The translations under genes were made by a program, and so were the position numbers. A DNA stretch of 64,000 bases from Gemmobacter fulvus (GTDB lineage Bacteria > Pseudomonadota > Alphaproteobacteria > Rhodobacterales > Rhodobacteraceae): assembly GCF_018798885.1 (NCBI RefSeq), contig NZ_CP076362.1:62001-126000 (forward strand), written 5' to 3'. The first letter of the stretch is position 1; every line of letters begins with the position of its first letter. The notes below the pieces were generated by a model that saw only the letters and a list, made by a program, of their open reading frames with translations, was not told where the DNA came from and ran no database searches. Shown here in pieces: positions 1 to 64,000 of the stretch.

Positions 1-788
1 ACATCATCATCGCCCTTGATGTCGAACATTGCCAGTTGCGGGTTTTCTTCGATCAGAAACCGGATCTCCGACACCGCCCGGCCCATGCGGCGCAACTCCG
101 GCGTCAGCCGGATGTTCGAGGTGCGGTTCACCTCTTCGACCGCCGGTTTGATGATCTTGGCATTCAACTGCTTGAACACCTCGTAATAGGCGCTGTCCTC
201 CACCCCCATCAGCCGACGAAAGGTCTCGATTGGCCACCACCCGGTCGATCCGGTGCGGATGAAGCGATAGCAGTTTTCATAAAGCGCCAGCCCGTGCCCC
301 GAGGTGAAACGCCGCTGGATGTTCAGATTGATCAGCGCATAGACTTTGGGGTCATAGAGCTTTTCCGCCAGCGCGGGCGAATAGGCATATTCGCAGATGC
401 CGCCCTTCAGCTTGGCATAGGACAGCAGCGCCGACACGCCCCATTCCTGCCGCCCCTTGTCATCCAGCATGTCCCATTCGGCCACGGTTTCAGCCAGGCC
501 GCGCAGCGCGTCGCGCAGCGTGTCCATATCGTTGGAATTATAGCCGATCATCAAGGACAGCGTGCGCGCGTCGATTTGGTGGCGGGTCGCGGTCAACAGC
601 GTGTCATAGGCATTCAGCAGCAGCACATTCGACAGTTTGCGCTGCAACAGCGTCAGCTTGCCCGAGACATGGATCGCCGCCACATTCTTTTTCACCGAGC
701 CACGCCGCATCGCGCCGGTGAAGCGCGGATCGGTGCTGAAATCTATATCCGGGCTGGGCGAATCTGCACGGGCCAAGGGGCTCTCCAT
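1..788 (-). CDS. Plasmid replication initiator, Rep_3-like (3' end cut by window)
   Basis: I read about 262 codons on the minus strand from ATG at 788, open to the window edge, so the C terminus is missing. The protein starts MESPLARADSPSPDIDF. It has a region rich in K, R and L (VSGKLTLLQRKLSNVLL, near residue 42), then a stretch with LYENCYRFIRTGS and WWPIETFRRLMGV that resembles the tandem winged-helix Rep_3 family of plasmid initiators. These proteins bind the origin and open it for replication. It is divergent from parAB across a spacer with DnaA boxes, an arrangement used by Rhodobacteraceae plasmids. No good ribosome site precedes the ATG. A possible TTGCAA-17-GATACT promoter (825-797) would put transcription almost at the start codon, so the message may be nearly leaderless. 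The family is inferred from pattern, not from a search. Confidence 0.75.
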   Translation of the reverse strand, partial: MESPLARADSPSPDIDFSTDPRFTGAMRRGSVKKNVAAIHVSGKLTLLQRKLSNVLLLNAYDTLLTATRHQIDARTLSLMIGYNSNDMDTLRDALRGLAETVAEWDMLDDKGRQEWGVSALLSYAKLKGGICEYAYSPALAEKLYDPKVYALINLNIQRRFTSGHGLALYENCYRFIRTGSTGWWPIETFRRLMGVEDSAYYEVFKQLNAKIIKPAVEEVNRTSNIRLTPELRRMGRAVSEIRFLIEENPQLAMFDIKGDDD

Positions 789-971
789 TTTGTGGCAGTA
801 TCGGCAAAAAGGTATCCGGTTGCAACACGCGCAAAGGTGCCTGAATACAGGATGGCCGCCGCACCGTATCCGGGCACCTTACGCCATAGAGCGCCCGTGT
901 TGCGCGAGGCGCGCAGGCGGCGCACGCTGCATTCACGAATCGCGCGGACGAAATTTGTCGAATCGCGGCAG

Positions 972-995
972 TTATCCACCGTTATCTGTGGATAA
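972..995. promoter_or_regulatory. Pair of inverted DnaA boxes
   Basis: TTATCCACC at 972-980 matches the DnaA box consensus TTATCCACA at 8 of 9 positions. TGTGGATAA at 987-995 is a perfect match on the opposite strand. The boxes face each other with six bases between them, in the rep-parA spacer. Host DnaA binding here would support replication initiation or control of rep. Confidence 0.65.
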
Positions 996-1239
996 GCCGC
1001 CCCTGAAACCGGGTTCCCGTCCTCCCGAAGCCGGGAACCGCTCTGCCTGACTCTGGGCACCGCTTGTCCTGCAAACGGGTACCCATGATACCGTAGGCAG
1101 ATACCTGTGGCGAGATTTCTCTTTTGTACTCAATGGGATCGCATACCCAAACATCTTAAAGATTCTCAAAGACTCAAAACAGATTTGCTGTGCCTGACCG
1201 GCTGATTTTCAAGGGAAAAAGGCAGCCTTTGCCCGATCT

Positions 1240-1263
1240 GAAACCCGGTTTCGCCACGAAACC
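1240..1263. promoter_or_regulatory. Clustered GAAACC half-sites, candidate ParA/ParB operator or parS
   Basis: GAAACC at 1240-1245, GGTTTC at 1247-1252 and CGAAACC at 1257-1263 create two overlapping dyads, including the perfect 17-base GGTTTCGCCACGAAACC (1247-1263). A further GAAACC lies at 1005-1010. The cluster sits just upstream of the parA promoter. Plasmid partition operons usually carry an operator and/or centromere here. The assignment is positional inference. Confidence 0.45.
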
Positions 1264-1282
1264 CTATATTCATCGAGCGGTT

Positions 1283-1312
1283 TTGACTTTTCAGAGGGAT
1301 GTGCGATAGAAT
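1283..1312 (+). promoter_or_regulatory. parA: Probable sigma-70 promoter of parAB
   Basis: TTGACT (1283-1288) and TAGAAT (1307-1312) are separated by 18 bases. They lie 45 bases upstream of the parA ATG and just after the GAAACC dyads, consistent with autoregulation by ParA/ParB. Confidence 0.5.
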
Positions 1313-1357
1313 GGCAGACAAGCCCCAAAGAAGCGCACATTGAGCAGGAACCCGCAC

Positions 1358-2737
1358 ATGAGCCGCAAACCAGATTCGGCGCTGCCGCCCTATTTCAACA
1401 TTGATCCGGCCCGCGCCGCAAGCAAACTGGGCGATACCGTCACCACCGAGCGTTTCGCCAAGGCCGCGGCCTTTTGCGGCCGCGGCCGCGACGATCTGGC
1501 CAAGCGCGGGTATTCCCCGGATGGCCGCAAGCATCTGCGGCGCTTTTCGATGTGGGAGGTCACGCGTTATCTGCTGCCCGTCGCCTCGGCCCATCTGCGC
1601 CGCGTGCTGAAATCGCATCCCGAATTGCCGCAGGGCGAAGGCGATGCCAATTCCCGCAGCTTCACGCTGGAAGAGGTGCTGGCCCTGCGCGACTATTTCG
1701 ACCGTGAAGGATCGGCGGCCAAGGAATACCGCCCGTGGCGCCCCGAAGGCCTGCCCGCCAAGATCTGCGCCGTGACCAATTTCAAGGGCGGTTCGGGCAA
1801 GACCACCACCTGCGCGCATCTGGCGATGGCGGCGGCGCTGGATGGCTATCGGGTGCTGGTGCTGGATCTCGACAGTCAGGCCTCGATGACCTCGCTGCTT
1901 GGGGGGCAGGTGCAGGATGAATGGCAGACGGTGTTCCCGCTGATCGCGCGCGATTACGCCCGCGCCGTGACGGCGGAAAACGAGCTGCGGGCGGCGCGCG
2001 GCGAAACTGCCCTGCCGCTGGACGAAACCCTGACCGAGGCGCTGACGGTTTCGTCGCGAAACCTGATCCAGAAAACCCATTGGCCGAATATCGACCTGAT
2101 CGGCGCGCAATTGAACCTCTATTGGGCGGAATTCCAGATTCCGGTCTGGCGCATGGGGCTGAAAACCTGGGCGCTCTGGGATGCGCTGCGCAACTTCCTG
2201 ACCGAAGACGGCTTGCTGGACGAATATGACATCGTGTTTCTCGATACGCCGCCGGCCTTGGGTTATCTGACCATCAACTCCTTGGCGGCGGCGGATATTC
2301 TGCTGGTGCCACTGGGCGCGTCCTTCCTTGAGTTTGATTCGACCGGGCGCTTCTTCGACATGCTCTATTCCACCTTTGCGTCGATCGAGGATGGCGAAAA
2401 CGCGCAGCGGCGCATTGCGGGCCTGCCCGAGATGCGCTTTGAATGGGATGTGGTGCGCGCCATCATCACCCGGTTCGACGCCAATCAGCAAACCGATCTG
2501 GCCAATGTCATCCAAGCCTATTTTGGTGATTTCATGACCGCCTACCGGCAGGAATTCACCGCGCTGGTCGGGCAGGCGGGCGAGCAGATCAATGGCATCT
2601 ACGAGGCCGATTATCGCGAATTCAACCGCGACACCTATCTGCGGGGCCGCGATGCGTTTGATCGCACCTATGCCGAATTCAAGGAGCTGCTGCTGGGCAC
2701 CTGGTGGCGCGATGATCAGGAACGGAAGGCGGTGTGA
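1358..2737 (+). CDS. parA: ParA-type partition ATPase
   Basis: Partition ATPase that moves or positions plasmid copies together with ParB bound at parS. The 459-residue protein has an N-terminal extension of about 135 residues that probably contains a DNA-binding region, as in type Ia ParA/RepA proteins. The deviant Walker A motif KGGSGKTT is at residues 143-150, and hydrophobic-Asp segments LVLDLDSQ and DIVFLDTPPALG follow. I chose ATG 1358 over the upstream in-frame TTG at 1340 because AGGAA (1346-1350) lies seven bases before it. The stop overlaps the possible GTG start of parB, so the two are coupled. The N-terminal extension suggests it also represses its own promoter (family knowledge). 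Confidence 0.88.
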   Translation: MSRKPDSALPPYFNIDPARAASKLGDTVTTERFAKAAAFCGRGRDDLAKRGYSPDGRKHLRRFSMWEVTRYLLPVASAHLRRVLKSHPELPQGEGDANSRSFTLEEVLALRDYFDREGSAAKEYRPWRPEGLPAKICAVTNFKGGSGKTTTCAHLAMAAALDGYRVLVLDLDSQASMTSLLGGQVQDEWQTVFPLIARDYARAVTAENELRAARGETALPLDETLTEALTVSSRNLIQKTHWPNIDLIGAQLNLYWAEFQIPVWRMGLKTWALWDALRNFLTEDGLLDEYDIVFLDTPPALGYLTINSLAAADILLVPLGASFLEFDSTGRFFDMLYSTFASIEDGENAQRRIAGLPEMRFEWDVVRAIITRFDANQQTDLANVIQAYFGDFMTAYRQEFTALVGQAGEQINGIYEADYREFNRDTYLRGRDAFDRTYAEFKELLLGTWWRDDQERKAV

Positions 2738-2739
2738 CC

Positions 2740-3792
2740 ATGGCAAAACGACGCAAGCTTGAAGCCCCGTCGCCCGAGGCCTTGGCCGAAATCGCGGCGG
2801 AACTGTCGCGCGCCCCGGCGCAGTCGCGCAGCCATGCCGCGCCGATTGCGCAGGTTGCCGCCGAAGTGGCCGCCGCCCGCCCGGCCACCGATCACGCCAC
2901 GCAACTGGCGCGGCTGCGCGAAGGCGCGGATGCCGAGGCCTGGCGCGCCGCAGATGCGCAGGGCCGGGTGCTGCGCATGTTGCCGATTGCGTCGGTTGAT
3001 CTGGACCATGTGGTTCGGGATCGCTTTGTGTCAGAGCCGGAGGCGATGGCCGAACTGAAGGCCTCGCTCAGCGCCTCTGGGCAGCGGCTGCCGGTCGAGG
3101 TGGTGGCTCTGGAGGGCGGGCGTTATGGCTTGATCTCGGGCTGGCGGCGCATCACCGCGCTGGCCGAACTGGCCGCCGAAACCGGGCAGGCGGCCGAGGT
3201 TCTGGCGCTGGTGCGGAGCGGGCGCGAGGCGGCGAGTGTCTATGCCAGCATGGTCGAGGAGAACGAGATCCGCGCCGCGCTGTCGCCCTATGAACGCGGC
3301 CGTATTGCGGCGGTGGCGGCGGGGCAGGGGGCCTTTGCCGCGATTGACGAGGCGGTCGAGGTGATCTTTGCGGCGGCGTCAAAGGCCAAACGCTCCAAGA
3401 TCCGCGGCTTCGCGCTGGTGCATGAGGTTCTGGGCGATCTGCTCGCCTTTCCGGCGGCGATCAGTGAAAAGCAGGGTCTGTTGCTGGCGCAGGCGTTGCG
3501 CGATGGGCAGGCAGACCGGCTGCGCGCCGCCTTGGCCGAAACGGCCGCAAGCCCCGAGGCCGAATGGGCGCGGCTGGCCGCCGCCATGGCCCCGCCCAAG
3601 GCCGAGCCGCAAAAGGGCGGGCGTCCACGCAAACTGCCGCCGCTGGTCCGCGAAAGCCTGCCTTCGGGGGGCGCGCTGGAATTCGGCTGGTCTGCCGAAG
3701 GGCTGGTGATCAAGGCGCAGGGGGTGAATCTGCCGCGCGCCGATTTTGACCGGATGATCGCCGAGTTGCGCCGGTTGGGCCGGGCAGAGTAA
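2740..3792 (+). CDS. parB: ParB-type partition protein
   Basis: Centromere-binding partner of ParA, 350 residues. It shows the ParB/RepB nuclease-like fold motifs: a GQRLPVEVV segment, the GWRR arginine patch (in LISGWRRITAL) and the ENEIRAALSPYERG box, followed by a helix-turn-helix-like region and a variable C terminus. I prefer ATG 2740, with GGAAGG ten bases upstream. A GTG at 2734 would overlap the parA stop and is an alternative. It is the last gene of the parAB operon. The next gene (3796) is convergent. Confidence 0.88.
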   Translation: MAKRRKLEAPSPEALAEIAAELSRAPAQSRSHAAPIAQVAAEVAAARPATDHATQLARLREGADAEAWRAADAQGRVLRMLPIASVDLDHVVRDRFVSEPEAMAELKASLSASGQRLPVEVVALEGGRYGLISGWRRITALAELAAETGQAAEVLALVRSGREAASVYASMVEENEIRAALSPYERGRIAAVAAGQGAFAAIDEAVEVIFAAASKAKRSKIRGFALVHEVLGDLLAFPAAISEKQGLLLAQALRDGQADRLRAALAETAASPEAEWARLAAAMAPPKAEPQKGGRPRKLPPLVRESLPSGGALEFGWSAEGLVIKAQGVNLPRADFDRMIAELRRLGRAE

Positions 3793-3795
3793 CGG

Positions 3796-4242
3796 TCAGA
3801 CCGAGGGAGGCGGTGTCTGGCGCAGCACATCGCGCAGGCGGTGCAGGATCTGCGTCACCCCGGCAATCTCTTCGCCGGGCAGATCAAGGCAGGCCGCGAT
3901 ACATTCGGGAATCGCCGCAGCCCGTATCGCCAAGGCCTTGCCACTGTCGGTCAGTTGCACCATCACCCGGCGCTCATCCTCGGCCATGCGGGTGCGCGAC
4001 ACCAGCCCCAGCGCCTCCATGCGTTTCAGCAGCGGTGACAGGGTGTTGGTATCCAGCATCAGTTCTTCACCCAAGGCACCCACACCCCGCCCATCGTCGC
4101 GGCTAAGCGCCAGCAACACTAGATATTGTGGATAGGTCAGCCCCAGCGGCTCAAGGATCGGCTGGTAAAACCGGGTAAAGGCGTGGCTCGCGGCATAGAG
4201 GTTGAAGCACAGCAGCGCCTGCGGATCGGGGGCTTGGGTCAT
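3796..4242 (-). CDS. MarR-family regulator, OhrR-like with sensing cysteine
   Basis: A 148-residue winged-helix repressor that aligns by eye along its length with OhrR. The LLCFNLYAASHAF segment and TYPQYLVLLAL match the OhrR N-terminal helices. Cys12, Tyr26 and Tyr37 fall where the peroxidatic Cys15, Tyr29 and Tyr40 of Bacillus subtilis OhrR lie. The wing motif DERRVMVQLT is present. ATG 4242 is preferred over GTG 4263 because of the upstream AAAAGG. No ohr peroxidase gene lies nearby. Instead the gene is divergent from the aromatic-CoA operon, and an 18-base palindrome lies between them. It probably represses that operon and itself. Whether the ligand is an oxidant, an aromatic acid or a CoA thioester is unknown. 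Confidence 0.82.
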   Translation of the reverse strand: MTQAPDPQALLCFNLYAASHAFTRFYQPILEPLGLTYPQYLVLLALSRDDGRGVGALGEELMLDTNTLSPLLKRMEALGLVSRTRMAEDERRVMVQLTDSGKALAIRAAAIPECIAACLDLPGEEIAGVTQILHRLRDVLRQTPPPSV

Positions 4243-4327
4243 GGCATCGGCCTTTTGTGGCACCGGGACACCAGATTATATCGCAGCCGACACAACCGCA
4301 AGCGATGCAGAAATCCTTCAAGATCAA

Positions 4328-4345
4328 AATTTCAAGCTTGAAATT
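4328..4345. promoter_or_regulatory. 18-bp perfect palindrome, candidate MarR operator
   Basis: AATTTCAAGCTTGAAATT is a perfect 18-base dyad in an AT-rich stretch between the divergent MarR/OhrR-like gene (start 4242) and the aromatic operon (start 4406). Its length and symmetry suit a MarR dimer. Binding here could block both promoters. Confidence 0.6.
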
Positions 4346-4405
4346 AATTCGACTCGGTGTCAGCCTGTCTGAAACGCGCCGCAGAGCATGTTGGGAGGAT
4401 ATACC

Positions 4406-6688
4406 ATGAAGGTTCTTTGTCTCGGTGGCGGCCCTGCGGGGTTGTATTTCGCAATCTCGATGAAACTGCGCGATGCCACGCATCAGGTGACGGTGCTGGA
4501 ACGCAACCGCGCGAATGACACCTTCGGCTGGGGGGTGGTGCTGTCGGATGACGCGCTGGGGCGGATGCAGAAAAACGATCCGGTCAGCACCGAGGCGATC
4601 CGCGCGCAATTCGCCTATTGGGACGATATCGCCGTGGTGCATGATGGCGTGCGCACGGTGTCGGGCGGCCATGGCTTTGCCGGGATCGGGCGCAAGGCGA
4701 TGCTGGTGCTGTTGCAGGCCCGCGCGCGGGAACTGGGTGTGGATCTACAATTCGAGACCGAGTTCAAATCGGTCGACGACTATCGCCGCGATTATGAGCT
4801 GGTTGTGGCCACCGATGGCATCAACAGCCTTGTGCGCCGCGATTACAGTGACGTGTTCCGCCCCGACATTGATCTGCGCAAATGCAAATTCGTCTGGCTG
4901 GGCACGCATCAGAAATTCGACGATGCCTTCACCTTCATCTTCGAGAAAACCGAGCATGGCTGGGTCTGGGCGCATGTCTATCAATTCGATGACAAGACCG
5001 CGACCTTCATCGTGGAATGTCTGCCCGAAACCTGGGATCGCTGGGGTTTCGAAGCAATGTCGAAGGAGGAAACCGTCGAGACCTGCCGCAAGATCTTTGA
5101 ACGTCATCTGGGCGGGCATGATCTGATGTCGAACGCGGCGCATCTGCGCGGCTCGGCGGTGTGGATGCAGTTCCCGCGGGTGATCTGCGACACATGGTAT
5201 CACGACAACATCGTGCTGATGGGCGATGCGGCGGCGACGGGGCATTTTTCCATCGGTTCCGGCACGCGGCTGGCCTTCGACAGCGCGATTGCGCTGGCCG
5301 AATATCTGCACAGCGAACCGACGATGCAGGCGGCATTCCAGCGCTATCAGGACGAACGCCGGGTCGAGGTGCTGCGCCTGCAATCGGCGGCGCGCAACAG
5401 TCTGGAATGGTTTGAACAGGTTGAACGCTACCTCGACATGCCGCCGGAACAATTCGCCTATTCGCTGCTGACACGCAGCCAGCGCATCAGCCATGAAAAC
5501 CTGCGCCTGCGCGATCCGGCATGGCTGCGCAAGGCCGAGGACTGGTTTCAGGCGCAGGCGGGCGGGCAGGCGGGGCGGGCCCCGATGTTCGCGCCGTTCC
5601 AGCTGCGCGGGATGCGGCTGGAAAACCGCGTCGTCGTCTCGCCGATGGCGCAATACAAGGCGGTGGATGGCATCCCCGGCGATTGGCATTTCGTGCATTA
5701 TGCCGAACGCGCCAAGGGCGGGGCAGGGCTGATCTATACCGAGATGACCTGTGTGTCGCCCGAGGGGCGCATCACCCCCGGCTGTCCCGGCCTTTATGCG
5801 CCCGAACACGAGGCGGGCTGGCGGCGGCTGGTCGAGTTCGTGCATGCCGAAACGCAGGCGAAGCTCTGCTGCCAGATCGGCCATTCCGGCCGCAAGGGGT
5901 CGACGCAGCTTGGCTGGCAAAAGATGGATGCGCCGCTCGACAGCGGCAACTGGCCGCTGCTGAGCGCATCAGACATCGCCTGGCAGCCGGGCAATGCGGT
6001 GCCCAAGGCGATGGACCGCGCCGATATGGATGCGGTGACAGCGCAATTCGTGGCCGCCACCGAAATGGCGGCGCGGGCGGGCTTTGACATGGTGGAACTG
6101 CATGCCGCGCATGGCTATCTGATCTCCAGCTTCATCAGCCCGCTGTCGAACACGCGCAGCGATGCCTATGGCGGCAGCCTGAGCAACCGGATGCGCTATC
6201 CGCTGGAGGTATTTGCGGCGATGCGGGCGGTCTGGCCCGCCGACAAGCCGATGTCGGTGCGGATTTCGGCAACCGACTGGCGTGACGATGCGGGCGTGAC
6301 CCCGGCAGATGCGGTGGAGATTGCGCGCCTGTTCCGGGCCGCCGGGGCGGATATCATCGACGTGTCGGCGGGGCAGACCTCGACAGAGGCGCGCCCGGTC
6401 TATGGCCGCATGTTCCAGACCCCGTTCAGTGACCGGATCCGCAACGAGGCGGGCATTGCCACCATGGCCGTCGGCAATATCTTCGAGGCCGATCACGTCA
6501 ATTCGATCCTGATGGCCGGGCGCGCAGATCTGGTCTGCCTCGCGCGGCCCCATCTGGCCGATCCCTATTGGACGCTGCATGCTGCCTTGCAGATGGGCGA
6601 TACCGCAACCGCCTGGCCGCTGCCCTATCTGCCGGGCCGGGATCAGGCGCTGCGCCTGCAAAAACCGGCAGAGGTGATCCGGGCATGA
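4406..6688 (+). CDS. Bifunctional aryl-CoA monooxygenase/reductase (2-aminobenzoyl-CoA or salicylyl-CoA type)
   Basis: A 760-residue two-domain flavoprotein. The N-terminal half (about 1-380) is a p-hydroxybenzoate-hydroxylase-type FAD monooxygenase with GGGPAGLY at residue 7 onward and a [14 protein letters not shown] flavin motif. The C-terminal half (from about 392) is an old-yellow-enzyme FMN domain with [11 protein letters not shown], a HAAHGYL segment and a SDAYGGS segment. This fusion is known for 2-aminobenzoyl-CoA monooxygenase/reductase of Azoarcus evansii, which hydroxylates and then reduces the ring, and for salicylyl-CoA 5-hydroxylases. The start at 4406 follows GGGAGGA (4393-4399). 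It is the first gene of the operon and overlaps the SDR gene by four bases. The aminobenzoate ligase-like gene downstream favours the 2-aminobenzoyl-CoA assignment, but hydroxybenzoyl-CoA is possible. Confidence 0.85.
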
Positions 6689-7422
6689 CAGTTGCGGGCA
6701 AGCGGGTTCTGATCACTGGCGGCGGGTCCGGTCTTGGCGCGGATCTGGCGCGCGGCTTTGTGGCCGCTGGGGCCGAAGTGGTGATTGCCGGGCGCAGGCA
6801 GGCCCCGTTGCAAGAGGTGGCGGCGCGCGTCGGCGCGCGGGCGGTGGTGGCCGATGTGACGGACGAGGCCTCGGTTGCCGCGATGTTTGCGGCGGCAGGC
6901 CGCTGTGACATCGTGATCGCCAATGCCGGGGCCGCCGAGAGCGCACCCTTTGGCAAGACCACTCTGGCGCAATGGAACGCGCTGCTGGCCGTCAACCTGA
7001 CCGGGGTGTTTCTGACCTTCCGCGACGGGCTGGCGCAGATGTCGGGCTGGGGGCGGCTGATTGCCGTGGCCTCCACCGCCGGGTTGAAAGGCTATGCCTA
7101 TGTCGCGCCCTATGCGGCGGCCAAACATGGCGTGGTCGGCCTGACGCGCAGCCTTGCGCAAGAGGTGGCCAAACGGCCCGTCACCGTCAACGCGCTGTGC
7201 CCCGGGTTTCTGGACACCGAGATGACCGATCGTTCGATTGCCACCATCAGTGCCAAAACCGGCATGGATGCGGCGGCGGCGCGGGCGGCGCTGGCCGGGC
7301 AAAGCCCGCAAAACCGGCTGATCCAGCCCGCCGAAGTGACGGCGGCGGCACTTTTCCTGTGTGGGGCAGGGGCGGAAGGCATTAACGGTCAGGCCATCGC
7401 CATCGCCGGAGGAGAGCCATGA
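6685..7422 (+). CDS. SDR-family oxidoreductase of the aryl-CoA pathway
   Basis: A classical short-chain dehydrogenase/reductase of 245 residues. TGGGSGLG (residues 10-17) binds NAD(P), NAG follows at about residue 80, and the S-YxxxK catalytic set is seen in VASTAG and [11 protein letters not shown] 6685 overlaps the stop of the monooxygenase gene (ATGA), and its stop overlaps the next gene the same way. It probably oxidises a 3-hydroxyacyl-CoA or alicyclic hydroxy intermediate after ring reduction, by analogy with beta-oxidation-like steps of this pathway. The exact substrate is not visible. Confidence 0.83.
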
Positions 7423-7880
7423 CCGATTTTGACAAGACCGATCCGCTGTCGAAGCGCCGCCTGAAAACCTGGATCCGGCTGTTGGGTGTCACCCGCAGCG
7501 CCGAAAACCACCTGCGCGAATTCCTGCGCCTGAACCACGATACCACCCTGCCGCGGTTCGATGTGATGGCCGCGCTGTGGCGACGGCGCGAAGGCGTGAC
7601 GATGAGCGAGCTGAGCCGGATGCTGCTGGTGTCGAACGGCAATGCCACGGCGGTGATGGACCGGCTGGAAAAGGACGGTCTGGCCAAGCGCACCCAAAGC
7701 GCCACCGACCGCCGCACCATCCATGTGGCGCTGACCGAAGAGGGGCTGCGCCAGTTCGAGGGGCTGGCCGCCGATCACGAACGCGAGGTGAACCGGGTGT
7801 TCGGGGCACTGACCGAGGCGGATCTGGATGCGCTGACCGACATCCTGAAACGTGCTGCCGGAAAAGGAGACAGCGCATGA
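7419..7880 (+). CDS. MarR-family regulator inside the aryl-CoA operon
   Basis: A 153-residue MarR protein without the OhrR cysteine region. The recognition part reads [29 protein letters not shown], and the wing contains [13 protein letters not shown]. It is coupled on both sides by four-base overlaps with the SDR and crotonase genes, so it is co-transcribed with the pathway it probably controls. MarR proteins embedded in aromatic-CoA operons often answer to CoA thioester intermediates (family knowledge). Having two MarR regulators in one locus suggests dual control. Confidence 0.84.
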
Positions 7881-8689
7881 CCACACTGGCCGGGCTGACC
7901 CCCCGACATTTCCTGTGGCAGGTGGAGGACCGCATCGCCACGATCCGGCTCAACCACCCCGACCGCAAGAATCCGCTGACCTTCGACAGCTATGCCGAGC
8001 TGCGCGATACCTTCCGCGCGCTGGTCTATGCCGAGGATGTGGACGTGGTGATCTTTGCCTCCCATGGCGGCAATTTCTGTTCGGGCGGCGATGTGCATGA
8101 CATCATCGGGCCGCTGGTGGGCATGGACATGAAAGGCCTCTTGGCCTTCACCCGGATGACCGGCGATCTGGTCAAGGCGATGATCGGCTGCGGCAAACCG
8201 ATCATTGCGGCGGTCGAGGGCGTCTGCGTCGGCGCAGGCGCGATCATCGCCATGGCGAGTGACCTGCGTCTGGCCACGCCCGAGGCGAAATGCGCCTTTC
8301 TGTTCACCCGCGTCGGCCTTGCGGGTTGCGACATGGGCGCCTGTGCCATGTTGCCGCGCCTGATCGGGCAGGGCCGCGCGGCAGAGCTGCTGTATACCGG
8401 GCGGGTGATGGGCGCCGCAGAGGGCGAGCGCTGGGGCTTCTGGAACGCGCTGCACGATGCCGAGACGCTGGAGACCGAGGCGGTGAAACTGGCGCACCGG
8501 CTGGCGGCAGGCCCGGTTTTTGCGCATGGCATCACCAAGACCCAGCTCAATCAGGAATGGAACATGGGGCTGGAACAGGCGATCGAGGCCGAGGCGCAGG
8601 CGCAGGCGATCTGCATGCAGACCCGCGACTTTGAACGCGCCTATCACGCCTTTGTCGCCAAGGAAAAACCGCTGTTCCGCGGGGATTGA
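7877..8689 (+). CDS. Enoyl-CoA hydratase/isomerase (crotonase) family protein
   Basis: A crotonase-fold protein of 270 residues. The oxyanion-hole segments [11 protein letters not shown] and [19 protein letters not shown] are clear. The region where hydratases carry their second catalytic Glu reads [15 protein letters not shown], with Asp in the GCDMG motif. The reaction may therefore be a hydration or a hydrolytic C-C cleavage rather than standard beta-oxidation. ATG 7877 overlaps the upstream marR stop. It is followed by a 51-base hairpin repeat and then the acyl-CoA dehydrogenase gene. Confidence 0.85.
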
Positions 8690-8692
8690 ACG

Positions 8693-8743
8693 CCGGGGGC
8701 TGCGCGCCCCCGGACCCCCGCGGGATATTTTCGCCAAGATGAA
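8693..8743 (+). repeat. 51-bp hairpin repeat, copy 1
   Basis: A CCGGGGGC/GCCCCCGG stem with a five-base loop (8693-8713) is followed by ACCCCCGCGGGATATTTTCG and CCAAGATGAA. A near-identical copy lies at 56180-56230. Elements of this form are, to my knowledge, scattered through Rhodobacteraceae genomes. This copy fills the gap between the crotonase and acyl-CoA dehydrogenase genes and reaches almost to the start of the latter, so it may modulate read-through or translation. Confidence 0.7.
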
Positions 8744-8752
8744 AGACAGGAT

Positions 8753-9907
8753 ATGGCAGATCGCAGCTTTCTGGACTGGCCGTTTTTCGAGCCCCGGCAC
8801 CGCAGCCTGAAGGCGGCGCTGGAGGCATGGTGCGGCACGCATCTGCCGGTGGATCATGGCGATGCCGATGCGGCCTGCCGCGATCTGGTGGCAGGGCTGG
8901 GGGCGGCGGGCTGGTTGCAGCACAGTGCAGCGGGGGAGGGCGAGGTGCTGGATGTGCGCAGCCTGTGCCTGATCCGCGAGACGCTGGCGCGGCACGATGG
9001 TCTGGCCGATTTTGCCTTTGCCATGCAGGGGCTTGGCATGGGGGCGGTATCGCTGTTCGGCACGCCTGCGCAGCGCGGCTGGCTGGAGCGGACGCGGAGT
9101 GGTGGGGCGATTGCTGGCTTTGCGCTGACCGAACCGGGGGCCGGATCGGATGTGGCGCAGACGGCGACCACGGCCGAGCGGGTGCCGGGTGGCTATCGGT
9201 TGACCGGCGAGAAGACCTATATTTCCAACGGCGGCATTGCCGATGTCTATGTGATCTTTGCCCGCACCGGCGAGGGGCCGGGGGCCAAGGGCCTTTCGGC
9301 CTTTCTGTTGCCGGCCGATGCGCCGGGGCTGGAGGTGGTGGCGCGGATCGCGGTGATCGCGCCGCATCCGCTGGCGCATCTGCGGCTCGACGGGGTGATC
9401 CTGCCGGACAGCGCGCGGATCGGGGCGCCAGGGGCGGGGTTCAAGATCGCCATGTCGGTGCTGGATGTGTTCCGCGCCACCGTGGGGGCGGCGGCGCTGG
9501 GGTTTGCGCGCCGCGCATTGGACGAGGCGTTGGTTCGGGTGCAGCGGTCGCGTGTGGGTGGTGGCTGTCTGGCCGATCATCAGATGGTGCAGGGCCATCT
9601 GGCCGATATGGCGCTGGAGATCGATGCGGCGGCGCTGCTGGTCTATCGCGCCGCCTGGACCAAGGACCAAGGCGCGGCGCGGGTCAGCCGCGAGGCCGCG
9701 ATGGCCAAGCTTTACGCCACCGAGGCGGCGCAGCGGGTGATCGACACCGCGCTGCAACTGCATGGCGGCGACGGGGTGCGCCACGGCTTTGCGGTGGAAA
9801 GCCTGTATCGGGAAATCCGCGCGCTGCGCATCTATGAAGGTGCGAGCGATGTGCAAAAGCTGGTCATTGCGCGGAATGTGCTGGCAGAACCGGGAGGGAT
9901 CGGATGA
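8753..9907 (+). CDS. Acyl-CoA dehydrogenase family protein
   Basis: A 384-residue FAD-dependent acyl-CoA dehydrogenase. [12 protein letters not shown] and [10 protein letters not shown] are the two family signature regions. [10 protein letters not shown] and [17 protein letters not shown] form the C-terminal part, with Glu362 of IYEGA as the likely catalytic base. It probably introduces a double bond into the alicyclic or ring-opened CoA ester produced by the monooxygenase/reductase. The start at 8753 has a close AGGA. The stop overlaps the next gene by four bases. Confidence 0.86.
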
Positions 9908-10356
9908 CACAATCATTGCAGGGCGGCATCACGCGGGCGGTGGAAGGGCTGGAGGGGATCGAATGGAATATCCTTGGCCAGCGCTATTTCCCCAAGGCCG
10001 ATTGCGGGTCGAGTTTCGCCTTTGAAACCAACAGCGAGGCGGGCCAGTTCGTGCCGGTGCATGTGCATCCGACGCAGGATGAATTCATCCTGGTGCAGGA
10101 GGGCGAGCTTCATGTGAAGCTGGATGGCGTCTGGTCGGTGGCCAAGGCCGGTGATCTGGTGCGGATGCCGCGCGGGGTGCCGCATGGCTATTTCAACAAA
10201 TCCGACAAGCCGGCACGGGCGCTGTTCTGGGTTTCGCCCGCCGGGCAGTTGCGCGCGCTGTTCGAACAGCTGCACAACATGACGGATATTCCGGCGGTGA
10301 TTGCCACCTCGGCCCGGCATGAGGTGGATTTCCTGCCGCCCGAGGCGAATGACTGA
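9904..10356 (+). CDS. Cupin-domain protein of the aryl-CoA operon
   Basis: A 150-residue single-domain cupin. [17 protein letters not shown] supplies the HxH...E metal ligands, and [11 protein letters not shown] the final His. Such proteins can be metal-dependent dioxygenases, isomerases or small-molecule sensors. Here it is translationally coupled to the acyl-CoA dehydrogenase and thioesterase genes, so a role on a pathway intermediate is likely, but no specific reaction can be assigned. Confidence 0.8.
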
Positions 10357-10769
10357 TGTTGTATGCGCGCGAAATTCCGGTCGAATTCAACCACTGCGAC
10401 CCGGCGGGCATCGTGTTTTACCCCCGCTATTTCGAGATGACCAATTCGGTTGTCGAGAATTTCTTTGCCGATGTTCTGCGCTATCCCTTTGCGCGGATCA
10501 CGATGGAGGAACATGCGGGTGTGCCGACGGTGCGGATCGAGGCCGATTTTCGCGCGCCTTCGCGGCTGGGGGACCGGCTGGCCTTCACGCTGGAGGTGAA
10601 GCGGATCGGGCGGACCAGCGTTGCGGTGCAGATCCGGGCGGCGGTCGGGGCGCAAACCCGGATGGAGGTCGATCTGACGCTGGTCTGGATCACACCTGAA
10701 GGGCAGGCCGCGGTCTGGCCCGATCCGATCCGGCAGCGGCTGACAGAATTCAAGGAGGCAGAGGCATGA
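10356..10769 (+). CDS. Hotdog thioesterase, 4-hydroxybenzoyl-CoA thioesterase-like
   Basis: A 137-residue single hotdog domain. FNHCDPAGIVFYPRYFEM carries the Asp used by the Pseudomonas-type 4-hydroxybenzoyl-CoA thioesterases. TGATG couples it to the cupin gene, and its stop overlaps the Rid gene. It may release CoA from dead-end aryl-CoA esters, protecting the CoA pool, or act at a defined pathway step. Confidence 0.84.
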   Translation: MLYAREIPVEFNHCDPAGIVFYPRYFEMTNSVVENFFADVLRYPFARITMEEHAGVPTVRIEADFRAPSRLGDRLAFTLEVKRIGRTSVAVQIRAAVGAQTRMEVDLTLVWITPEGQAAVWPDPIRQRLTEFKEAEA

Positions 10770-11161
10770 CACATGAGGTGCTGCACCCGAAAGGGTGGAA
10801 GGCGACGCCGGGCTATTCCAATGGCATCGCCGCCACGGGCCGGATGGTGTTCACCGGCGGCATGATCGGCTGGAATGCCGATCAGGAATTCGAGACGGAT
10901 GATTTCGTGGGCCAGGTGGAGGCGGCGCTGCGCGGCATCATCGCCGTGCTGGCCGAGGCCGGGGCCGGGCCGGAGCATCTGGTGCGGCTGACCTGGTATG
11001 TGACCAGCAAGGCCGAATACCTGGACAATCTGAAAGACCTGGGCCGCGTCTACAAGGCGGTGATCGGCAAGCATTATCCGGCCATGGCCCTGATGCAGGT
11101 GGTGGCGCTGGTCGAGGACCGGGCCAAGGTTGAAATCGAAGCGACCGCCGTCATCCCGTAA
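10766..11161 (+). CDS. Rid (YjgF/UK114) family protein lacking the deaminase arginine
   Basis: A 131-residue Rid-family protein. The C-terminal VEIEATAVI segment and FTGGMIGWN are typical. In RidA the catalytic Arg lies in a YPARS-type motif, but here the sequence reads YPAMALMQVVAL, with Met in its place. It therefore probably belongs to a Rid subgroup without imine deaminase activity or with another chemistry. In an aminobenzoyl-CoA pathway an enamine/imine intermediate would be expected, which makes its presence meaningful. It overlaps the thioesterase gene by four bases. Confidence 0.82.
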   Translation: MTHEVLHPKGWKATPGYSNGIAATGRMVFTGGMIGWNADQEFETDDFVGQVEAALRGIIAVLAEAGAGPEHLVRLTWYVTSKAEYLDNLKDLGRVYKAVIGKHYPAMALMQVVALVEDRAKVEIEATAVIP

Positions 11162-11245
11162 GCGGGGCGGCTGCACGCCATTCCGGGGCACAGGGCACGT
11201 CAGAGGCCCGGCCCCGCTGACATCCTCCAGACAGGGAGACCGAAG

Positions 11246-12883
11246 ATGAGAGGCCATCCGCTCGGCCCGTCGGCCCATACCGACACGTTCACGCGCGACA
11301 ACCTTCCGCCCGCCGATCTGTGGCCCGAGCTGCGGCTGGAGGGGTTTGCCTACCCGGACCGGCTCAATGCGGCGGTGGAGCTGACCGACCGCATGGTGGC
11401 GGCGGGGCATGGCGACCGCCCGGCGCTGATCGGCAACGGGCGGATGCGCACCTACAAGGAGCTGACCGACTGGACCAACCGCATCGCCCATGCGCTGATC
11501 GAGGATTACGGCGTCAAGCCCGGCAACCGGGTGCTGATCCGCAGCGCCAACAATCCGGCGATGGTGGCCTGCTGGCTGGCGGCAACCAAGGCGGGGGCGG
11601 TGGTGGTGAACACCATGCCGATGCTGCGGGCGGGCGAATTGGCCAAGATCATCGACAAGGCCGAAATCAGCCATGCGCTCTGTGACACGCGGCTGATGGA
11701 CGAGCTGGCGCTGGCGGCCAAGGACAGCGGCTTTCTGAAAACCGTGGTCGGCTTTGACGGCACCGCCAATCACGATGCCGAACTGGACCGGGCGGCGCTG
11801 TCAAAGCCGGTGCAATTGCAGGCGGTTCAGACCGGGCGGGATGATGTGGCGCTGCTCGGCTTCACTTCGGGCACGACGGGAGAGCCGAAGGCCACGATGC
11901 ACTTTCACCGCGACATCCTGATCATCGCGGATGCCTATGCCAAGGAAGTGTTGGATGTGCAGCCCGAGGATGTGTTTGTCGGCTCGCCGCCCTTGGCCTT
12001 CACCTTCGGGCTGGGGGGGCTTGCGGTGTTTCCCTTGCGCTTTGGGGCCTCGGCGGCGCTGCTGGAAAATGCCTCGCCCCCCAATATGATCGAGATCATC
12101 CAGAAATACCGCGCGACCGTCTGTTTCACCGCGCCGACCGCGTATCGTGTGATGTTGCGCGCGATGGAGGAAGGCGCGGATCTGAGCAGTCTGCGCGCGG
12201 CGGTTTCGGCGGGCGAAACCCTGCCGGGGCCGGTCTATGACGAATGGATCGCCAAGACCGGCAAGCCGATGCTTGATGGCATCGGATCGACGGAACTGCT
12301 GCATATCTTCCTGTCCAACCGCTTTGGCGACAGCCACCCCGCCTGCACCGGGCGGCCGCTGACGGGGTATGAGGCGCGCGTCATCGGGCCGGACGGGGCC
12401 GAATTGCCGCGCGGGCAGACGGGCCGTCTGGCGGTGCGCGGGCCGGTGGGGTGCCGTTACCTGAACGCACCGGAAAAGCAGCGCGATTACGTCAAGGATG
12501 GCTGGAACCTGACCGGCGACAGTTTCTGGCAGGATGAGGCGGGCTATTTCCACTTTGCCGCCCGCACCGATGGCATCATCCTGTCGGCAGGTTACAACAT
12601 CGCCGGGCCAGAGGTGGAGGCGGCGCTGCTGGCCCATGCCGATGTGCTGGAATGCGCGGTCGTGGGCGCGCCCGATGCCGAGCGCGGCCAGATCGTCGAG
12701 GCGCATGTGGTGCTGCGCGCGGGCTGCGTGGGCGATGCCGCCATGGCCAAGGCCTTGCAGGATCACGTCAAATCGGTGATCGCCCCGTTCAAATATCCGC
12801 GCCGGGTGGTGTTCACCGCAGCACTGCCCAAGACCGAAAGCGGCAAGATACAGCGATTCCGCCTGCTTGAGGGGCGGAGCTGA
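11246..12883 (+). CDS. Aryl-CoA ligase, 2-aminobenzoate/benzoate-CoA ligase-like
   Basis: A 545-residue acyl-adenylate-forming enzyme that would activate the aromatic acid to its CoA thioester with ATP, the entry step of the pathway. The P-loop GFTSGTTGEPKAT starts near residue 208, DGIGSTELLHIF is the A5-like region, and PKTESGKIQRF carries the catalytic Lys (about 534). The YLNAPEKQRDYVKDGW region is like benzoate-CoA ligases. The ATG at 11246 follows GGGAG. An 84-base gap separates it from the Rid gene, and the ABC importer genes follow. Substrate specificity cannot be read directly. Confidence 0.85.
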   Translation: MRGHPLGPSAHTDTFTRDNLPPADLWPELRLEGFAYPDRLNAAVELTDRMVAAGHGDRPALIGNGRMRTYKELTDWTNRIAHALIEDYGVKPGNRVLIRSANNPAMVACWLAATKAGAVVVNTMPMLRAGELAKIIDKAEISHALCDTRLMDELALAAKDSGFLKTVVGFDGTANHDAELDRAALSKPVQLQAVQTGRDDVALLGFTSGTTGEPKATMHFHRDILIIADAYAKEVLDVQPEDVFVGSPPLAFTFGLGGLAVFPLRFGASAALLENASPPNMIEIIQKYRATVCFTAPTAYRVMLRAMEEGADLSSLRAAVSAGETLPGPVYDEWIAKTGKPMLDGIGSTELLHIFLSNRFGDSHPACTGRPLTGYEARVIGPDGAELPRGQTGRLAVRGPVGCRYLNAPEKQRDYVKDGWNLTGDSFWQDEAGYFHFAARTDGIILSAGYNIAGPEVEAALLAHADVLECAVVGAPDAERGQIVEAHVVLRAGCVGDAAMAKALQDHVKSVIAPFKYPRRVVFTAALPKTESGKIQRFRLLEGRS

Positions 12884-12948
12884 CGGTTGGGCTTGGCAAG
12901 GCCCGCAAAAACGCAAGACTGAACAAGAACCAACAGGGAGCCAACAGG

Positions 12949-14097
12949 ATGAAACTGAAAACCGGATTGATGGGCACGATTGCGGCGCTGGCGCTTGGCC
13001 TCGGCATGGCGCAGGCCGAAGGGGTGAAGGTCGGCATGATCACCACCCTGTCGGGTGGCGGCGCGGGTCTGGGTGTGGATACGCGCGACGGCTTTCTGCT
13101 GGCGCTGAAACAGGCGGGCGATGCCGCGAAGGGGATCGAGCTGATCATCGAGGATGACCAGCAGAAACCCGATATCGCGGTGCAGATCGCCGACAAGATG
13201 ATCCAGTCCGATCAGGTTGATGTGCTGACCGGGATCGTCTGGTCCAACCTCGCCATGGCGGTGGTGCCAGCAGCGGTGGGGCAGGGCAAGTTCTACCTGT
13301 CGACCAATGCCGCGCCTTCGGCGCTGGCCGGGGCGGGCTGCAATCCGCAGTATTTCTCGGTCTCGTATCAGAATGACAACCTGCACGAGGCGGCAGGGGC
13401 CTATGCCAGCGGCGCGGGCATCGACAAGACCTTCATCATGGCCCCCAACTATCCGGCAGGGCAGGATTCGCTGGCGGGCTTCAAGCGCTTCTACACCGGC
13501 GAGGTGGTGAACGAGGTCTATACCCAGGTCGGTCAGACCGATTACGCGGCAGAAATCGCTCAGATCCGCGCTTCGGATGCGGATGCGGTGTTTTTCTTCC
13601 TGCCGGGCGGCATGGGCATCGCCTTCATGAAACAATATGCGGAATCGGGTGTGGGCAAGCCGGTGATCGGCCCGGCCTTCAGCTTCAGCCAGGACATTCT
13701 GCCCGCCGTGGGCGATGCCGCCCTGGGCGTGAAGAACACCGCGCAATGGGCCAAGGATCTGGACAACGCCGCCAACAAGGCCTTTGTCGAAGGGTTTCAG
13801 GCCGAATATGACCGTCTGCCCTCGCTTTATGCCGCACAGGCCTATGACACGGCGAACCTGCTGATCTCGGCCAGTGCCAAGGCCGATGTGGGCGATACCG
13901 AGGCCTTCCGCGCCGCCCTCGCCGCCGCCGATTTTGCCAGCGTGCGCGGCAAGTTCCGCTTTGGCCCGAACCAGCACCCGATCCAGGACATCTATGTCCG
14001 CGAAGTGGTGAAAGAGGGTGATGTGCTGACCAACAAGATCATCGGCACCGCGATGACCGACCGGGGCGATGCCTACGCCGATCAGTGCAAGATGTGA
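12949..14097 (+). CDS. ABC transporter substrate-binding protein, branched-chain type
   Basis: A 382-residue periplasmic-binding protein of the LivJ/K type (Peripla_BP_6) with a signal peptide (MKLKTGLMGTIAALALGLG, probable cut after AQA). The start of the mature protein, VKVGMITTLSGGGAGLG, is typical. Conserved aromatic and polar residues of the family are present, but no amino acid ligand can be predicted. Its position after the aryl-CoA ligase suggests it captures the aromatic acid. A strong hairpin follows the stop (14107-14127). Confidence 0.85.
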   Translation: MKLKTGLMGTIAALALGLGMAQAEGVKVGMITTLSGGGAGLGVDTRDGFLLALKQAGDAAKGIELIIEDDQQKPDIAVQIADKMIQSDQVDVLTGIVWSNLAMAVVPAAVGQGKFYLSTNAAPSALAGAGCNPQYFSVSYQNDNLHEAAGAYASGAGIDKTFIMAPNYPAGQDSLAGFKRFYTGEVVNEVYTQVGQTDYAAEIAQIRASDADAVFFFLPGGMGIAFMKQYAESGVGKPVIGPAFSFSQDILPAVGDAALGVKNTAQWAKDLDNAANKAFVEGFQAEYDRLPSLYAAQAYDTANLLISASAKADVGDTEAFRAALAAADFASVRGKFRFGPNQHPIQDIYVREVVKEGDVLTNKIIGTAMTDRGDAYADQCKM

Positions 14098-14106
14098 TCC
14101 CTGGTG

Positions 14107-14127
14107 GGGCCGGGGCATCCCCGGCCC
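14107..14127 (+). terminator. Hairpin between binding-protein and permease genes
   Basis: GGGCCGGGG and CCCCGGCCC (9-bp stem) flank a three-base CAT loop, directly after the substrate-binding protein stop. No U tract follows, so it is more likely a partial terminator or 3'-end stabiliser that raises binding protein over permease. Confidence 0.6.
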
Positions 14128-14160
14128 GCCTTCCCCGAGCATGAGGAAAGGAAGCGCGTG

Positions 14161-15072
14161 ATGCTTCTGGCGGAACAGGCCCTGAACGGCCTGCAATACG
14201 GGATGATGCTGTTTCTGATGGCGGCGGGCCTGACGCTGGTGTTCGGTGTCATGGGGCTGATCAATCTGGCGCATGGCTCGCTTTACATGATCGGGGCCTT
14301 TGCCTGCGCCTGGGTGGCGGCGGCGACCGGCTCGTTCTGGCTGGGGCTGGTGGCGAGCCTCGCGGCGGCGGCGGCGGCCGGCGCGCTGGTGGAAATGGTG
14401 GTGATCCGAAGGCTTTATGCCCGAGACCATCTGGATCAGGTGCTGGCGACCTTTGCGCTGATCCTGGTGTTTTCCGAAGGCACGCGCTGGGTGTTCGGCT
14501 CGTTCCCGCTGTATCTGACCCTGCCGCCGCTGCTGTCGGGGGCGATCACCTTGCCCGGCGGGTTGCAGTATCCGCTGTTCCGGCTGGTCATCATCGGCGT
14601 TGGTGCGGCGGTTGCGATCGGGCTGTGGCTGCTGATCACCCGCACGCGGCTTGGAATCCGCATCCGCGCGGGCGAGGCTGACCGCGAAATGATCGGCGCG
14701 CTTGGTGTCGATATTGCCAAGCTCTACACCATCGTCTTTGCCCTTGGCGCGGCGCTGGCCGGGCTGGCGGGGGCGCTGGTCGGCGCGATCCAGTCGGTGC
14801 AGGTGGGCATGGGCGAGCCGGTGCTGATCCTCGCCTTTGTCGTGATCGTCATTGGCGGTATCGGCTCGATCAAGGGCGCGCTGGTGGGGGCGCTGCTGGT
14901 CGGGCTGACCGATACGCTGGGCAAGGCGCTGCTGCCGGGGCTGTTTGCGCAGGTGATGGCACCGTCCAGCGCCAATACCGTCGGCGCGTCGGTCGCCTCG
15001 ATGCTGATCTATATCCTGATGGCGGTGGTGCTGATCTGGCGGCCACAGGGGCTTTACGGGGCAAGGGGCTGA
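14161..15072 (+). CDS. LivH-type ABC permease
   Basis: A 303-residue inner-membrane permease with about eight hydrophobic segments. The family motifs GLTLVFGVMGLINLAHGSLYM and VVIVIGGIGSIKGALVGALL are clear. It pairs with the LivM-type protein to form the membrane channel. ATG 14161 follows AGGAAAGGA. It is four bases from the next gene. Confidence 0.86.
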   Translation: MLLAEQALNGLQYGMMLFLMAAGLTLVFGVMGLINLAHGSLYMIGAFACAWVAAATGSFWLGLVASLAAAAAAGALVEMVVIRRLYARDHLDQVLATFALILVFSEGTRWVFGSFPLYLTLPPLLSGAITLPGGLQYPLFRLVIIGVGAAVAIGLWLLITRTRLGIRIRAGEADREMIGALGVDIAKLYTIVFALGAALAGLAGALVGAIQSVQVGMGEPVLILAFVVIVIGGIGSIKGALVGALLVGLTDTLGKALLPGLFAQVMAPSSANTVGASVASMLIYILMAVVLIWRPQGLYGARG

Positions 15073-15075
15073 TCC

Positions 15076-16056
15076 ATGAACCGCGACACGATCCTGAACA
15101 TCACCATTTTCGGCGCGCTGGTTGCCACGGCGCTGCTGGCGCATGTGGCGGGGCAGGGCTTTACCGTCACGCTGGCCACCAAGGCCGCGATCTTTGCGCT
15201 GGCGGGGGTGGGGCTGAACCTCGCGCTTGGCTATGGCGGCCTTGTGTCCTTTGGCCATGCCGCCTTCTTTGGCATCGGCGGTTATGTGACCGGCATCTTT
15301 GCTAGCCATGCCGCCGCAGGCACCCCGGTGCTGACATTGCCCTTCACCGTGATGGGCAGCACCGACATGCTGGGCATCTGGCCGGTGGCGATGGCGGCGG
15401 CCGGCCTTGCGGCGCTGGCAATCGGCGCGCTGTCGCTGCGCACCAGCGGGGTCTATTTCATCATGGTCACGCTGGCCTTCGCGCAGATGCTCTATTACTT
15501 CGCGATCAGCTGGCCGCGTTATGGTGGCGAAGACGGGCTGAGCTTTTACACCCGCAACAACTTTCCCGGCCTCAATCCGTTTTCGCCACTGCATTACTTT
15601 GCCATCTGCGCCACGCTGCTGGGGTTGGCGCTGATCTTCACCGCCGTGGTGACGCAAAGCCGCTTTGGCCTTGCGCTGCAAGCGGCGCGACAGAACAGCC
15701 AGCGCACCGTGGCCGTGGGCATCCGTCCCTATGCGATCCGGCTGACCGCCTTTGTGCTGTCGGGCATGATCGTCGGGCTGGCGGGCGCGCTTTATGCCGA
15801 TCTCAACCGCTTTGTCAGCCCGGCGATGCTGTCCTGGCACATGTCGGGCGAGATCATGGTGTTCGTGATCCTCGGCGGGGTGGGGCGGCTGTGCGGGCCG
15901 GTGGCCGGGGCCGCGATCTTTATCCTGTTGGAACATCTGCTGGGCGGGATCAGCGATTACTGGCAGGCGCTGCTCGGGCTGCTGCTGCTGGGGATCGTGC
16001 TGTTCGCGCCCGGCGGCGTGCTGGGGCTGCTGAGCCGGAGGGGCCGTCATGTCTGA
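15076..16056 (+). CDS. LivM-type ABC permease
   Basis: A 326-residue permease with the N-terminal GVGLNLALGYGGLVSFGHAAFFGIGGYV family motif region and the loop VTQSRFGLALQAARQNSQRTVAVG that contacts the ATPase. It has many hydrophobic membrane spans. It overlaps the ATPase gene by eight bases. Confidence 0.86.
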   Translation: MNRDTILNITIFGALVATALLAHVAGQGFTVTLATKAAIFALAGVGLNLALGYGGLVSFGHAAFFGIGGYVTGIFASHAAAGTPVLTLPFTVMGSTDMLGIWPVAMAAAGLAALAIGALSLRTSGVYFIMVTLAFAQMLYYFAISWPRYGGEDGLSFYTRNNFPGLNPFSPLHYFAICATLLGLALIFTAVVTQSRFGLALQAARQNSQRTVAVGIRPYAIRLTAFVLSGMIVGLAGALYADLNRFVSPAMLSWHMSGEIMVFVILGGVGRLCGPVAGAAIFILLEHLLGGISDYWQALLGLLLLGIVLFAPGGVLGLLSRRGRHV

Positions 16057-16798
16057 ACCCGTGTTGCAAATCCAGGGTCTGCGCAAGGCTTATGGCGCGC
16101 TGACCGTCACCGATGATGTCAGCCTCGATCTGCGGCCGGGCGAGATTCATGCGCTGATCGGGCCGAACGGCGCAGGCAAATCCACGCTGATCAAACAGAT
16201 CGTCGGCGAGGTGCGGCCCGATGCTGGCACCATCCGGTTCGAGGGCCAGCAGATCGACCGGCTGGATACGGCCGCCCGCGCCCGTCTGGGTCTGGCGCGC
16301 AGCTTTCAGGTGTCGTCGATCATCCCCGATTTCACCGTGCTGCAAAATGTGGTGCTGGCGGTGGCCGGGGCCAGTGGCCATGTGTTCCGCTTTCATCTGC
16401 CGGTGCTGCGCGACCGCAACCTGACGGAACCCGCGATGTTCCACATCGGGCAGGCGGGGTTGCAGGGGCGGCAGCAGACGCGGGCGGCGGAACTGTCGCA
16501 TGGCGAGCGGCGCAAGCTGGAAATCGCGATGGCGCTGGCACTGCGCCCGCGCGCCTTTCTGCTTGATGAGCCGATGGCGGGCATGGGGCTGGAGGGCGGC
16601 AAGCAGCTGACCGCGATCCTGTCGGATCTGCGGACCGAAGCGCCGATCCTGCTGGTGGAACATGACATGGACGCGGTGTTCGCGCTGGCCGACCGCATTT
16701 CGGTGCTGGTCTATGGCAAGATCATCGCCAGCGGCAGCGTGGCCGAGATCCGCGCCAACCCGCAGGTGCGCCGGTCCTATCTGGGAGAAGACGCATGA
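16049..16798 (+). CDS. LivG-type ABC ATPase
   Basis: A 249-residue ATP-binding subunit. Walker A GPNGAGKST is near residue 38, the signature is LSHGERRKLEIA, Walker B is FLLDEP, and the switch His is in LLVEHDMD. It overlaps the permease gene before it and the second ATPase gene after it (four bases). It powers the importer of this operon. Confidence 0.87.
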   Translation: MSEPVLQIQGLRKAYGALTVTDDVSLDLRPGEIHALIGPNGAGKSTLIKQIVGEVRPDAGTIRFEGQQIDRLDTAARARLGLARSFQVSSIIPDFTVLQNVVLAVAGASGHVFRFHLPVLRDRNLTEPAMFHIGQAGLQGRQQTRAAELSHGERRKLEIAMALALRPRAFLLDEPMAGMGLEGGKQLTAILSDLRTEAPILLVEHDMDAVFALADRISVLVYGKIIASGSVAEIRANPQVRRSYLGEDA

Positions 16799-17484
16799 CG
16801 CGGCTGTTGGAGATCGAGGGGCTGACGGCGGGCTATGGCCCGGTGCAGGCGCTGTTCGGCATCTCGATGACGCTGGACGAAGGCGAGGTGGTGGCGCTGA
16901 TGGGCCGCAACGGCATGGGCAAGACCACGACCATCCGCTGCATCAGCCGCTTGTTGCCCCATTCCGGCGGCAGTCTGCGGGTGGCGGGGCAGGATGTGGC
17001 GGCGCTGTCGGCCCCGCGCGTGGCCCGGCTGGGGGTGGGGCTGGTGCCCGAGGGGCGGCGCTGTTTCGCGCCGCTGACCGTGGCCGAAAACCTGACCGTC
17101 GCGGCGCGTCCCGGCGCATGGGATATGGCGCGGGTCTGCGCGCTGTTCCCGCGTTTGCAGGAACGCATGGGGCAGGTGTCGCGCACCCTGTCGGGGGGCG
17201 AGCAACAGATGCTGGCCATCGGTCGTGCGTTGATGACCAATCCGCGCCTGCTGATCCTCGATGAGGCCACCGAAGGGCTGGCCCCGGTGGTGCGGCAAGA
17301 GATCTGGGCCGGGGTGCGGCAGCTGAAGGCCGAGGGCCTGTCGATCCTGCTGGTCGACAAATCGCTGAAGGAAATCGCCTCGGTCGCAGACCGCGCCGTC
17401 ATCGTGGAACGCGGCAGCACGGTCTGGCAGGGTCAGATCGCGGCACTTGGCCCCGATCTGACCGACCGGTATCTGGGCGTCTGA
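16795..17484 (+). CDS. LivF-type ABC ATPase
   Basis: A 229-residue second ATPase of the same importer. Walker A is GRNGMGKTT, the signature LSGGEQQMLAIGRAL and Walker B LLILDEA. The usual H-loop His is replaced by Lys in LLVDKSLKE, where family members generally read EQ or EH-type sequences. It is the last gene of the aromatic operon. A dyad (17484-17514) separates it from the convergent copper genes. Confidence 0.86.
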   Translation: MTRLLEIEGLTAGYGPVQALFGISMTLDEGEVVALMGRNGMGKTTTIRCISRLLPHSGGSLRVAGQDVAALSAPRVARLGVGLVPEGRRCFAPLTVAENLTVAARPGAWDMARVCALFPRLQERMGQVSRTLSGGEQQMLAIGRALMTNPRLLILDEATEGLAPVVRQEIWAGVRQLKAEGLSILLVDKSLKEIASVADRAVIVERGSTVWQGQIAALGPDLTDRYLGV

Positions 17485-17514
17485 TCCTGCCGGGCCTCAG
17501 GGGGCCAGCAGGAT
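17484..17514. terminator. Convergent-gene hairpin between ABC ATPase and copD
   Basis: ATCCTGC (17484-17490) pairs with GCAGGAT (17508-17514), and an inner GGCC pair (17493-17496 with 17503-17506) is possible. It lies between the stops of two convergent genes and could end transcription both ways. There is no clear T run. Confidence 0.4.
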
Positions 17515-18726
17515 CTGCTGGCTGAGGCGGGTTTTGGCGAAATCGGAAATCAGGATGTCCAGCACCACTTCCCACGGGCCGGGGCCGGGCAGGGTGACGG
17601 GCGGGCTGCGCCATTGGCCATCCGGCTGGGCGGTGGCATGGGTTTCAATCGGGCCAAGGCCGCGCGCGGCATCAGTGAAGCGCAGCCGCACCTCCAGCGG
17701 AGTCAAGGAATTGAAATCGCCATCGGCAAAGCCGAGCGTGACAGTGTTGCGGCCCGCGCGCCCGGGCGACAGCTCCAGATCCGCCATGGCGGCAGTGCCG
17801 TGCAGATGCACGCTGACCGGAACCACGGCGGCGGCGATGCGCGGCGGCGGGGTCAGCCGGAAGGCCGAGGCCAGCGCCAGAATGGCGACGCACAGCACAA
17901 GTTCCGCCGTGATGCTGCGGCGCAGCCGGGCGGGCGCATCGGGTGCGGCACTGCTGAGCGCCGGGGTCAGCGCCACGCGGTTCCAGAGGGCAAGGCCGAG
18001 CAACAGCCCGACCAGCGCCAGCTTTGCCGCAAGGATCTGGCCCCAGCCACTGACCAGAAGCGCCGCCACCGACCCGGCTTGCAGCACTGTCAGTGCCGCG
18101 CCGCTGCCGATCAGCAGGATGACCATCGGCACCGCCAGCGCCGAAAACCGCCGCAACCTTGCGGTGGCATCTGTTGCGCGCAGCCCGGCCAGCAGCGGCG
18201 GCAGCGCGCCCAGCCAATAGATCAGCGCCACGCCATGCAGCGCCAGAACCGGGCCTGAAAACCAGCGCGGCGGTGCCTCGGCGGCATGGCCCGAAGCCGC
18301 GAAAGACAGCGCGGCAAGCGCCCAGGCCAGCAGCGCCAGTGCCTTGCCGCGCGTGACCAGCGCCACCAGCCCAAGGGCGGCGGCCAGCGCGGCCAGCGCG
18401 ATGCTGCGCGCCACCGGGGCGGCGACGGCGGCCTGCCAGGGCGCGGCCTCCAGCAACCGGGACAGCGGCAGGCCCAGCATGTCCAGCCCATGCAGCCCCA
18501 GCGCCAGCCCGGCGGCGGGCAGCGCCAGCCCGGCTGCGACGATGCCCAGCCGCCGGGTGCCAGAGGCCAGCGGTGCGACCACCCGGTCAAACACCCCGGC
18601 GCCCACGCTGATCACCAGCAGCAGCGTCAGCGCAAACCGCCCCGCCGCCGCCCAAGCCGCCGATGCGCCCTCGGGGGCCGCAGCCGCATCGCTGCGCGAC
18701 GGCGCGCCCACGGCAAACACCAGCAC
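17497..18726 (-). CDS. copD: CopD-domain copper protein (downstream part of a frameshifted CopC-CopD fusion)
   Basis: Open from GTG 18726 to the stop at 17497 (409 codons). It contains several hydrophobic spans and a CopD-like membrane domain (GPVLALHGVALIYWLGALPPLLAGL), then a soluble C-terminal segment with SVHLHGTAAMADLELSPGRAG similar to YtkA-like domains. It begins VLVFAVGAPS, which is how CopC-CopD fusions continue after the CopC motif DGHP. The CopC part is in another frame ending just upstream (18627-19040). One missing base near 18727 would explain this, so the gene is either a broken fusion or a sequencing error. A separately initiated CopD from the GTG is less likely. The role would be copper uptake or tolerance across the inner membrane. 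Confidence 0.72.
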   Translation of the reverse strand: MLVFAVGAPSRSDAAAAPEGASAAWAAAGRFALTLLLVISVGAGVFDRVVAPLASGTRRLGIVAAGLALPAAGLALGLHGLDMLGLPLSRLLEAAPWQAAVAAPVARSIALAALAAALGLVALVTRGKALALLAWALAALSFAASGHAAEAPPRWFSGPVLALHGVALIYWLGALPPLLAGLRATDATARLRRFSALAVPMVILLIGSGAALTVLQAGSVAALLVSGWGQILAAKLALVGLLLGLALWNRVALTPALSSAAPDAPARLRRSITAELVLCVAILALASAFRLTPPPRIAAAVVPVSVHLHGTAAMADLELSPGRAGRNTVTLGFADGDFNSLTPLEVRLRFTDAARGLGPIETHATAQPDGQWRSPPVTLPGPGPWEVVLDILISDFAKTRLSQQILLAP

Positions 18727-19040
18727 CCGGCCATCGGATGCCCATCGGTCGAGGCGACGCGCCAGCTCAGCAGGTAACTGCCCGCCCCGGCCTCGGTCGG
18801 GACCACAACCAGATCATTGCCGCGCAGGCTGGCTTCGGCATCGACCTCGCGGCCATCGGGCAAGATCCAGCGCAGCACCAGCGGGGCCACGGGTTCGCTG
18901 AAGGTCAGGGTCACGCTGTCGGGCAGCGCCGCGATCACCGCCTCGGCGGTGGGCAGGCTTTTCTGAAGCTGGGCATGGGCATGGGCAACAGGTGCGATGA
19001 ACAGCAGCACCAGCAGCAGCAAAGAGGACAGGATACGCAT
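18627..19040 (-). CDS. copC: CopC domain (upstream part of a frameshifted CopC-CopD fusion)
   Basis: ATG 19040 opens a protein with a signal peptide ending AHA and a mature N-terminal His (HAQLQKSLP), the copper-binding start of CopC. The beta-sandwich motifs LTFSEPVAPL and the second copper motif STDGHPMAG follow. After about residue 103 the frame is lost: it reads CWCLPWARRR, whereas the frame one base away continues as VLVFAVGAPSRSD, the expected fusion sequence. The last 35 or so codons are therefore probably not native. It would bind copper in the periplasm. A long hairpin (19100-19143) lies before its start. Confidence 0.72.
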   Translation of the reverse strand: MRILSSLLLLVLLFIAPVAHAHAQLQKSLPTAEAVIAALPDSVTLTFSEPVAPLVLRWILPDGREVDAEASLRGNDLVVVPTEAGAGSYLLSWRVASTDGHPMAGCWCLPWARRRAAMRLRPPRAHRRLGRRRGGLR

Positions 19041-19099
19041 GGGATCACTTTTGTCTGGCGGATCCCCGCCCGGAGCGGCTGCACCGGGCGGGGCCGAAC

Positions 19100-19143
19100 G
19101 AAGGCAGGCGGGGCGCAGACGCCTCCGCGCCCCGCCTGCCTTC
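19100..19143 (-). terminator. Long hairpin between ycnI-like and copC genes
   Basis: Perfect 17-bp arms (19100-19116 and 19127-19143), GC-rich, with a ten-base loop. It sits in the gap between two co-directed genes, 12 bases after the YcnI stop. No T run follows, so attenuation or mRNA protection is more likely than full termination. Confidence 0.55.
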
Positions 19144-19154
19144 AATACGAAACA

Positions 19155-19676
19155 TCAATGTGCGTGGGTGGCTTCGATCAGCTTCAGCCCGGGGGCCGGG
19201 CCTTCCAGATCATCGGGGTTCTGGCCTTCGGCGGGAATCTCGATCCAGCGTTCCGCGCCATTGGCACATTCCTGCACGGTCGGGAAATAGACGGTGGAGC
19301 CGACCGCCAGATCCTCGGTCAGTTTGCCGCGGAAGGTGAATTCGTCGTAGTGATCGTTCGACAATTCGCCGGTCCAGACCAGTTCCTTCACGCCTTCGGT
19401 CATCGGCGTGCCGTAGTAATCATAGGTCTTGGCATAAGCGCCCTTGACGATTTCCACCGTCCAGCCCGGCTTCGGCATCGGTTTCACCGCGATCACGCCT
19501 TCGGGGATCTGGATGCGCACTTTCAGCGTCGGCTCGGTGCCGCAGCCATGGCCGATGCGCATCACACCCTTGTAGGTGGAAGAGGCTGGGGCTTCCTGTT
19601 TTTCCAGTGTGGCATGGGCCGAGGCGACCGAGGCGGCAGCAGCAAGAACGGAGGTGAGGACAAGAGTTTTCAGCAT
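19155..19676 (-). CDS. YcnI/DUF1775 copper-binding protein
   Basis: A 173-residue secreted protein with a signal peptide cleaved before His21 (SAHATLEKQ). The mature N-terminal His plus the domain motifs RIGHGCGTEPTLKVRIQIPEGV, KPGWTVEI and VQECANGAERW are characteristic of YcnI (DUF1775), which binds copper and is found with CopC/CopD. The start at 19676 has AAGGA eight bases before it. It ends in THAH, further potential metal ligands. It is the middle gene of the copper operon. Confidence 0.83.
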   Translation of the reverse strand: MLKTLVLTSVLAAAASVASAHATLEKQEAPASSTYKGVMRIGHGCGTEPTLKVRIQIPEGVIAVKPMPKPGWTVEIVKGAYAKTYDYYGTPMTEGVKELVWTGELSNDHYDEFTFRGKLTEDLAVGSTVYFPTVQECANGAERWIEIPAEGQNPDDLEGPAPGLKLIEATHAH

Positions 19677-19793
19677 GAGGCAAATCCTTTGCTCAGGGGT
19701 GGGAAAGAGGAGCAGCCCGACGACCTGAATGGGCCGTGCGGTGCAGCGATTTGGGATCAGGGACGGGCAGGGGACTGCGCGGCAGCGGGCCGT

Positions 19794-19810
19794 TGCGGGT
19801 TACACCCGCA
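19794..19810 (-). terminator. Small hairpin after the DUF2946 gene
   Basis: TGCGGGT and ACCCGCA flank a three-base loop, in the gap between the DUF2946 stop (19838) and the YcnI start (19676). It is a weak attenuator candidate. Confidence 0.35.
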
Positions 19811-19837
19811 GATCACTGCCCACAGATTGCAGGCAGA

Positions 19838-20200
19838 TCAGGCCAACGGGGGCGCACGCCCGCCAAGCGCCGGGTCGCGGGGCGCACGGGCGGCATGGGT
19901 CTGGGCGGGAATCAGGATCGTGGCGGCAATGACGCGCTCCACCGCCACCGGGCACAGCACCGGCTCGGCCAGAACGGCGGCCCCCACCAGACGACAGGCA
20001 TCGCAGCCGCCGGGCATCTGATGCGTCTTGCCGCTGTCATTGCAGATGTCGGCCAGATCGCCGCCCGCCATCACAAAGCTGGCCAGCGCGGTATCCTGTG
20101 CGGCAGGCATCTTGTGCGCAAAGCCCGACATCAGCACCGCAATGCCCAGAACCAGCGTCAGGAGGATTCCGGTCAGGTATTGGCGGGACGGCATGCGCAT
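19838..20200 (-). CDS. DUF2946-family protein, first gene of copper operon
   Basis: A 120-residue protein with one N-terminal hydrophobic segment (TGILLTLVLGIAVLMSGFAH), then CNDSGKTHQMPGGCDACRL, with several Cys and His that could bind metal. This pattern matches DUF2946, small proteins found beside copper genes. ATG 20200 is chosen over the upstream TTG 20206, though no strong ribosome site is visible. The function is unproven. Context suggests copper handling at the membrane. Confidence 0.68.
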   Translation of the reverse strand: MRMPSRQYLTGILLTLVLGIAVLMSGFAHKMPAAQDTALASFVMAGGDLADICNDSGKTHQMPGGCDACRLVGAAVLAEPVLCPVAVERVIAATILIPAQTHAARAPRDPALGGRAPPLA

Positions 20201-20260
20201 GGGCAAAAGTGTAGCAAGTCACGCCGCCGTGAAAAAGCCCTTTGTTGCCGCCTGCGGCAG

Positions 20261-20292
20261 CTTGACACCCGACCGGCGGTCGGTGTCGCAAG
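20261..20292. promoter_or_regulatory. Imperfect dyad upstream of copper operon
   Basis: GACACCCGACCG and CGGTCGGTGTC form an inverted repeat with one bulged C (20264-20287), flanked by CTTG and CAAG. It lies 61 bases before the DUF2946 start and also upstream of the divergent nucleotidyltransferase gene. The CGACCG/CGGTCG core resembles TetR-type operators. The plus-strand TTGACA (20262-20267) could be a -35 element. Confidence 0.4.
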
Positions 20293-20366
20293 AAATTTCT
20301 GTGCAAAACCTTGATTTCATGTAATTTGGTAACGTGACCATCGAAATGGGATGAAAGATTACCAAA

Positions 20367-21401
20367 ATGATGGAATTCAATACGTTAGATGCAAGAACCC
20401 TGCGCGAACAGATTGAAATGGGCCAGATCTGGTCCGCCTGGATCGACGCCGAGGATCAGAAACGCCACAGCTTTCGGGGCTCGTTGCGCTGGGAACAGCG
20501 CAGCGGCCGCGACTATCTCTATAGCCGCAAACGCGCTGTGGTGAAATCCCTTGGTCCCCGGTCCGAGGCGACAGAGCAGATCTTTGCCGCCTTTCACGCC
20601 GGCAAGGCGGCCAATGCCGCGCGCCTGTCCAGCCTTGCGACCGAGATGGAGCAGCAGGCCGCCATCCTGCGTGCGCTGGGGGCGGGGCGGCTGCCGGTGA
20701 TGGCCGCGCGCACGCTGCGCAGCCTGCGCGTTCAGGGCCGCCATGTCGCCGTGCGGGTGATCGGCACCACCGCGCTTTATGCCTACGAGGCGCTGGCCGG
20801 GCTGCGCTTCAACGCCGCCAGCACCGCCACGGGCGACATCGACATTCTGGTGGACGACCGCAACAAGCTGCGGCTTCTGGCCGAGGACGATCAGGAAATC
20901 GGCCTGATCCGGTTGATTCAGGACAGTGTCGACAAGACCTTCCTGCCGCGCGGCGCGCGTGATTTCCGGCTGACCAATGACAAGGGTTACATGATCGAAT
21001 TCGTGCGGCCAGAGCCGAAGCCGGTGTTCCGCAAGATGCCCGGGGCCGATCCGCTGGTGGCGGGGGATGTGGAGCCTGCGCCGGTGATCGGGCTGCAATG
21101 GCTGGTCCATGCCCCGGCGGTCGAGGTGGTGGTGCTGGACGAACGCGGTTTTCCCGCGCCGATGCGCTGCCCCGATCCGCGGCACTGGATGGCGCACAAG
21201 CTCTGGCTTGCGGGACGCGAGGACCGCGACCCGGCGAAAAAGCTGCGCGACCGCGAACAGGCGGCGGTGATGCTGCGCGTGCTGCGCCAGCACCTGCCAC
21301 AATTTCCGCTGGATGCCGCCTTCCTGCGCGGTCTGCCCGGCGATCTGCGGCGGGCCCTTGCGGCAGACGATCCCCCCGCCCGCAGCACGCCGCAGTGGTA
21401 G
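20367..21401 (+). CDS. Nucleotidyltransferase-fold protein, GSU2403-like
   Basis: A 344-residue protein. Residues about 120-185 contain RVIGTTALYAYEAL and ATGDIDILVDDR, a nucleotidyltransferase-like Gly/Thr plus DxD pattern. The C-terminal half has DPRHWMAHKLWLAGREDRDPAKKLRDREQA, typical of the GSU2403 family. The substrate is unknown. Relatives are annotated only by fold. It stands alone between copper genes (divergent) and pta (convergent, four bases away). An inverted repeat (20325-20332 and 20359-20366) abuts the start codon and might hide it. Confidence 0.7.
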   Translation: MMEFNTLDARTLREQIEMGQIWSAWIDAEDQKRHSFRGSLRWEQRSGRDYLYSRKRAVVKSLGPRSEATEQIFAAFHAGKAANAARLSSLATEMEQQAAILRALGAGRLPVMAARTLRSLRVQGRHVAVRVIGTTALYAYEALAGLRFNAASTATGDIDILVDDRNKLRLLAEDDQEIGLIRLIQDSVDKTFLPRGARDFRLTNDKGYMIEFVRPEPKPVFRKMPGADPLVAGDVEPAPVIGLQWLVHAPAVEVVVLDERGFPAPMRCPDPRHWMAHKLWLAGREDRDPAKKLRDREQAAVMLRVLRQHLPQFPLDAAFLRGLPGDLRRALAADDPPARSTPQW

Positions 21402-21405
21402 CCGG

Positions 21406-22440
21406 TTATTGGGCGGCAGATTCCTGGGCGGCAGTCTGGCGCAGACGCAGATCTGCCTCGCCCGCCTGCACCGCCGTCACCGCGATGGCGGCCAGAACAT
21501 CCTCGGGCGTGCAGCCGCGCGACAGGTCATTGGCCGGGCGGGCCAACCCTTGCAGGATCGGGCCGATGGCCGACAGCCCGCCCAGCCGCTGCGCGATCTT
21601 GTAGCCGATATTGCCCGAGGCGAGATCGGGGAACACAAACACATTGGGCCGCCCCGACAGACGGCTGTCCGGCGCCTTGCGCAGGCGGATTTCATCATCC
21701 AGCGCGGCGTCGAACTGAATCTCACCGTCGATCTCCAACTCCGGCTCTGCCGCGCGCACCAGCGCCAGCGCCTCGCGGATGCGGGTCAGGCTGGCATGTT
21801 CCGCCGACCCGGCGGTGGAAAAGGACAACAGCGCCACGCGCGGCGTGTCGCGCAGCAGCGCGCGGGCCGAGGCGGCAGAGGCGCGGGCAATCGCCGCCAG
21901 TTCCTGCGCATCGGGGGCGACGACCAGCCCGCAATCGGCAAAGATCATGCCGCCCTTGATGCGGGTCTCCGGGCCACAGGACAGCATCAGGAAAAAGCTG
22001 GAGACGGTCGCAATGCCGGGCGCGCGCCCGATGAATTGCAGCGCGGCGCGCACCGTATCGGCGGTGGTCGCCACCGCGCCGCCCACCGTGCCATCGGCCA
22101 GCCCCAGCCGCACCCGCAGGGCCGCCTGCACCAGCGGATCGGCGGCCAGCGTGCGCGCCTGTTCGGCGCTGACGCCCTTGGGGCTGCGCAGCCGGTGACA
22201 TTCGGCGGCCAGCAGATCCAGATCGGCGGCATGGGCCGGGTCGATCACACTTATCCCCTCTGCCTCTGTCCCCAGATCGGCGGCGATGCGGGCGGGATCG
22301 CCCAGCAGGGTGATGCGTGCCAGCCCCTGCGCCGTGGCCTGCACGGCGGCGGCCTGAATCCGCGCATCATGGCCTTCGGGCAGCAGGATATGGCGGGGTT
22401 CGGCGCGGGCGGTGGCGAAGATCTGGTCCAGCGGTTTCAT
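21406..22440 (-). CDS. pta: Phosphate acetyltransferase of taurine pathway
   Basis: A 344-residue enzyme that converts acetyl phosphate (made by Xsc) plus CoA to acetyl-CoA, completing taurine carbon dissimilation. Its motifs, ILLPEGHDARIQAA near the N terminus, LADGTVGGAVATTADTVRAAL, and NVFVFPDLASGNIGYKIAQRLGG near the C terminus, are those of the PTA_PTB family. It is the last gene of the tau operon, four bases after tauZ, and convergent with the nucleotidyltransferase gene. Confidence 0.9.
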   Translation of the reverse strand: MKPLDQIFATARAEPRHILLPEGHDARIQAAAVQATAQGLARITLLGDPARIAADLGTEAEGISVIDPAHAADLDLLAAECHRLRSPKGVSAEQARTLAADPLVQAALRVRLGLADGTVGGAVATTADTVRAALQFIGRAPGIATVSSFFLMLSCGPETRIKGGMIFADCGLVVAPDAQELAAIARASAASARALLRDTPRVALLSFSTAGSAEHASLTRIREALALVRAAEPELEIDGEIQFDAALDDEIRLRKAPDSRLSGRPNVFVFPDLASGNIGYKIAQRLGGLSAIGPILQGLARPANDLSRGCTPEDVLAAIAVTAVQAGEADLRLRQTAAQESAAQ

Positions 22441-22444
22441 TGGT

Positions 22445-23458
22445 TCATCCCATCATGTGCAGGCCGAGAAGGACAAACGCGCCAATGAACACCGTCTCGG
22501 CGACGATCATGGCGATGGCAGCGGGGCCGACATCCAGCATCCGCGCCAGCGAGGTCTTGATGCCCACGGCGGCGATGGAGATGAGCAGCGCCCAGCGGGA
22601 CAGCGCGCCCGCCGCCTCGGACACCACGGGCGGGATCAGGCCCAGCGAATTGATCGCGGCCAGCGCGATGAAGCCCAGCACGAAGCCCGGCAGCAGCGGC
22701 GGGCGCTTGCCATCCACCGCCGCTGCGCCGCTGGCACGGATCAGCAGCGAGGCCCCCAGCACCACCGGCGCCAGCATCGACACCCGGATCAGCTTGACCA
22801 GCGTCGCTGTCTCGCCGGTTTCTTGCCCGACGGAAAAGCCCGCGCCGACCACCTGTGCCACATCGTGAATCGTGCCGCCGATGAACACGCCACCTTCCAG
22901 CGGGGTCAGGCCCAGAGCGGCGGACAGCATCGGATAGACCACCATCGCCACGGTCGACAGCACCGTGACCGACAGCACGGTGAACACCAGATCGCGTTCG
23001 GATTTTTCATGTTTCGGCAGGATGGCGGCAATCGCCATGGCCGCCGAGGCACCGCAGATCGCCACGGACCCGCCGGTCAGCAGGCCAAAGCGCCAGCCGC
23101 GCCCGAAGATGCGGGCCAACAGCAGCCCGCACAGGATGGTGGCCCCCACGCCGCCCGCAACCAGCGCAATCAGCCCCGCACCCAGATCGCCCAGCATCTC
23201 GACCGAGACGCGCGCGCCCAGCAGTGCCACGCCCAGGCGCAGCACCGTGCGCGAGGTGACGGCGATGCCCGCCGCCGTGCGCGTGCCATCCTCGGCCAGA
23301 AAGTTGAGCGACAGGCCCAGCAGCAGCGCCAGCAGCATCGCCGGCGCGCCGTAATGTTCCGACAGGAACTGTGCAGTGGCGGCCACAAGGACCGAAACGA
23401 TAAACCCCGGAAACAGCCCCCGGATACGGGACTGCGCGGGCGCAAGGGCGGTGATCAT
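22445..23458 (-). CDS. tauZ: TauZ, putative sulfite/sulfate exporter (YeiH/UPF0324 family)
   Basis: A 337-residue integral membrane protein with about ten hydrophobic spans and conserved family segments (LARIFGRGWRFGLLTGGSVAICGASAAMA; GGTIHDVAQVVGAGF). In taurine-degrading bacteria this gene lies beside xsc and is thought to export the sulfite or sulfate that xsc releases. ATG 23458 follows GGAG at seven bases. An upstream in-frame start would add 12 residues. Confidence 0.85.
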   Translation of the reverse strand: MITALAPAQSRIRGLFPGFIVSVLVAATAQFLSEHYGAPAMLLALLLGLSLNFLAEDGTRTAAGIAVTSRTVLRLGVALLGARVSVEMLGDLGAGLIALVAGGVGATILCGLLLARIFGRGWRFGLLTGGSVAICGASAAMAIAAILPKHEKSERDLVFTVLSVTVLSTVAMVVYPMLSAALGLTPLEGGVFIGGTIHDVAQVVGAGFSVGQETGETATLVKLIRVSMLAPVVLGASLLIRASGAAAVDGKRPPLLPGFVLGFIALAAINSLGLIPPVVSEAAGALSRWALLISIAAVGIKTSLARMLDVGPAAIAMIVAETVFIGAFVLLGLHMMG

Positions 23459-23518
23459 GGGAATGCTCCGGGGGAGGGGAGGGCGCGCGGCCACAGACGG
23501 GCCGCGCGCCGGATCGGA

Positions 23519-25300
23519 TTACAGCGCGCCGGTTTGCGGGCGCATGTCCTCGCGGCTGATGCCTGCCACGACGACCGGCTTTTTCATCGCATCGCGGCGG
23601 AACGGCTCGCCCAGTTCCTGATTGAGCAGCACTTCGATGAAGGTGGTTTCCTTGGCCTTCATCTGACGATCGACCGCCGCGCGCAGCGCCTCGGTCAGCT
23701 CTTCGGTGCTGCGCACCTGCACGCCATGTGCGCCGCAGGCTCGCGCGATCCCGGCATACGAGGTTTCGCGGTCCAGTTCGGTGCCGACAAAGTTGTTGTC
23801 ATACCACAGCGTCGTGTTGCGCTTTTCGGCACCCCACTGATAGTTGCGGAAGATCACCATGGTGATGGCGGGCCAGTCCTCGCGGCCACAGGCGGTCATC
23901 TCGTTCATCGAAATGCCGAAGGCACCGTCGCCCGCAAAGCCGATCACCGGCGTGTCGGGGCAACCGATCTTCGCGCCAAGGATCGACGGGAAGCCATACC
24001 CACAGGGGCCGAACAGGCCCGGGGCCAGATATTTGCGGCCCTGCTCGAAGGCGGGATAGGCATTGCCGATGGCGCAGTTGTTGCCGATGTCGGACGAGAT
24101 GATGGCATCGGCGGGCACAGCCGCCTGAATCGCGCGCCAGGCCTGACGCGGGCTCATCAGCCCGGCATCGCGGGCGCGGGCCTCTTCGTTCCAGACGGTG
24201 CCCGGATCATCCTGCTCGTGATCGAGGCTCGACAGTTCCTGCGCCCAGCGGGATTTGGTCTGTGCGATCAGGTCGCGCCGGGCCTGACGGCCCTCGTCGC
24301 CTGCGGTGCCGGAGAGCTGCGCCAGAATCCCGCGTGCCACCTTGGCGGCATCGCCTTCGATCCCCACGGCGACCTTCTTGGTCAGGCCGATGCGGTCGGC
24401 ATTGATATCCACCTGGATGATCTTCGCCTCGCGCGGCCAATAGTCGATGCCATAGCCGGGCAGGGTGGAGAAGGGGTTGAGCCGGGTGCCAAGCGCCAGC
24501 ACCACATCGGCCTTGGCGATCAGCTCCATCGCCGCTTTCGAGCCGTTGTAGCCCAACGGACCCATGGCAAGCCGATGCGTGCCGGGGAAGCTGTCATTGT
24601 GCTGGTAGTTGGAGCAGACCGGCGCATCCAGCCGTTCTGCCAGCGCGGTCAGATCCGGGATGGCCCCCGACAGAACCACGCCCGCCCCCGACAGGATCAC
24701 CGGGAACCGGGCCTCGGACAGCAGGCGCGCGGCCTCGGTCACCGCCCCTTCGCCGCCCGCCGGGCGTTCAAAGCGCACGATCTGCGGCAGGTCGACATCA
24801 ATCACCTGCGTCCACATATCGCGCGGGATGTTGATCTGTGCCGGGGCCGAGCCGCGGAGCGCCTTCAGGATCACCCGGTTCAGCACTTCGGGGATGCGCG
24901 TCGCGTCGCGCACTTCTTCCTGATAACACACGCTGTCGGTGAACAGGCGCATCTGTTCCATTTCCTGGAAACCGCCCTGGCCGATGGTCTTGTTGGCGGC
25001 CTGCGGCGTCACCAGCAGCATCGGGGTGTGGTTCCAGTAGGCGGTTTTCACTGCGGTCACAAAGCCGGTCACGCCGGGGCCGTTCTGGGCGATGGCCATA
25101 GCCATCTTGCCGGTGGCGCGGATGTAGCCGTCGCACATCAGGCCGCCATTGGTTTCATGCGCGCAGTCCCAGAAGGTGATCCCCGCCTTGGGGAACAGAT
25201 CCGAAACCGGCATCATGGCAGAGCCGATGATGCCGAACGCATGTTCGATCCCGTGCATTTGCAGCACTTTGATGAAGGCTTCTTCGGTGGTCATTTTCAT
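23519..25300 (-). CDS. xsc: Sulfoacetaldehyde acetyltransferase
   Basis: A 593-residue thiamine diphosphate enzyme that converts sulfoacetaldehyde and phosphate to acetyl phosphate and sulfite. MKMTTEEAFIKVLQMHGIEHAFGIIGSAMMPVSD is the typical Xsc N terminus. The ThDP motif begins GFAGDGAFGISMNE and ends in the Asn of VIFRNYQWG. The start at 25300 follows AGGAG at nine bases. A 60-base gap to tauZ follows and the oxidoreductase gene tauY precedes it by 22 bases. Confidence 0.94.
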   Translation of the reverse strand: MKMTTEEAFIKVLQMHGIEHAFGIIGSAMMPVSDLFPKAGITFWDCAHETNGGLMCDGYIRATGKMAMAIAQNGPGVTGFVTAVKTAYWNHTPMLLVTPQAANKTIGQGGFQEMEQMRLFTDSVCYQEEVRDATRIPEVLNRVILKALRGSAPAQINIPRDMWTQVIDVDLPQIVRFERPAGGEGAVTEAARLLSEARFPVILSGAGVVLSGAIPDLTALAERLDAPVCSNYQHNDSFPGTHRLAMGPLGYNGSKAAMELIAKADVVLALGTRLNPFSTLPGYGIDYWPREAKIIQVDINADRIGLTKKVAVGIEGDAAKVARGILAQLSGTAGDEGRQARRDLIAQTKSRWAQELSSLDHEQDDPGTVWNEEARARDAGLMSPRQAWRAIQAAVPADAIISSDIGNNCAIGNAYPAFEQGRKYLAPGLFGPCGYGFPSILGAKIGCPDTPVIGFAGDGAFGISMNEMTACGREDWPAITMVIFRNYQWGAEKRNTTLWYDNNFVGTELDRETSYAGIARACGAHGVQVRSTEELTEALRAAVDRQMKAKETTFIEVLLNQELGEPFRRDAMKKPVVVAGISREDMRPQTGAL

Positions 25301-25322
25301 GGCGTGTCTCCTCGATCCGCGC

Positions 25323-26720
25323 TCAGGCGCGTTCGTCGCGTTGATGGTAGATGTGATAAAGCCCCCACTGGCCGAGCCGCCGGAACGGCGTTTTCCAGCC
25401 TTCATGGGGAAGTTCGCTGCGGAAGATCGGCAGCTGCGGCACTGCCGCTTCCTGCCCGGCCACAAGCTGCGCCATGCGCCGCCCGGCCTGTGCCGAATAC
25501 ATCACGCCGTTGCCGCCGTATCCCAGCGCGTAATAGGCGTTGCGCAGACCCGGCACGCTGGTAATGCGCGGCATCATGTCGTGGCTGACATCGACCCAGC
25601 CCCACCACGAATAGTCCAGATCAATGCCGCGCAGCGCCGGAAACTTGCGGGCCAGCCCTTCGCGCAGACTGGCCAGATGGCGCGGGTTGGCGGCATCGCG
25701 CCCGGTGATGGCGGCGCGCGAGCCGATCTGCACCCGGTTGTCGGGCAGCAGCCGGTAATAGTGGCGCAGCGTGCGGGTATCGGTCAGCGGCGAGCCGGTG
25801 CGGAAGCCGCATTCCGCCAGTTCGGCAGGGGTCAGCGGCCGGGTGGTGATCGAATTCGACAGGATCGGCATCAGCCGGTCGCGCAGGCGCGGATGCAGCC
25901 CGCGTGGGGCATACCCCGCCGTCGCCACCGCCACCGCCTTGGCGCGCACCGTGCCACCGGGCGTGCGCAGATGGTGGATGCCGTTCTGCGTGGTCCAGCC
26001 TTCGACCGGGCTTGCCACATGCACCTTGGCACCCAGTTCGCGCGCGGCGCGCAGATAGCCGAAGGCGAGCTTGGCCGCATGGATCGCCGTGCCATCGGGT
26101 TCCCACATCGCGCCGTGGGCCTCCATGTCGCGCACCGCCGTCTCGAACAGCTCGTCCCGGCTCAGCATCCGCGCGCCATAACCGAAGGTGTCGCGCAGCA
26201 GCGCCGCTTCCTTGGCCAGCACCGGCATCATCCAGGGGCGGTGGGCGATGTAGTAATGCCCGCCGTCCTGCGGATCGCAATCAATGGCGTGATCGCGCAG
26301 CAGGCCGCGGAACAGATCAAAGGCCTCGGCCATTTCGGCATGCATGCCCTTGGCCACGTCGAGGCCCCAGCGCGCCATCCATTGCGAGCGTTTCAGCCGC
26401 CCGGCGGAAATCTGTGCCTGGCCACCATTGCGGGTGGAACAGCCATAGGCGACGCCGTTCGCCTCCAGCACATGCGCCTTGATGCCGAATTCCTTGGCCA
26501 GATGAAGAGCGCAGGACAGGCCGGTATACCCCGAGCCGATCACCACCACATCCACATCCATGTCGCCCGTCACCGGGCCGTCATCGGCAGGCGGCGTGCC
26601 TGCGGTGCCGATCCAGTAGGTGGGCGCATAGGCGCTGCCCCGTCCGACCGACGCATCGGTCATCGGATCGTATAAGGGGTTGTAGGGCTGCGACACGCGC
26701 CCCATGAAACTGCCTTGCAT
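25323..26720 (-). CDS. tauY: Taurine dehydrogenase large subunit (FAD oxidoreductase)
   Basis: A 465-residue D-amino-acid-oxidase-type flavoprotein. The FAD motif VVVIGSGYTGLSCALHLA covers residues 58-75, and the conserved block GCSTRNGGQAQISAGRLKRSQW follows. In Paracoccus and Rhodobacter, TauY with the small subunit TauX oxidises taurine to sulfoacetaldehyde and ammonia. The neighbours tauX and xsc strongly support this role over gamma-glutamylputrescine oxidase, which is similar in sequence. The start at 26720 has AGGAAA nine bases before it. Confidence 0.88.
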   Translation of the reverse strand: MQGSFMGRVSQPYNPLYDPMTDASVGRGSAYAPTYWIGTAGTPPADDGPVTGDMDVDVVVIGSGYTGLSCALHLAKEFGIKAHVLEANGVAYGCSTRNGGQAQISAGRLKRSQWMARWGLDVAKGMHAEMAEAFDLFRGLLRDHAIDCDPQDGGHYYIAHRPWMMPVLAKEAALLRDTFGYGARMLSRDELFETAVRDMEAHGAMWEPDGTAIHAAKLAFGYLRAARELGAKVHVASPVEGWTTQNGIHHLRTPGGTVRAKAVAVATAGYAPRGLHPRLRDRLMPILSNSITTRPLTPAELAECGFRTGSPLTDTRTLRHYYRLLPDNRVQIGSRAAITGRDAANPRHLASLREGLARKFPALRGIDLDYSWWGWVDVSHDMMPRITSVPGLRNAYYALGYGGNGVMYSAQAGRRMAQLVAGQEAAVPQLPIFRSELPHEGWKTPFRRLGQWGLYHIYHQRDERA

Positions 26721-26751
26721 GGCGGTTGCTTTCCTGAAAAGTTTTGGGGGC

Positions 26752-27135
26752 TTACTTGGCCGCGACGACCGGGCGTTGCTTGCGGAAGGCCTGTTTCATC
26801 ACCAGCTTGCCATCGCGGATGGTGAACAGATCGACGCCCTGCGCCTCGGTCCGGTTGCCTGCGGCATCGGTGCCGATGAAGGTCCATTCCGAAACGGCCC
26901 GGTCGCCCTGCACGAAATGGCTGTGCCCGGCCCATTGTGCATCGGGCATCGCGGTCCAGACCCCGACAAAGGCGCGGGCAATCGCCTCGCGGCCTTCGAT
27001 GCGGGTGCCGAACACCTCGGGGCCGGCCACGGTGGTAAAGACGCAATCCTCGGCGAAATGTGTCATCACACCCGCGATGTCATGGCGGTTGAACGCATCG
27101 AACGTGGCTTTCAGATCGTCAGCGGTAAGGGTCAT
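26752..27135 (-). CDS. tauX: Taurine dehydrogenase small subunit (SnoaL/NTF2-like)
   Basis: A 127-residue SnoaL-like protein (TFDAFNRHDIAGVMTHFAEDCVF; VWTAMPDAQWAGHSHFVQGDRAVSEW). Its position directly before tauY matches tauX, the small subunit of taurine dehydrogenase. I chose ATG 27135, with AAGGA upstream, over a longer form at 27162 that would overlap the usp gene. The assignment leans on synteny because the SnoaL fold is widespread. Confidence 0.8.
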   Translation of the reverse strand: MTLTADDLKATFDAFNRHDIAGVMTHFAEDCVFTTVAGPEVFGTRIEGREAIARAFVGVWTAMPDAQWAGHSHFVQGDRAVSEWTFIGTDAAGNRTEAQGVDLFTIRDGKLVMKQAFRKQRPVVAAK

Positions 27136-27148
27136 GGCTTTGGTCCTT

Positions 27149-27640
27149 TCAGTCGGTCGCATAGGGAACGATCAGCGTGGGGACGCGCGCGCGGCGCAGC
27201 ACCCGTTTCGCCACCGTTCCGAGGAAGGTATGGCTGATCCCATGGGCATGGCTGCCCATCAGGATCATGTCGGCAGGCAGGCTTTCGGCCCGGCGCAGGA
27301 TCGCCTCGGCGGCGAAACCTTCGATCACCTCGATCTCGTCCACCTGGTCGCGCAGCACCATTTCTTCGGGCGTCATCTGTGCCCAGAAGGTTTCCTGCCG
27401 TTCATCCAGCAGGCGGCGCGCGGTTTCCATCCGGCGGCGCAGGGCGTCTTCGCGCGCGGTGGGGTCGGTGATGAAGGCGGTCAGCGTCATGCGGGCCTCC
27501 TCGCTCATCGGTTCCACCGCGTGCAGGATATGCAGCCGCGCATCCAGCGCCTTTGACAGGCAGGCGGCATAGCGGAAGGCATAGGCCGAGGTATTGGACA
27601 GATCGGTCGCGTAAAGGATCGTGCGGATGTGTTTCAGCAT
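27149..27640 (-). CDS. Universal stress protein A-like, in tau operon
   Basis: A 163-residue UspA-domain protein. The C-terminal nucleotide region reads MGSHAHGISHTFLGTVAKRV. The classical Gx2Gx9G(S/T) pattern is altered because the second Gly is Ala and GSHAHG replaces it, so ATP binding is uncertain. UspA-like genes beside TRAP transporters and taurine genes are known in relatives (often called orf1). It may modulate transport or the stress response to sulfite. Confidence 0.82.
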   Translation of the reverse strand: MLKHIRTILYATDLSNTSAYAFRYAACLSKALDARLHILHAVEPMSEEARMTLTAFITDPTAREDALRRRMETARRLLDERQETFWAQMTPEEMVLRDQVDEIEVIEGFAAEAILRRAESLPADMILMGSHAHGISHTFLGTVAKRVLRRARVPTLIVPYATD

Positions 27641-27652
27641 GGCATTCCCCTC

Positions 27653-28996
27653 TCAATATCCAACCGCACGGGGCAGCCAGAGCGCGATTTCCGGGAAGAC
27701 GGCGATCAGGAAGATCGCGGCGGTTCCGGCCAGGGCGAAAGGCAGGGCGCGGAGCGAGATTTCCTCGATCGACACGTTGGAGATGCCCGAAGCGATGAAC
27801 AGGTTTTCCCCAAGCGGTGGCGTCTGGAAGCCGACAGACAGGGTGCAGATCATCACGATGCCGAAGTGGATCGGGTCGATGCCCATCTGATAGGCCACCG
27901 GCAGCATCACCGGGACAAGGATCATGATGGCGGCCAGCGTCTCCATGAACATGCCGATGATCAGCAGGAAAAAGATCACCAGCGCCCAGATCAGATAGAG
28001 GTTGTCCGTCAGCGACAGCATCGCATCGGCAATCACCCCCGGCACATTGTTTTCCACCAGGATGCGCCCGAAGATCGTGGCGGTGAACAGCACCAGCAAC
28101 ACACGGCCCGCAAGCCAGGTTGTGGTTTCCAGCGCCTCGTTCACCTTCTTGAAGTCCAACTCGCGGTAGATCACGCCGCCGACGAACAGAGTATAGACGA
28201 TGGCGACGATGGCGGCCTCGGTCGGGGTGAACAGACCGGTATAGATGCCACCCAGGATCACCACCGGGGCCAGCAGCGCCCAGAAACCCTTGAGCGAAGC
28301 TTCCATGATGCGGCGCGGCGACAGCGGCTCGGCCGATCCGCGATAGCCAGCGGCGCGGCAGCGGAAGTAGTTGGTGATCAGCAGGGCTCCGGCCATCACG
28401 CAGCCCGGAAAGAAGCCGGCCATGAACAGTTTGGAGATCGACACACTCTGGAACGTGCCGAATTTCTCGATGGCTTCCGGCGGGGCTTGCAGGCCCATGG
28501 CCGAGATGCCGAAGATCACCATCGGGATGGACGGCGGAATGATGATGCCAAGCCCACCCGAGGCGGCGGTGATCGAGGCGGCATAGCCCCGTGCATAACC
28601 CGCCCGAGCCATCGCCGGGATCATCAACATGCCGACAGCCGCCGTGGTGGCCGGGCCAGAGCCGGAAATCGCGCCGAAGAACAGGCAGGCGACCACCGTT
28701 GCCGCCGAAATGCCGCCGGTGAACGGCCCGGCAAGGGTTTCGGCCACGGCGATAAGGCGGCGCGACAGGCCTGCGGCCTCCATCAGGGCGCCGGCCAGAA
28801 TGAAGGCAGGCAGCGCCATCAGCGGGAAGGCTCCGACCGAGGAAAACGCGATCTGCACCATCTTGATCGGGTTGTCGCCCAGATACAGCATGGCCGCCAG
28901 CGCCGAGACGCCCAGACCCACGGTGATCGGCGCCCCCAGCGCCATCAGCAGGAAAAAGGTGCCGAACAGGATTTCTACAAGAAGGCTATCCATCAC
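27653..28996 (-). CDS. tauM: TRAP transporter large permease
   Basis: A 447-residue DctM-type inner-membrane protein with about 12 hydrophobic spans. Typical segments are GAISGSGPATTAAVGMLMIP and GGLGIIIPPSIPMVIFG. It couples taurine entry to a sodium or proton gradient. Its ATG overlaps the tauL stop by four bases. Confidence 0.9.
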   Translation of the reverse strand: MMDSLLVEILFGTFFLLMALGAPITVGLGVSALAAMLYLGDNPIKMVQIAFSSVGAFPLMALPAFILAGALMEAAGLSRRLIAVAETLAGPFTGGISAATVVACLFFGAISGSGPATTAAVGMLMIPAMARAGYARGYAASITAASGGLGIIIPPSIPMVIFGISAMGLQAPPEAIEKFGTFQSVSISKLFMAGFFPGCVMAGALLITNYFRCRAAGYRGSAEPLSPRRIMEASLKGFWALLAPVVILGGIYTGLFTPTEAAIVAIVYTLFVGGVIYRELDFKKVNEALETTTWLAGRVLLVLFTATIFGRILVENNVPGVIADAMLSLTDNLYLIWALVIFFLLIIGMFMETLAAIMILVPVMLPVAYQMGIDPIHFGIVMICTLSVGFQTPPLGENLFIASGISNVSIEEISLRALPFALAGTAAIFLIAVFPEIALWLPRAVGY

Positions 28997-29529
28997 ACGC
29001 GCCCTCCGGCCACAGTATCGGGCATTGCCTCGATCTCCACCTTGTCGGGGTCACGCGGGTCGCGGCCCAGCACGAGCTTGATGTAATTCACTTGCAGGAT
29101 GCGGATCGTCATCAGGGTGAAGGCGATGGGCAGGATCAGGTAGACCCATTTCATCTGCCACCCGAGGGTCTGCGCCTTCACAAAGGGCTTCAGCGCGTCG
29201 ATGAAGCGGATCGACTGGATGATGAACACGATGTTGAAGCCGATCCAGAACAGATCGCCCACCGCCTCGATCAGCCGGGCCACATGGCGCGGCAGGCGGT
29301 TCAGGTGGAACGACACCCGGTTGTGCGCCGCCATGCGCGCCGCATAGCTTGCGCCGAAATAGGCAAACCAGATGAACATGAAGACCGACAGCTCTTCGAT
29401 CCAGGTGACCGAGACGCCCAGAACCTGACGGGCGCTGATCTGGATGAACAGCAGCGTGACGAAACCGGCCAGAAGCGCGCGGCAGAGATAGCTTTCCAGC
29501 TTGTCGAGATGGTGCCAGAACGATGCCAT
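28993..29529 (-). CDS. tauL: TRAP transporter small permease
   Basis: A 178-residue DctQ-type protein with four hydrophobic spans and the typical SVTWIEELSVFMFIWFAYFGASYAA region. ATG 29529 (MASFWHH) is preferred over an upstream start at 29607 that would overlap tauK. It forms the membrane unit with TauM. Confidence 0.88.
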   Translation of the reverse strand: MASFWHHLDKLESYLCRALLAGFVTLLFIQISARQVLGVSVTWIEELSVFMFIWFAYFGASYAARMAAHNRVSFHLNRLPRHVARLIEAVGDLFWIGFNIVFIIQSIRFIDALKPFVKAQTLGWQMKWVYLILPIAFTLMTIRILQVNYIKLVLGRDPRDPDKVEIEAMPDTVAGGRV

Positions 29530-29556
29530 GGGGAACCTCGTGCGATAGGGGGAGGG

Positions 29557-29577
29557 GGCCGGGCTGCGCGCCCGGCC
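29557..29577 (-). terminator. Hairpin between tauK and tauL
   Basis: GGCCGGGC and GCCCGGCC (8-bp stem) with loop TGCGC lie eight bases after the tauK stop. No U tract follows. The placement equals that of the hairpins after the two ABC binding-protein genes, suggesting a way to make more binding protein than permease. Confidence 0.6.
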
Positions 29578-29584
29578 AGGGGCA

Positions 29585-30595
29585 TCACTCGACGGCGGGG
29601 CGGCCAAGCGCGGCCAGCACGCCGTTCAGCACCTCTTTGCCGCCGATCGTGTCATAGAATTTCGGCCAGACCTGCGTGGTGGCGCGTTCGATGAATTCGG
29701 CCTCGCCATCGGCCGGATCGCTGATTTCCATGCCACGGGCCTGAAGGTCGGTCTTGATCTCGGCTTCCTTGGCGCGCAGGAATTCCGCCGAGGCCGCTGT
29801 GGCCACCTTGCCTGCCTCGCTCACCGCCGCCTGTTCTTCGGGCGACAGCGACTGGAACAGCTGTTCCGAAACGATCAGCGGTTCGATGGAAAAGATGTAG
29901 CGGATGTTGGTGACATATTTCTGCACCTCGTCGAACTTCATCGCGTTGACGGTCATGTAGGGGTTGTCCTGCCCGTCGACGACCTTCTGTTGCAGGGCGG
30001 CAAAGGTTTCAGACCAGGCCATCGGCGTCGGGTTGATGCCCCAGGACTTGTAGGTCTCGATCATGATCTCGTTTTTCGGCACGCGGATCACCAGATCCTG
30101 AAGATCGGCGACGGTGGTGACGGGGTGCTTGGAATTGGTCAGCACCCGGAAGCCGGAATAGGCCCAGCCGATGATGCGCACGCCTGCATCCTCGACCGTG
30201 CGGTCGACCATCTGCTGGCCGATCTCGCCCTGGGTGATGGTTTCGGCCTCTTCCAGCGACAGGATCACATAGGGCAGCGTCAGCGTGCCGACCGAGGGCG
30301 AAAACGGCGTGATGTTGTTGATCGCGAGGATCGAGAAATCCAGCGTGCCGGTGGCGGCGGCGGTGACGGTATCCTGCTCGTCGCCCAGCTGGCCGTTCAG
30401 GAACAGTTTGGCGCTATGCGCGCCTGCGGTCTTTTCAGCCAGCGCTGCTGTGAAGGCGAGGCCAAGCGCCTCTTGCGTGCCGCCTGCGCCGTCACCGACA
30501 GCAACGCGGAATTCCCGCGCCGAGGCTGGAAGGGCGGCGGTGATCAGCAAAAGGGCGAGGGCGGTGCGGCGCAGTGCGCGAAAGTGAAATGTCAT
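29585..30595 (-). CDS. tauK: TRAP transporter solute-binding protein for taurine
   Basis: A 336-residue DctP-type periplasmic protein with a signal peptide ending SAREF. KHPVTTVADLQDLVIRVPKNEIMIETYKSWGINPTPMAWSE holds the family-conserved Arg that binds an acidic group of the ligand (RVP). The start at 30595 has GGAGG before it. It is the first gene of the taurine operon, with TauR-like sites 70-100 bases upstream. Confidence 0.9.
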   Translation of the reverse strand: MTFHFRALRRTALALLLITAALPASAREFRVAVGDGAGGTQEALGLAFTAALAEKTAGAHSAKLFLNGQLGDEQDTVTAAATGTLDFSILAINNITPFSPSVGTLTLPYVILSLEEAETITQGEIGQQMVDRTVEDAGVRIIGWAYSGFRVLTNSKHPVTTVADLQDLVIRVPKNEIMIETYKSWGINPTPMAWSETFAALQQKVVDGQDNPYMTVNAMKFDEVQKYVTNIRYIFSIEPLIVSEQLFQSLSPEEQAAVSEAGKVATAASAEFLRAKEAEIKTDLQARGMEISDPADGEAEFIERATTQVWPKFYDTIGGKEVLNGVLAALGRPAVE

Positions 30596-30665
30596 GGTTT
30601 CCTCCCAGAACGGCCGACTCTTGCGTTCGGCCCTGCGGCACATTGTCATCCGGGGTGGCTTCTGG

Positions 30666-30697
30666 TTATATCCAGTTTGGATCACATTTAAGTCCAG
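30666..30697. promoter_or_regulatory. tauR: Two TauR-like direct repeats
   Basis: On the minus strand, CTGGACTTAA (30697-30688) and CTGGATATAA (30675-30666) are direct repeats starting 22 bases apart. As I recall, TauR of Rhodobacter capsulatus binds direct repeats of CTGGACTTAA. The first copy is exact and the second differs at two positions. They lie between tauK and tauR. The exact copy overlaps the tauR ribosome-binding region, so TauR may control both directions. Confidence 0.75.
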
Positions 30698-30706
30698 AGG
30701 CGCAGG

Positions 30707-32173
30707 ATGCAGATTGCGGGCGAAATGGCGGTCGAGATGTTCCGCGTTGACAAGACGCAGCGCCGCCCGTTGCAGATGCAGCTTGCCGCCTCGGTCGTGG
30801 CGGCGGTGCTGGACACGCGGGCGCTGCCCGGCACGCGGATGCCCTCCACCCGGCAGATGGCGGCGCATCTGGGCATTTCGCGTCTGACCGTGACGCTGGT
30901 GTATCAAGAGCTGGTGGCGCAGGGCTATCTGGAGCCGCAGCCGCGGTCGGGCTTTGTCGTGTCGCAGAAGGTGCCGCACCGGCGACTGACGGCGGAAGAT
31001 CTGCCCACACCGCAGCGCCCGGTCGACTGGCGGCAATGGCTGCCCGATCTGACCCGCCGCCGCCAGATCACCAAACCACGCAACTGGCGCGAATATCCCT
31101 ATCCGTTCATCTATGGTCAGGCCGATCCACGCCTGTTCAACCACGCCGCCTGGCGCGATTGCGCGCGGCGGGCATTGGGGGCGCGCGAGTTTGCGGAACT
31201 GGCGGATGACCGGCTGACCCAGGATGATCCGGTGCTGGTCGATTACATCTGCCGCAACACCCTGCCGCGCCGGGGCATCCGCGCCCAGCCCGAAGAGGTG
31301 CTGATCACCCTTGGGGCGCAGAACGCGCTGTGGATCGCGGTGCAGCTGCTGGCCCGGCCCGACCGCAGCGCCGCGCTGGAGGATCCGGGCTTTCCCGATT
31401 TTGCCGAAACGCTGCGGCTGGCGCAGATGCCGATCCGCTATGTGCCGGTGGATGGCGAGGGGCTGAACCCCCATCTGCTCGACCCCGATACCGGGCTGGT
31501 GATGATCACGCCCAGCCACAACATCCCCACCGGGGCCACCATGCCGCTGGCCCGCCGCCACGCCCTGCTGGCCGCCGCCGATGCGCGCGATTTCCTGATC
31601 ATCGAGGATGATTATGAATTCGAGATGAGCTTTCTGGAGCCACCCAGCCCCTCGCTCAAGTCGCTGGATCGGGCCGGGCGGGTGATCTATGTCGGCAGCT
31701 TTTCCAAATCGCTGTTTCCGGGGCTGCGCATCGGCTATCTGGTGGCCCCGGCCGAATTCGTGCGGCAGGCGCGGGCCTTGCGCGCGATTATGCTGCGCCA
31801 TGCACCGGGGCATATGCAGCGGGTGACAGGTTATTTCCTCGCGCTTGGTTATTACGATGCGCATATGGTCAAGCTGCGCGAAACCTTCCGCCAGCGGCGC
31901 GAGGCGTTGGTGGCGGCACTGGCCGATACCCCGTTCGAGATTGCGGGTGCGGCACGGCACGGCGGCTCCAGCCTCTGGGTCGCCGGTCCCGAAGGGCTGG
32001 ATTCGGCGGCGCTGGCGACGCGGCTGATAGATGTGGGCGTGCTGATCGAGCCGGGGCTGCCGTTCTTTGCCGACCCGCCCCAGATCTGCCGCCACTTCCG
32101 CATGGGCTATTCGTCGATTGCCGAAGGTGACATCCGTCGGGGCGTCGCCCTGATGGCACAAGCGGCGGTGTGA
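30707..32173 (+). CDS. tauR: MocR-type GntR regulator of taurine genes
   Basis: A 488-residue regulator with an N-terminal GntR winged helix (MPSTRQMAAHLGISRLTVTLVYQELVAQGYLE) and a C-terminal class I aminotransferase-like domain. The PLP-binding Lys is in SFSKSLFPGLRIGYL, and EDDYEFEM is typical. MocR proteins bind PLP and an amine. TauR activates taurine genes when taurine is present. It is divergent from tauK. AGAGG precedes the ATG by six bases. An in-frame ATG at 30725 is an alternative. Confidence 0.9.
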   Translation: MQIAGEMAVEMFRVDKTQRRPLQMQLAASVVAAVLDTRALPGTRMPSTRQMAAHLGISRLTVTLVYQELVAQGYLEPQPRSGFVVSQKVPHRRLTAEDLPTPQRPVDWRQWLPDLTRRRQITKPRNWREYPYPFIYGQADPRLFNHAAWRDCARRALGAREFAELADDRLTQDDPVLVDYICRNTLPRRGIRAQPEEVLITLGAQNALWIAVQLLARPDRSAALEDPGFPDFAETLRLAQMPIRYVPVDGEGLNPHLLDPDTGLVMITPSHNIPTGATMPLARRHALLAAADARDFLIIEDDYEFEMSFLEPPSPSLKSLDRAGRVIYVGSFSKSLFPGLRIGYLVAPAEFVRQARALRAIMLRHAPGHMQRVTGYFLALGYYDAHMVKLRETFRQRREALVAALADTPFEIAGAARHGGSSLWVAGPEGLDSAALATRLIDVGVLIEPGLPFFADPPQICRHFRMGYSSIAEGDIRRGVALMAQAAV

Positions 32174-32218
32174 GTGATGTCGTGATTTGCATATGAATTA
32201 CAATATCTTGCTGACCTC

Positions 32219-32250
32219 CAGTCTTGCAGACAAATTTGCCTGCAAGACTG
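32219..32250. promoter_or_regulatory. 32-bp near-perfect palindrome
   Basis: CAGTCTTGCAG (32219-32229) pairs with CTGCAAGACTG (32240-32250). The core CAAATTTG (32231-32238) is itself palindromic, so 15 of 16 pairs match. It lies after tauR and 153 bases before the next gene. No T run follows, which favours an operator for an unknown regulator, though it could end tauR transcription. Confidence 0.55.
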
Positions 32251-32402
32251 TCTGCATCATAGCCGCGCCACACAAAACCGCCTGAGAGCGGATGTTTTCC
32301 GCCCCCCTCCCTGCGCCCCGTCACCCTTCAGGGGGCTAGCCGCGGGGCCGCCATGCGGGGGACAGTCCGTGCTGGCATGAGGCAGCAGGGGGCAGGGCGC
32401 AA

Positions 32403-33887
32403 ATGACGATGCAGGCGCGGATCGACGCAATCAGAAACCAGCCGGTTCCGGCACAGAGGCTGTTGATCAACGGCCAGTGGCAGGAGGGGCAGGACGCTGC
32501 AACCCCGGTGGTTTCGCCGATTGATGGCCGGCAGATCACCACGCTTGCCACAGGCAGCCCCGATGATCTGGATCGCGCGGTTGCGGCGGCACGCGCCGCC
32601 TATGTCGCGGGTCATTGGTCGCGGATGCCGCCACCTGCGCGCAAGAAGATCCTGCTGGCGATTGCAGACCGGCTGGAGGCCGAGGCGCTGGACATCGCGG
32701 TGCTGGGGGTGCGCGACAATGGCACCGAAATGGCCATGGCACTGAAGGCCGAACCTCTGGGGGCCGCCGCCACCTTTCGGTATTACGCCGAGGCGCTGGA
32801 CAAGATCTATGGCGAGATTGCCCCCACCGCGCCGGATGTTCTGGGCCTGATCCATCGTGGCCCGGTGGGTGTGGTCGGGGCCATCGTGCCGTGGAACATG
32901 CCGCTGATGATCGGCGCGTGGAAGCTGGCCCCCGCGCTGGCCATGGGCAATTCGGTGGTGCTGAAACCGGCCGAACTGGCCTCGCTGTCGCTGTTGCGGC
33001 TGGCGGCACTCTGCACCGACTGCGGCTTGCCGGACGGGGTGCTGAATGTCGTCACCGGCAAGGGGGCGGTGGTGGGCGCGGCCTTGGCGGGGCATATGGA
33101 TGTCGATGTGCTGGCCTTTACCGGGTCGAACGGCGTCGGGCGGCAACTGCTGCTCGCCTCGGCGCAATCGAACCTGAAACGGGTCTATCTGGAGCTGGGC
33201 GGCAAAAGCCCCAACATCATCTTTGCGGATGCGCCGGATCTGGAGCGCGCGGCCAGGGTGGCGGCGCAGGCGATCTTTCGCAATGCAGGTCAGGTTTGCG
33301 TCGCCGGTTCCCGCCTGCTGGTCGAGGCGTCGGTGCATGATGCGGTGGTGGAACAGGTTGCCCGCCATGCGGCGGCCCTGCGGGTCGGGGATCCGCTGGA
33401 TCTGACGACCGAGGTCGGTGCGGTGTGCTCAGAGACCCAGCTGCGTCAGAATCTGGCGCATGTCGCACAGGCCGAGGCGGAGGGCGCGCACAGGGTGACA
33501 GGCGGCGCGCGCATCCTGTCGGACACCGGCGGCACATATATGCAGCCAACGGTGTTTGACGGTGTGACCCCCGACATGACGCTGGCGCGCGAGGAGGTGT
33601 TTGGCCCGGTGCTGGCGGTGCTGCCCTTTGCGGATGAGGCCGAGGCGGTGCGGCTGGCCAATGACACGGTGTTCGGCCTCGCCTCGGCGGTCTGGACCGG
33701 CAATCTGTCGCGGGCGCATCGGATGGTCGGCGCGGTCGAGGCCGGGGTGGTGCATGTGAACACCTATGGCGGATCGGATCTGACAGTGCCGCTGGGCGGG
33801 CATCGCCAGTCGGGCAACGGGCATGACAAATCGCTTCATGCGCTCGACAAATATGTGAACCTCAAGACCGCCTGGATTCAGTTGTGA
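32403..33887 (+). CDS. Aldehyde dehydrogenase, PuuC-like (copy 1)
   Basis: A 494-residue NAD(P)-dependent aldehyde dehydrogenase. LELGGKSPN contains the general base Glu264, and GQVCVAGSR the nucleophile Cys299. GAIVPWNMPLMIGAWKLAPALAMGN is the coenzyme-binding region. The C terminus (SLHALDKYVNLKTAWIQL) is shared almost exactly with the second copy at 56235-57725. Similar enzymes oxidise gamma-glutamyl-aminobutyraldehyde or other amino-aldehydes, but the substrate here is open. The VOC, FAH and decarboxylase genes nearby suggest an aromatic-derived aldehyde. Confidence 0.87.
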   Translation: MTMQARIDAIRNQPVPAQRLLINGQWQEGQDAATPVVSPIDGRQITTLATGSPDDLDRAVAAARAAYVAGHWSRMPPPARKKILLAIADRLEAEALDIAVLGVRDNGTEMAMALKAEPLGAAATFRYYAEALDKIYGEIAPTAPDVLGLIHRGPVGVVGAIVPWNMPLMIGAWKLAPALAMGNSVVLKPAELASLSLLRLAALCTDCGLPDGVLNVVTGKGAVVGAALAGHMDVDVLAFTGSNGVGRQLLLASAQSNLKRVYLELGGKSPNIIFADAPDLERAARVAAQAIFRNAGQVCVAGSRLLVEASVHDAVVEQVARHAAALRVGDPLDLTTEVGAVCSETQLRQNLAHVAQAEAEGAHRVTGGARILSDTGGTYMQPTVFDGVTPDMTLAREEVFGPVLAVLPFADEAEAVRLANDTVFGLASAVWTGNLSRAHRMVGAVEAGVVHVNTYGGSDLTVPLGGHRQSGNGHDKSLHALDKYVNLKTAWIQL

Positions 33888-33990
33888 CCCTGTGCCGTCG
33901 CCGCCGCCGTTCCCCTTTTGCGGGTATATCCGGCGGACAGCACCGCCCGATATAAGAACGGAAATGCCACAATAACGAACGGAGGATGTT

Positions 33991-34578
33991 GTGAAACCCA
34001 GGGTAACCAAACTCGGCCATGTCGGTCTGACTGTCCGCGATATCGACCGGACCATCGACTTTTACAGCAAATATCTCGGGATGCGGCTGACCGAGAAATT
34101 CGAATATGAAGAGGTCCGTCTGGGCCACGGCGTTGCCGTGCAGGCCGGGGCCTTCATCCGCTGTGACACCACGCACCATGAATTGTCGATCTTCAAGATG
34201 CGCAAGGACATCCTGCCCGATGATGCACCGGGCGCGCCGCGTTATGGCTATGGCCTGCACCATGTCGCCTTCGAACTGGGCTCGCCCGAGGATCTGAAGG
34301 GGCTTTACACCCAGATGCGCGACGACGGGGTCGAGATCGTCAATTGCCGCAAGGGCGGGCCGGGCAATCAGCCGCGCTTTTACGCCCGCGATCCCGATGG
34401 CAACCTGCTGGAGTTCTATTGGGGCATTGATCAGGTGGGCTGGGACGGCGCCTCGCGCCCCTATGACCCGATCGAGGAGATCGACATCCTCAGCTTTGAT
34501 TTCGAGGCCTATGTCGAAACCCGCGAAATCAATGCGGCCGAGGCCCGCAAGACCATCCGTTCCGGGATCAATGGCTGA
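33991..34578 (+). CDS. VOC-family extradiol dioxygenase-like protein
   Basis: A 195-residue vicinal-oxygen-chelate protein with GTG start and GGAGGA upstream. Likely metal ligands are His in KLGHVGLTVRD, His in YGLHHVAFE and Glu in GNLLEFYWG, the 2-His-1-Glu set of catechol 2,3-dioxygenases. It may cleave a catechol-type ring or act on its product. Two GAACGGA repeats 21 bases apart lie just upstream. The substrate is not identifiable. Confidence 0.78.
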   Translation: MKPRVTKLGHVGLTVRDIDRTIDFYSKYLGMRLTEKFEYEEVRLGHGVAVQAGAFIRCDTTHHELSIFKMRKDILPDDAPGAPRYGYGLHHVAFELGSPEDLKGLYTQMRDDGVEIVNCRKGGPGNQPRFYARDPDGNLLEFYWGIDQVGWDGASRPYDPIEEIDILSFDFEAYVETREINAAEARKTIRSGING

Positions 34579-34615
34579 TCCGGCACGTCCTGTCGATCCG
34601 GTCGGGGTCAGGCTT

Positions 34616-35329
34616 TCACGCCGAAAGCTTGGCCCCTATCGCCTTGGCGCAGGCCACCAGCGGCCCGGCCATGCTCATCAGGTTGGTGGCCCGGCTTTGC
34701 GGCACCAGAATCCCCACCGAGGCCTGCGCGATGCCATCGGCGCCGCAGACCGGCGCGGCCAGACCATGCACACCCAGCTGCAATTCATCGCGCGAATGGG
34801 CATAGCTCAGCGCCCGCACCTTCGCCAACCGTTGCAGCGCCGCCTGTCTTTCGGCATCGGGCAGCGGGGCCAATTGCCGTTCGATCACCTTGGCGGGCAG
34901 GAAGGCCAGCAGCGACCAGCCACTCGCCCCCCGGATCAACGGATGGCGCGAGCCGGGATTGTGGCGCACCACAACCACATGCGTCAGGTCCAGCGCCTGA
35001 TCCAGAACCACCGCCTCGTCGTCGGCCAGGCCATGCAGAACCACGGTTTCGCGCATGTCGCGGGCCAGCCGGGCCATTTCGGGTTTGGCAAAGCTCACGA
35101 TGCTGGGCTGGGCCTGCGCGGCCACGGCCATGGCGGCGGGGCCAAGCACATAACCGCCGGTGATCTTGATGACATAAAGCCGCCGCGCCAGGGTCGTCAG
35201 CAGGCGATGCGCCACAGTGCGGTTGATGTCGCACAGCCGCGCGCATTGCGTGGCCGAAACCGGGCCGTGCGCGGCCACGGATTCCAGCACGGTCAGCATC
35301 AGATCGCCGGTGGAGCTGATCTCGCTCAT
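34616..35329 (-). CDS. IclR-family regulator
   Basis: A 237-residue regulator with an N-terminal winged helix (SATQCARLCDINRTVAHRLLTTLA) and a C-terminal IclR effector domain (GVHGLAAPVCGADGIAQASVGILVP). ATG 35329 is preferred over a far-upstream start at 35404. It is divergent from the FAH gene, and direct repeats at 35398-35432 are its likely target. The effector is probably a small aromatic acid or cleavage product. Confidence 0.84.
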   Translation of the reverse strand: MSEISSTGDLMLTVLESVAAHGPVSATQCARLCDINRTVAHRLLTTLARRLYVIKITGGYVLGPAAMAVAAQAQPSIVSFAKPEMARLARDMRETVVLHGLADDEAVVLDQALDLTHVVVVRHNPGSRHPLIRGASGWSLLAFLPAKVIERQLAPLPDAERQAALQRLAKVRALSYAHSRDELQLGVHGLAAPVCGADGIAQASVGILVPQSRATNLMSMAGPLVACAKAIGAKLSA

Positions 35330-35397
35330 GTCGGCCCTTTCTGGCCAGAGGCCTGTCGCACGCCACCCCATGTTACCCGCCGCAGGGTTTGGGATGA

Positions 35398-35432
35398 AGT
35401 TCAAATATCGGCCATCACAGTTCGAAAATCGG
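35398..35432. promoter_or_regulatory. 14-bp direct repeats over FAH ribosome site, candidate IclR operator
   Basis: AGTTCAAATATCGG (35398-35411) and AGTTCGAAAATCGG (35419-35432) match at 12 of 14 positions and start 21 bases apart, two turns of DNA. The second reaches the Shine-Dalgarno GGAG of the next gene. Their place between divergent iclR and FAH genes suggests regulator binding that would block the FAH promoter or ribosome site. Confidence 0.55.
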
Positions 35433-35439
35433 AGAAACC

Positions 35440-36357
35440 ATGAAACTCGTCAGCTATCAATCTTTCGGTCAGGCCCGTTTCGGGGCCGTGATCGGCGCAG
35501 GTATCGTGGATATGGCGCGGGCAAGTGCCGCCCTTGCCGCCACGGATGCGGCGATCCGACCGCTGCCCGCAACGATCGAACCGTTTCTGGCGCAAACGGA
35601 TGTGCTGGATGCCTCGGCCCGTGCCGTGGTGACAGCGGCAGAGGCCGGGGCGCTGGATCTGTATTGCCTGCCGCTTGACGGAACCGTGCTGCTGCCGCCG
35701 GTGCCCCGCCCGACCAAGATCATCTGCGTGGCGCGCAACTATGCCGAACATGCGCGCGAGGCGGGGCTGCAAATCTCGGACATCCCGATCCTGTTCCCGC
35801 GCTTTGCCAATACCCAGATCGGGCAGGGGGCCCCCATCGTCGTGCCCGCCGTATCGCATCAACTGGATTGGGAGGGCGAGCTGGCGGTTGTGCTGGGGCG
35901 GGGCAGCCATGGCCGCCGCATCGGCAAGGCCGAGGCGATGGATCTGGTCTATGGCTACACGATCTTCAATGATGTGTCGGTGCGGGATTATCAGTTCCGC
36001 GTGACGCAATATACCGGCGGCAAGAATTTCCGCCATTCCGGCCCCTGCGGCCCCTATCTGGTGACCAAGGATGAAATTGCGGATCCGCACAAGGTGCAGA
36101 TCGTGACCCGCATCAATGGCGTGCTGAAACAATCGGCCAATACCGACACGATGATTTTCGATATTCCGACGATCCTGGAACATATCGCTGATTTCATTGA
36201 TCTGGAGGCGGGCGATCTGATCCCCACGGGCACGCCGGCCGGGGTCGGCTTCAAACGCAATCCGCCCGAGTTTCTGAAGGACGGCGATGTGATCGAGGTC
36301 GAGGTGACGGGCCTTGGCATCCTGCGCAACCCGGTGGTGAACGAGGCGGTGATCTGA
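35440..36357 (+). CDS. Fumarylacetoacetate hydrolase-family protein
   Basis: A 305-residue FAH-fold enzyme. DWEGELAVVLGR gives two metal-binding Glu, FNDVSVRDYQ the metal Asp, and GDLIPTGTPAGVGFKRNP the C-terminal family motif. FAH enzymes hydrolyse, decarboxylate or hydrate ring-cleavage products. It overlaps the next gene by one base (TGATG). It is similar in type to HpaG in the separate hpa operon but not a close copy. Confidence 0.86.
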   Translation: MKLVSYQSFGQARFGAVIGAGIVDMARASAALAATDAAIRPLPATIEPFLAQTDVLDASARAVVTAAEAGALDLYCLPLDGTVLLPPVPRPTKIICVARNYAEHAREAGLQISDIPILFPRFANTQIGQGAPIVVPAVSHQLDWEGELAVVLGRGSHGRRIGKAEAMDLVYGYTIFNDVSVRDYQFRVTQYTGGKNFRHSGPCGPYLVTKDEIADPHKVQIVTRINGVLKQSANTDTMIFDIPTILEHIADFIDLEAGDLIPTGTPAGVGFKRNPPEFLKDGDVIEVEVTGLGILRNPVVNEAVI

Positions 36358-36743
36358 TGTCGCAAGAGCTGTTCAATGCCGGGCTGGCGATCCGCAAAGA
36401 GGTGCTGGGGGCAGAGTATGTGGAAAAATCTCTGGGCGCAGCGGATGATTTCAACCGTGATTTTCAGAACATCGTCACCGAATATTGCTGGGGCGCAAGC
36501 TGGGGGCGTAACGGCGCGTTGAGTCGCCGCGACCGCAGCCTGCTGAACCTTGTCATGCTGGGTGCGCTGAACCGCAGCGAGGAATTCAAGCTGCATCTGA
36601 AAGGGGCGCTGACCAATGGCTGCACCCGCGCCGAAATCCGCGACACGCTGATCCACCTCGCGATCTATGCGGGCATCCCGGCAGGGGTGGAGGCCTTCCG
36701 TCTGGCGCGTCAGGTCTTTGCCGAGCTGGACGCAACCGCCTGA
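36357..36743 (+). CDS. Carboxymuconolactone decarboxylase-family protein
   Basis: A 128-residue all-helical protein of the 4-carboxymuconolactone decarboxylase family (TEYCWGASWGRNGALSRRDRSLLNLVMLGAL; EEFKLHLKGALTNG). It lacks the AhpD-type CxxC, so decarboxylase rather than peroxidase function is plausible. Coupled to the FAH gene, it could decarboxylate a lactone or keto-acid intermediate. Confidence 0.82.
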   Translation: MSQELFNAGLAIRKEVLGAEYVEKSLGAADDFNRDFQNIVTEYCWGASWGRNGALSRRDRSLLNLVMLGALNRSEEFKLHLKGALTNGCTRAEIRDTLIHLAIYAGIPAGVEAFRLARQVFAELDATA

Positions 36744-36768
36744 TCCTGCCCACTGCCACCTGAAACAA

Positions 36769-36797
36769 CCCCTGCCGACCGCGAGCGTCGGCAGGGG
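36769..36797. terminator. Bidirectional hairpin between convergent genes
   Basis: CCCCTGCCGAC and GTCGGCAGGGG form a perfect 11-bp stem with a seven-base loop between the CMD-family gene and the convergent UPF0261 gene. The position favours a terminator for both strands. Confidence 0.65.
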
Positions 36798-36824
36798 CAA
36801 AGCCCGGCAGCCATGCCCGATCCG

Positions 36825-38093
36825 TCAGGCGGTGCTGCGCAGGGGGCCGGTGGCCGCAGTCTTCGGCACGATGCCCTCTGCCACCCATGCGTCAAACACC
36901 GCGAGGGCCGCCTGCGCAAATGCCGGGGCGTTGATGTGGCAATGCAATTCCGTGCGGGACACATGCGGGCCCAGACTGCTGCGCAAGGCGGCGTAAAACC
37001 GGGCCAGATCGTCCGGCGCATGGGCCACCTCGCCCGGGCAATCCCAAGCCTCGACGCCATGCAGCGGCATCAACATATGCACCGGCCCTTTCGCCCCATT
37101 CAGCCGGACCGCGATTTCGCGCGCGACATAGGCGCGTTCTTCGGCATTGATCGTCAGGGAGGAGATCAGCTTGTTATGCACATGACGCGGGCGGTTCTGG
37201 AAGGATTCCGGCAGCGGGGCCCAGGTCGGCCAATCCACCAGATCGGCGGCGCCGGGTGCCACGATCTGCGGCACCCCGGCAGCGCCCGCACTTTCCAGCC
37301 GGGTCGCACCGCTGTTGATGATCGACCCGAACAGGCCATTGTTGAATTCCTGCAGGCACAGATCGAACACCATCACCAGTTGCCCGCTGCCAGCCAGGGC
37401 CTCGAACGCGCGCCCCCCCATGCCGGTCGAATGGAAAATCGCAACCTCATAGCCGCGCGCCTCCAGTTCCGGCTTCAGGATCTTCATGTAACGCAGGCAG
37501 GCATTGCCCAGAGAGGTGATGCCGATCAGCGGGCGTGCGGGCGATGGCGGGCGGGCCGCGCGGGCCGCCCCCAGCACCGCCCCCGCCGCCTGCGCCAGCG
37601 TGGAGATGCAGAGCGCATTCAGCCCGTAAAGCCCGCCCGCCCACAGGATCATCTGCACATCGCTGGGCAGGCGCTCTGGCGCGATGATGGCGGAAAAGGC
37701 GACGGTGGAGACGATGTATTTCGGCACGCCCAGCGGCAAGGTCAGCGCCACATCCAAGGCAAGATCCGTTCCCATCGAGCCGCCAAGCGCGATCATGCCA
37801 TCAAAGGCCTCCTGTTCATGCAGGCGCAGCGCCAGCGCACAGGCGCCACGGGCCATCAGCGCCATCGCGGTGTTTTCATCGCCCGAGGCGATGACCTCTG
37901 CGATGGACGCTCCGGCGGCCGCCGCCACGTCATGTTTGGAATGGCTGACCGGGTGCCGCGTGTCCCCCAGCACCGAGACATCAAGGCTGATGGCATGACC
38001 GCCCTGCTCGCGGATCACCGTTTCGATGAAGGCCAACTCATCGGCCTTGGTGTCATAGGTGCCGATGATCAGAATGGTTTTGGTCTGGGTCAT
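36825..38093 (-). CDS. UPF0261 / Tm-1-like ATP-binding protein (copy 1)
   Basis: A 422-residue protein whose start (ILIIGTYDTKADELAFIETVIREQGG) and motifs (GGSMGTDLAL; VSTVAFS; STGMGGRAFEAL) match UPF0261, the family of the N-terminal domain of tomato Tm-1. Tm-1 binds ATP, but the bacterial role is unknown. ATG 38093 follows GGCGGA. A second copy (54906-56138) also lies beside a PuuC-like ALDH module. It is divergent from a HAD gene. Confidence 0.83.
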   Translation of the reverse strand: MTQTKTILIIGTYDTKADELAFIETVIREQGGHAISLDVSVLGDTRHPVSHSKHDVAAAAGASIAEVIASGDENTAMALMARGACALALRLHEQEAFDGMIALGGSMGTDLALDVALTLPLGVPKYIVSTVAFSAIIAPERLPSDVQMILWAGGLYGLNALCISTLAQAAGAVLGAARAARPPSPARPLIGITSLGNACLRYMKILKPELEARGYEVAIFHSTGMGGRAFEALAGSGQLVMVFDLCLQEFNNGLFGSIINSGATRLESAGAAGVPQIVAPGAADLVDWPTWAPLPESFQNRPRHVHNKLISSLTINAEERAYVAREIAVRLNGAKGPVHMLMPLHGVEAWDCPGEVAHAPDDLARFYAALRSSLGPHVSRTELHCHINAPAFAQAALAVFDAWVAEGIVPKTAATGPLRSTA

Positions 38094-38184
38094 GGTGTCC
38101 GCCTGCGCTGTCGTCCGGTCCCGGAGTGCGGGCCTTTCCGGCGCAGTATTGCGGCCCCCCCGACAGGGGCATAGCCCCGCAAAG

Positions 38185-38211
38185 GGTGACGCAGGGCGCG
38201 GTAGCGTCACC
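38185..38211. promoter_or_regulatory. Inverted repeat between UPF0261 and HAD genes
   Basis: GGTGACGC (38185-38192) and GCGTCACC (38204-38211) are perfect 8-base arms with an 11-base spacer, in the 258-base region between two divergent genes. It could be an operator for both. The regulator is unknown, but the LuxR-type gene nearby is a candidate. Confidence 0.4.
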
Positions 38212-38351
38212 GGCAGAGGGTATGTCGCGCCGATCCGGCGGCGGCTAAGCTGCGGGCAAATCAGGAAAAGCAATCCGGGCCGCCCCGACATTCCTGCGGA
38301 TTGCCGTCCGGGTGCCCGGCGCTGCCCCATCCCCTCAGGAAAGACCGACCT

Positions 38352-39008
38352 ATGACCACGCCCTGTTCTGCCCTTGTTCTTGATTTTGGCGGGGTGATCT
38401 CGCGCACCATGTTTGAAACGCATGACCTTACGGAACAGTCGCTGGGCCTGCCACCGGGGACGCTGGGCTGGCGCGGCCCCTTTGCCCTGCCCGGCGCGGA
38501 TCCGGTCTGGGAGGCGATGCAGGCCGGGCAGATCACCGAGCGCGACTACTGGATGCGCCGCATGGCCGAAACCGGCGCTTTGGTGGGCGAAGACTGGACG
38601 GAATTCCCGCAGTTCATTGCCCGCGCCCGGGGCAATGACCCCGCCGCTGTGATCCGGCCGGAGTTTCTGCATGCCATCGCCCGCGCCAAGGCGGGCGGCA
38701 AACGGCTGGCGATCCTGTCGAACGAACTGGACCTGTTCTACGGGGCGGGTTTCCGCGACCGGCTGCCGTTCATGGCCGATTTCGAGCTGATCGTGGACGC
38801 CACCTATACCGGTATCCTGAAGCCGGACCACCGCGCCTATGGCTTTGTCACCGACGGGCTGGGGCTGGCGGCGGCGGATTGTGTGTTTGTGGATGACCAG
38901 ATGAAAAACATCCGGGGCGGGCAGGCGGCAGGCATGACATGCGTGGCGTTTGATGTGACCGATCCGGCCCGCAGCTATGCCGAGGCGCTGGCTCTTCTGG
39001 GTGTGTGA
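38352..39008 (+). CDS. HAD-family hydrolase
   Basis: A 218-residue haloacid-dehalogenase-fold protein. Motif I is LDFGGVI, where the usual second Asp is Gly, as in epoxide-hydrolase-like HAD proteins. Motif II is ILSN, motif III the Lys in GILKPDHRAYG, and motif IV VFVDDQMKN. The changed motif I makes ordinary phosphatase activity doubtful. It is divergent from UPF0261 and followed by a LuxR regulator. The substrate is unknown. Confidence 0.83.
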   Translation: MTTPCSALVLDFGGVISRTMFETHDLTEQSLGLPPGTLGWRGPFALPGADPVWEAMQAGQITERDYWMRRMAETGALVGEDWTEFPQFIARARGNDPAAVIRPEFLHAIARAKAGGKRLAILSNELDLFYGAGFRDRLPFMADFELIVDATYTGILKPDHRAYGFVTDGLGLAAADCVFVDDQMKNIRGGQAAGMTCVAFDVTDPARSYAEALALLGV

Positions 39009-39175
39009 CGGCCTGACCCGCCCTCTGAGCCACCTGTTCGATATCCGGGCGCTTTTTCACCCGGTTTCGGGCATCCCGTGCAGTCGCCGCTTGGAAGACC
39101 GCGGCGGATCCCCTTCAATATGACCATTCCATGATACTCCGGCACACGGGGCTCAGCAACAGGGGGGTATTCCAG

Positions 39176-39979
39176 ATGCACGCAGAATCCACGCTCGGCG
39201 CCATGTCGGAAATGGTCTCCATCATCGGCGATCCCGCCTTCGGCGACCGCTTTTTCGGAATTGTGGAACGCATGATCGGGGCCGATCACTGCACCGTGTT
39301 CGTGTCGCATGGCGGCGGGGTACAGACGCTGGTGGCCGAGGCGCAGACCGATGCCGCCGCCGCACGGGTGCGTCAACTGGCCGGTCTTTACAGCGAGCGC
39401 GGCTATCGCACCGATCCGGTGTGGAACCGCGCGTCGCCCCGCCCGACAGAAACGGCGGTCCATGCCGAAGTGATCGCGCCAGGGTATTTTGCCGATCCGG
39501 CCTATCGGCGTGAATTCTATGAAAAACCCAACATCATGGAAGAGATTGCCCTGTCGGCAGAGGTCGGTTGCGGGCGGCGGGTCTATGCGAGTTTCTACCG
39601 CGAACAGGGGCGGGCGCGCTTTTCGGAAGCCGAGATTTCGGCCTTGCAGGCCAGCGCGCCGGTGACAATGCAGGTGCTGGCCAAACACGCGGACCTCACA
39701 CATGCCGTGGCTGCGCCCAGCCGGTCGCTGTCGCGCGAAGACCTGCTGCGGCGTGTGCAGCAAGCGATGATGGACGAGAACAGCCTGCTGACCCAGCGCG
39801 AGGCCGAAGTCTGCACCGGGATCGTGCTGGGATACACCATTCTCGGGCTGAGCCTGAATATGGGGATCAGCGTGAACACCGTGGCGACCCATCGCAAGCG
39901 GGCCTATGCGAAACTGCGCATCTCCAGCCAGAACGAGCTGTTTGCGCATTATTTCTCGTTGGTCGAAAACCTGTCGTGA
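39176..39979 (+). CDS. LuxR-type transcriptional regulator
   Basis: A 267-residue regulator. The C terminus (about 195-262) is a LuxR helix-turn-helix (LTQREAEVCTGIVLGYTILG; NTVATHRKRAYAKLRISSQNEL). The N-terminal 170 residues show no receiver Asp or clear autoinducer-binding signature and may form a GAF/PAS-like sensor. ATG 39176 with AGGGGGG upstream is preferred over 39131. It is convergent with hpaI. Confidence 0.8.
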   Translation: MHAESTLGAMSEMVSIIGDPAFGDRFFGIVERMIGADHCTVFVSHGGGVQTLVAEAQTDAAAARVRQLAGLYSERGYRTDPVWNRASPRPTETAVHAEVIAPGYFADPAYRREFYEKPNIMEEIALSAEVGCGRRVYASFYREQGRARFSEAEISALQASAPVTMQVLAKHADLTHAVAAPSRSLSREDLLRRVQQAMMDENSLLTQREAEVCTGIVLGYTILGLSLNMGISVNTVATHRKRAYAKLRISSQNELFAHYFSLVENLS

Positions 39980-40000
39980 TCTGCGCCGGGCTGCCGCCCG

Positions 40001-40768
40001 TCACCCGCGATACTGGCGGGCCAGCTGCCGCAGGGCGGTGGCAAACAGCGTCACATCGATGCCGACACCGACGAAATTCGCCCCTGCCGCCGTGCAGTCG
40101 GCGATGAAGCCCGCATCGGTGCTCAGCACCCCGGCGCTGCGTCCGGCGGCGCGGATCCGGCGCAGCGCGTCGAGCACCGCCGCCTTCACCTCGGGGTGGC
40201 CGGGGTTGCCCAGATGCCGCAGATCCGCGGCCAGATCCGACGGGCCGATGAACACGCCATCCACCCCCGGCACCGCCAGAATATCGTCCAGCGCCGCGAG
40301 GCCCGCCCGGCTTTCCACCTGAAGCAGCAGGCAGATCTGCGCATTGGCGCTGGTCAGGTAATCCGGGATTGCCGCAAAGCGCGAGGCGCGGGCCAGGGCA
40401 GAGCCGACACCGCGGATGCCTTCGGGTGCATAGCGGGTGGCGCGCAGAATCGCTTCGGCCTGCGCCCCGGTTTCCACCATCGGCACCAGCAGCGTCTGCG
40501 CGCCGATATCCAGCGCCTGTTTGATCTTGGCCGGATCATCATCGGGCAGGCGCAGGATCGGCACCGGGCCTTTGCCCTCGATCACCGCCAGTTGGGCCGA
40601 CAGCGAGCGGATGTCGTTGGGCGCATGTTCGCCATCGATCAGCAGCCAGTCGAAATCGGCACTGGCGGCAATTTCGGCGGCATAGGCATCGGCCAGACCG
40701 AGCCAGATGCCATGCAGCACGTCGCCTTTTGCAAGGCGGTGTTTCAGCGTGTTCACGGGGGCAGGCAT
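40001..40768 (-). CDS. hpaI: 4-hydroxy-2-oxoheptanedioate aldolase
   Basis: A 255-residue class II aldolase of the HpaI family. DWLLIDGEHAPND, LLQVESRAGL and VDGVFIGPSDLAADLRHLG carry the base His, metal Glu and metal Asp. It splits 4-hydroxy-2-oxoheptane-1,7-dioate to pyruvate and succinate semialdehyde, the last step of the homoprotocatechuate pathway. ATG 40768 is preferred over GTG 40774. It is the last gene of hpaFEDGHI. Confidence 0.92.
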   Translation of the reverse strand: MPAPVNTLKHRLAKGDVLHGIWLGLADAYAAEIAASADFDWLLIDGEHAPNDIRSLSAQLAVIEGKGPVPILRLPDDDPAKIKQALDIGAQTLLVPMVETGAQAEAILRATRYAPEGIRGVGSALARASRFAAIPDYLTSANAQICLLLQVESRAGLAALDDILAVPGVDGVFIGPSDLAADLRHLGNPGHPEVKAAVLDALRRIRAAGRSAGVLSTDAGFIADCTAAGANFVGVGIDVTLFATALRQLARQYRG

Positions 40769-40775
40769 GGGCACC

Positions 40776-41576
40776 TCAGAAGCTCAGGGAAACATGGCCG
40801 AAGCGGCCGAAATCGGCGGCAAACCGGCTGCCGGGCGGGGCCTCGATGGGGCGGATGAAGCTGCCCGACAGCAGGATGTCACCCGCCGCGATGCCCTGAC
40901 CATACCGCGCCAGCCGATGTACCAGCCACAGGATGCCGGTGACCGGATCGTTCAGCACGCCCGCGCCCAGCCCGGTTTCCTCCACCACGCCATCGCGGCT
41001 GACAATCGCCCCGATCCAGCGCAGATCGAAGGTCTCGACGGCATGGCGCTGCGGCCCCAGCACGATCCCGGCATTGGCGGCATTGTCGCTGACGGTATCA
41101 AAGATCACCCGCGCGCGGCCTGTGGCCGGATCGGCGCGCAGGATGCGGGTATCGAGGATCTCAAGGCTGGGGGCCACGTAATCGGTGGCGGCCAGCACCT
41201 CGTCGCGCGTGACCTGCGCCCCCGCAAGCGGTGCCTTCATCACAAAGGCAATCTCGGCCTCGATCCGCGGCTGGATGAACCGGCCCGGCGGGATGGAGGC
41301 GCCATCGGCAAACAGCATGTCGGCCAACAGCACCCCGGAATCCGGTGTGGTGATGTTCAGCGCAGTTTGCATGGCGCGCGAGGTCAGGCCGATCTTCCAG
41401 CCGATCACCCGCCCGCCCGCCGCCTGTTTGCGCGCAACAAGGGCTGCCTGCACCGCATAGGCATCGTCCAGCGTGATCGCGGGATAGAGCAGCGACAGCA
41501 GCCCGCATTGGCGGCCCGTCAGCTCGGCCTGCAACAGCATTCCGGCAGCGGCGTCGATCTGATCGGGGGTCATCAT
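40776..41576 (-). CDS. hpaH: 2-oxo-hept-4-ene-1,7-dioate hydratase
   Basis: A 266-residue hydratase of the HpaH/MhpD family, which adds water to 2-oxohept-4-ene-1,7-dioate before the aldolase step. GWKIGLTSRAMQTALNI, RFIQPRIEAEIAFVM (metal-binding Glu) and LVHRLARYGQGIAAGDILLSGSF are characteristic. Its ATG overlaps the hpaG stop by four bases. Confidence 0.92.
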   Translation of the reverse strand: MMTPDQIDAAAGMLLQAELTGRQCGLLSLLYPAITLDDAYAVQAALVARKQAAGGRVIGWKIGLTSRAMQTALNITTPDSGVLLADMLFADGASIPPGRFIQPRIEAEIAFVMKAPLAGAQVTRDEVLAATDYVAPSLEILDTRILRADPATGRARVIFDTVSDNAANAGIVLGPQRHAVETFDLRWIGAIVSRDGVVEETGLGAGVLNDPVTGILWLVHRLARYGQGIAAGDILLSGSFIRPIEAPPGSRFAADFGRFGHVSLSF

Positions 41577-42427
41577 TCGTCGGCCACCCCATTGCGCAGC
41601 AGGCCGATGCCCGGCACCTCTACCTCGACCACATCACCGGGGCAGAGCCAGACCGGCGGATCAAACCGCGCGCCTGCGCCGGTGGGCGTGCCGGTCACGA
41701 TGATGTCACCCGGCACCAGCGTGGTGAAGGTCGAGATATAGGCGATCTGCCGCGCCACCGGAAACAGCATCCGCCCGGTGCGGTCGCTTTGCCGCACTGC
41801 GCCATTCACCCGTGTTGTCAGTTCCACATCCACGATCTGCGCCGGATCGGTGAAGGGCACCAGCCACGGCCCGATCGCGCCCGAGGCATCCCAGTTCTTG
41901 CCCTGCGTCACGTTGAATTTCGCATGGCGCACCCAATCGCGGATCGTGCCTTCGTTGCACAGGGTCAGCCCCGCGATATGCGACAGCGCCTGATCTTCAG
42001 CGATGCGGCGGCCGCCCCTGCCGATCACCACCGCAATCTCGCCCTCGTAATCCAGTTGCGGGCTTTCGGGCGGGCGGATCAGCGGCGCGCTATGGCCGGT
42101 AAAGCTGCGGGCAAAGCGCGGGAACAGGCTCATGTTCGGGGGCGCGTCCTGCCCGTCCTTGTATTCGGCATTGCGGTCAGGAAAGTTGACGCCGACGCAG
42201 ATGATCTTTTCGGGGTCGGGCACCGGAATGTCATGGCGATAACTGCCATCGGCATGGGTGATGGCGCGGCCCTCTGCGGCGGCCAGAACCTGCCCGATGG
42301 CCTGCGCCTCGATCACGTTGCGCAGGGTTTTCCACTGCGGAAACGCATCCGACAGCGCGATGACGCCGCCCGGCGCGGTGACGCCCCAATGCTGGCTGCC
42401 GGTGGCGGTAAAGGTGACAAGGTTCAT
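41573..42427 (-). CDS. hpaG: FAH-family OHED isomerase/decarboxylase
   Basis: A 284-residue FAH-fold enzyme. LDYEGEIAVVIGR and GDIIVTGTPTGAGARFDPP are the family motifs. In the hpa operon this position encodes the bifunctional 5-oxopent-3-ene-1,2,5-tricarboxylate decarboxylase/isomerase. Enteric HpaG is often a tandem duplicate, but here only one FAH domain is present. ATG 42427 follows AGGGG. Confidence 0.85.
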   Translation of the reverse strand: MNLVTFTATGSQHWGVTAPGGVIALSDAFPQWKTLRNVIEAQAIGQVLAAAEGRAITHADGSYRHDIPVPDPEKIICVGVNFPDRNAEYKDGQDAPPNMSLFPRFARSFTGHSAPLIRPPESPQLDYEGEIAVVIGRGGRRIAEDQALSHIAGLTLCNEGTIRDWVRHAKFNVTQGKNWDASGAIGPWLVPFTDPAQIVDVELTTRVNGAVRQSDRTGRMLFPVARQIAYISTFTTLVPGDIIVTGTPTGAGARFDPPVWLCPGDVVEVEVPGIGLLRNGVADE

Positions 42428-42485
42428 GCGGTGCCCCTGGGGCAAAATGGTTTCAGATCATCATCACGCCGATGGCGCAGCAGGG

Positions 42486-43466
42486 TCACGGCGCGATGAT
42501 GGGTTGCGCTGTCAGATCGCTGTCGACCAGCGCCGCCCCGTCAAAGGCAGACCCCAGTTCAAACCAGCTGCGCGGTGCGGGGGCACCCCAGAGCGTCTGG
42601 CGTTGCGGGTCTTTCAGATCCCATTTGATCGGTTCCAGATCCGGGTCGCAGGTCTGGTAATCGGAGCAATAGATCTCGGTCCGGTGGCCGTCGCGGTCGC
42701 GGATATACAGGAAGAAGGCGTTGGAAATGCCATGCCGCCCCGGCCCGCGTTCGATATTGTCAAGATAACCCGAGGTTGCCATCAGATCCATCAGGTCGAT
42801 GATGTTCAGCGGCGTCGGCACCCAGAAGGCGGTGTGGTGCAGGCGCGGCCCGGTGCCATTGGTAAAGGCGATGTCATGCACGCCGCCCTTCCGGTGCATC
42901 CAGGCCGCCCAGATGCGCCCGCTGTCCTCGTCGGCGGTATATTCGGTCACGCGAAAGCCCATCTCGCCATAGAACGCGACGGCGGCGTCGACATTGGCCG
43001 AGAACAGGTTGAAATGGTCGATGCGCAGCGGTTTCACGCCACGATAGAGCTTGTATTGCTGGTGGATCGGCGGCAGCCGGTCCATTGCCGCATAGAACTC
43101 CAGCGGCACGCCCCAGGGATCGCGCGTCGCCAGAACCCGGCCCATGAAGGGGCGGCTGATCCAGGCGGTGGGCAGGCCCCTGGCGCGGAACCAGTGTTCG
43201 GCGCGGTCCAGATCCTCCTCGGACCAGACCTTGAACCCCAGCACCCCGACCGAGCCTTCCCCGGATTTGCGCAGGATCATGCAATGGTGGCCGCGTTCCT
43301 CCATCGCGCGCAGATAGATGCTGTCGGCATCCTCATGCGTCACTTGCAGGCCCAGCGTGTCGACATAATAGCCCCGGCTCCAGGCCAGATCGGTCACGCG
43401 CAGTTCGACATGCGACAGGCGGACGATGTTGAAGGGCGGGGTCAGGGTTGGTGCGGGAAGGGGCAT
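42486..43466 (-). CDS. hpaD: 3,4-Dihydroxyphenylacetate 2,3-dioxygenase
   Basis: A 326-residue two-domain VOC extradiol dioxygenase that opens the homoprotocatechuate ring. The active metal site is in the second domain: His151 (RIDHFNLF), His210 or 211 (RLHHTAFW) and Glu264 (GHRTEIYC), close to the 155/214/267 set known from Brevibacterium and Arthrobacter enzymes. This is the type I enzyme, not the LigB-type HpaD of E. coli. A 58-base gap separates it from hpaE. Confidence 0.91.
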   Translation of the reverse strand: MPLPAPTLTPPFNIVRLSHVELRVTDLAWSRGYYVDTLGLQVTHEDADSIYLRAMEERGHHCMILRKSGEGSVGVLGFKVWSEEDLDRAEHWFRARGLPTAWISRPFMGRVLATRDPWGVPLEFYAAMDRLPPIHQQYKLYRGVKPLRIDHFNLFSANVDAAVAFYGEMGFRVTEYTADEDSGRIWAAWMHRKGGVHDIAFTNGTGPRLHHTAFWVPTPLNIIDLMDLMATSGYLDNIERGPGRHGISNAFFLYIRDRDGHRTEIYCSDYQTCDPDLEPIKWDLKDPQRQTLWGAPAPRSWFELGSAFDGAALVDSDLTAQPIIAP

Positions 43467-43524
43467 CGGGGTTCCTCAGCTAACGGGGAAATCAGGTCCG
43501 GGGGCGGACTGGGCTAGGGGGCGC

Positions 43525-45038
<1,514 letters not shown>

Positions 45039-45042
<4 letters not shown>

Positions 45043-45431
45043 TGGGTCTCTCCCGGCAGGTAGCGGCGGATGGACGAGGTTTTCGGCGAAAGGGCGGGGT
45101 CGATCTCGCGCAGCTCGAACGACAGCATAAAGGATGAGGTGGCGAGCAGGTCGGCACAGAAGGCCTCGGCGGCGGCAAAGATCTGCGCGGTGGCCAGCGC
45201 CTTCGCCTCGGGGCTGCGGCCCGCGCGCAGACGCAGCGAGATATCGAGGAAGGCGTGATCGGGATTGCCATCCGCGATCACCACATGGGTGCAGGCGGTG
45301 CCCCGGAGGCGCAGGCCCGCGAGCGGCAGAACCCCGGTGGCCACGGCGGCATCGCGCAGCGCGCGGCACAGCCCCGCCACATCCAGCCGGGGTTCGAGAT
45401 TTGGCGAATAGTCGATCTGGATATGTGGCAT
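45039..45431 (-). CDS. hpaF: 5-Carboxymethyl-2-hydroxymuconate isomerase
   Basis: A 130-residue protein of the CHMI/tautomerase superfamily. MPHIQIDYSPNLE starts with Pro directly after Met, and in this family Pro1 becomes the catalytic base after Met removal. It moves the double bond of 5-carboxymethyl-2-hydroxymuconate. It is the first gene of the hpa operon, with direct repeats 14-50 bases upstream. Confidence 0.9.
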
Positions 45432-45444
45432 CCGATCCTCCCTG

Positions 45445-45481
45445 ATACTTGCTTTGTTAAATATAATACTTGCTCTGTCAA
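45445..45481. promoter_or_regulatory. hpaR: 16-bp direct repeats in hpaF-hpaR spacer, candidate HpaR operator
   Basis: ATACTTGCTTTGTTAA (45445-45460) and ATACTTGCTCTGTCAA (45466-45481) match at 14 of 16 positions and start 21 bases apart. The spacer is AT-rich in an otherwise GC-rich region, between divergent hpaF and hpaR. HpaR is known to repress hpa operons, and these repeats are the best candidate site. Confidence 0.65.
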
Positions 45482-45533
45482 CTAATTTTCGGCCGGGGTT
45501 GAGCCTTTCGGCGAAAGCCGCGATAACCCTTGC

Positions 45534-45995
45534 ATGACCGAACCCGCCCGCCCCCTTCGCCAGACCCGCCGGTCGCTGCCCATTGCCCTGCTGCGCGCAC
45601 GCGAAGCGGTGATGGGGCCGATCCGGGAAATGCTGGCCACCTCAGGCGTGAACGAACAGAAATGGCGGGTGCTGCGGGTGTTGCAGGAAAAAGGCCCGCA
45701 AGATCTGAGCCTTGTGGCGGCAGAGGCGTGCCTCTTGCTGTCCAGCCTGACGCGCATGGTCCGCCCGATGGAAGAGGAGGGCCTGATTGCCCGCCACACC
45801 CCGCCCGAGGACCGGCGCAAGACCATCATCGCCATCACCGAAGCGGGCGAGGCGCTGGTGCGCGCCCATGCGGCGGAAAGTGCCGCGATTTTCGCGCAGA
45901 TCGAGGCGGAGTTCGGGGCCGAGCGGCTGGAGCAACTGCTGGACCTGTTGCAGGATCTGCAGGCGCTGGACCTGCGGCAGCGGCGTCAGCCCTGA
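45534..45995 (+). CDS. hpaR: MarR-family repressor of homoprotocatechuate genes
   Basis: A 153-residue MarR protein with the HpaR-type start RRSLPIALLRAREAVMGPIREMLATSGVNEQKWRVLRVL, a recognition helix in LLLSSLTRMVRPMEEEGL and wing DRRKTIIAIT. HpaR represses the hpa operon until homoprotocatechuate or a relative binds. It is divergent from hpaF. The ribosome site is weak. Confidence 0.9.
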   Translation: MTEPARPLRQTRRSLPIALLRAREAVMGPIREMLATSGVNEQKWRVLRVLQEKGPQDLSLVAAEACLLLSSLTRMVRPMEEEGLIARHTPPEDRRKTIIAITEAGEALVRAHAAESAAIFAQIEAEFGAERLEQLLDLLQDLQALDLRQRRQP

Positions 45996-46071
45996 CCGGA
46001 CGGCGCTGGGGTCAAAGCCTCTGCGCCCTGTTCAGACCGGATGATTCGGCCCCGCTAGCCTTCCCTCCGCG

Positions 46072-46770
46072 TCACAAATAGGCGTCTGACAGGCGCTGGC
46101 GGTCGGCGCGCACCATATCGGGATGCACGGACAGGCGCACTGTGCCCTTGCGCAGCACCACGACATGCGCGGCCAGTTGTAGTGCCACTTCCACGAATTG
46201 CTCGACCAGCAGGATGCCGATGCCACGCGCGGCCAGATCTGCAACCACCCGGGTCAGGCGTTTGACGATCAGCGGCGCAAGGCCCAGCGACATCTCGTCG
46301 ATCAGCAGATAACGCGGGCGGCACATCAGCGCGTGACCGATGGCCAGCATCTGTTGCTGCCCGCCCGACATGGTGCCCGCCATCTGCCGCTTGCGCTCGG
46401 CCAGTTCGGGGAAGATCGCCCAGACCTCGGCCATCACGCCGTCAACCGCGCGGGCGGGCAGCAAGGCCGCCGCGACGCGCAGGTTTTCCTCGACCGTCAG
46501 CGCGGTCAGCACCTGATGGCCTTCGGGCACAGCGGCGATGCCTGTGGCGCGGATCCGGTCGGGGCGGGCGGCGGTCAGATCCTGCCCGTCGGCCCGCACC
46601 CGCCCGCCGGTCACGGGCAGCAGCCCCGCCACCCCCAGCACCAGTTCCGATTTACCGGCACCATTGGCCCCCAGCAGCGCCGTCACCTTGCCGGGGGCGA
46701 CGGTCAGGCTGACGCCATCCACCACCGTCTTGCCCTCGCGCGTTACCTTCAGGCCGGTCAGTTCAAGCAT
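46072..46770 (-). CDS. LivF-type ABC ATPase (second importer)
   Basis: A 232-residue ATPase. Walker A is GANGAGKSE, the signature MSGGQQQMLAIGHAL, Walker B LLIDEM (with M where P is usual) and the H-loop region reads LLVEQF, as in LivF. It is the last gene of the ALDH-GMC-transporter operon and convergent with hpaR. It overlaps livG by eight bases. Confidence 0.86.
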   Translation of the reverse strand: MLELTGLKVTREGKTVVDGVSLTVAPGKVTALLGANGAGKSELVLGVAGLLPVTGGRVRADGQDLTAARPDRIRATGIAAVPEGHQVLTALTVEENLRVAAALLPARAVDGVMAEVWAIFPELAERKRQMAGTMSGGQQQMLAIGHALMCRPRYLLIDEMSLGLAPLIVKRLTRVVADLAARGIGILLVEQFVEVALQLAAHVVVLRKGTVRLSVHPDMVRADRQRLSDAYL

Positions 46771-47476
46771 GGTCCACCCCCAGATAAGCGGCCTTCACCG
46801 CCGGATCGTCCAGCACGGCGCGGGTCGGGCCAAAGGCAATGCGGCGGCCAAAATCCAGCACCAGCGTGTCGGCGCAGATCCGGGTGATCAGATCGACATC
46901 ATGGTCGATCACCAGCACCTGCGCGCCGCAGATCTGCGGCAGCCGCAGGATCAGATCGCCCAGACGGGCGGTTTCGTCCGGGGTCAGCCCGCCTGCGGGT
47001 TCGTCCAGCAGGATCACCCGGGGCCGCCCGGCCAGACAGCGCGCCAGATCGGTCAGCCGTCGTTCAAAGCTGTTCAGCGCGGCCCCCGGCGTGGCGCGCA
47101 GCGCGGTGATGCCCGCAACCTCCATCGCCTCTGCAGCCTCGGCCCGCCGCGCGCTGCGTGACAGCGGCAGATTGTCGGTCATGGCCAAGATATTCTCCCA
47201 CACGGTCAGATCATCCGCGATCTGTTCGCGCTGAAAGCTGCGGCGCAGGCCCCAGCGGGTGCGGCGATGTGGCGGCAGGGCCAGCAGGTCGGTGCCATCC
47301 ACCAGCACCCGGCCCGACGCCGGGGTCAGAAAACCCGACATCACGTTCATCGTGGTGGTCTTGCCCGCGCCATTCGGGCCGATGATGCCCGAAACCGGGG
47401 CGGTAAAGCGCGCCGAGATGGCGTCCAGCGCCACAAGCCCGCCAAAGCGCAGCGTCAGGGCGTCAAGCGCGATCAT
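46763..47476 (-). CDS. LivG-type ABC ATPase with atypical signature (second importer)
   Basis: A 237-residue ATPase. Walker A is GPNGAGKTT, Walker B VILLDEP and the H-loop VIDHDVD. The ABC signature normally resembles LSYGQQRRLEIA but reads LNSFERRLTDLARCL here, so the Ser-Gly-Gly core that contacts ATP is altered. Asymmetric importers can tolerate one degenerate site (family knowledge). ATG 47476 follows GGGAGG. Its start lies 14 bases inside the preceding permease gene. Confidence 0.84.
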   Translation of the reverse strand: MIALDALTLRFGGLVALDAISARFTAPVSGIIGPNGAGKTTTMNVMSGFLTPASGRVLVDGTDLLALPPHRRTRWGLRRSFQREQIADDLTVWENILAMTDNLPLSRSARRAEAAEAMEVAGITALRATPGAALNSFERRLTDLARCLAGRPRVILLDEPAGGLTPDETARLGDLILRLPQICGAQVLVIDHDVDLITRICADTLVLDFGRRIAFGPTRAVLDDPAVKAAYLGVDHA

Positions 47477-48428
47477 GCCGTGCCTCCCGTGACAACAGGG
47501 CCGCAATCTGGCCGCCGATCCCGTCGGGGGCGGTGATGACGGCGTGCAGCAGGGCGGCGCCAAAGAACACCAGCGCCAGATCAGCATCCACGCCCCAACT
47601 GTTCAGCAGGCCGGGGGCCACGCGATACAGGATGGCGGTCAGGATTGCGCCATACCAGAACCGCGCGCCCCCCACGATCACCAGCGCGAACAGCAGCACG
47701 CTTTCGCTGGCGCGGAAGGTCGAGGCATCCAGCAGACCCAGGCTTGCCGCCAGCAAGCCGCCGCCCAGCCCCGCCAGCAGCCCCGACAGGCCAAAGGCCC
47801 AGGTTTTGTAGAGTGTGACATTGACACCCGAGGCCAGTGCCGCCGCCTCGGACCGCCGGATCAGCGCCCAGGCCCGGCCCGGCGCGGTGCGGCGATGCGC
47901 CTCGATCAGCAGAAAGCCAAGCGCGGTGACGACCAGCGCATAACGCAGAAAGGCGGGATCGCCGGTCGCCAGTACGGGCCGCCGCATCGGTGCGGAAAAC
48001 GAGGTGCCGACGCCCCAGAAGCCGGGGCCGCCATTGGGAAACTGAAAGGCGGTGAACACCACCTCGAACCCGCCCGCCACCATCAGCGTGACCAGTGCCA
48101 GATACAGCCCTCGCATCCGGAGCGCGGGCAGCGCCAGCGCCACGCCAAGCGCCGAGGCCGCCATGCCGCCAAGCGCCAGATTGATCTCGAACGGCAGGGC
48201 GGTGGCGTGGTTGAGCCGCAGCGTCACCCAGCCGCCCACGCCCATCAGCGCCACCTGCGCAAGGCTGACCATGCCCAGCCGGGCATACATGAACCCCGCG
48301 CCCATGGCGGCCAGCGCGAAACAGGTGGTGGAGGTGAAGATCTTCACCCATTGCCCGCCTGCCAGTGCGGGCAGCAGGCCAAGGATCAGCGCGGCAGTAC
48401 TCAGGGCGGTGATTTGGGATGGGCGCAT
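47463..48428 (-). CDS. LivM-type ABC permease (second importer)
   Basis: A 321-residue membrane protein with about eight or nine spans. It has ARLGMVSLAQVALMGVGGWV in place of the usual GxxSFGHAAF motif, then the cytoplasmic contact loop APGRAWALIRRSEAAALASGVNV. The start codon shares one base with the livH stop (TGATG). Confidence 0.84.
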   Translation of the reverse strand: MRPSQITALSTAALILGLLPALAGGQWVKIFTSTTCFALAAMGAGFMYARLGMVSLAQVALMGVGGWVTLRLNHATALPFEINLALGGMAASALGVALALPALRMRGLYLALVTLMVAGGFEVVFTAFQFPNGGPGFWGVGTSFSAPMRRPVLATGDPAFLRYALVVTALGFLLIEAHRRTAPGRAWALIRRSEAAALASGVNVTLYKTWAFGLSGLLAGLGGGLLAASLGLLDASTFRASESVLLFALVIVGGARFWYGAILTAILYRVAPGLLNSWGVDADLALVFFGAALLHAVITAPDGIGGQIAALLSREARHDRA

Positions 48429-49381
48429 CAGTCCTCTCCGGCAAAGGTCAGGCGGCGGCCCCGGTTCATCGCCACCAGCACCAGCACGGCAATGACAAAG
48501 GGCGCGACCGGGCGAATGGTCTTGAACAGGTCGGACAGCGTCAGCAGGCTTTCGATCACACCCATGGCCAGCCCGCCCAGCAGCACATCGGGCAGCGACT
48601 GCATCCGCCCGGCGATGGCGGCGGCAATGCAGGGGATGACAAGGAAGGTGATCACCGCAGGCTCCAGCCGCACCAGATCGCCGAACATCAGCCCGGTAAA
48701 ACCGAACAGCAGCCCCGAAAGCGCCCAGGCCACCGTCTCCACCCGCGCGACCTGCACGCCGATCAGCGCGGACAGGCGGCGGTTGCCCGCCAGCGCCCGC
48801 ATCTGCAAACCGATCCGCGTGCGGTTCAGCCCCAAGGTGATCAGAACCACCGCCAGAATGGCGAAGCCGATCACCAGCAGCCGGGTCAGCGTGACGCGCA
48901 GCCCCAGGATCATCACCGCCGTCTTGTCGGTCGGCAGTTCGAACTTGCGTGGATCGTCGGACCACAGGAACGACGCCGCTCCCAGCAGCACCAGCGCAAA
49001 GCCAAGGCTGGCCACCGCCTTGACCACCGGCTCGCGCCATTCCATGCGTGGCGCGATGCCCCGGCCATAGCCGACCGCCAGCGCGACCGACAGGCCCAGC
49101 CCCAGAGCCCAGGCCAGCGGCGCGGGCAGGCCCCATTGCACCAGTTGCCAGGCCAGCATCACGCCCGCCATGCCGATGGCGCCCGCCGCAAGGTTCAGCA
49201 CGCCGGTTGCGCGATAGAGCAGCACCAGCCCGATGCCCCCCAGCGCATAAAGCGAGCCGACGGCCAGCCCCGACACCACGAACATGCCGACCACCGGCAC
49301 GGGTTTGCCCCAGCCCAGCCAGACGGCCAGCCCCAGACAGGCCGCACCCCATAGGGCCAGCGATTGCAGGAGATCCCGCAT
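48428..49381 (-). CDS. LivH-type ABC permease (second importer)
   Basis: A 317-residue membrane protein with the LivH motifs GGIGLVLLYRATGVLNLAAGAIGMAG and RIGLQMRALAGNRRLSALIGV. ATG 49381 with AAGGA upstream is preferred over 49426, which would run into the binding-protein gene. A hairpin separates it from that gene. Confidence 0.84.
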   Translation of the reverse strand: MRDLLQSLALWGAACLGLAVWLGWGKPVPVVGMFVVSGLAVGSLYALGGIGLVLLYRATGVLNLAAGAIGMAGVMLAWQLVQWGLPAPLAWALGLGLSVALAVGYGRGIAPRMEWREPVVKAVASLGFALVLLGAASFLWSDDPRKFELPTDKTAVMILGLRVTLTRLLVIGFAILAVVLITLGLNRTRIGLQMRALAGNRRLSALIGVQVARVETVAWALSGLLFGFTGLMFGDLVRLEPAVITFLVIPCIAAAIAGRMQSLPDVLLGGLAMGVIESLLTLSDLFKTIRPVAPFVIAVLVLVAMNRGRRLTFAGED

Positions 49382-49400
49382 ATACCATCCTTTCCGAAAG

Positions 49401-49421
49401 GGGTGCCCCCACGGGGCACCC
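49401..49421 (-). terminator. Hairpin after second binding-protein gene
   Basis: GGGTGCCCC and GGGGCACCC (9-bp stem, three-base loop) lie nine bases after the substrate-binding protein stop and before livH. It is the third such hairpin in this window between a binding protein and its permease gene. Confidence 0.6.
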
Positions 49422-49429
49422 GGCATGGG

Positions 49430-50680
49430 TCAGCGCAGGCCGAGCGCGGCTTCCTGTTCCAGGATCGGCGCGAAATAGGGGCTGTCATATTCATAACAGT
49501 CGCGCACCGTCTCGAACCCGTCGCCCTTGACCACGACCATGGTGCCCGCATGGTTCGGCATGTGTCGGTCGGCGGTGCCGACGTAATAGGGGCCGCAGGT
49601 CAGATCGGAGGTATAGCCATTGATCGCGGTGATGGCCGCCGTCACCGCCGCGCGGTCATCCAGCTGCGCCGGATCCAGCTTCAGCGCGGTTTCCACGAAA
49701 TACCGCGCCGCCAGATAGCCCGACTGGCTGAAGGTGTCGCGCGGTGCCCCTGCGGGCGCATGGGCATCCATCACCGCCAGCCAGTTGGTCGCATCCGGCC
49801 CGCCCTTGTCCCATGGCGTCAGTTCGGCATTGATGAACATCTTGCCGTCCCAATAGGGCCCCAGTGCCGCCGGCACCGTGCGGTCATAAAGCGGGGTGGA
49901 CGAGGCCCATTGATAGGCATCGCCGAGGCCCTGTTCCTCTGCCGCCTTCAGAAAGGCGATGGCGAGGCCCGCAGGCAGGTTCACCACCATGGTATCGGCC
50001 CCGGTCGCCACCGCCTCCAGCAGGCCCGAATTCACATCCGGGCTGGCCGGGTTCAGCAGCACCGACGATCCGGTCAGGCCCTTTGAGGCCATATATTCCT
50101 CCATCGCGCCGCAAGACCAGTTGCCGACATTCGGAATGGTCAGGCCGATGCAGACGGCGTGCTGTGCCGCCTTTTCCTCGACCATGTATTGCGCCGCCCC
50201 GATGGTCGAGGGCAGCGGCCCCTGATTGGTCGACACGATGTTCGGGGATTCAAAACATTCCGAGACGGCACAGCCCGCCGCCATCGCCATGATGCCCTCG
50301 GCCTTGTAGGTCGGCGCATTCACCGCCATTTCGACGAACGACCCGTTGCCGACCATGGCCACCACCTTGTCATCGGTCAGCAGTTTCGAGGCCGCCTGTG
50401 CCGCCAGTTCGGGGTTCCACTGGTCGTTTTCCACCAGATAGGCAATGGGCCGCCCGTTGAGGCCGCCATTGGCATTCACACAATCGAAATAGGCGCGGGC
50501 GGCGGTGGTGGAGGACGAAAAATCCCCCGGCGCGGCATTGCCATGGATGCCGCCCACCTTGACCGGCACGCCGGTTGCGGGCTGTCCGGTGCCCGCGCCA
50601 CAGACGGGCGCGGCCAGGGCTGTGCTGCCGATCAGGGCCAGCGTGATCGTGCCTGCGGCAAGCAGGATAGGGTTCGTCAT
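49430..50680 (-). CDS. ABC transporter substrate-binding protein (second importer)
   Basis: A 416-residue periplasmic-binding protein of the branched-chain type with a signal peptide (ALIGSTALA cleavage). The mature part begins APVCGAGTGQPATGVPVKVGGIHGN. Cys-containing segments (AAGCAVSECFESPN; GNWSCGAMEE; LTCGPYY) could form disulfides. It is longer than the first importer's protein and not similar in detail, so the ligand probably differs. Its operon partners suggest an aromatic alcohol, aldehyde or acid. Confidence 0.82.
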   Translation of the reverse strand: MTNPILLAAGTITLALIGSTALAAPVCGAGTGQPATGVPVKVGGIHGNAAPGDFSSSTTAARAYFDCVNANGGLNGRPIAYLVENDQWNPELAAQAASKLLTDDKVVAMVGNGSFVEMAVNAPTYKAEGIMAMAAGCAVSECFESPNIVSTNQGPLPSTIGAAQYMVEEKAAQHAVCIGLTIPNVGNWSCGAMEEYMASKGLTGSSVLLNPASPDVNSGLLEAVATGADTMVVNLPAGLAIAFLKAAEEQGLGDAYQWASSTPLYDRTVPAALGPYWDGKMFINAELTPWDKGGPDATNWLAVMDAHAPAGAPRDTFSQSGYLAARYFVETALKLDPAQLDDRAAVTAAITAINGYTSDLTCGPYYVGTADRHMPNHAGTMVVVKGDGFETVRDCYEYDSPYFAPILEQEAALGLR

Positions 50681-50719
50681 GGTCTCTCCTCCCAGATCGA
50701 GACGTTTGCGGGGCGCGGT

Positions 50720-52321
50720 TCAGGCCGCCGCCACCTTGTGCTGCGCGGTGATGAACCGCGCGGCGCGTTCGGCAATCATCATGGTCGGCGCATTGGTATT
50801 GCCGGAAATCAGCGTCGGCATGATGCTGGCATCGGCCACACGCAGCCCGGTCACGCCCCGCACCCGCAAGGTGCCATCCACCACGGCCAGCGGATCGCCG
50901 TCCGGGCCCATCTTGGCGGTGCCGCAGGGGTGGAACACGGTCTTGGCGGTCTGGCGCACATAGTGGCGCAGCGCTTCGGGGTCGTTCTCGACGCCCGGTT
51001 CGGGCAGGGCGCGGCGTTTGATCAGCTTTGCCAGCGCCGGGGCCTCCAGGATGCGGATCGCCAGTTGCACGCCGCGCACCAGCACCTCCAGATCGTCGCT
51101 GTCGCGGAAACTGGCGGCATCGAACAGCGCCCGGTCGCGCGGATTGGCCGAGCGCAGCCGCACCGTGCCGCGCGATTTGGGCCGCAGGAAGCAGGGGCCG
51201 ATGGCGATGCCGTGTTTCTGGATCGGGGCGCGGTCGGCCCAGCCGACCATGAAGGGGATGACGTGGAACTGCACATCCGGCTGCCCCTTGCCCGACACAT
51301 CGGCAAAGCCGCCCGATTCCACCACATTCGAGGTCATCAACCCGCTGCGGCTGGTCAGGTATTGCAGGAAATGCCGTGCGGCGCGCAGCCCCTTGTCCTC
51401 ACCCAGAAAGCTGATCGGATCATGGGTTTCGCCCTGCACCGTGCTTTCCAGATGGTCCTGATAATTCTCGCCCACGCCGGGCAGATCGGCCACGACCGCG
51501 ATGCCATGCGCTTGCAGATGCGCGCCCGGCCCCACGCCCGACAGCTGCAACAGGCGCGGTGTCTCGATCGCTCCTGCACAAAGCACCACTTCGCGCCGGG
51601 CCAGAATCCGCGTGCCATCCTCCAGCTGCACCCCTGTGGCGGCCCGGCCCTCGAACAGCACGCGCGCCACGCGGGTCTGCGTGCGGATCGTCAGGTTGCC
51701 GCGCCCTTCGGCCTTGCGCAGAAAGGCCTGCGCCGCCGACCAGCGCCGCCCGTCATGGGTGGTGGATTGATAGAAGCCCACGCCGTCCTGCTGCGCGCCG
51801 TTGAAATCGGGGTTATAGGGCAGGCCCGCCTCTTGCGCCGCGCGGATGAAGGCGCGGCTGAGCGGGTGCTTGAACCGCGCCTCTGACACATGCAATTCGC
51901 CGCCGGTGCCGTGGAAGGCATCGGAATGGACCATGTTGTCTTCCAGATCCCGAAACACCGGCAGCACATCGTCATAACTCCAGCCCCGGTTCCCGAGCTG
52001 CGCCCAATGGTTATAGTCATTGGCATGGCCACGCACATAAAGCATGGCATTCACCGATGAGCCGCCGCCGATGACATGGCCCTGAATGACCACGCTGTCG
52101 CGGTTGTTCACATTGGGATCCTTTTCTCCGACATAGGCCACGATGTCGCGGCCCTTTTCGATCACCTTGAAGAAGGTGGACGGGATATGGATCCAGGGGT
52201 GGCTGTCACGCCGTCCGCTTTCGATCAGCAGAACCCGATGTGCCGGATTTTCCGACAGCCGCGCCGCCATCACACAGCCGGACGAACCACCGCCGACGAC
52301 GATGAAATCAAAATCGTTCAT
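50720..52321 (-). CDS. GMC-family alcohol oxidoreductase (choline dehydrogenase-like)
   Basis: A 533-residue FAD enzyme. DFIVVGGGSSGCVMAARL is the N-terminal FAD motif, GGGSSVNAMLYVRGHANDY the first GMC signature, GAIETPRLLQLSGVGPG the second, and TVFHPCGTAKMG carries the catalytic His. It would oxidise an alcohol to an aldehyde, feeding the ALDH 11 bases upstream. Choline itself is unlikely because no betaine aldehyde or betaine genes accompany it. An aryl alcohol is plausible. Confidence 0.87.
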   Translation of the reverse strand: MNDFDFIVVGGGSSGCVMAARLSENPAHRVLLIESGRRDSHPWIHIPSTFFKVIEKGRDIVAYVGEKDPNVNNRDSVVIQGHVIGGGSSVNAMLYVRGHANDYNHWAQLGNRGWSYDDVLPVFRDLEDNMVHSDAFHGTGGELHVSEARFKHPLSRAFIRAAQEAGLPYNPDFNGAQQDGVGFYQSTTHDGRRWSAAQAFLRKAEGRGNLTIRTQTRVARVLFEGRAATGVQLEDGTRILARREVVLCAGAIETPRLLQLSGVGPGAHLQAHGIAVVADLPGVGENYQDHLESTVQGETHDPISFLGEDKGLRAARHFLQYLTSRSGLMTSNVVESGGFADVSGKGQPDVQFHVIPFMVGWADRAPIQKHGIAIGPCFLRPKSRGTVRLRSANPRDRALFDAASFRDSDDLEVLVRGVQLAIRILEAPALAKLIKRRALPEPGVENDPEALRHYVRQTAKTVFHPCGTAKMGPDGDPLAVVDGTLRVRGVTGLRVADASIMPTLISGNTNAPTMMIAERAARFITAQHKVAAA

Positions 52322-52331
52322 GGGCGGCTCC

Positions 52332-53738
52332 TCAGCAGAACACGGTTTGCAATTCGGTCATTTCGGCCAGACCCTGCTCGCCGAATTCGCGCCCGAAGCC
52401 AGAGCGTTTCACACCGCCAAACGGCGCATTGGGCTGGATCGCGCCATGCCGGTTCACCCAGACCGACCCGCAGTCGAGCCGCAGCGCGATGTCGCGGGCG
52501 CGGTCGGCATCGCGTGACCAGACCGACCCGCCCAGCCCGTTGTCGCTGTCATTCGCGGCCGCCACCGCCTCTTCGACATCGTGGTAGCGGATGATCGGCA
52601 AGGCCGGACCGAACTGTTCTTCGACGATCAGCGGCGCATCGGCGGGCAGATCGGCCACCAGTGTCACCGGAAAGAACAGCCCGTCATCGGGCGCGCCACC
52701 CAGCAAGACAGTGCCGTCGCGCGCGGCATCGGCCACCAGCCGCGCCACCTTGTCGAACTGCATCCGGTTGTTGATCGGGCCAAGCGCCATGCCCTCCACG
52801 ATGCCATCGCCCATCGGCACCGTGCGGGCATAGGCCACCAGCGCATCACAGACCGCATCATGCAGGCTGTCATGCACATATAGCCGTTTCATCGCGGCAC
52901 AGGTCTGGCCATTGTTGATGAAAGCGCCCCAGAACAGGCCTTCGGCAATCGCCGCCGGGTCACAATCGGGCAGGACGATGCCCGCATCATTGCCGCCCAG
53001 CTCCAGCGTCAGGCGTTTCATCGTGGGCGCGGCCCCCTGCATCACCCGCGTGCCGGTGGCGCAGGAGCCGGTGAACACGATCTTGCCGATCCCCTCATGG
53101 GTGGCCATCGCCGCACCGATATTGGCCAGCCGGTCATCGCTGGTCACCACATTCAGCACGCCGGGCGGCAGCAGGGTGTTCAGGATCGCCACCGTGCGCA
53201 GGGTGGACAGTGGCGTATAAGGCGAGGGTTTGATCACCACGCAGTTTCCGGCCCTGAGCGCGGGCAGGATGTGCCAGATGGCAATCATCACCGGCCAGTT
53301 CCACGGCGTGATCGAGCCGACGACGCCGATGGGTTTGTGATGCAGCTCGATCCGCCCGGCACTGTCATCCTGGATCACCGCCATCGGCAAGGACAGGCTG
53401 GCGGTATGCCCGGCCCAGGCCTGCGCACCGCCCATTTCGAACCGGGAGCCGAGCGCGCCCAGCGGTTTGCCCTGTTCCAGCGTGATCAGGCGGGCAATCT
53501 CCTCGGCATGCTCGCCCAGCTTGCCCGCCAGCGCGGCACAGGCGGCGGCGCGCTGGTCATCGGGCAGGGCGGCCCAGCCCGGAAAGGCAGCCCGCGCCGC
53601 CGCCACCGCCGCATCCAGATCGGCCAGTGTCGCATTGGGGGCATGGCCCACCACCGCGCCGCTGGCCGGATTGTGAACGGCAAAAACATCGCGCCCGGCG
53701 ACCTGACGGCCGCCGATCGTCATGCTGAAATCCAGCAT
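52332..53738 (-). CDS. Aldehyde dehydrogenase partner of the GMC enzyme
   Basis: A 468-residue NAD(P)-dependent aldehyde dehydrogenase. GSITPWNWPVMIAIWHILPALRAG, LELGGNDAGIVL (base Glu) and NNGQTCAAMKRLYV (nucleophile Cys) are present. It is the first gene of the operon, divergent from an AraC/FeaR-like regulator. With the GMC enzyme it could turn an arylethanol into an arylacetate that enters the neighbouring hpa pathway. That link is inference. Confidence 0.87.
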   Translation of the reverse strand: MLDFSMTIGGRQVAGRDVFAVHNPASGAVVGHAPNATLADLDAAVAAARAAFPGWAALPDDQRAAACAALAGKLGEHAEEIARLITLEQGKPLGALGSRFEMGGAQAWAGHTASLSLPMAVIQDDSAGRIELHHKPIGVVGSITPWNWPVMIAIWHILPALRAGNCVVIKPSPYTPLSTLRTVAILNTLLPPGVLNVVTSDDRLANIGAAMATHEGIGKIVFTGSCATGTRVMQGAAPTMKRLTLELGGNDAGIVLPDCDPAAIAEGLFWGAFINNGQTCAAMKRLYVHDSLHDAVCDALVAYARTVPMGDGIVEGMALGPINNRMQFDKVARLVADAARDGTVLLGGAPDDGLFFPVTLVADLPADAPLIVEEQFGPALPIIRYHDVEEAVAAANDSDNGLGGSVWSRDADRARDIALRLDCGSVWVNRHGAIQPNAPFGGVKRSGFGREFGEQGLAEMTELQTVFC

Positions 53739-53902
53739 GGCATCCTCCCTCGAAATTCCCTGCGCTCAGGCTGCGGCACAATGCCGCGCAATTCTTGGAC
53801 TGGCGCGACGGCAAAGACGGACTCGGGCGACAGGAGGCGATATACTTAACCTGTTCAATTTTGCATTTGCAGCAAGGCCGCGCGCTGTCGCATGATCTTC
53901 AC

Positions 53903-54898
53903 ATGCTGACGCGAATCCGTGCATCCGAACTTCCGGTCGACCAATTTCACGCCGATCTTCACCGGATCTGTGGCCAGTTCGACCTGCGCGCCGCCGATGC
54001 GCGCGGGCGGATGCGCGGCGGGGTGCATCTGGAGGAACGGGCCGGCATCGAATGCGCGCATGTCGCTGCCGATGTGCAACAGGTGTTCCGGTCGTCGCGC
54101 CAGATCCGCAAGGACAATGGCGAGAATTACTTTCTGATCCTTCAGGAAGAGGGGCGCGCGCTGATGAACCAGAACGATGTCGCCTGCCTGCTGCACCCGG
54201 GCGACATGGTGCTGATCGACAGCGCCTGCCCGTCGGAATTCACCTTTTTCGGCCATTACACCCGGCAGCTGTCGCTGCATCTGCCGCGCGCCGAAATGCA
54301 CGCGCGTTTCGGCTATGATTTGATCCGGGGGGGCATCAGCCTGCCGCGCCATGATCCGACCAATACCGCGCTTTGCGCCGTGCTGGGCAAGGTGTTTTCC
54401 GCCCCCGACAATGCCGCGACCCAGGGTTATCTGCGCGAGGCGATGTTCGGGCTGATCGGTGCAATGCTGCACGAACGCACGGGCCACGAAGGCTTTGCGG
54501 GCATCGACAGCGATATTGGCGGCGCGCGGGCGCTGGCACAGGGGCAGGCCTATATCGACGCGCATTACCGCAATCCCGATCTGACGATTGCCGATATTGC
54601 CGAGGATCTGGGCATGTCGCTGCGCCAGTTGCAGCGCGGCTTTGCCGCCATCGGCACCACCCCCACCAAATATCTGCTGGTGCGGCGGATCGAACATGCG
54701 CGGCGTGGCCTTGATGACCGCCGCGCCGGGCGCCGCGCCGATCTGATTTCCTCCATCGCCTATGAGGCGGGGTTTTCGGATCTCAGCTATTTCCAGCGCT
54801 GTTTCCGCAAGGCCTTTGGCACCAGCCCCAAAGGCTATGCGCTGGGGCTGACCACAGAAGACACCACCGAGGATGAGGCCGATTTTCCCGTGCAGTAA
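53903..54898 (+). CDS. AraC-family regulator, FeaR-like
   Basis: A 331-residue regulator. The N-terminal AraC_binding_2-like domain has the FeaR-type pattern (NYFLILQEEGRALMNQ; LLHPGDMVLIDSACPSEFTF; RQLSLHLPRAEM). The C-terminal AraC helix-turn-helix pair is in LTIADIAEDLGMSLRQLQRGF and ISSIAYEAGFSDLSYFQRCFRKAFGTSPKGY. FeaR activates phenylethylamine/tyramine oxidation genes in E. coli. ATG 53903 is preferred because the longer form needs a TTG at 53795. It probably activates the divergent ALDH-GMC-importer operon. Confidence 0.84.
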   Translation: MLTRIRASELPVDQFHADLHRICGQFDLRAADARGRMRGGVHLEERAGIECAHVAADVQQVFRSSRQIRKDNGENYFLILQEEGRALMNQNDVACLLHPGDMVLIDSACPSEFTFFGHYTRQLSLHLPRAEMHARFGYDLIRGGISLPRHDPTNTALCAVLGKVFSAPDNAATQGYLREAMFGLIGAMLHERTGHEGFAGIDSDIGGARALAQGQAYIDAHYRNPDLTIADIAEDLGMSLRQLQRGFAAIGTTPTKYLLVRRIEHARRGLDDRRAGRRADLISSIAYEAGFSDLSYFQRCFRKAFGTSPKGYALGLTTEDTTEDEADFPVQ

Positions 54899-54905
54899 GC
54901 GCGCG

Positions 54906-56138
54906 CTACGGGCGCGGCAGCGTGCCGTCGGTGATCCAGCCATCCACCACGGCCAGCGCCGCATCGGCAAAGCCCGGATCATTGATGTGGCAGTCCAGAT
55001 CGCGCAGCACCACCTGCGGCGGGCAGGCCTGGCGCAGTTCGGCCAGAAACTCGGCCAGCGCTGCCGGATCGCGCAGCGGCCCGCCGGGCCTGTCCCATTC
55101 ATGCGCGCCCTGCTGCGGCAACAGCAGCGTCACCGGGCCGCGTGCCTGCGCCAGCCGTTCGGCCAGACTGCGGGCCACCGCGCGGCGTTCGTCGGGGCGC
55201 AGCACGACGGACGAAAGGATGCGGTTATGGGCGTGGAAGGTGCTGTCGGCAAAGCGGGCGGGGCGCGGGTGCCAGCCGACCAGATCCACCAGATCATGAC
55301 AGCCGATCGACACGATCTGCGGGATGCCGCGCCGCCCGGCGGCGGTCAGACGATCCGGGCCTGCGCTGATCGCCGAGCCGAACAGGTGGTTGCCCACCTC
55401 TTGCGGCGCGAAATCCATCACGGCGGCAAAGGCACCTTCGGCGGCCAGCGCCTCGAAGGCGCGCCCGCCCATGCCGGTGGCGTGAAAAACCGCCACCTCG
55501 AAGCCCCGCGCCTCCAGCGCCGGTTTCAGCGGCACCATATACCGCAGCACCGTCTTGCCAAAGCTGGTCATGCCGATCAGCGGCCGGTCGCGGCGGGGCG
55601 GCTCTGCCGCGCGGGCCGCGCCCAGCACCGCCCCTGCCGCCTGTGACAGCGCCGCCTTGCAGATCGAGTTCAGCCCATAGAGCCCGCCGGCCCAGAGGAT
55701 CATCTGAATATCGGCGGGCAGGCGTTCGGGTGGCAGCATCGGTGAAAAGCTGACGGTGGAGACGACATATTTCGGCACGCCCAGTGGCAGGGCGGCACAG
55801 AGATCGAGCGCGAGATCGGTGCCCATGGTGCCGCCCAGCACGATCAGCCCGTCAATCCGCCCTTCGGCATGGAGCCCCGCGGCCAGCCGCGCCGCGCCGA
55901 GGGCCATGATCTGCATCGCGGTGTTTTCATCCTGCGCCGCGATGGCCGCCGCAATGGAGGAGCCTGCGGCGGCGGCCACGGCGTGTTTGTCGATGTCGAC
56001 CGGCTGCCCCGGATCGCCCAGCACCGAGACATCCATCGCCAGCACCTCGCCGCCCTGGGCGCGGATCACATCGCGGATATACCCGAGTTCGTCTGTCTTG
56101 GTGTCCCAGGTGCCTGCGACAAGGATGCGGTTGCCCAT
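54906..56138 (-). CDS. UPF0261 / Tm-1-like ATP-binding protein (copy 2)
   Basis: A 410-residue paralogue of the protein at 36825-38093, sharing the start pattern ILVAGTWDTKTDELGYIRDV, GGTMGTDLAL, ERLPADIQMILWAGGLYGLN and GMGGRAFEAL. The ATG at 56138 has AGGAG before it. It is the third gene of a minus-strand group after an APC permease and a PuuC-like ALDH. The function is unknown. No Tm-1 C-terminal TIM-barrel-like partner was seen in the window. Confidence 0.83.
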   Translation of the reverse strand: MGNRILVAGTWDTKTDELGYIRDVIRAQGGEVLAMDVSVLGDPGQPVDIDKHAVAAAAGSSIAAAIAAQDENTAMQIMALGAARLAAGLHAEGRIDGLIVLGGTMGTDLALDLCAALPLGVPKYVVSTVSFSPMLPPERLPADIQMILWAGGLYGLNSICKAALSQAAGAVLGAARAAEPPRRDRPLIGMTSFGKTVLRYMVPLKPALEARGFEVAVFHATGMGGRAFEALAAEGAFAAVMDFAPQEVGNHLFGSAISAGPDRLTAAGRRGIPQIVSIGCHDLVDLVGWHPRPARFADSTFHAHNRILSSVVLRPDERRAVARSLAERLAQARGPVTLLLPQQGAHEWDRPGGPLRDPAALAEFLAELRQACPPQVVLRDLDCHINDPGFADAALAVVDGWITDGTLPRP

Positions 56139-56179
56139 GCGGATCTCCTGTTGGCGGGGGTGCCTCTGGCGGGCCGTGA

Positions 56180-56230
56180 CCGGGGGCTTCACGCCCCCGG
56201 ACCCCCGTGGGATATTTTGGCCAAGATGAA
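56180..56230 (+). repeat. 51-bp hairpin repeat, copy 2
   Basis: A CCGGGGGC/GCCCCCGG stem with loop TTCAC (56180-56200) is followed by ACCCCCGTGGGATATTTTGG and CCAAGATGAA. Outside the loop it differs from the copy at 8693-8743 at only two positions that I can see. It lies between the ALDH and UPF0261 genes, reversed relative to their transcription. Confidence 0.7.
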
Positions 56231-56234
56231 GGGA

Positions 56235-57725
56235 TCAGAGCTGGATCCAGGCGGTTTTCAGATCGGTGTATTTGTCGAGCGCGTGCAGCGATTTGTCATG
56301 GCCATTGCCGGATTGCTTGACGCCGCCGAGCGGCACGGTGCCATCGGCGCCGCCATAGGTGTTCACATGCACCACCCCGGCGCGCAGGCCGTGCACCATG
56401 CGATGCGCGCGCGACAGCGCGCCGGTCCAGACGCCGGCGGCGAGGCCGAATTCGGTGGCATTGGCGAGGTGCAGCGCCTCGGCCTCGGTGGTGAAGGGGG
56501 TGACGGCGAGCACCGGGCCGAACACCTCTTGCCGGAACAGCCGGTGATGCGGGGCGACGCCGGTGACGATGGTGGGCTGCATATACCAGCCGCCGCTGTC
56601 TTGCCGGGTCTGTGCGCCGCCGGTGACGATGGTGCCGCCGTCGCGGATCGCCTCGGCGATGAAACCGAGGTTGCCCTGCAACTGCGCGGGGGAATTGATC
56701 GCGCCGATCTGGGTTGCCAGATCGAGCGGATTGCCGAGGGTCATGGCTTTGGCCGCGCGGGCGACCTCGGCTACAACCTCATCATGGATGCTGGCCTCGA
56801 CCAGCAGGCGCGATCCGGCGACGCAGACCTGGCCCGCGTTGCGGAAGATGGCGGTGGCGGCGGTTTTTGCGGCCAGTGCCAGATCGGGGGCATCGGCGAA
56901 GATTATGTTGGGGGATTTGCCGCCGAGTTCGAGATAAACGCGTTTCAGGTTGGACTGGGCGGAATATTGCAAAAGCCGCCGCCCGGTGGCGCCCGAGCCG
57001 GTGAACACCAGCACATCCACGTCATGCGACAGGGCCAGCGCCTCGCCCGTCACGCGGCCCGGCCCTGTCACCACGTTGAACACGCCCGGGGGCACGCCTG
57101 CCTCCAGCGCCAGTTCGGCCAGCCGCAGCAGCGACAGCGAGGCGGTTTCGGCGGGTTTCAGCACCACCGAATTGCCCATGGCAAGGGCGGGCGCGATCTT
57201 CCACGCGCCGATCATCAGCGGGAAGTTCCACGGCACGATGGCCGCGACCACGCCGACCGGCGCGCGGTGGATCAGGCCCAGCACCGTGTCGGCGGTGGGG
57301 GCGATCTCGCCATAGACCTTGTCCAGCGCCTCGGCGTAATAGCGGAAGGTGGCGGCGGCGCTGCCGGGTTCGGCCTTCAGCGCCATGGAAATCTCGGTGC
57401 CATTGTCGCGCACGCCCAGCACGGCGAGGTCGAGCGCATGGGCGTCGATCAGATCGGCCAGCCGGTGCAGCACCGCCTTGCGCGCGGCGGGGGCGAGCCC
57501 GGACCAGCGGCCATCGTCAAAGGCGGCGCGGGCGCTGGCGGTGGCGCGGGTGACATCCTCGGCGCTGGCGCTGGCGAGGTGGGTCAGGGTGCTGCCGTCG
57601 ATCGGGGAGAGCACCGGAGTCGGCGTGTCCTGCCCGGCGACCCATTGGCCATTGATCAGCAGGCGCGCCTCGGGGATCGGGCGAGTGGCGAGGGCGGTGA
57701 TGTCGGATTGCGTCGGGCGTGCCAT
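56235..57725 (-). CDS. Aldehyde dehydrogenase, PuuC-like (copy 2)
   Basis: A 496-residue aldehyde dehydrogenase, closely similar along its length to the one at 32403-33887, sharing MALKAEP, FRYYAEALDK(I/V)YGEIAPTA, LELGGKSPNIIFADAPDL (base Glu), GQVCVAGSRLLVEAS (nucleophile Cys) and the C terminus. PuuC-like enzymes oxidise amino-aldehydes from polyamine breakdown. The APC permease and class III aminotransferase beside it support an amine-derived aldehyde here. Confidence 0.88.
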   Translation of the reverse strand: MARPTQSDITALATRPIPEARLLINGQWVAGQDTPTPVLSPIDGSTLTHLASASAEDVTRATASARAAFDDGRWSGLAPAARKAVLHRLADLIDAHALDLAVLGVRDNGTEISMALKAEPGSAAATFRYYAEALDKVYGEIAPTADTVLGLIHRAPVGVVAAIVPWNFPLMIGAWKIAPALAMGNSVVLKPAETASLSLLRLAELALEAGVPPGVFNVVTGPGRVTGEALALSHDVDVLVFTGSGATGRRLLQYSAQSNLKRVYLELGGKSPNIIFADAPDLALAAKTAATAIFRNAGQVCVAGSRLLVEASIHDEVVAEVARAAKAMTLGNPLDLATQIGAINSPAQLQGNLGFIAEAIRDGGTIVTGGAQTRQDSGGWYMQPTIVTGVAPHHRLFRQEVFGPVLAVTPFTTEAEALHLANATEFGLAAGVWTGALSRAHRMVHGLRAGVVHVNTYGGADGTVPLGGVKQSGNGHDKSLHALDKYTDLKTAWIQL

Positions 57726-57776
57726 GTCATGCGTCCTGAGGAAATGCGGGCGGGCCGGGTGGCCCGCCCCGAGGCC

Positions 57777-59210
57777 TTAGCGGTGCTGGCCGAGTTTGCC
57801 GAAGCGGATGGAATCGCGGGTCTTGAGGTTCCAGGCGAGCGCCAGCCCGATCAGCCCGGCCAGCGGCACCAGCGAAGGCAGCGCCACGCCGAGCCAGCCT
57901 TCGGCCCCGGTCAGCGCGCCGAACTGAACAAAGATCACCCCGAACAGCAGCAGCATGGCAAGGCCCGAGATCAGCGGCAGCACCTTGGTGGCCATCACGG
58001 ATTCGCCCTGCGCGCCTTTCCGGACGAAAAAGCCGATCACCGCGAAGGAGACCACGCCCATCAGGCCCAGAATACCCAGGGTGCCAAGCTGTGTCAGCCA
58101 GGTGAAGAGTTGCAGCACCGGATCCATGCCCTTGGCAGCGAAGAGGCCGATGACCAGAATGGCGATCAGGGTCTGGATTACCGAGCCGACATGCGGGCTT
58201 TGGAAATCGGCATGGGTACGGCCCACGCGATCCGGCAGCAGGCCCTCGCGCCCGGCGACGTATTTGTAGCGCGCAACGCCATTGTGAAAGGCCAGAACGG
58301 CGGCAAACAGCGACGAGATGAACAGGAAGCCCATGATCGTCGGCACCGGCCCGCCGACATAGCGCGCCGCCAGATCGAACAGGAAGGTGGTCGGGTCGCT
58401 CAGGCCTTGCAGCGTCGGCAGCAGCTTGTCGACGCCCGCGCCATTCGCCATCAGCCAGGCGGTGATCATGTAGAACACACCGATCAGCAGCACCGAGCCA
58501 TAGGTGGCCTTGGGGATCGAACGCTGCGGGTCGCGCGCTTCTTCGGAATAGATCGTTGTTGCCTCGAAGCCGATGAAGGCGGCAAAGCAGAACAGGATGC
58601 CGATCGAGGGCACGCCCGAAAACACCTGCGAGGGTTCAAACGGGGCCATCGACAAGCCACTGTCACCCCCGGAAAACAGGATCGCGCCGTCGATGATCAG
58701 CACGATCAGATATTCCAGCGCCACCAGAACCACAAGAATCCTGGCCGACAGATCGACCTGCCGGTAGCCCAGCACTGCCGTGGCGGCGATGGCGATATAG
58801 GACCAGACCCACCAGGGCAGATCGAGGCCGAGGGTGGCGAAGGTTGCCGAGGAGGCCGCGCCCAGCAGGCCGAGGATGCCGATCTGCATGCAGTTGTAGG
58901 ACAGGATCGCGACCAGTGCTGCCGCACCGCCGAAATGGCCGCCGAGGCCCTGTGCGGCAAAGGCATAAAACGCCCCGGCATTGCGCACATGGCGCGACAT
59001 GGCGACATAGCCCACCGCGAACAGCAGCAGCATGACCGAGACGATGGCAAAGCCGCCCGCCACGCCCACGCCATTGCCCAAGAGCATCGCCAGCGGCACG
59101 CCGCCCGCCACGGCGGTCAGCGGTGCGGCGGCCGAGACGACCAGAAAGGTGATCGCAGCCGCGCCAAGGGTATTGGGTCTGAGCTGGTTGGTTTGGGTGC
59201 CCTCAGCCAT
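57777..59210 (-). CDS. APC-family amino acid/amine permease
   Basis: A 477-residue inner-membrane transporter with about 12 spans. The N-terminal LGAAAITFLVVSAAAPLTAVAGGVPLA and the FIGFEATTIYSEEARDPQRSIPKATYGSVL motif are typical of the APC superfamily. It probably imports the amine or amino acid degraded by the ALDH and aminotransferase nearby. It is divergent from an IclR gene across a region with dyads. Confidence 0.86.
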   Translation of the reverse strand: MAEGTQTNQLRPNTLGAAAITFLVVSAAAPLTAVAGGVPLAMLLGNGVGVAGGFAIVSVMLLLFAVGYVAMSRHVRNAGAFYAFAAQGLGGHFGGAAALVAILSYNCMQIGILGLLGAASSATFATLGLDLPWWVWSYIAIAATAVLGYRQVDLSARILVVLVALEYLIVLIIDGAILFSGGDSGLSMAPFEPSQVFSGVPSIGILFCFAAFIGFEATTIYSEEARDPQRSIPKATYGSVLLIGVFYMITAWLMANGAGVDKLLPTLQGLSDPTTFLFDLAARYVGGPVPTIMGFLFISSLFAAVLAFHNGVARYKYVAGREGLLPDRVGRTHADFQSPHVGSVIQTLIAILVIGLFAAKGMDPVLQLFTWLTQLGTLGILGLMGVVSFAVIGFFVRKGAQGESVMATKVLPLISGLAMLLLFGVIFVQFGALTGAEGWLGVALPSLVPLAGLIGLALAWNLKTRDSIRFGKLGQHR

Positions 59211-59284
59211 GGTGCGCGCCTCGGGTTGTGCCGGTTGGTGCCAGATTGGTCATTGCGTTCCCCTGTCGTGTTGGTTTATTATAT

Positions 59285-59297
59285 GAACCGATGGTTC
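59285..59297. promoter_or_regulatory. GAACC dyad upstream of APC permease, candidate IclR site
   Basis: GAACCGATGGTTC is a 5-3-5 inverted repeat between the divergent permease and iclR genes. ATGAACCG recurs at 59343-59350. IclR-family regulators often bind short dyads near their own start. Confidence 0.45.
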
Positions 59298-59306
59298 GAA
59301 TTTAGA

Positions 59307-59333
59307 TTGACAGGAGGGGCCTCCTTCTGTCAA
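59307..59333. promoter_or_regulatory. Hairpin/dyad upstream of iclR
   Basis: TTGACAGGAGG (59307-59317) pairs with CCTTCTGTCAA (59323-59333) through one G-T wobble, with a five-base loop. It lies 51 bases before the iclR start. It could be an operator or an mRNA leader hairpin. Confidence 0.45.
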
Positions 59334-59383
59334 CAAAAATACATGAACCGGAATCGAAGCTTTTCGCCGGGGGAACGGGATCC

Positions 59384-60196
59384 ATGGGCACGACATCGAA
59401 AGCACTTGCTTTGCTTGAGTTTTTTACGCGTCAGCGGCCCAGTATCGGCCTGTCTGATCTGGCGCGGCTGTCGGGGGCCAACAAGGCGACCTGCTTTCGG
59501 CTGATGTCGGAACTGGTGGAGCATGGCATCGCGGAACAGCTGCCGACGACCAAGGAATACCGAATCGGCCCGGCTGTGCTGCGGCTGGCGGCGCTGCGCG
59601 AGGCCAGTGTGCCGACGCGTGAAGCGGCCCTGCCGGTGCTGCAAGCGCTGGCGGTGGCGACGGGCGAGACCGCGCATATGTCGCATCTGGTGGCCGGGCA
59701 GCTGGTGACGCTGGCCTTTGCTTACAGCTCGTCGCACGGGATGCGGGTGATGATGGAAGATGCCGATGTGCTGCCCTTCCATGCCACGTCCTCGGGCTTT
59801 GCGACGCTGGCCTGGATGGGTGAGGCAGAGGTCGCGCGAATCCTGGCCGCCCCCTTGCCCGCGCGCACCACGGCCACTCCGGCCACGCCCGAGGCGGTGC
59901 GTGACCGGCTGGCGGCCACGCGCCGCGACGGATTGGCCCAGACCGCCGCCACCTTCGAGGCGGATGTGAACAGCTTTGCCGTGCCGCTGTTTGATGCGCA
60001 GGGCATTGTGCAGGGTGCGATGGCCGTGGCCGCGCCGGCGCTGCGCATGACAGACGTGGCGCGTGACCAGATCCCCCGGCAGCTGATTGCGGCGGCGGTG
60101 CAGGTCATGGCGCTCTGGGGCGGGCAGATCCCGCCGGACCTCGCGGCGCTGTGGCGCGGCAGAACAGACCCAACAGGACAAAAGGTGCAGGAATGA
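59384..60196 (+). CDS. IclR-family regulator of amine module
   Basis: A 270-residue regulator with an N-terminal winged helix (IGLSDLARLSGANKATCFRLMSELVEHGI) and the IclR effector domain (LPFHATSSGFATLAWM; SFAVPLFDAQGIVQGAMAVAAPAL). It heads an operon with the aminotransferase (four-base overlap) and is divergent from the permease. It probably controls both arms of the module. Confidence 0.85.
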   Translation: MGTTSKALALLEFFTRQRPSIGLSDLARLSGANKATCFRLMSELVEHGIAEQLPTTKEYRIGPAVLRLAALREASVPTREAALPVLQALAVATGETAHMSHLVAGQLVTLAFAYSSSHGMRVMMEDADVLPFHATSSGFATLAWMGEAEVARILAAPLPARTTATPATPEAVRDRLAATRRDGLAQTAATFEADVNSFAVPLFDAQGIVQGAMAVAAPALRMTDVARDQIPRQLIAAAVQVMALWGGQIPPDLAALWRGRTDPTGQKVQE

Positions 60197-61545
60197 AGGA
60201 CGAAAACTATCTGAAGGCCAATAACGCGCGCAGCCTGTGGCACCCGATGACGGCGCCGTCGGACAGTCTGAACAACCCGCCCACCATCATCACCGGCGCG
60301 TCTGGCACCCGCATCCGCGATGTCGACGGGCATGAGGTGGTCGATGGCGTCGGCGGGCTGTGGAATGTGAACCTTGGCTATTCCTGCCAGCCGGTGAAGG
60401 ACGCGATTGCCGCGCAGCTGGACCGACTGCCCTATTATTCGATCTTTCGCGGCACCTCGAACGACTGCGTGATCGAACTGGCCGAAGAGCTGCGCGCCTT
60501 TTTCGAACCCGATGGGCTGACGCGGGCGTTCTTCACCTCGGGCGGGTCGGATTCGGTGGAAACGGCGCTGCGGCTGGCGCGGCAATATCACAAGATCCGC
60601 GGCGAGGCCGGGCGCACCAAATTCCTCAGCCTGAAGAAGGGCTATCACGGCACGCATATTGGTGGCGCTTCGGTCAATGGCAATGCCAATTTCCGCACGC
60701 AATACGAGCCGTTGTTGCCGGGCTGTTTTCACATTCCCGCCCCCTATACCTATCGCAACCCGTTCAACGAATCTGACCCGGAAAGGCTGGCGCAGCTGTG
60801 CCTGCAGGCGCTGGAGGACGAGATCGCGTTTCAGGGCGCGGGCACCATTGCCGCCTTCATCATGGAGCCGGTTCTGGGCGCGGGCGGCGTGATTGTGCCG
60901 CATCCGTCCTTCATGCCGGGGGTGGCGGCGCTTTGCCGCAAGAACGGCATCCTGCTGATCGCGGATGAGGTGATCACCGCCTTTGGCCGCACCGGGGCGT
61001 GGAGCGGCAGCCGTCTCTGGGGGGTGCAGCCCGACTTCATGTGCACCGCCAAGGCGATCACCAATGGGTATTTCCCGTTCGGCGCGGTGATGATTGCCGA
61101 AAGCGTGGCGCAGGTGTTCGAGACGGACGAAAGCGGCCGCGCGGCGATTGGGCATGGGTATACCTATTCCGGGCATCCGGTGGGCGCGGCGGCGGCGCTG
61201 GCCTGTCTGGCCGAAACCAAGCGCCTGAACGTGATCGATAATGCCACCGCGCGCGGCGCGCAGCTGTTCGACGGGCTGATGCGGCTGAAAGACAAGCATG
61301 ACGTGATCGGGGATGTGCGTGGCGGCAAGGGCCTGATGCTGGCGGTCGAGCTGGTGGGCGACCGGGCCAGCAAATCCGCCCCGCCCAAGGCACAGCCGGG
61401 GCAGGTGCAGGCGGTGGCCTATCAGCAGGGCGCGATGGTGCGGGTCTCTGGCCCCAATGTCATCCTGTCGCCGCCGCTGGTGCTGACCGCCGAGGATGCC
61501 ACGGTGATCCTCTCGGCGCTCGATGCGGGCTTTGCTGCGCTGTGA
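60193..61545 (+). CDS. Class III PLP-dependent aminotransferase
   Basis: A 450-residue omega-transaminase-type enzyme. FTSGGSDSVETALRLARQY and LLIADEVITAFGRTGAW are family motifs, and Lys287 in CTAKAITNGYFPFGA should bind PLP. It moves an amino group from an amine or omega-amino acid to a keto acid, giving the aldehyde for the PuuC-like ALDH. ATG 60193 overlaps the iclR stop. Specificity is open. Confidence 0.87.
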   Translation: MKDENYLKANNARSLWHPMTAPSDSLNNPPTIITGASGTRIRDVDGHEVVDGVGGLWNVNLGYSCQPVKDAIAAQLDRLPYYSIFRGTSNDCVIELAEELRAFFEPDGLTRAFFTSGGSDSVETALRLARQYHKIRGEAGRTKFLSLKKGYHGTHIGGASVNGNANFRTQYEPLLPGCFHIPAPYTYRNPFNESDPERLAQLCLQALEDEIAFQGAGTIAAFIMEPVLGAGGVIVPHPSFMPGVAALCRKNGILLIADEVITAFGRTGAWSGSRLWGVQPDFMCTAKAITNGYFPFGAVMIAESVAQVFETDESGRAAIGHGYTYSGHPVGAAAALACLAETKRLNVIDNATARGAQLFDGLMRLKDKHDVIGDVRGGKGLMLAVELVGDRASKSAPPKAQPGQVQAVAYQQGAMVRVSGPNVILSPPLVLTAEDATVILSALDAGFAAL

Positions 61546-62396
61546 GCGAGTTTGTGGCATTTCTGGGCACCAAGGGCGGGCCTGCGATCCGCAAGGGTTC
61601 GCCCATGCCGACGGCCTCACTGCTGTCGCTGGCGGGGCAGCAGGTGGTGGTCGATTGCGGGCTGGGGGTGACGCGCGGACTGGCCGATCAGGGCTTTGCG
61701 CTGAAAGACCTGTCGGCCATCGTCATCACCCATCTGCATTCCGATCATTATCTGGAACTGGGGCCGCTGATCCACACCGCCTGGACCGCCGGGCTGAAAA
61801 CCCCGGTGCAGGTCTGGGGGCCAGCCGGGTTGCAGGCCTGTTGGGACGGGTTTCTGGCCAGCATGGCGGCGGACATCGCCTATCGCATCCACGAAGAGGG
61901 GCGCCCCGATCTGGCCGGGCTGGTGCAACTGTATCCGCTGCGGTTGGGCGACCGGGTGCAGATCGGCGCGCTGGCGCTGGCGGTGGGGCAATCGCTGCAC
62001 CCGCCGCTGACCGAGACCTTCGCCCTGCGCTTTGAAGGCGCGGGCAGGGTGGTGGTGTTTTCGGGTGATACCGCGCACAACCCAGCCTTGGCCGACTTTG
62101 CGGCGGGGGCGGATCTGCTGGTGCATGAGGCGATGCTGGCCGAAGGTCTGGTGCCGCTGCTGGCCCGCATCGGCAATGGCGACGGGCGGCTGATGGCGCA
62201 TTGGCAGCGTGGGCACACGCTGGCGCATGAGGCGGCGGCGCTGGCCCGGGCGGCGGGGGTCAAGGCGCTGGCGCTGCATCACCTGATCCCGTCGGATGAT
62301 CCCGATTTCGGGCCAGTGGTCTGGGCCCGGCATCTGGCCGCGCATTGGCAGGGCCCGCTGCATATCGGGCAGGACGGGCTGCGGATCGCGCTTTGA
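61542..62396 (+). CDS. Metallo-beta-lactamase-fold hydrolase
   Basis: A 284-residue MBL-fold protein. ITHLHSDHYLELG is the HxHxDH zinc motif, FSGDTAHN supplies the bridging Asp, and LALHHLIP a further His. The fold is like RNase Z/aryl hydrolase members. The start is GTG 61542, overlapping the aminotransferase stop, which links it to amine catabolism. It may hydrolyse a lactam, lactone or thioester, but no specific reaction can be read. Confidence 0.82.
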   Translation: MSEFVAFLGTKGGPAIRKGSPMPTASLLSLAGQQVVVDCGLGVTRGLADQGFALKDLSAIVITHLHSDHYLELGPLIHTAWTAGLKTPVQVWGPAGLQACWDGFLASMAADIAYRIHEEGRPDLAGLVQLYPLRLGDRVQIGALALAVGQSLHPPLTETFALRFEGAGRVVVFSGDTAHNPALADFAAGADLLVHEAMLAEGLVPLLARIGNGDGRLMAHWQRGHTLAHEAAALARAAGVKALALHHLIPSDDPDFGPVVWARHLAAHWQGPLHIGQDGLRIAL

Positions 62397-62418
62397 TCCG
62401 GTGTCGGTCGGGCTGGCA

Positions 62419-62871
62419 CTAGACCGGCAGACCAGCATCCACCTTGGGCTGATCCATCACGATCTGGCTTTGCACCCGCGCCACGGCGGGGTGCGGCAGC
62501 AGCCGGTGATGGATCAGCGCATTGAGCGCGGGCAGATCGGCGCACCAGACCCGCAGCAGATAATCGGCCTCGCCGGTCATCGTCCAGCAACTGACCACCT
62601 CGGGCAGTTGCGCCATCAGACTGGCAAAGCTGCGCGCATTGTCGGCGCTGTGCGCGGCCATCTGCACCTGCACGAAGGCCTGCACCGTCAGCCCCAGCTT
62701 GCCCGGATCCAGCCGCGCGCCATAGCCGCGGATGACGCCCTCGGCCTCCAGCCGCTGCCGACGCCGCGCCGCCTGACTGGGCGACAGGTTCAGCACCGCG
62801 CCCAGATCCTGTGCGGTGATGTCGGCGCGTTTCTGCACCTCGGCCAGCAGGCGGGAATCAATCTCATCCAT
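62419..62871 (-). CDS. Lrp/AsnC-family regulator
   Basis: A 150-residue regulator. DITAQDLGAVLNLSPSQAARRRQRLEAEGVI is the helix-turn-helix, and the RAM effector domain includes VVSCWTMTGEADYLLRVW. It is divergent from hppD, so it probably controls tyrosine or phenylalanine catabolism in response to an amino acid. A weak GGGTA/TACCC dyad (62896-62928) lies between the genes. Confidence 0.87.
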   Translation of the reverse strand: MDEIDSRLLAEVQKRADITAQDLGAVLNLSPSQAARRRQRLEAEGVIRGYGARLDPGKLGLTVQAFVQVQMAAHSADNARSFASLMAQLPEVVSCWTMTGEADYLLRVWCADLPALNALIHHRLLPHPAVARVQSQIVMDQPKVDAGLPV

Positions 62872-63003
62872 GATGCGGGTTTCTCGCGTTATCTTGGGTA
62901 ATGATGAGTATCACGCGCATGAATACCCGGACACAAGCTCAACTTTGCGCACATTGCGCCGCGATCCGGTGTCACACTGATCCCCAAGCCAGAGGAGGAT
63001 ACC

Positions 63004-64000
63004 ATGGGCCCGTTTCCGCACAGCGCACCGCGCGCCACCATCAGCGCCGAAAACCCGGCGGGCACAGATGGGTTTGAATTTGTCGAATTCGCGCATCCGA
63101 ACCCAGAGGAGCTGCGCGCCCTGTTTGGCCGCATGGGCTATACGCTGACCGCGCGGCACAAGACCCGCGCCATCGAGCTGTGGCAGCAGGGCGATATCAC
63201 CTATATCCTGAATGACGAGCCGGGCAGCCATGCGCGCGATTTCGTCGATCAGCACGGCCCCTGCGCCCCCGCGATGGGCTGGCGCGTGGTCGATGCGCAG
63301 CACGCCTTTGCCCATGCGGTGCAGAATGGCGCCACGCCCTATGACGGGCCGGGCAAGACGCTGGATCTGCCCGCGATCCTTGGCATCGGCGGCTCGCTGA
63401 TCTATTTCACCGATGCCTATGGCGACGGCGCGCATCCCTATGCGGATTTCGACTTCATTGCCGCCGCCAAGCCTGCGGGCGTGGGCTTCCATTATCTGGA
63501 CCACCTGACCCATAATGTGCAGCGCGGCAATATGGACACCTGGTTTGAGTTTTACGGGAAACTGTTCAACTTTCGCCAGATCCGCTTCTTTGACATCGAG
63601 GGCAAGTTCACCGGCCTGTTCAGCCGCGCGCTGACCTCGCCCTGTGGCCGCATCCGCATCCCGATCAACGAAGACCGGGGCGAGACCGGGCAGATTGTCG
63701 AATACCTCAAACGCTACAAGGGCGAGGGCATCCAGCATATCGCGGTGGGCAGCCAGGATATCTACAGCGCCACCGATGCGATTGCGGCACGCGGGCTGAC
63801 CTTCATGCCGAAACCGCCGATGGCCTATTACGAGCTGTCGAAAACCCGCGTGGCGGGCCATCAGGAGCCGATTGACCAGATGGCGAAACACGGGATCCTG
63901 ATCGACGGCGAGGGTGTGGTGGATGGCGGCGAGACCCGCATCCTGTTGCAGATCTTTTCGAAAACCGTGATCGGGCCGATCTTTTTCGAATTCATCCAGC
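63004..64000 (+). CDS. hppD: 4-Hydroxyphenylpyruvate dioxygenase (3' end cut by window)
   Basis: The first 332 codons are present. This non-haem iron enzyme turns 4-hydroxyphenylpyruvate into homogentisate. Fe ligands are visible: His167 (LDHLTHNV), His245 (GIQHIAVG) and Glu329 (IFFEFIQ). GRIRIPINE and the conserved MAYYELSK region also fit. AGGAGG precedes the ATG. The next genes, perhaps for homogentisate cleavage, lie outside the window. Confidence 0.93.
   Translation, partial: MGPFPHSAPRATISAENPAGTDGFEFVEFAHPNPEELRALFGRMGYTLTARHKTRAIELWQQGDITYILNDEPGSHARDFVDQHGPCAPAMGWRVVDAQHAFAHAVQNGATPYDGPGKTLDLPAILGIGGSLIYFTDAYGDGAHPYADFDFIAAAKPAGVGFHYLDHLTHNVQRGNMDTWFEFYGKLFNFRQIRFFDIEGKFTGLFSRALTSPCGRIRIPINEDRGETGQIVEYLKRYKGEGIQHIAVGSQDIYSATDAIAARGLTFMPKPPMAYYELSKTRVAGHQEPIDQMAKHGILIDGEGVVDGGETRILLQIFSKTVIGPIFFEFIQ

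Follow-up and report, generated by a model that had tools for sequence, protein, structure and literature searches.

Aromatic catabolism that is initiated by phosphorylation has been described for the hydroxyphenylethanone pathway of Rhodococcus, in which, according to extracts of the published accounts (PMC9618137, PMC12167813), a kinase (HpeHI), a biotin carboxylase and a NagD-like phosphatase take part, and for Novosphingobium aromaticivorans, where the pathway begins with MarK, 'a single-component kinase', in the words of an extract of PMC13101465. The other systems to which the present locus can be compared are the homoprotocatechuate (hpa) meta-cleavage pathway, the Puu putrescine pathway and the pairs formed by bacterial UPF0261 proteins and a TIM-barrel partner, TBST (PF09370). 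UPF0261, the domain found in Tm-1, a protein that makes tomato resistant to a virus, is listed in Pfam as an uncharacterised family, and the NCBIfam subfamily NF002676 carries the name 'hypothetical protein'.

The window, the whole stretch of 64,000 nucleotides of Gemmobacter fulvus analysed here, contains both of the UPF0261 genes of this genome. Copy 1 (36825..38093, minus strand), a member of the NF002676 subfamily and a predicted phenol kinase, and copy 2 (54906..56138, minus strand, with a possible open reading frame start at a GTG at 56192) both score above the curated Pfam thresholds of PF06792 and PF23189, and reach 568 and 607 bits, respectively, against NF002676, the cut-off of which is 556 bits. 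At 57% identity the copies are clearly paralogous, as the initial annotation had stated, and the coordinates that it gave for the UPF0261 and aldehyde dehydrogenase copies are correct. For comparison, 209 relatives of the UPF0261 pair were collected in a contig scan and the best 80, those nearest to the window, were kept (26 of these stretches fall short of 17 kb and the other 54 reach or exceed that length); their neighbour content was determined by gene calling, clustering, profile searches of representatives and directed tblastn at chosen identity thresholds. The window copies share the two-domain UPF0261 fold with plant Tm-1 and the bacterial UPF0261–TBST pairs, but they differ from these pairs in that TBST/PEP_hydrolase is absent both from their own genome, where PF09370 has no match anywhere, and from the subfamily 4 (NF002676) loci (0 of the best 80 of 209). 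The earlier observation that no TIM-barrel partner of Tm-1 lies nearby thus holds genome-wide. A Tm-1/TBST system was rejected for subfamily 4 because PF09370 was found neither in the genome nor in these 80 loci; a PF09370 partner gene is not a requirement of the Pfam UPF0261 family. In 31 stretches fetched around mostly distant UPF0261 genes (L113–L143, part of all matches), a cluster of TBST-type genes, one member of which was profiled, is present in 11 loci.

Each UPF0261 gene is accompanied by an aldehyde dehydrogenase (ALDH) gene, at 32403..33887 on the plus strand (copy 1, PF00171) and at 56235..57725 on the minus strand (copy 2), the latter upstream of UPF0261 copy 2 and co-directional with it. 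The ALDH copies are 70% identical, and among the 33 ALDH matches in the genome (self included) the best non-self match of copy 1 is copy 2, the next reaching 46%, in keeping with the earlier description of the two as very similar. A likeness to the Puu pathway exists in that PuuC is the best-matching NCBIfam family of both ALDHs and in that glutamine-synthetase-like and amidotransferase genes lie near the L139 and Ruegeria TM1040 loci; the ALDHs nevertheless score 523 and 546 bits, far under the PuuC cut-off (NF007352, 850 bits). Equivalence with PuuC is ruled out by these scores, and the label 'PuuC-like' given previously is apt for the best match but loose.

Both clusters also contain an IclR regulator, that of cluster 1 (34616..35404, minus strand) recognized by a profile match and that of cluster 2 (59384..60196, plus strand) being of the type that recurs with UPF0261. 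The two regulators are 27% identical, by which IclR is ruled out as a homologous third member, and among the best 80 of 209 related loci the cluster 2 type occurs in 53 at ≥33% identity, versus one for the cluster 1 type at the chosen threshold. The 'trio' that had been read as occurring twice therefore consists of a repeated UPF0261 and ALDH together with an IclR protein of varying origin: an IclR gene is indeed present in both clusters, but the two do not form a homologous pair.

The remaining genes of the two clusters differ in how widely they recur. Cluster 1 encodes a small VOC/glyoxalase-fold protein of 195 amino acids (33991..34578, plus strand) and an FAA-hydrolase family protein (35440..36357, plus strand), each of which recurs at ≥50% identity in one of the best 80 of 209 related loci, namely the closest relative L003 (87% and 84%, respectively). 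Divergent from UPF0261 copy 1 lies an HAD-IA hydrolase gene (38352..39008, plus strand; PF00702, with TIGR01509 over its cut-off), a candidate phosphatase with an epoxide hydrolase N-domain as its nearest PDB entry. This HAD is present in 21 of the best 80 of 209 related loci and in 19 of 248 genomes of the family, 16 of which carry UPF0261 (p = 8e-6), an enrichment that is far from general; as a universal phosphatase partner it is ruled out by its presence in only 16 of 88 UPF0261-positive genomes. In cluster 2, an APC-family permease (57777..59210, minus strand; PF00324) is shared with 14 of the best 80 of 209 loci, a class III aminotransferase (60193..61545, plus strand; NF005683, 720 bits against a cut-off of 575), with the omega transaminase 5lh9 as its nearest PDB entry, with 50 of them, and the MBL-fold hydrolase that follows it (61542..62396, plus strand; PF12706) with four. 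The region adjoining UPF0261 copy 2 (50720–54898) contains a choline-dehydrogenase-like GMC oxidoreductase, a third ALDH and an AraC regulator.

The distribution of these genes was examined in 248 genomes of the family, tallied as 248 genera, using E-value limits of 1e-130 (UPF0261), 1e-175 (ALDH), 1e-195 (HpaE) and 1e-60 (pcaH), with the first few candidates per genome scored in the UPF0261, ALDH and HpaE searches. UPF0261 subfamily 4 is present in 88 genomes, ALDH in 77, HpaE in 88 and pcaH in 153. With p-values that ignore the relatedness between genera, UPF0261 is associated with ALDH (72 genomes with both, 16 and five with one only and 155 with neither; odds ratio 140, p = 4e-40) and with HpaE (77/11/11/149; odds ratio 95, p = 2e-39), whereas the control pair of UPF0261 and pcaH gives 54/34/99/61 (odds ratio 0.98, p = 1.0). 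ALDH and HpaE are distributed as 69/8/19/152; all three genes occur together in 65 of the 248 genomes and none of them in 148, and under the limits applied HpaE is missing from 11 of the 88 UPF0261-positive genomes and ALDH from 16. As to adjacency, ALDH lies within 10 kb of 63 of 91 UPF0261 genes and within 100 bp of 47, in 46 of these 47 on the same strand, and HpaE lies within 20 kb of UPF0261 in 18 genomes. The UPF0261–ALDH pairing is real, much above chance and far wider than this replicon, as the initial annotation had proposed to check by co-occurrence (72 of 88 genomes; 47 of 91 genes within 100 bp); its suggestion of a possible undescribed catabolic system is partly supported, namely for the UPF0261–ALDH link but not for a homologous IclR partner. 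The same figures bear on the idea that adjacent genes lacking any functional link were simply copied together within this replicon. Both UPF0261 and ALDH pairs do lie inside a span of ∼25 kb, but co-occurrence and adjacency hold across genera, and in the tree UPF0261 copy 1 groups with L003 and copy 2 with Roseobacter sequences (bootstrap unsettled). With the UPF0261 copies in different subclades, the two clusters do not give the impression of having been duplicated locally, and hitch-hiking of this kind is extremely improbable.

Between the two UPF0261/ALDH pairs sits an operon for homoprotocatechuate meta-cleavage, encoded on the minus strand, which had previously been missed, although enzymes of the ring-cleavage type had been noted. 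It comprises an HpaI-like aldolase (40001..40774; 338 bits, under the TIGR02311 cut-off of 369), the hydratase HpaH (40776..41576; TIGR02312, 366 bits, cut-off 351.5), an FAA-hydrolase family protein in the position of HpaG (41573..42445; PF01557), the homoprotocatechuate 2,3-dioxygenase HpaD (42486..43466; TIGR02295, 411 bits, cut-off 321) and the dehydrogenase HpaE (43525..45000; TIGR02299, 763 bits, cut-off 638). Thus, HpaD, HpaE and HpaH exceed curated cut-offs as in the known hpa pathway, from which the locus differs in the sub-threshold HpaI-like protein and in the lack of HpaB. Between this operon and cluster 2 (46072–50680), Liv/Urt-type ABC transporter genes and a substrate-binding protein are found, all under the NCBIfam cut-offs.

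HpaB, the 4-hydroxyphenylacetate hydroxylase of the peripheral step, has no match in the G. fulvus genome and is absent from 68 of the 76 other genomes that carry both UPF0261 and HpaE (eight have it; with the own genome included, 69 of 77 are without), a count that leaves out 11 genomes with UPF0261 and no HpaE and 11 with HpaE and no UPF0261. Because HpaB is missing from this genome and from most of the others, the catechol probably comes from elsewhere, and homoprotocatechuate is probably formed from a precursor that is already a catechol, for instance dopamine or noradrenaline, or with the help of a hydroxylase of another family. The ring of dopamine and noradrenaline is already a catechol. 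The distribution suggests catechol-type substrates for the genomes that carry UPF0261 and HpaE but no HpaB.

The related loci connect UPF0261 with amines, a feature that the initial annotation had left out. At least one amine-handling gene, counted as an aminotransferase, phospholyase, OYE-type, demethylase-type, glutamine-synthetase-like or decarboxylase gene, is present in 68 of the best 80 of 209 loci and in 49 of the 54 stretches of at least 17 kb. Within the same best 80 of 209, an ALDH occurs in 43 loci, the tripartite transporter component TctA in 38, a histamine-dehydrogenase-like OYE protein in 21, a dimethylglycine-dehydrogenase-like protein in nine, a PLP decarboxylase in three (its best NCBIfam match being diaminobutyrate decarboxylase, far under the cut-off) and a glutamine-synthetase-like protein in two, whereas an APH-type kinase and a phospholyase-like PLP enzyme are found in 22 each, in exactly the same 22 loci. 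For one representative each, the nearest PDB entries are 5g4i and 6tor for the phospholyase, 3k30 (histamine dehydrogenase) for the OYE type and 5l46 (dimethylglycine dehydrogenase) for the demethylase type. In Ruegeria pomeroyi DSS-3 the ALDH, a class III PLP enzyme, a 'homoserine kinase' and UPF0261 are encoded consecutively, and in several Mesorhizobium loci a single stretch contains ALDH, permease, IclR, UPF0261, HAD, aminotransferase, phospholyase, kinase and hpa genes. The neighbours of UPF0261 in L139 are hpa genes, HpaB, a flavin reductase, a P450, a class I glutamine amidotransferase, a glutamine-synthetase-like protein and an HpaR-like regulator that remains under its cut-off; L138, from the same genus, shows the same run as far as the flavin reductase, as judged by clustering. 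The set of glutamine-synthetase-like, glutamine-amidotransferase and P450 genes recurs beside the module in L138, L139 and L153, and is possibly a γ-glutamyl-amine route.

These neighbours also accommodate a different substrate class, in which the module would act on non-aromatic amines or amino alcohols, of an ethanolamine- or polyamine-like kind, with UPF0261 adding the phosphate to the side chain or to some other group, while the link to hpa would reflect nothing more than catabolic genes clustering in the genome. The phospholyase-like enzyme resembles ethanolamine-phosphate phospho-lyase, the kinase is of the APH type with weak homoserine-kinase matches, PuuC is the top-scoring NCBIfam family for the ALDHs, and HpaD, HpaE or HpaH lies inside only 15 of the best 80 of 209 fetched stretches, ten of them from Mesorhizobium. 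Against this stand the genome-wide odds ratio of HpaE, which is matched by no such association of the aromatic control pcaH, the hpa genes that adjoin the module in Mesorhizobium, in two further Rhizobiales, in two Rhodobacterales and in one Thiothrix MAG, and the phenolic ligand with which a UPF0261 homologue has been solved, so that we regard non-aromatic substrates as unlikely. The assumption of an aromatic ring rests on the hpa link and on this ligand, that of PDB entry 9mpy.

The structural comparison brought in this homologue, which had been overlooked before. An AlphaFold model of UPF0261 copy 2, built from 70 relatives, has a mean pLDDT of 95, and in a Foldseek search its best PDB match is 9mpy (E = 3.6e-32), followed by tomato Tm-1 (3wrw, 1.5e-29), whose N-terminal region shows the same fold. 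According to its title, 9mpy is Saro_1862, a UPF0261 domain protein of N. aromaticivorans, with bound acetovanillone. Copy 2 and Saro_1862 are 34% identical, and subfamily 4 and the Saro_1862 group form separate clades with full support in a tree whose bootstrap did not settle completely (correlation 0.985) and which has some long branches; the window copies fall into different parts of subfamily 4 in this tree. Because of this low identity and the clade of its own, the substrate of subfamily 4 may differ from that of Saro_1862. Across the 70 UPF0261 proteins aligned, of 108 gathered, 15 residues are invariant, and 32 positions are invariant across 12 diverse proteins (subfamily 4, the Saro_1862 group and others), including Asp15, Lys17, Lys126, Asn160, His222, Asp245 and Arg266 (numbered by the aligned fragment of copy 2); as far as sequence conservation can indicate, these look like an active site. 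A further 44 positions are specific to subfamily 4, among which Trp152, Tyr157, Tyr203 and Trp292 are candidates for the substrate pocket.

The genomic position of the relatives of Saro_1862 points in the same direction. No close orthologue was found in 289 genomes of the class, four of which gave matches of 34–36% identity, but six plasmid records encode a UPF0261 protein more than 50% identical to Saro_1862. In all three of the six that were examined (Sphingomonas bisphenolicum AO1, Pseudomonas putida YC-AE1 and Novosphingobium humi, the last unannotated and read by tblastn), UPF0261 comes first and is followed by three biotin-carboxylase subunits and an HAD hydrolase. Because these relatives take the kinase slot of Hpe-type operons, we infer that UPF0261 is the kinase in question and that MarK would be Saro_1862; the kinase activity of UPF0261 may already be in print in the MarK paper (Hall et al., 2025). 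By analogy, UPF0261 of the window is probably an ATP-dependent kinase that phosphorylates an aromatic compound. The previous suggestion of an ATP-dependent handling of an aldehyde- or acid-linked intermediate was close to this reading, but phosphorylation of a phenol appears to be better supported by 9mpy and the relatives in the kinase slot. The likeness to the Hpe/Acv/MarK pathway consists in the UPF0261 protein with the same fold and in the runs of UPF0261, carboxylase and HAD headed by relatives of Saro_1862. In contrast, the partners in the window are an aminotransferase, ALDHs and hpa genes; a NagD-like HAD phosphatase is not recognisable, the HAD of the window being an HAD-IA protein that does not significantly match its counterpart in the carboxylase operon of S. 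bisphenolicum AO1, and a three-subunit biotin carboxylase is found neither among the 20 window proteins around the copies nor among the ten frequent neighbour families of the relatives. Since there is no carboxylase among the neighbours examined, the Hpe chemistry itself would not occur in the window system.

UPF0261 could instead catalyse nothing itself and serve the ALDH/aminotransferase operon as an accessory protein or as a regulator that binds nucleotides, in the manner in which plant Tm-1 works by binding a viral protein. Tm-1 is a direct inhibitor of viral RNA replication according to an extract of PMC5028733, and PDB titles list it in helicase complexes; furthermore, the accessory genes vary between loci while UPF0261 is constant, and no phosphatase partner is present throughout. 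A regulator is nonetheless a rather improbable reading, given invariant residues that look like an active site, a homologue solved with acetovanillone and relatives that hold the kinase slot in three operons.

The mostly distant UPF0261 genes show further contexts. In ten of the 33 UPF0261 open frames of L113–L143 (those of L135, L131, L136, L119, L127, L130, L122, L132, L134 and L128), UPF0261 shares a single open frame with an ABC-transporter ATPase domain, as seen from profile evidence for L135 and BLAST similarity for the other nine; such fusions would fit an import-coupled phosphorylation. In L118, UPF0261 and TBST-type genes have an aldolase-II/SDR fusion and an FGGY kinase as neighbours, an arrangement known from deoxysugar catabolism, and shared clusters indicate the same set in L116. 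Because of these sugar-type neighbours, UPF0261 substrates are probably not phenols alone. In L129, and by shared clusters in L133, UPF0261 is found with a dikinase-like protein (PPDK_N and PEP-utilizer), an M24 peptidase, a GFO/IDH oxidoreductase and a fumarate-reductase-like flavoprotein.

Taken as a kinase, UPF0261 may be placed in a pathway as follows, in which the phosphorylation, the exact substrate, the sequence of steps, what the neighbouring enzymes catalyse and the dephosphorylation are all predicted. The two loci would be two versions of a single catabolic module for an aromatic ethylamine, probably with a catechol or phenol ring. Its side chain would be converted to the aldehyde by the class III transaminase, or in relatives by the APH-type kinase with the PLP phospholyase, by an amine dehydrogenase or by a demethylase; the dedicated ALDH would oxidize the aldehyde to the arylacetic acid, which would enter the homoprotocatechuate meta-cleavage pathway encoded between the two copies. 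UPF0261, as a single-chain ATP-dependent enzyme, would phosphorylate the phenolic compound before the acid stage, trapping or masking it, and a phosphatase, which may be the HAD in some members, would later strip the phosphate. In our judgement, such a route from aromatic amine through aldehyde and acid into the hpa pathway, with UPF0261 as an ATP-dependent phenol kinase, has an even chance of being correct. More tentatively, and with the odds against it, the route may be phosphate-masked throughout: UPF0261 would phosphorylate a ring hydroxyl of the catechol- or phenol-ethylamine, the partner aminotransferase or phospholyase together with the ALDH would then oxidize the side chain by way of the otherwise reactive arylacetaldehyde, and the phosphate would be removed before meta-cleavage. 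The UPF0261 family as a whole would be one of small-molecule kinases that are often coupled to transport, as the fusions with ABC ATPases suggest. Overall, what is seen resembles a variant of aromatic catabolism that starts with a phosphorylation and is tied to aromatic amines and hpa.

In the open-licence literature no paper was found that joins a Tm-1-like protein with aldehyde dehydrogenase and aminotransferase or that links phospho-lyase, octopamine catabolism and aldehyde dehydrogenase, and nothing was found on 'Tm-1-like ATP-binding' or on Saro_1862 by name; a search for octopamine with homoprotocatechuate returned none, and one for tyramine with homoprotocatechuate nothing relevant by titles.

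In conclusion, the links of UPF0261 to hpa, ALDH and amine genes, together with a homologue that binds acetovanillone, make the function of this family concretely and cheaply testable. If the proposed route is correct, it would explain a gene found in 88 of 248 sampled genomes of the bacterial family, would suggest a source of homoprotocatechuate for bacteria without HpaB and would add a family of small-molecule kinases.
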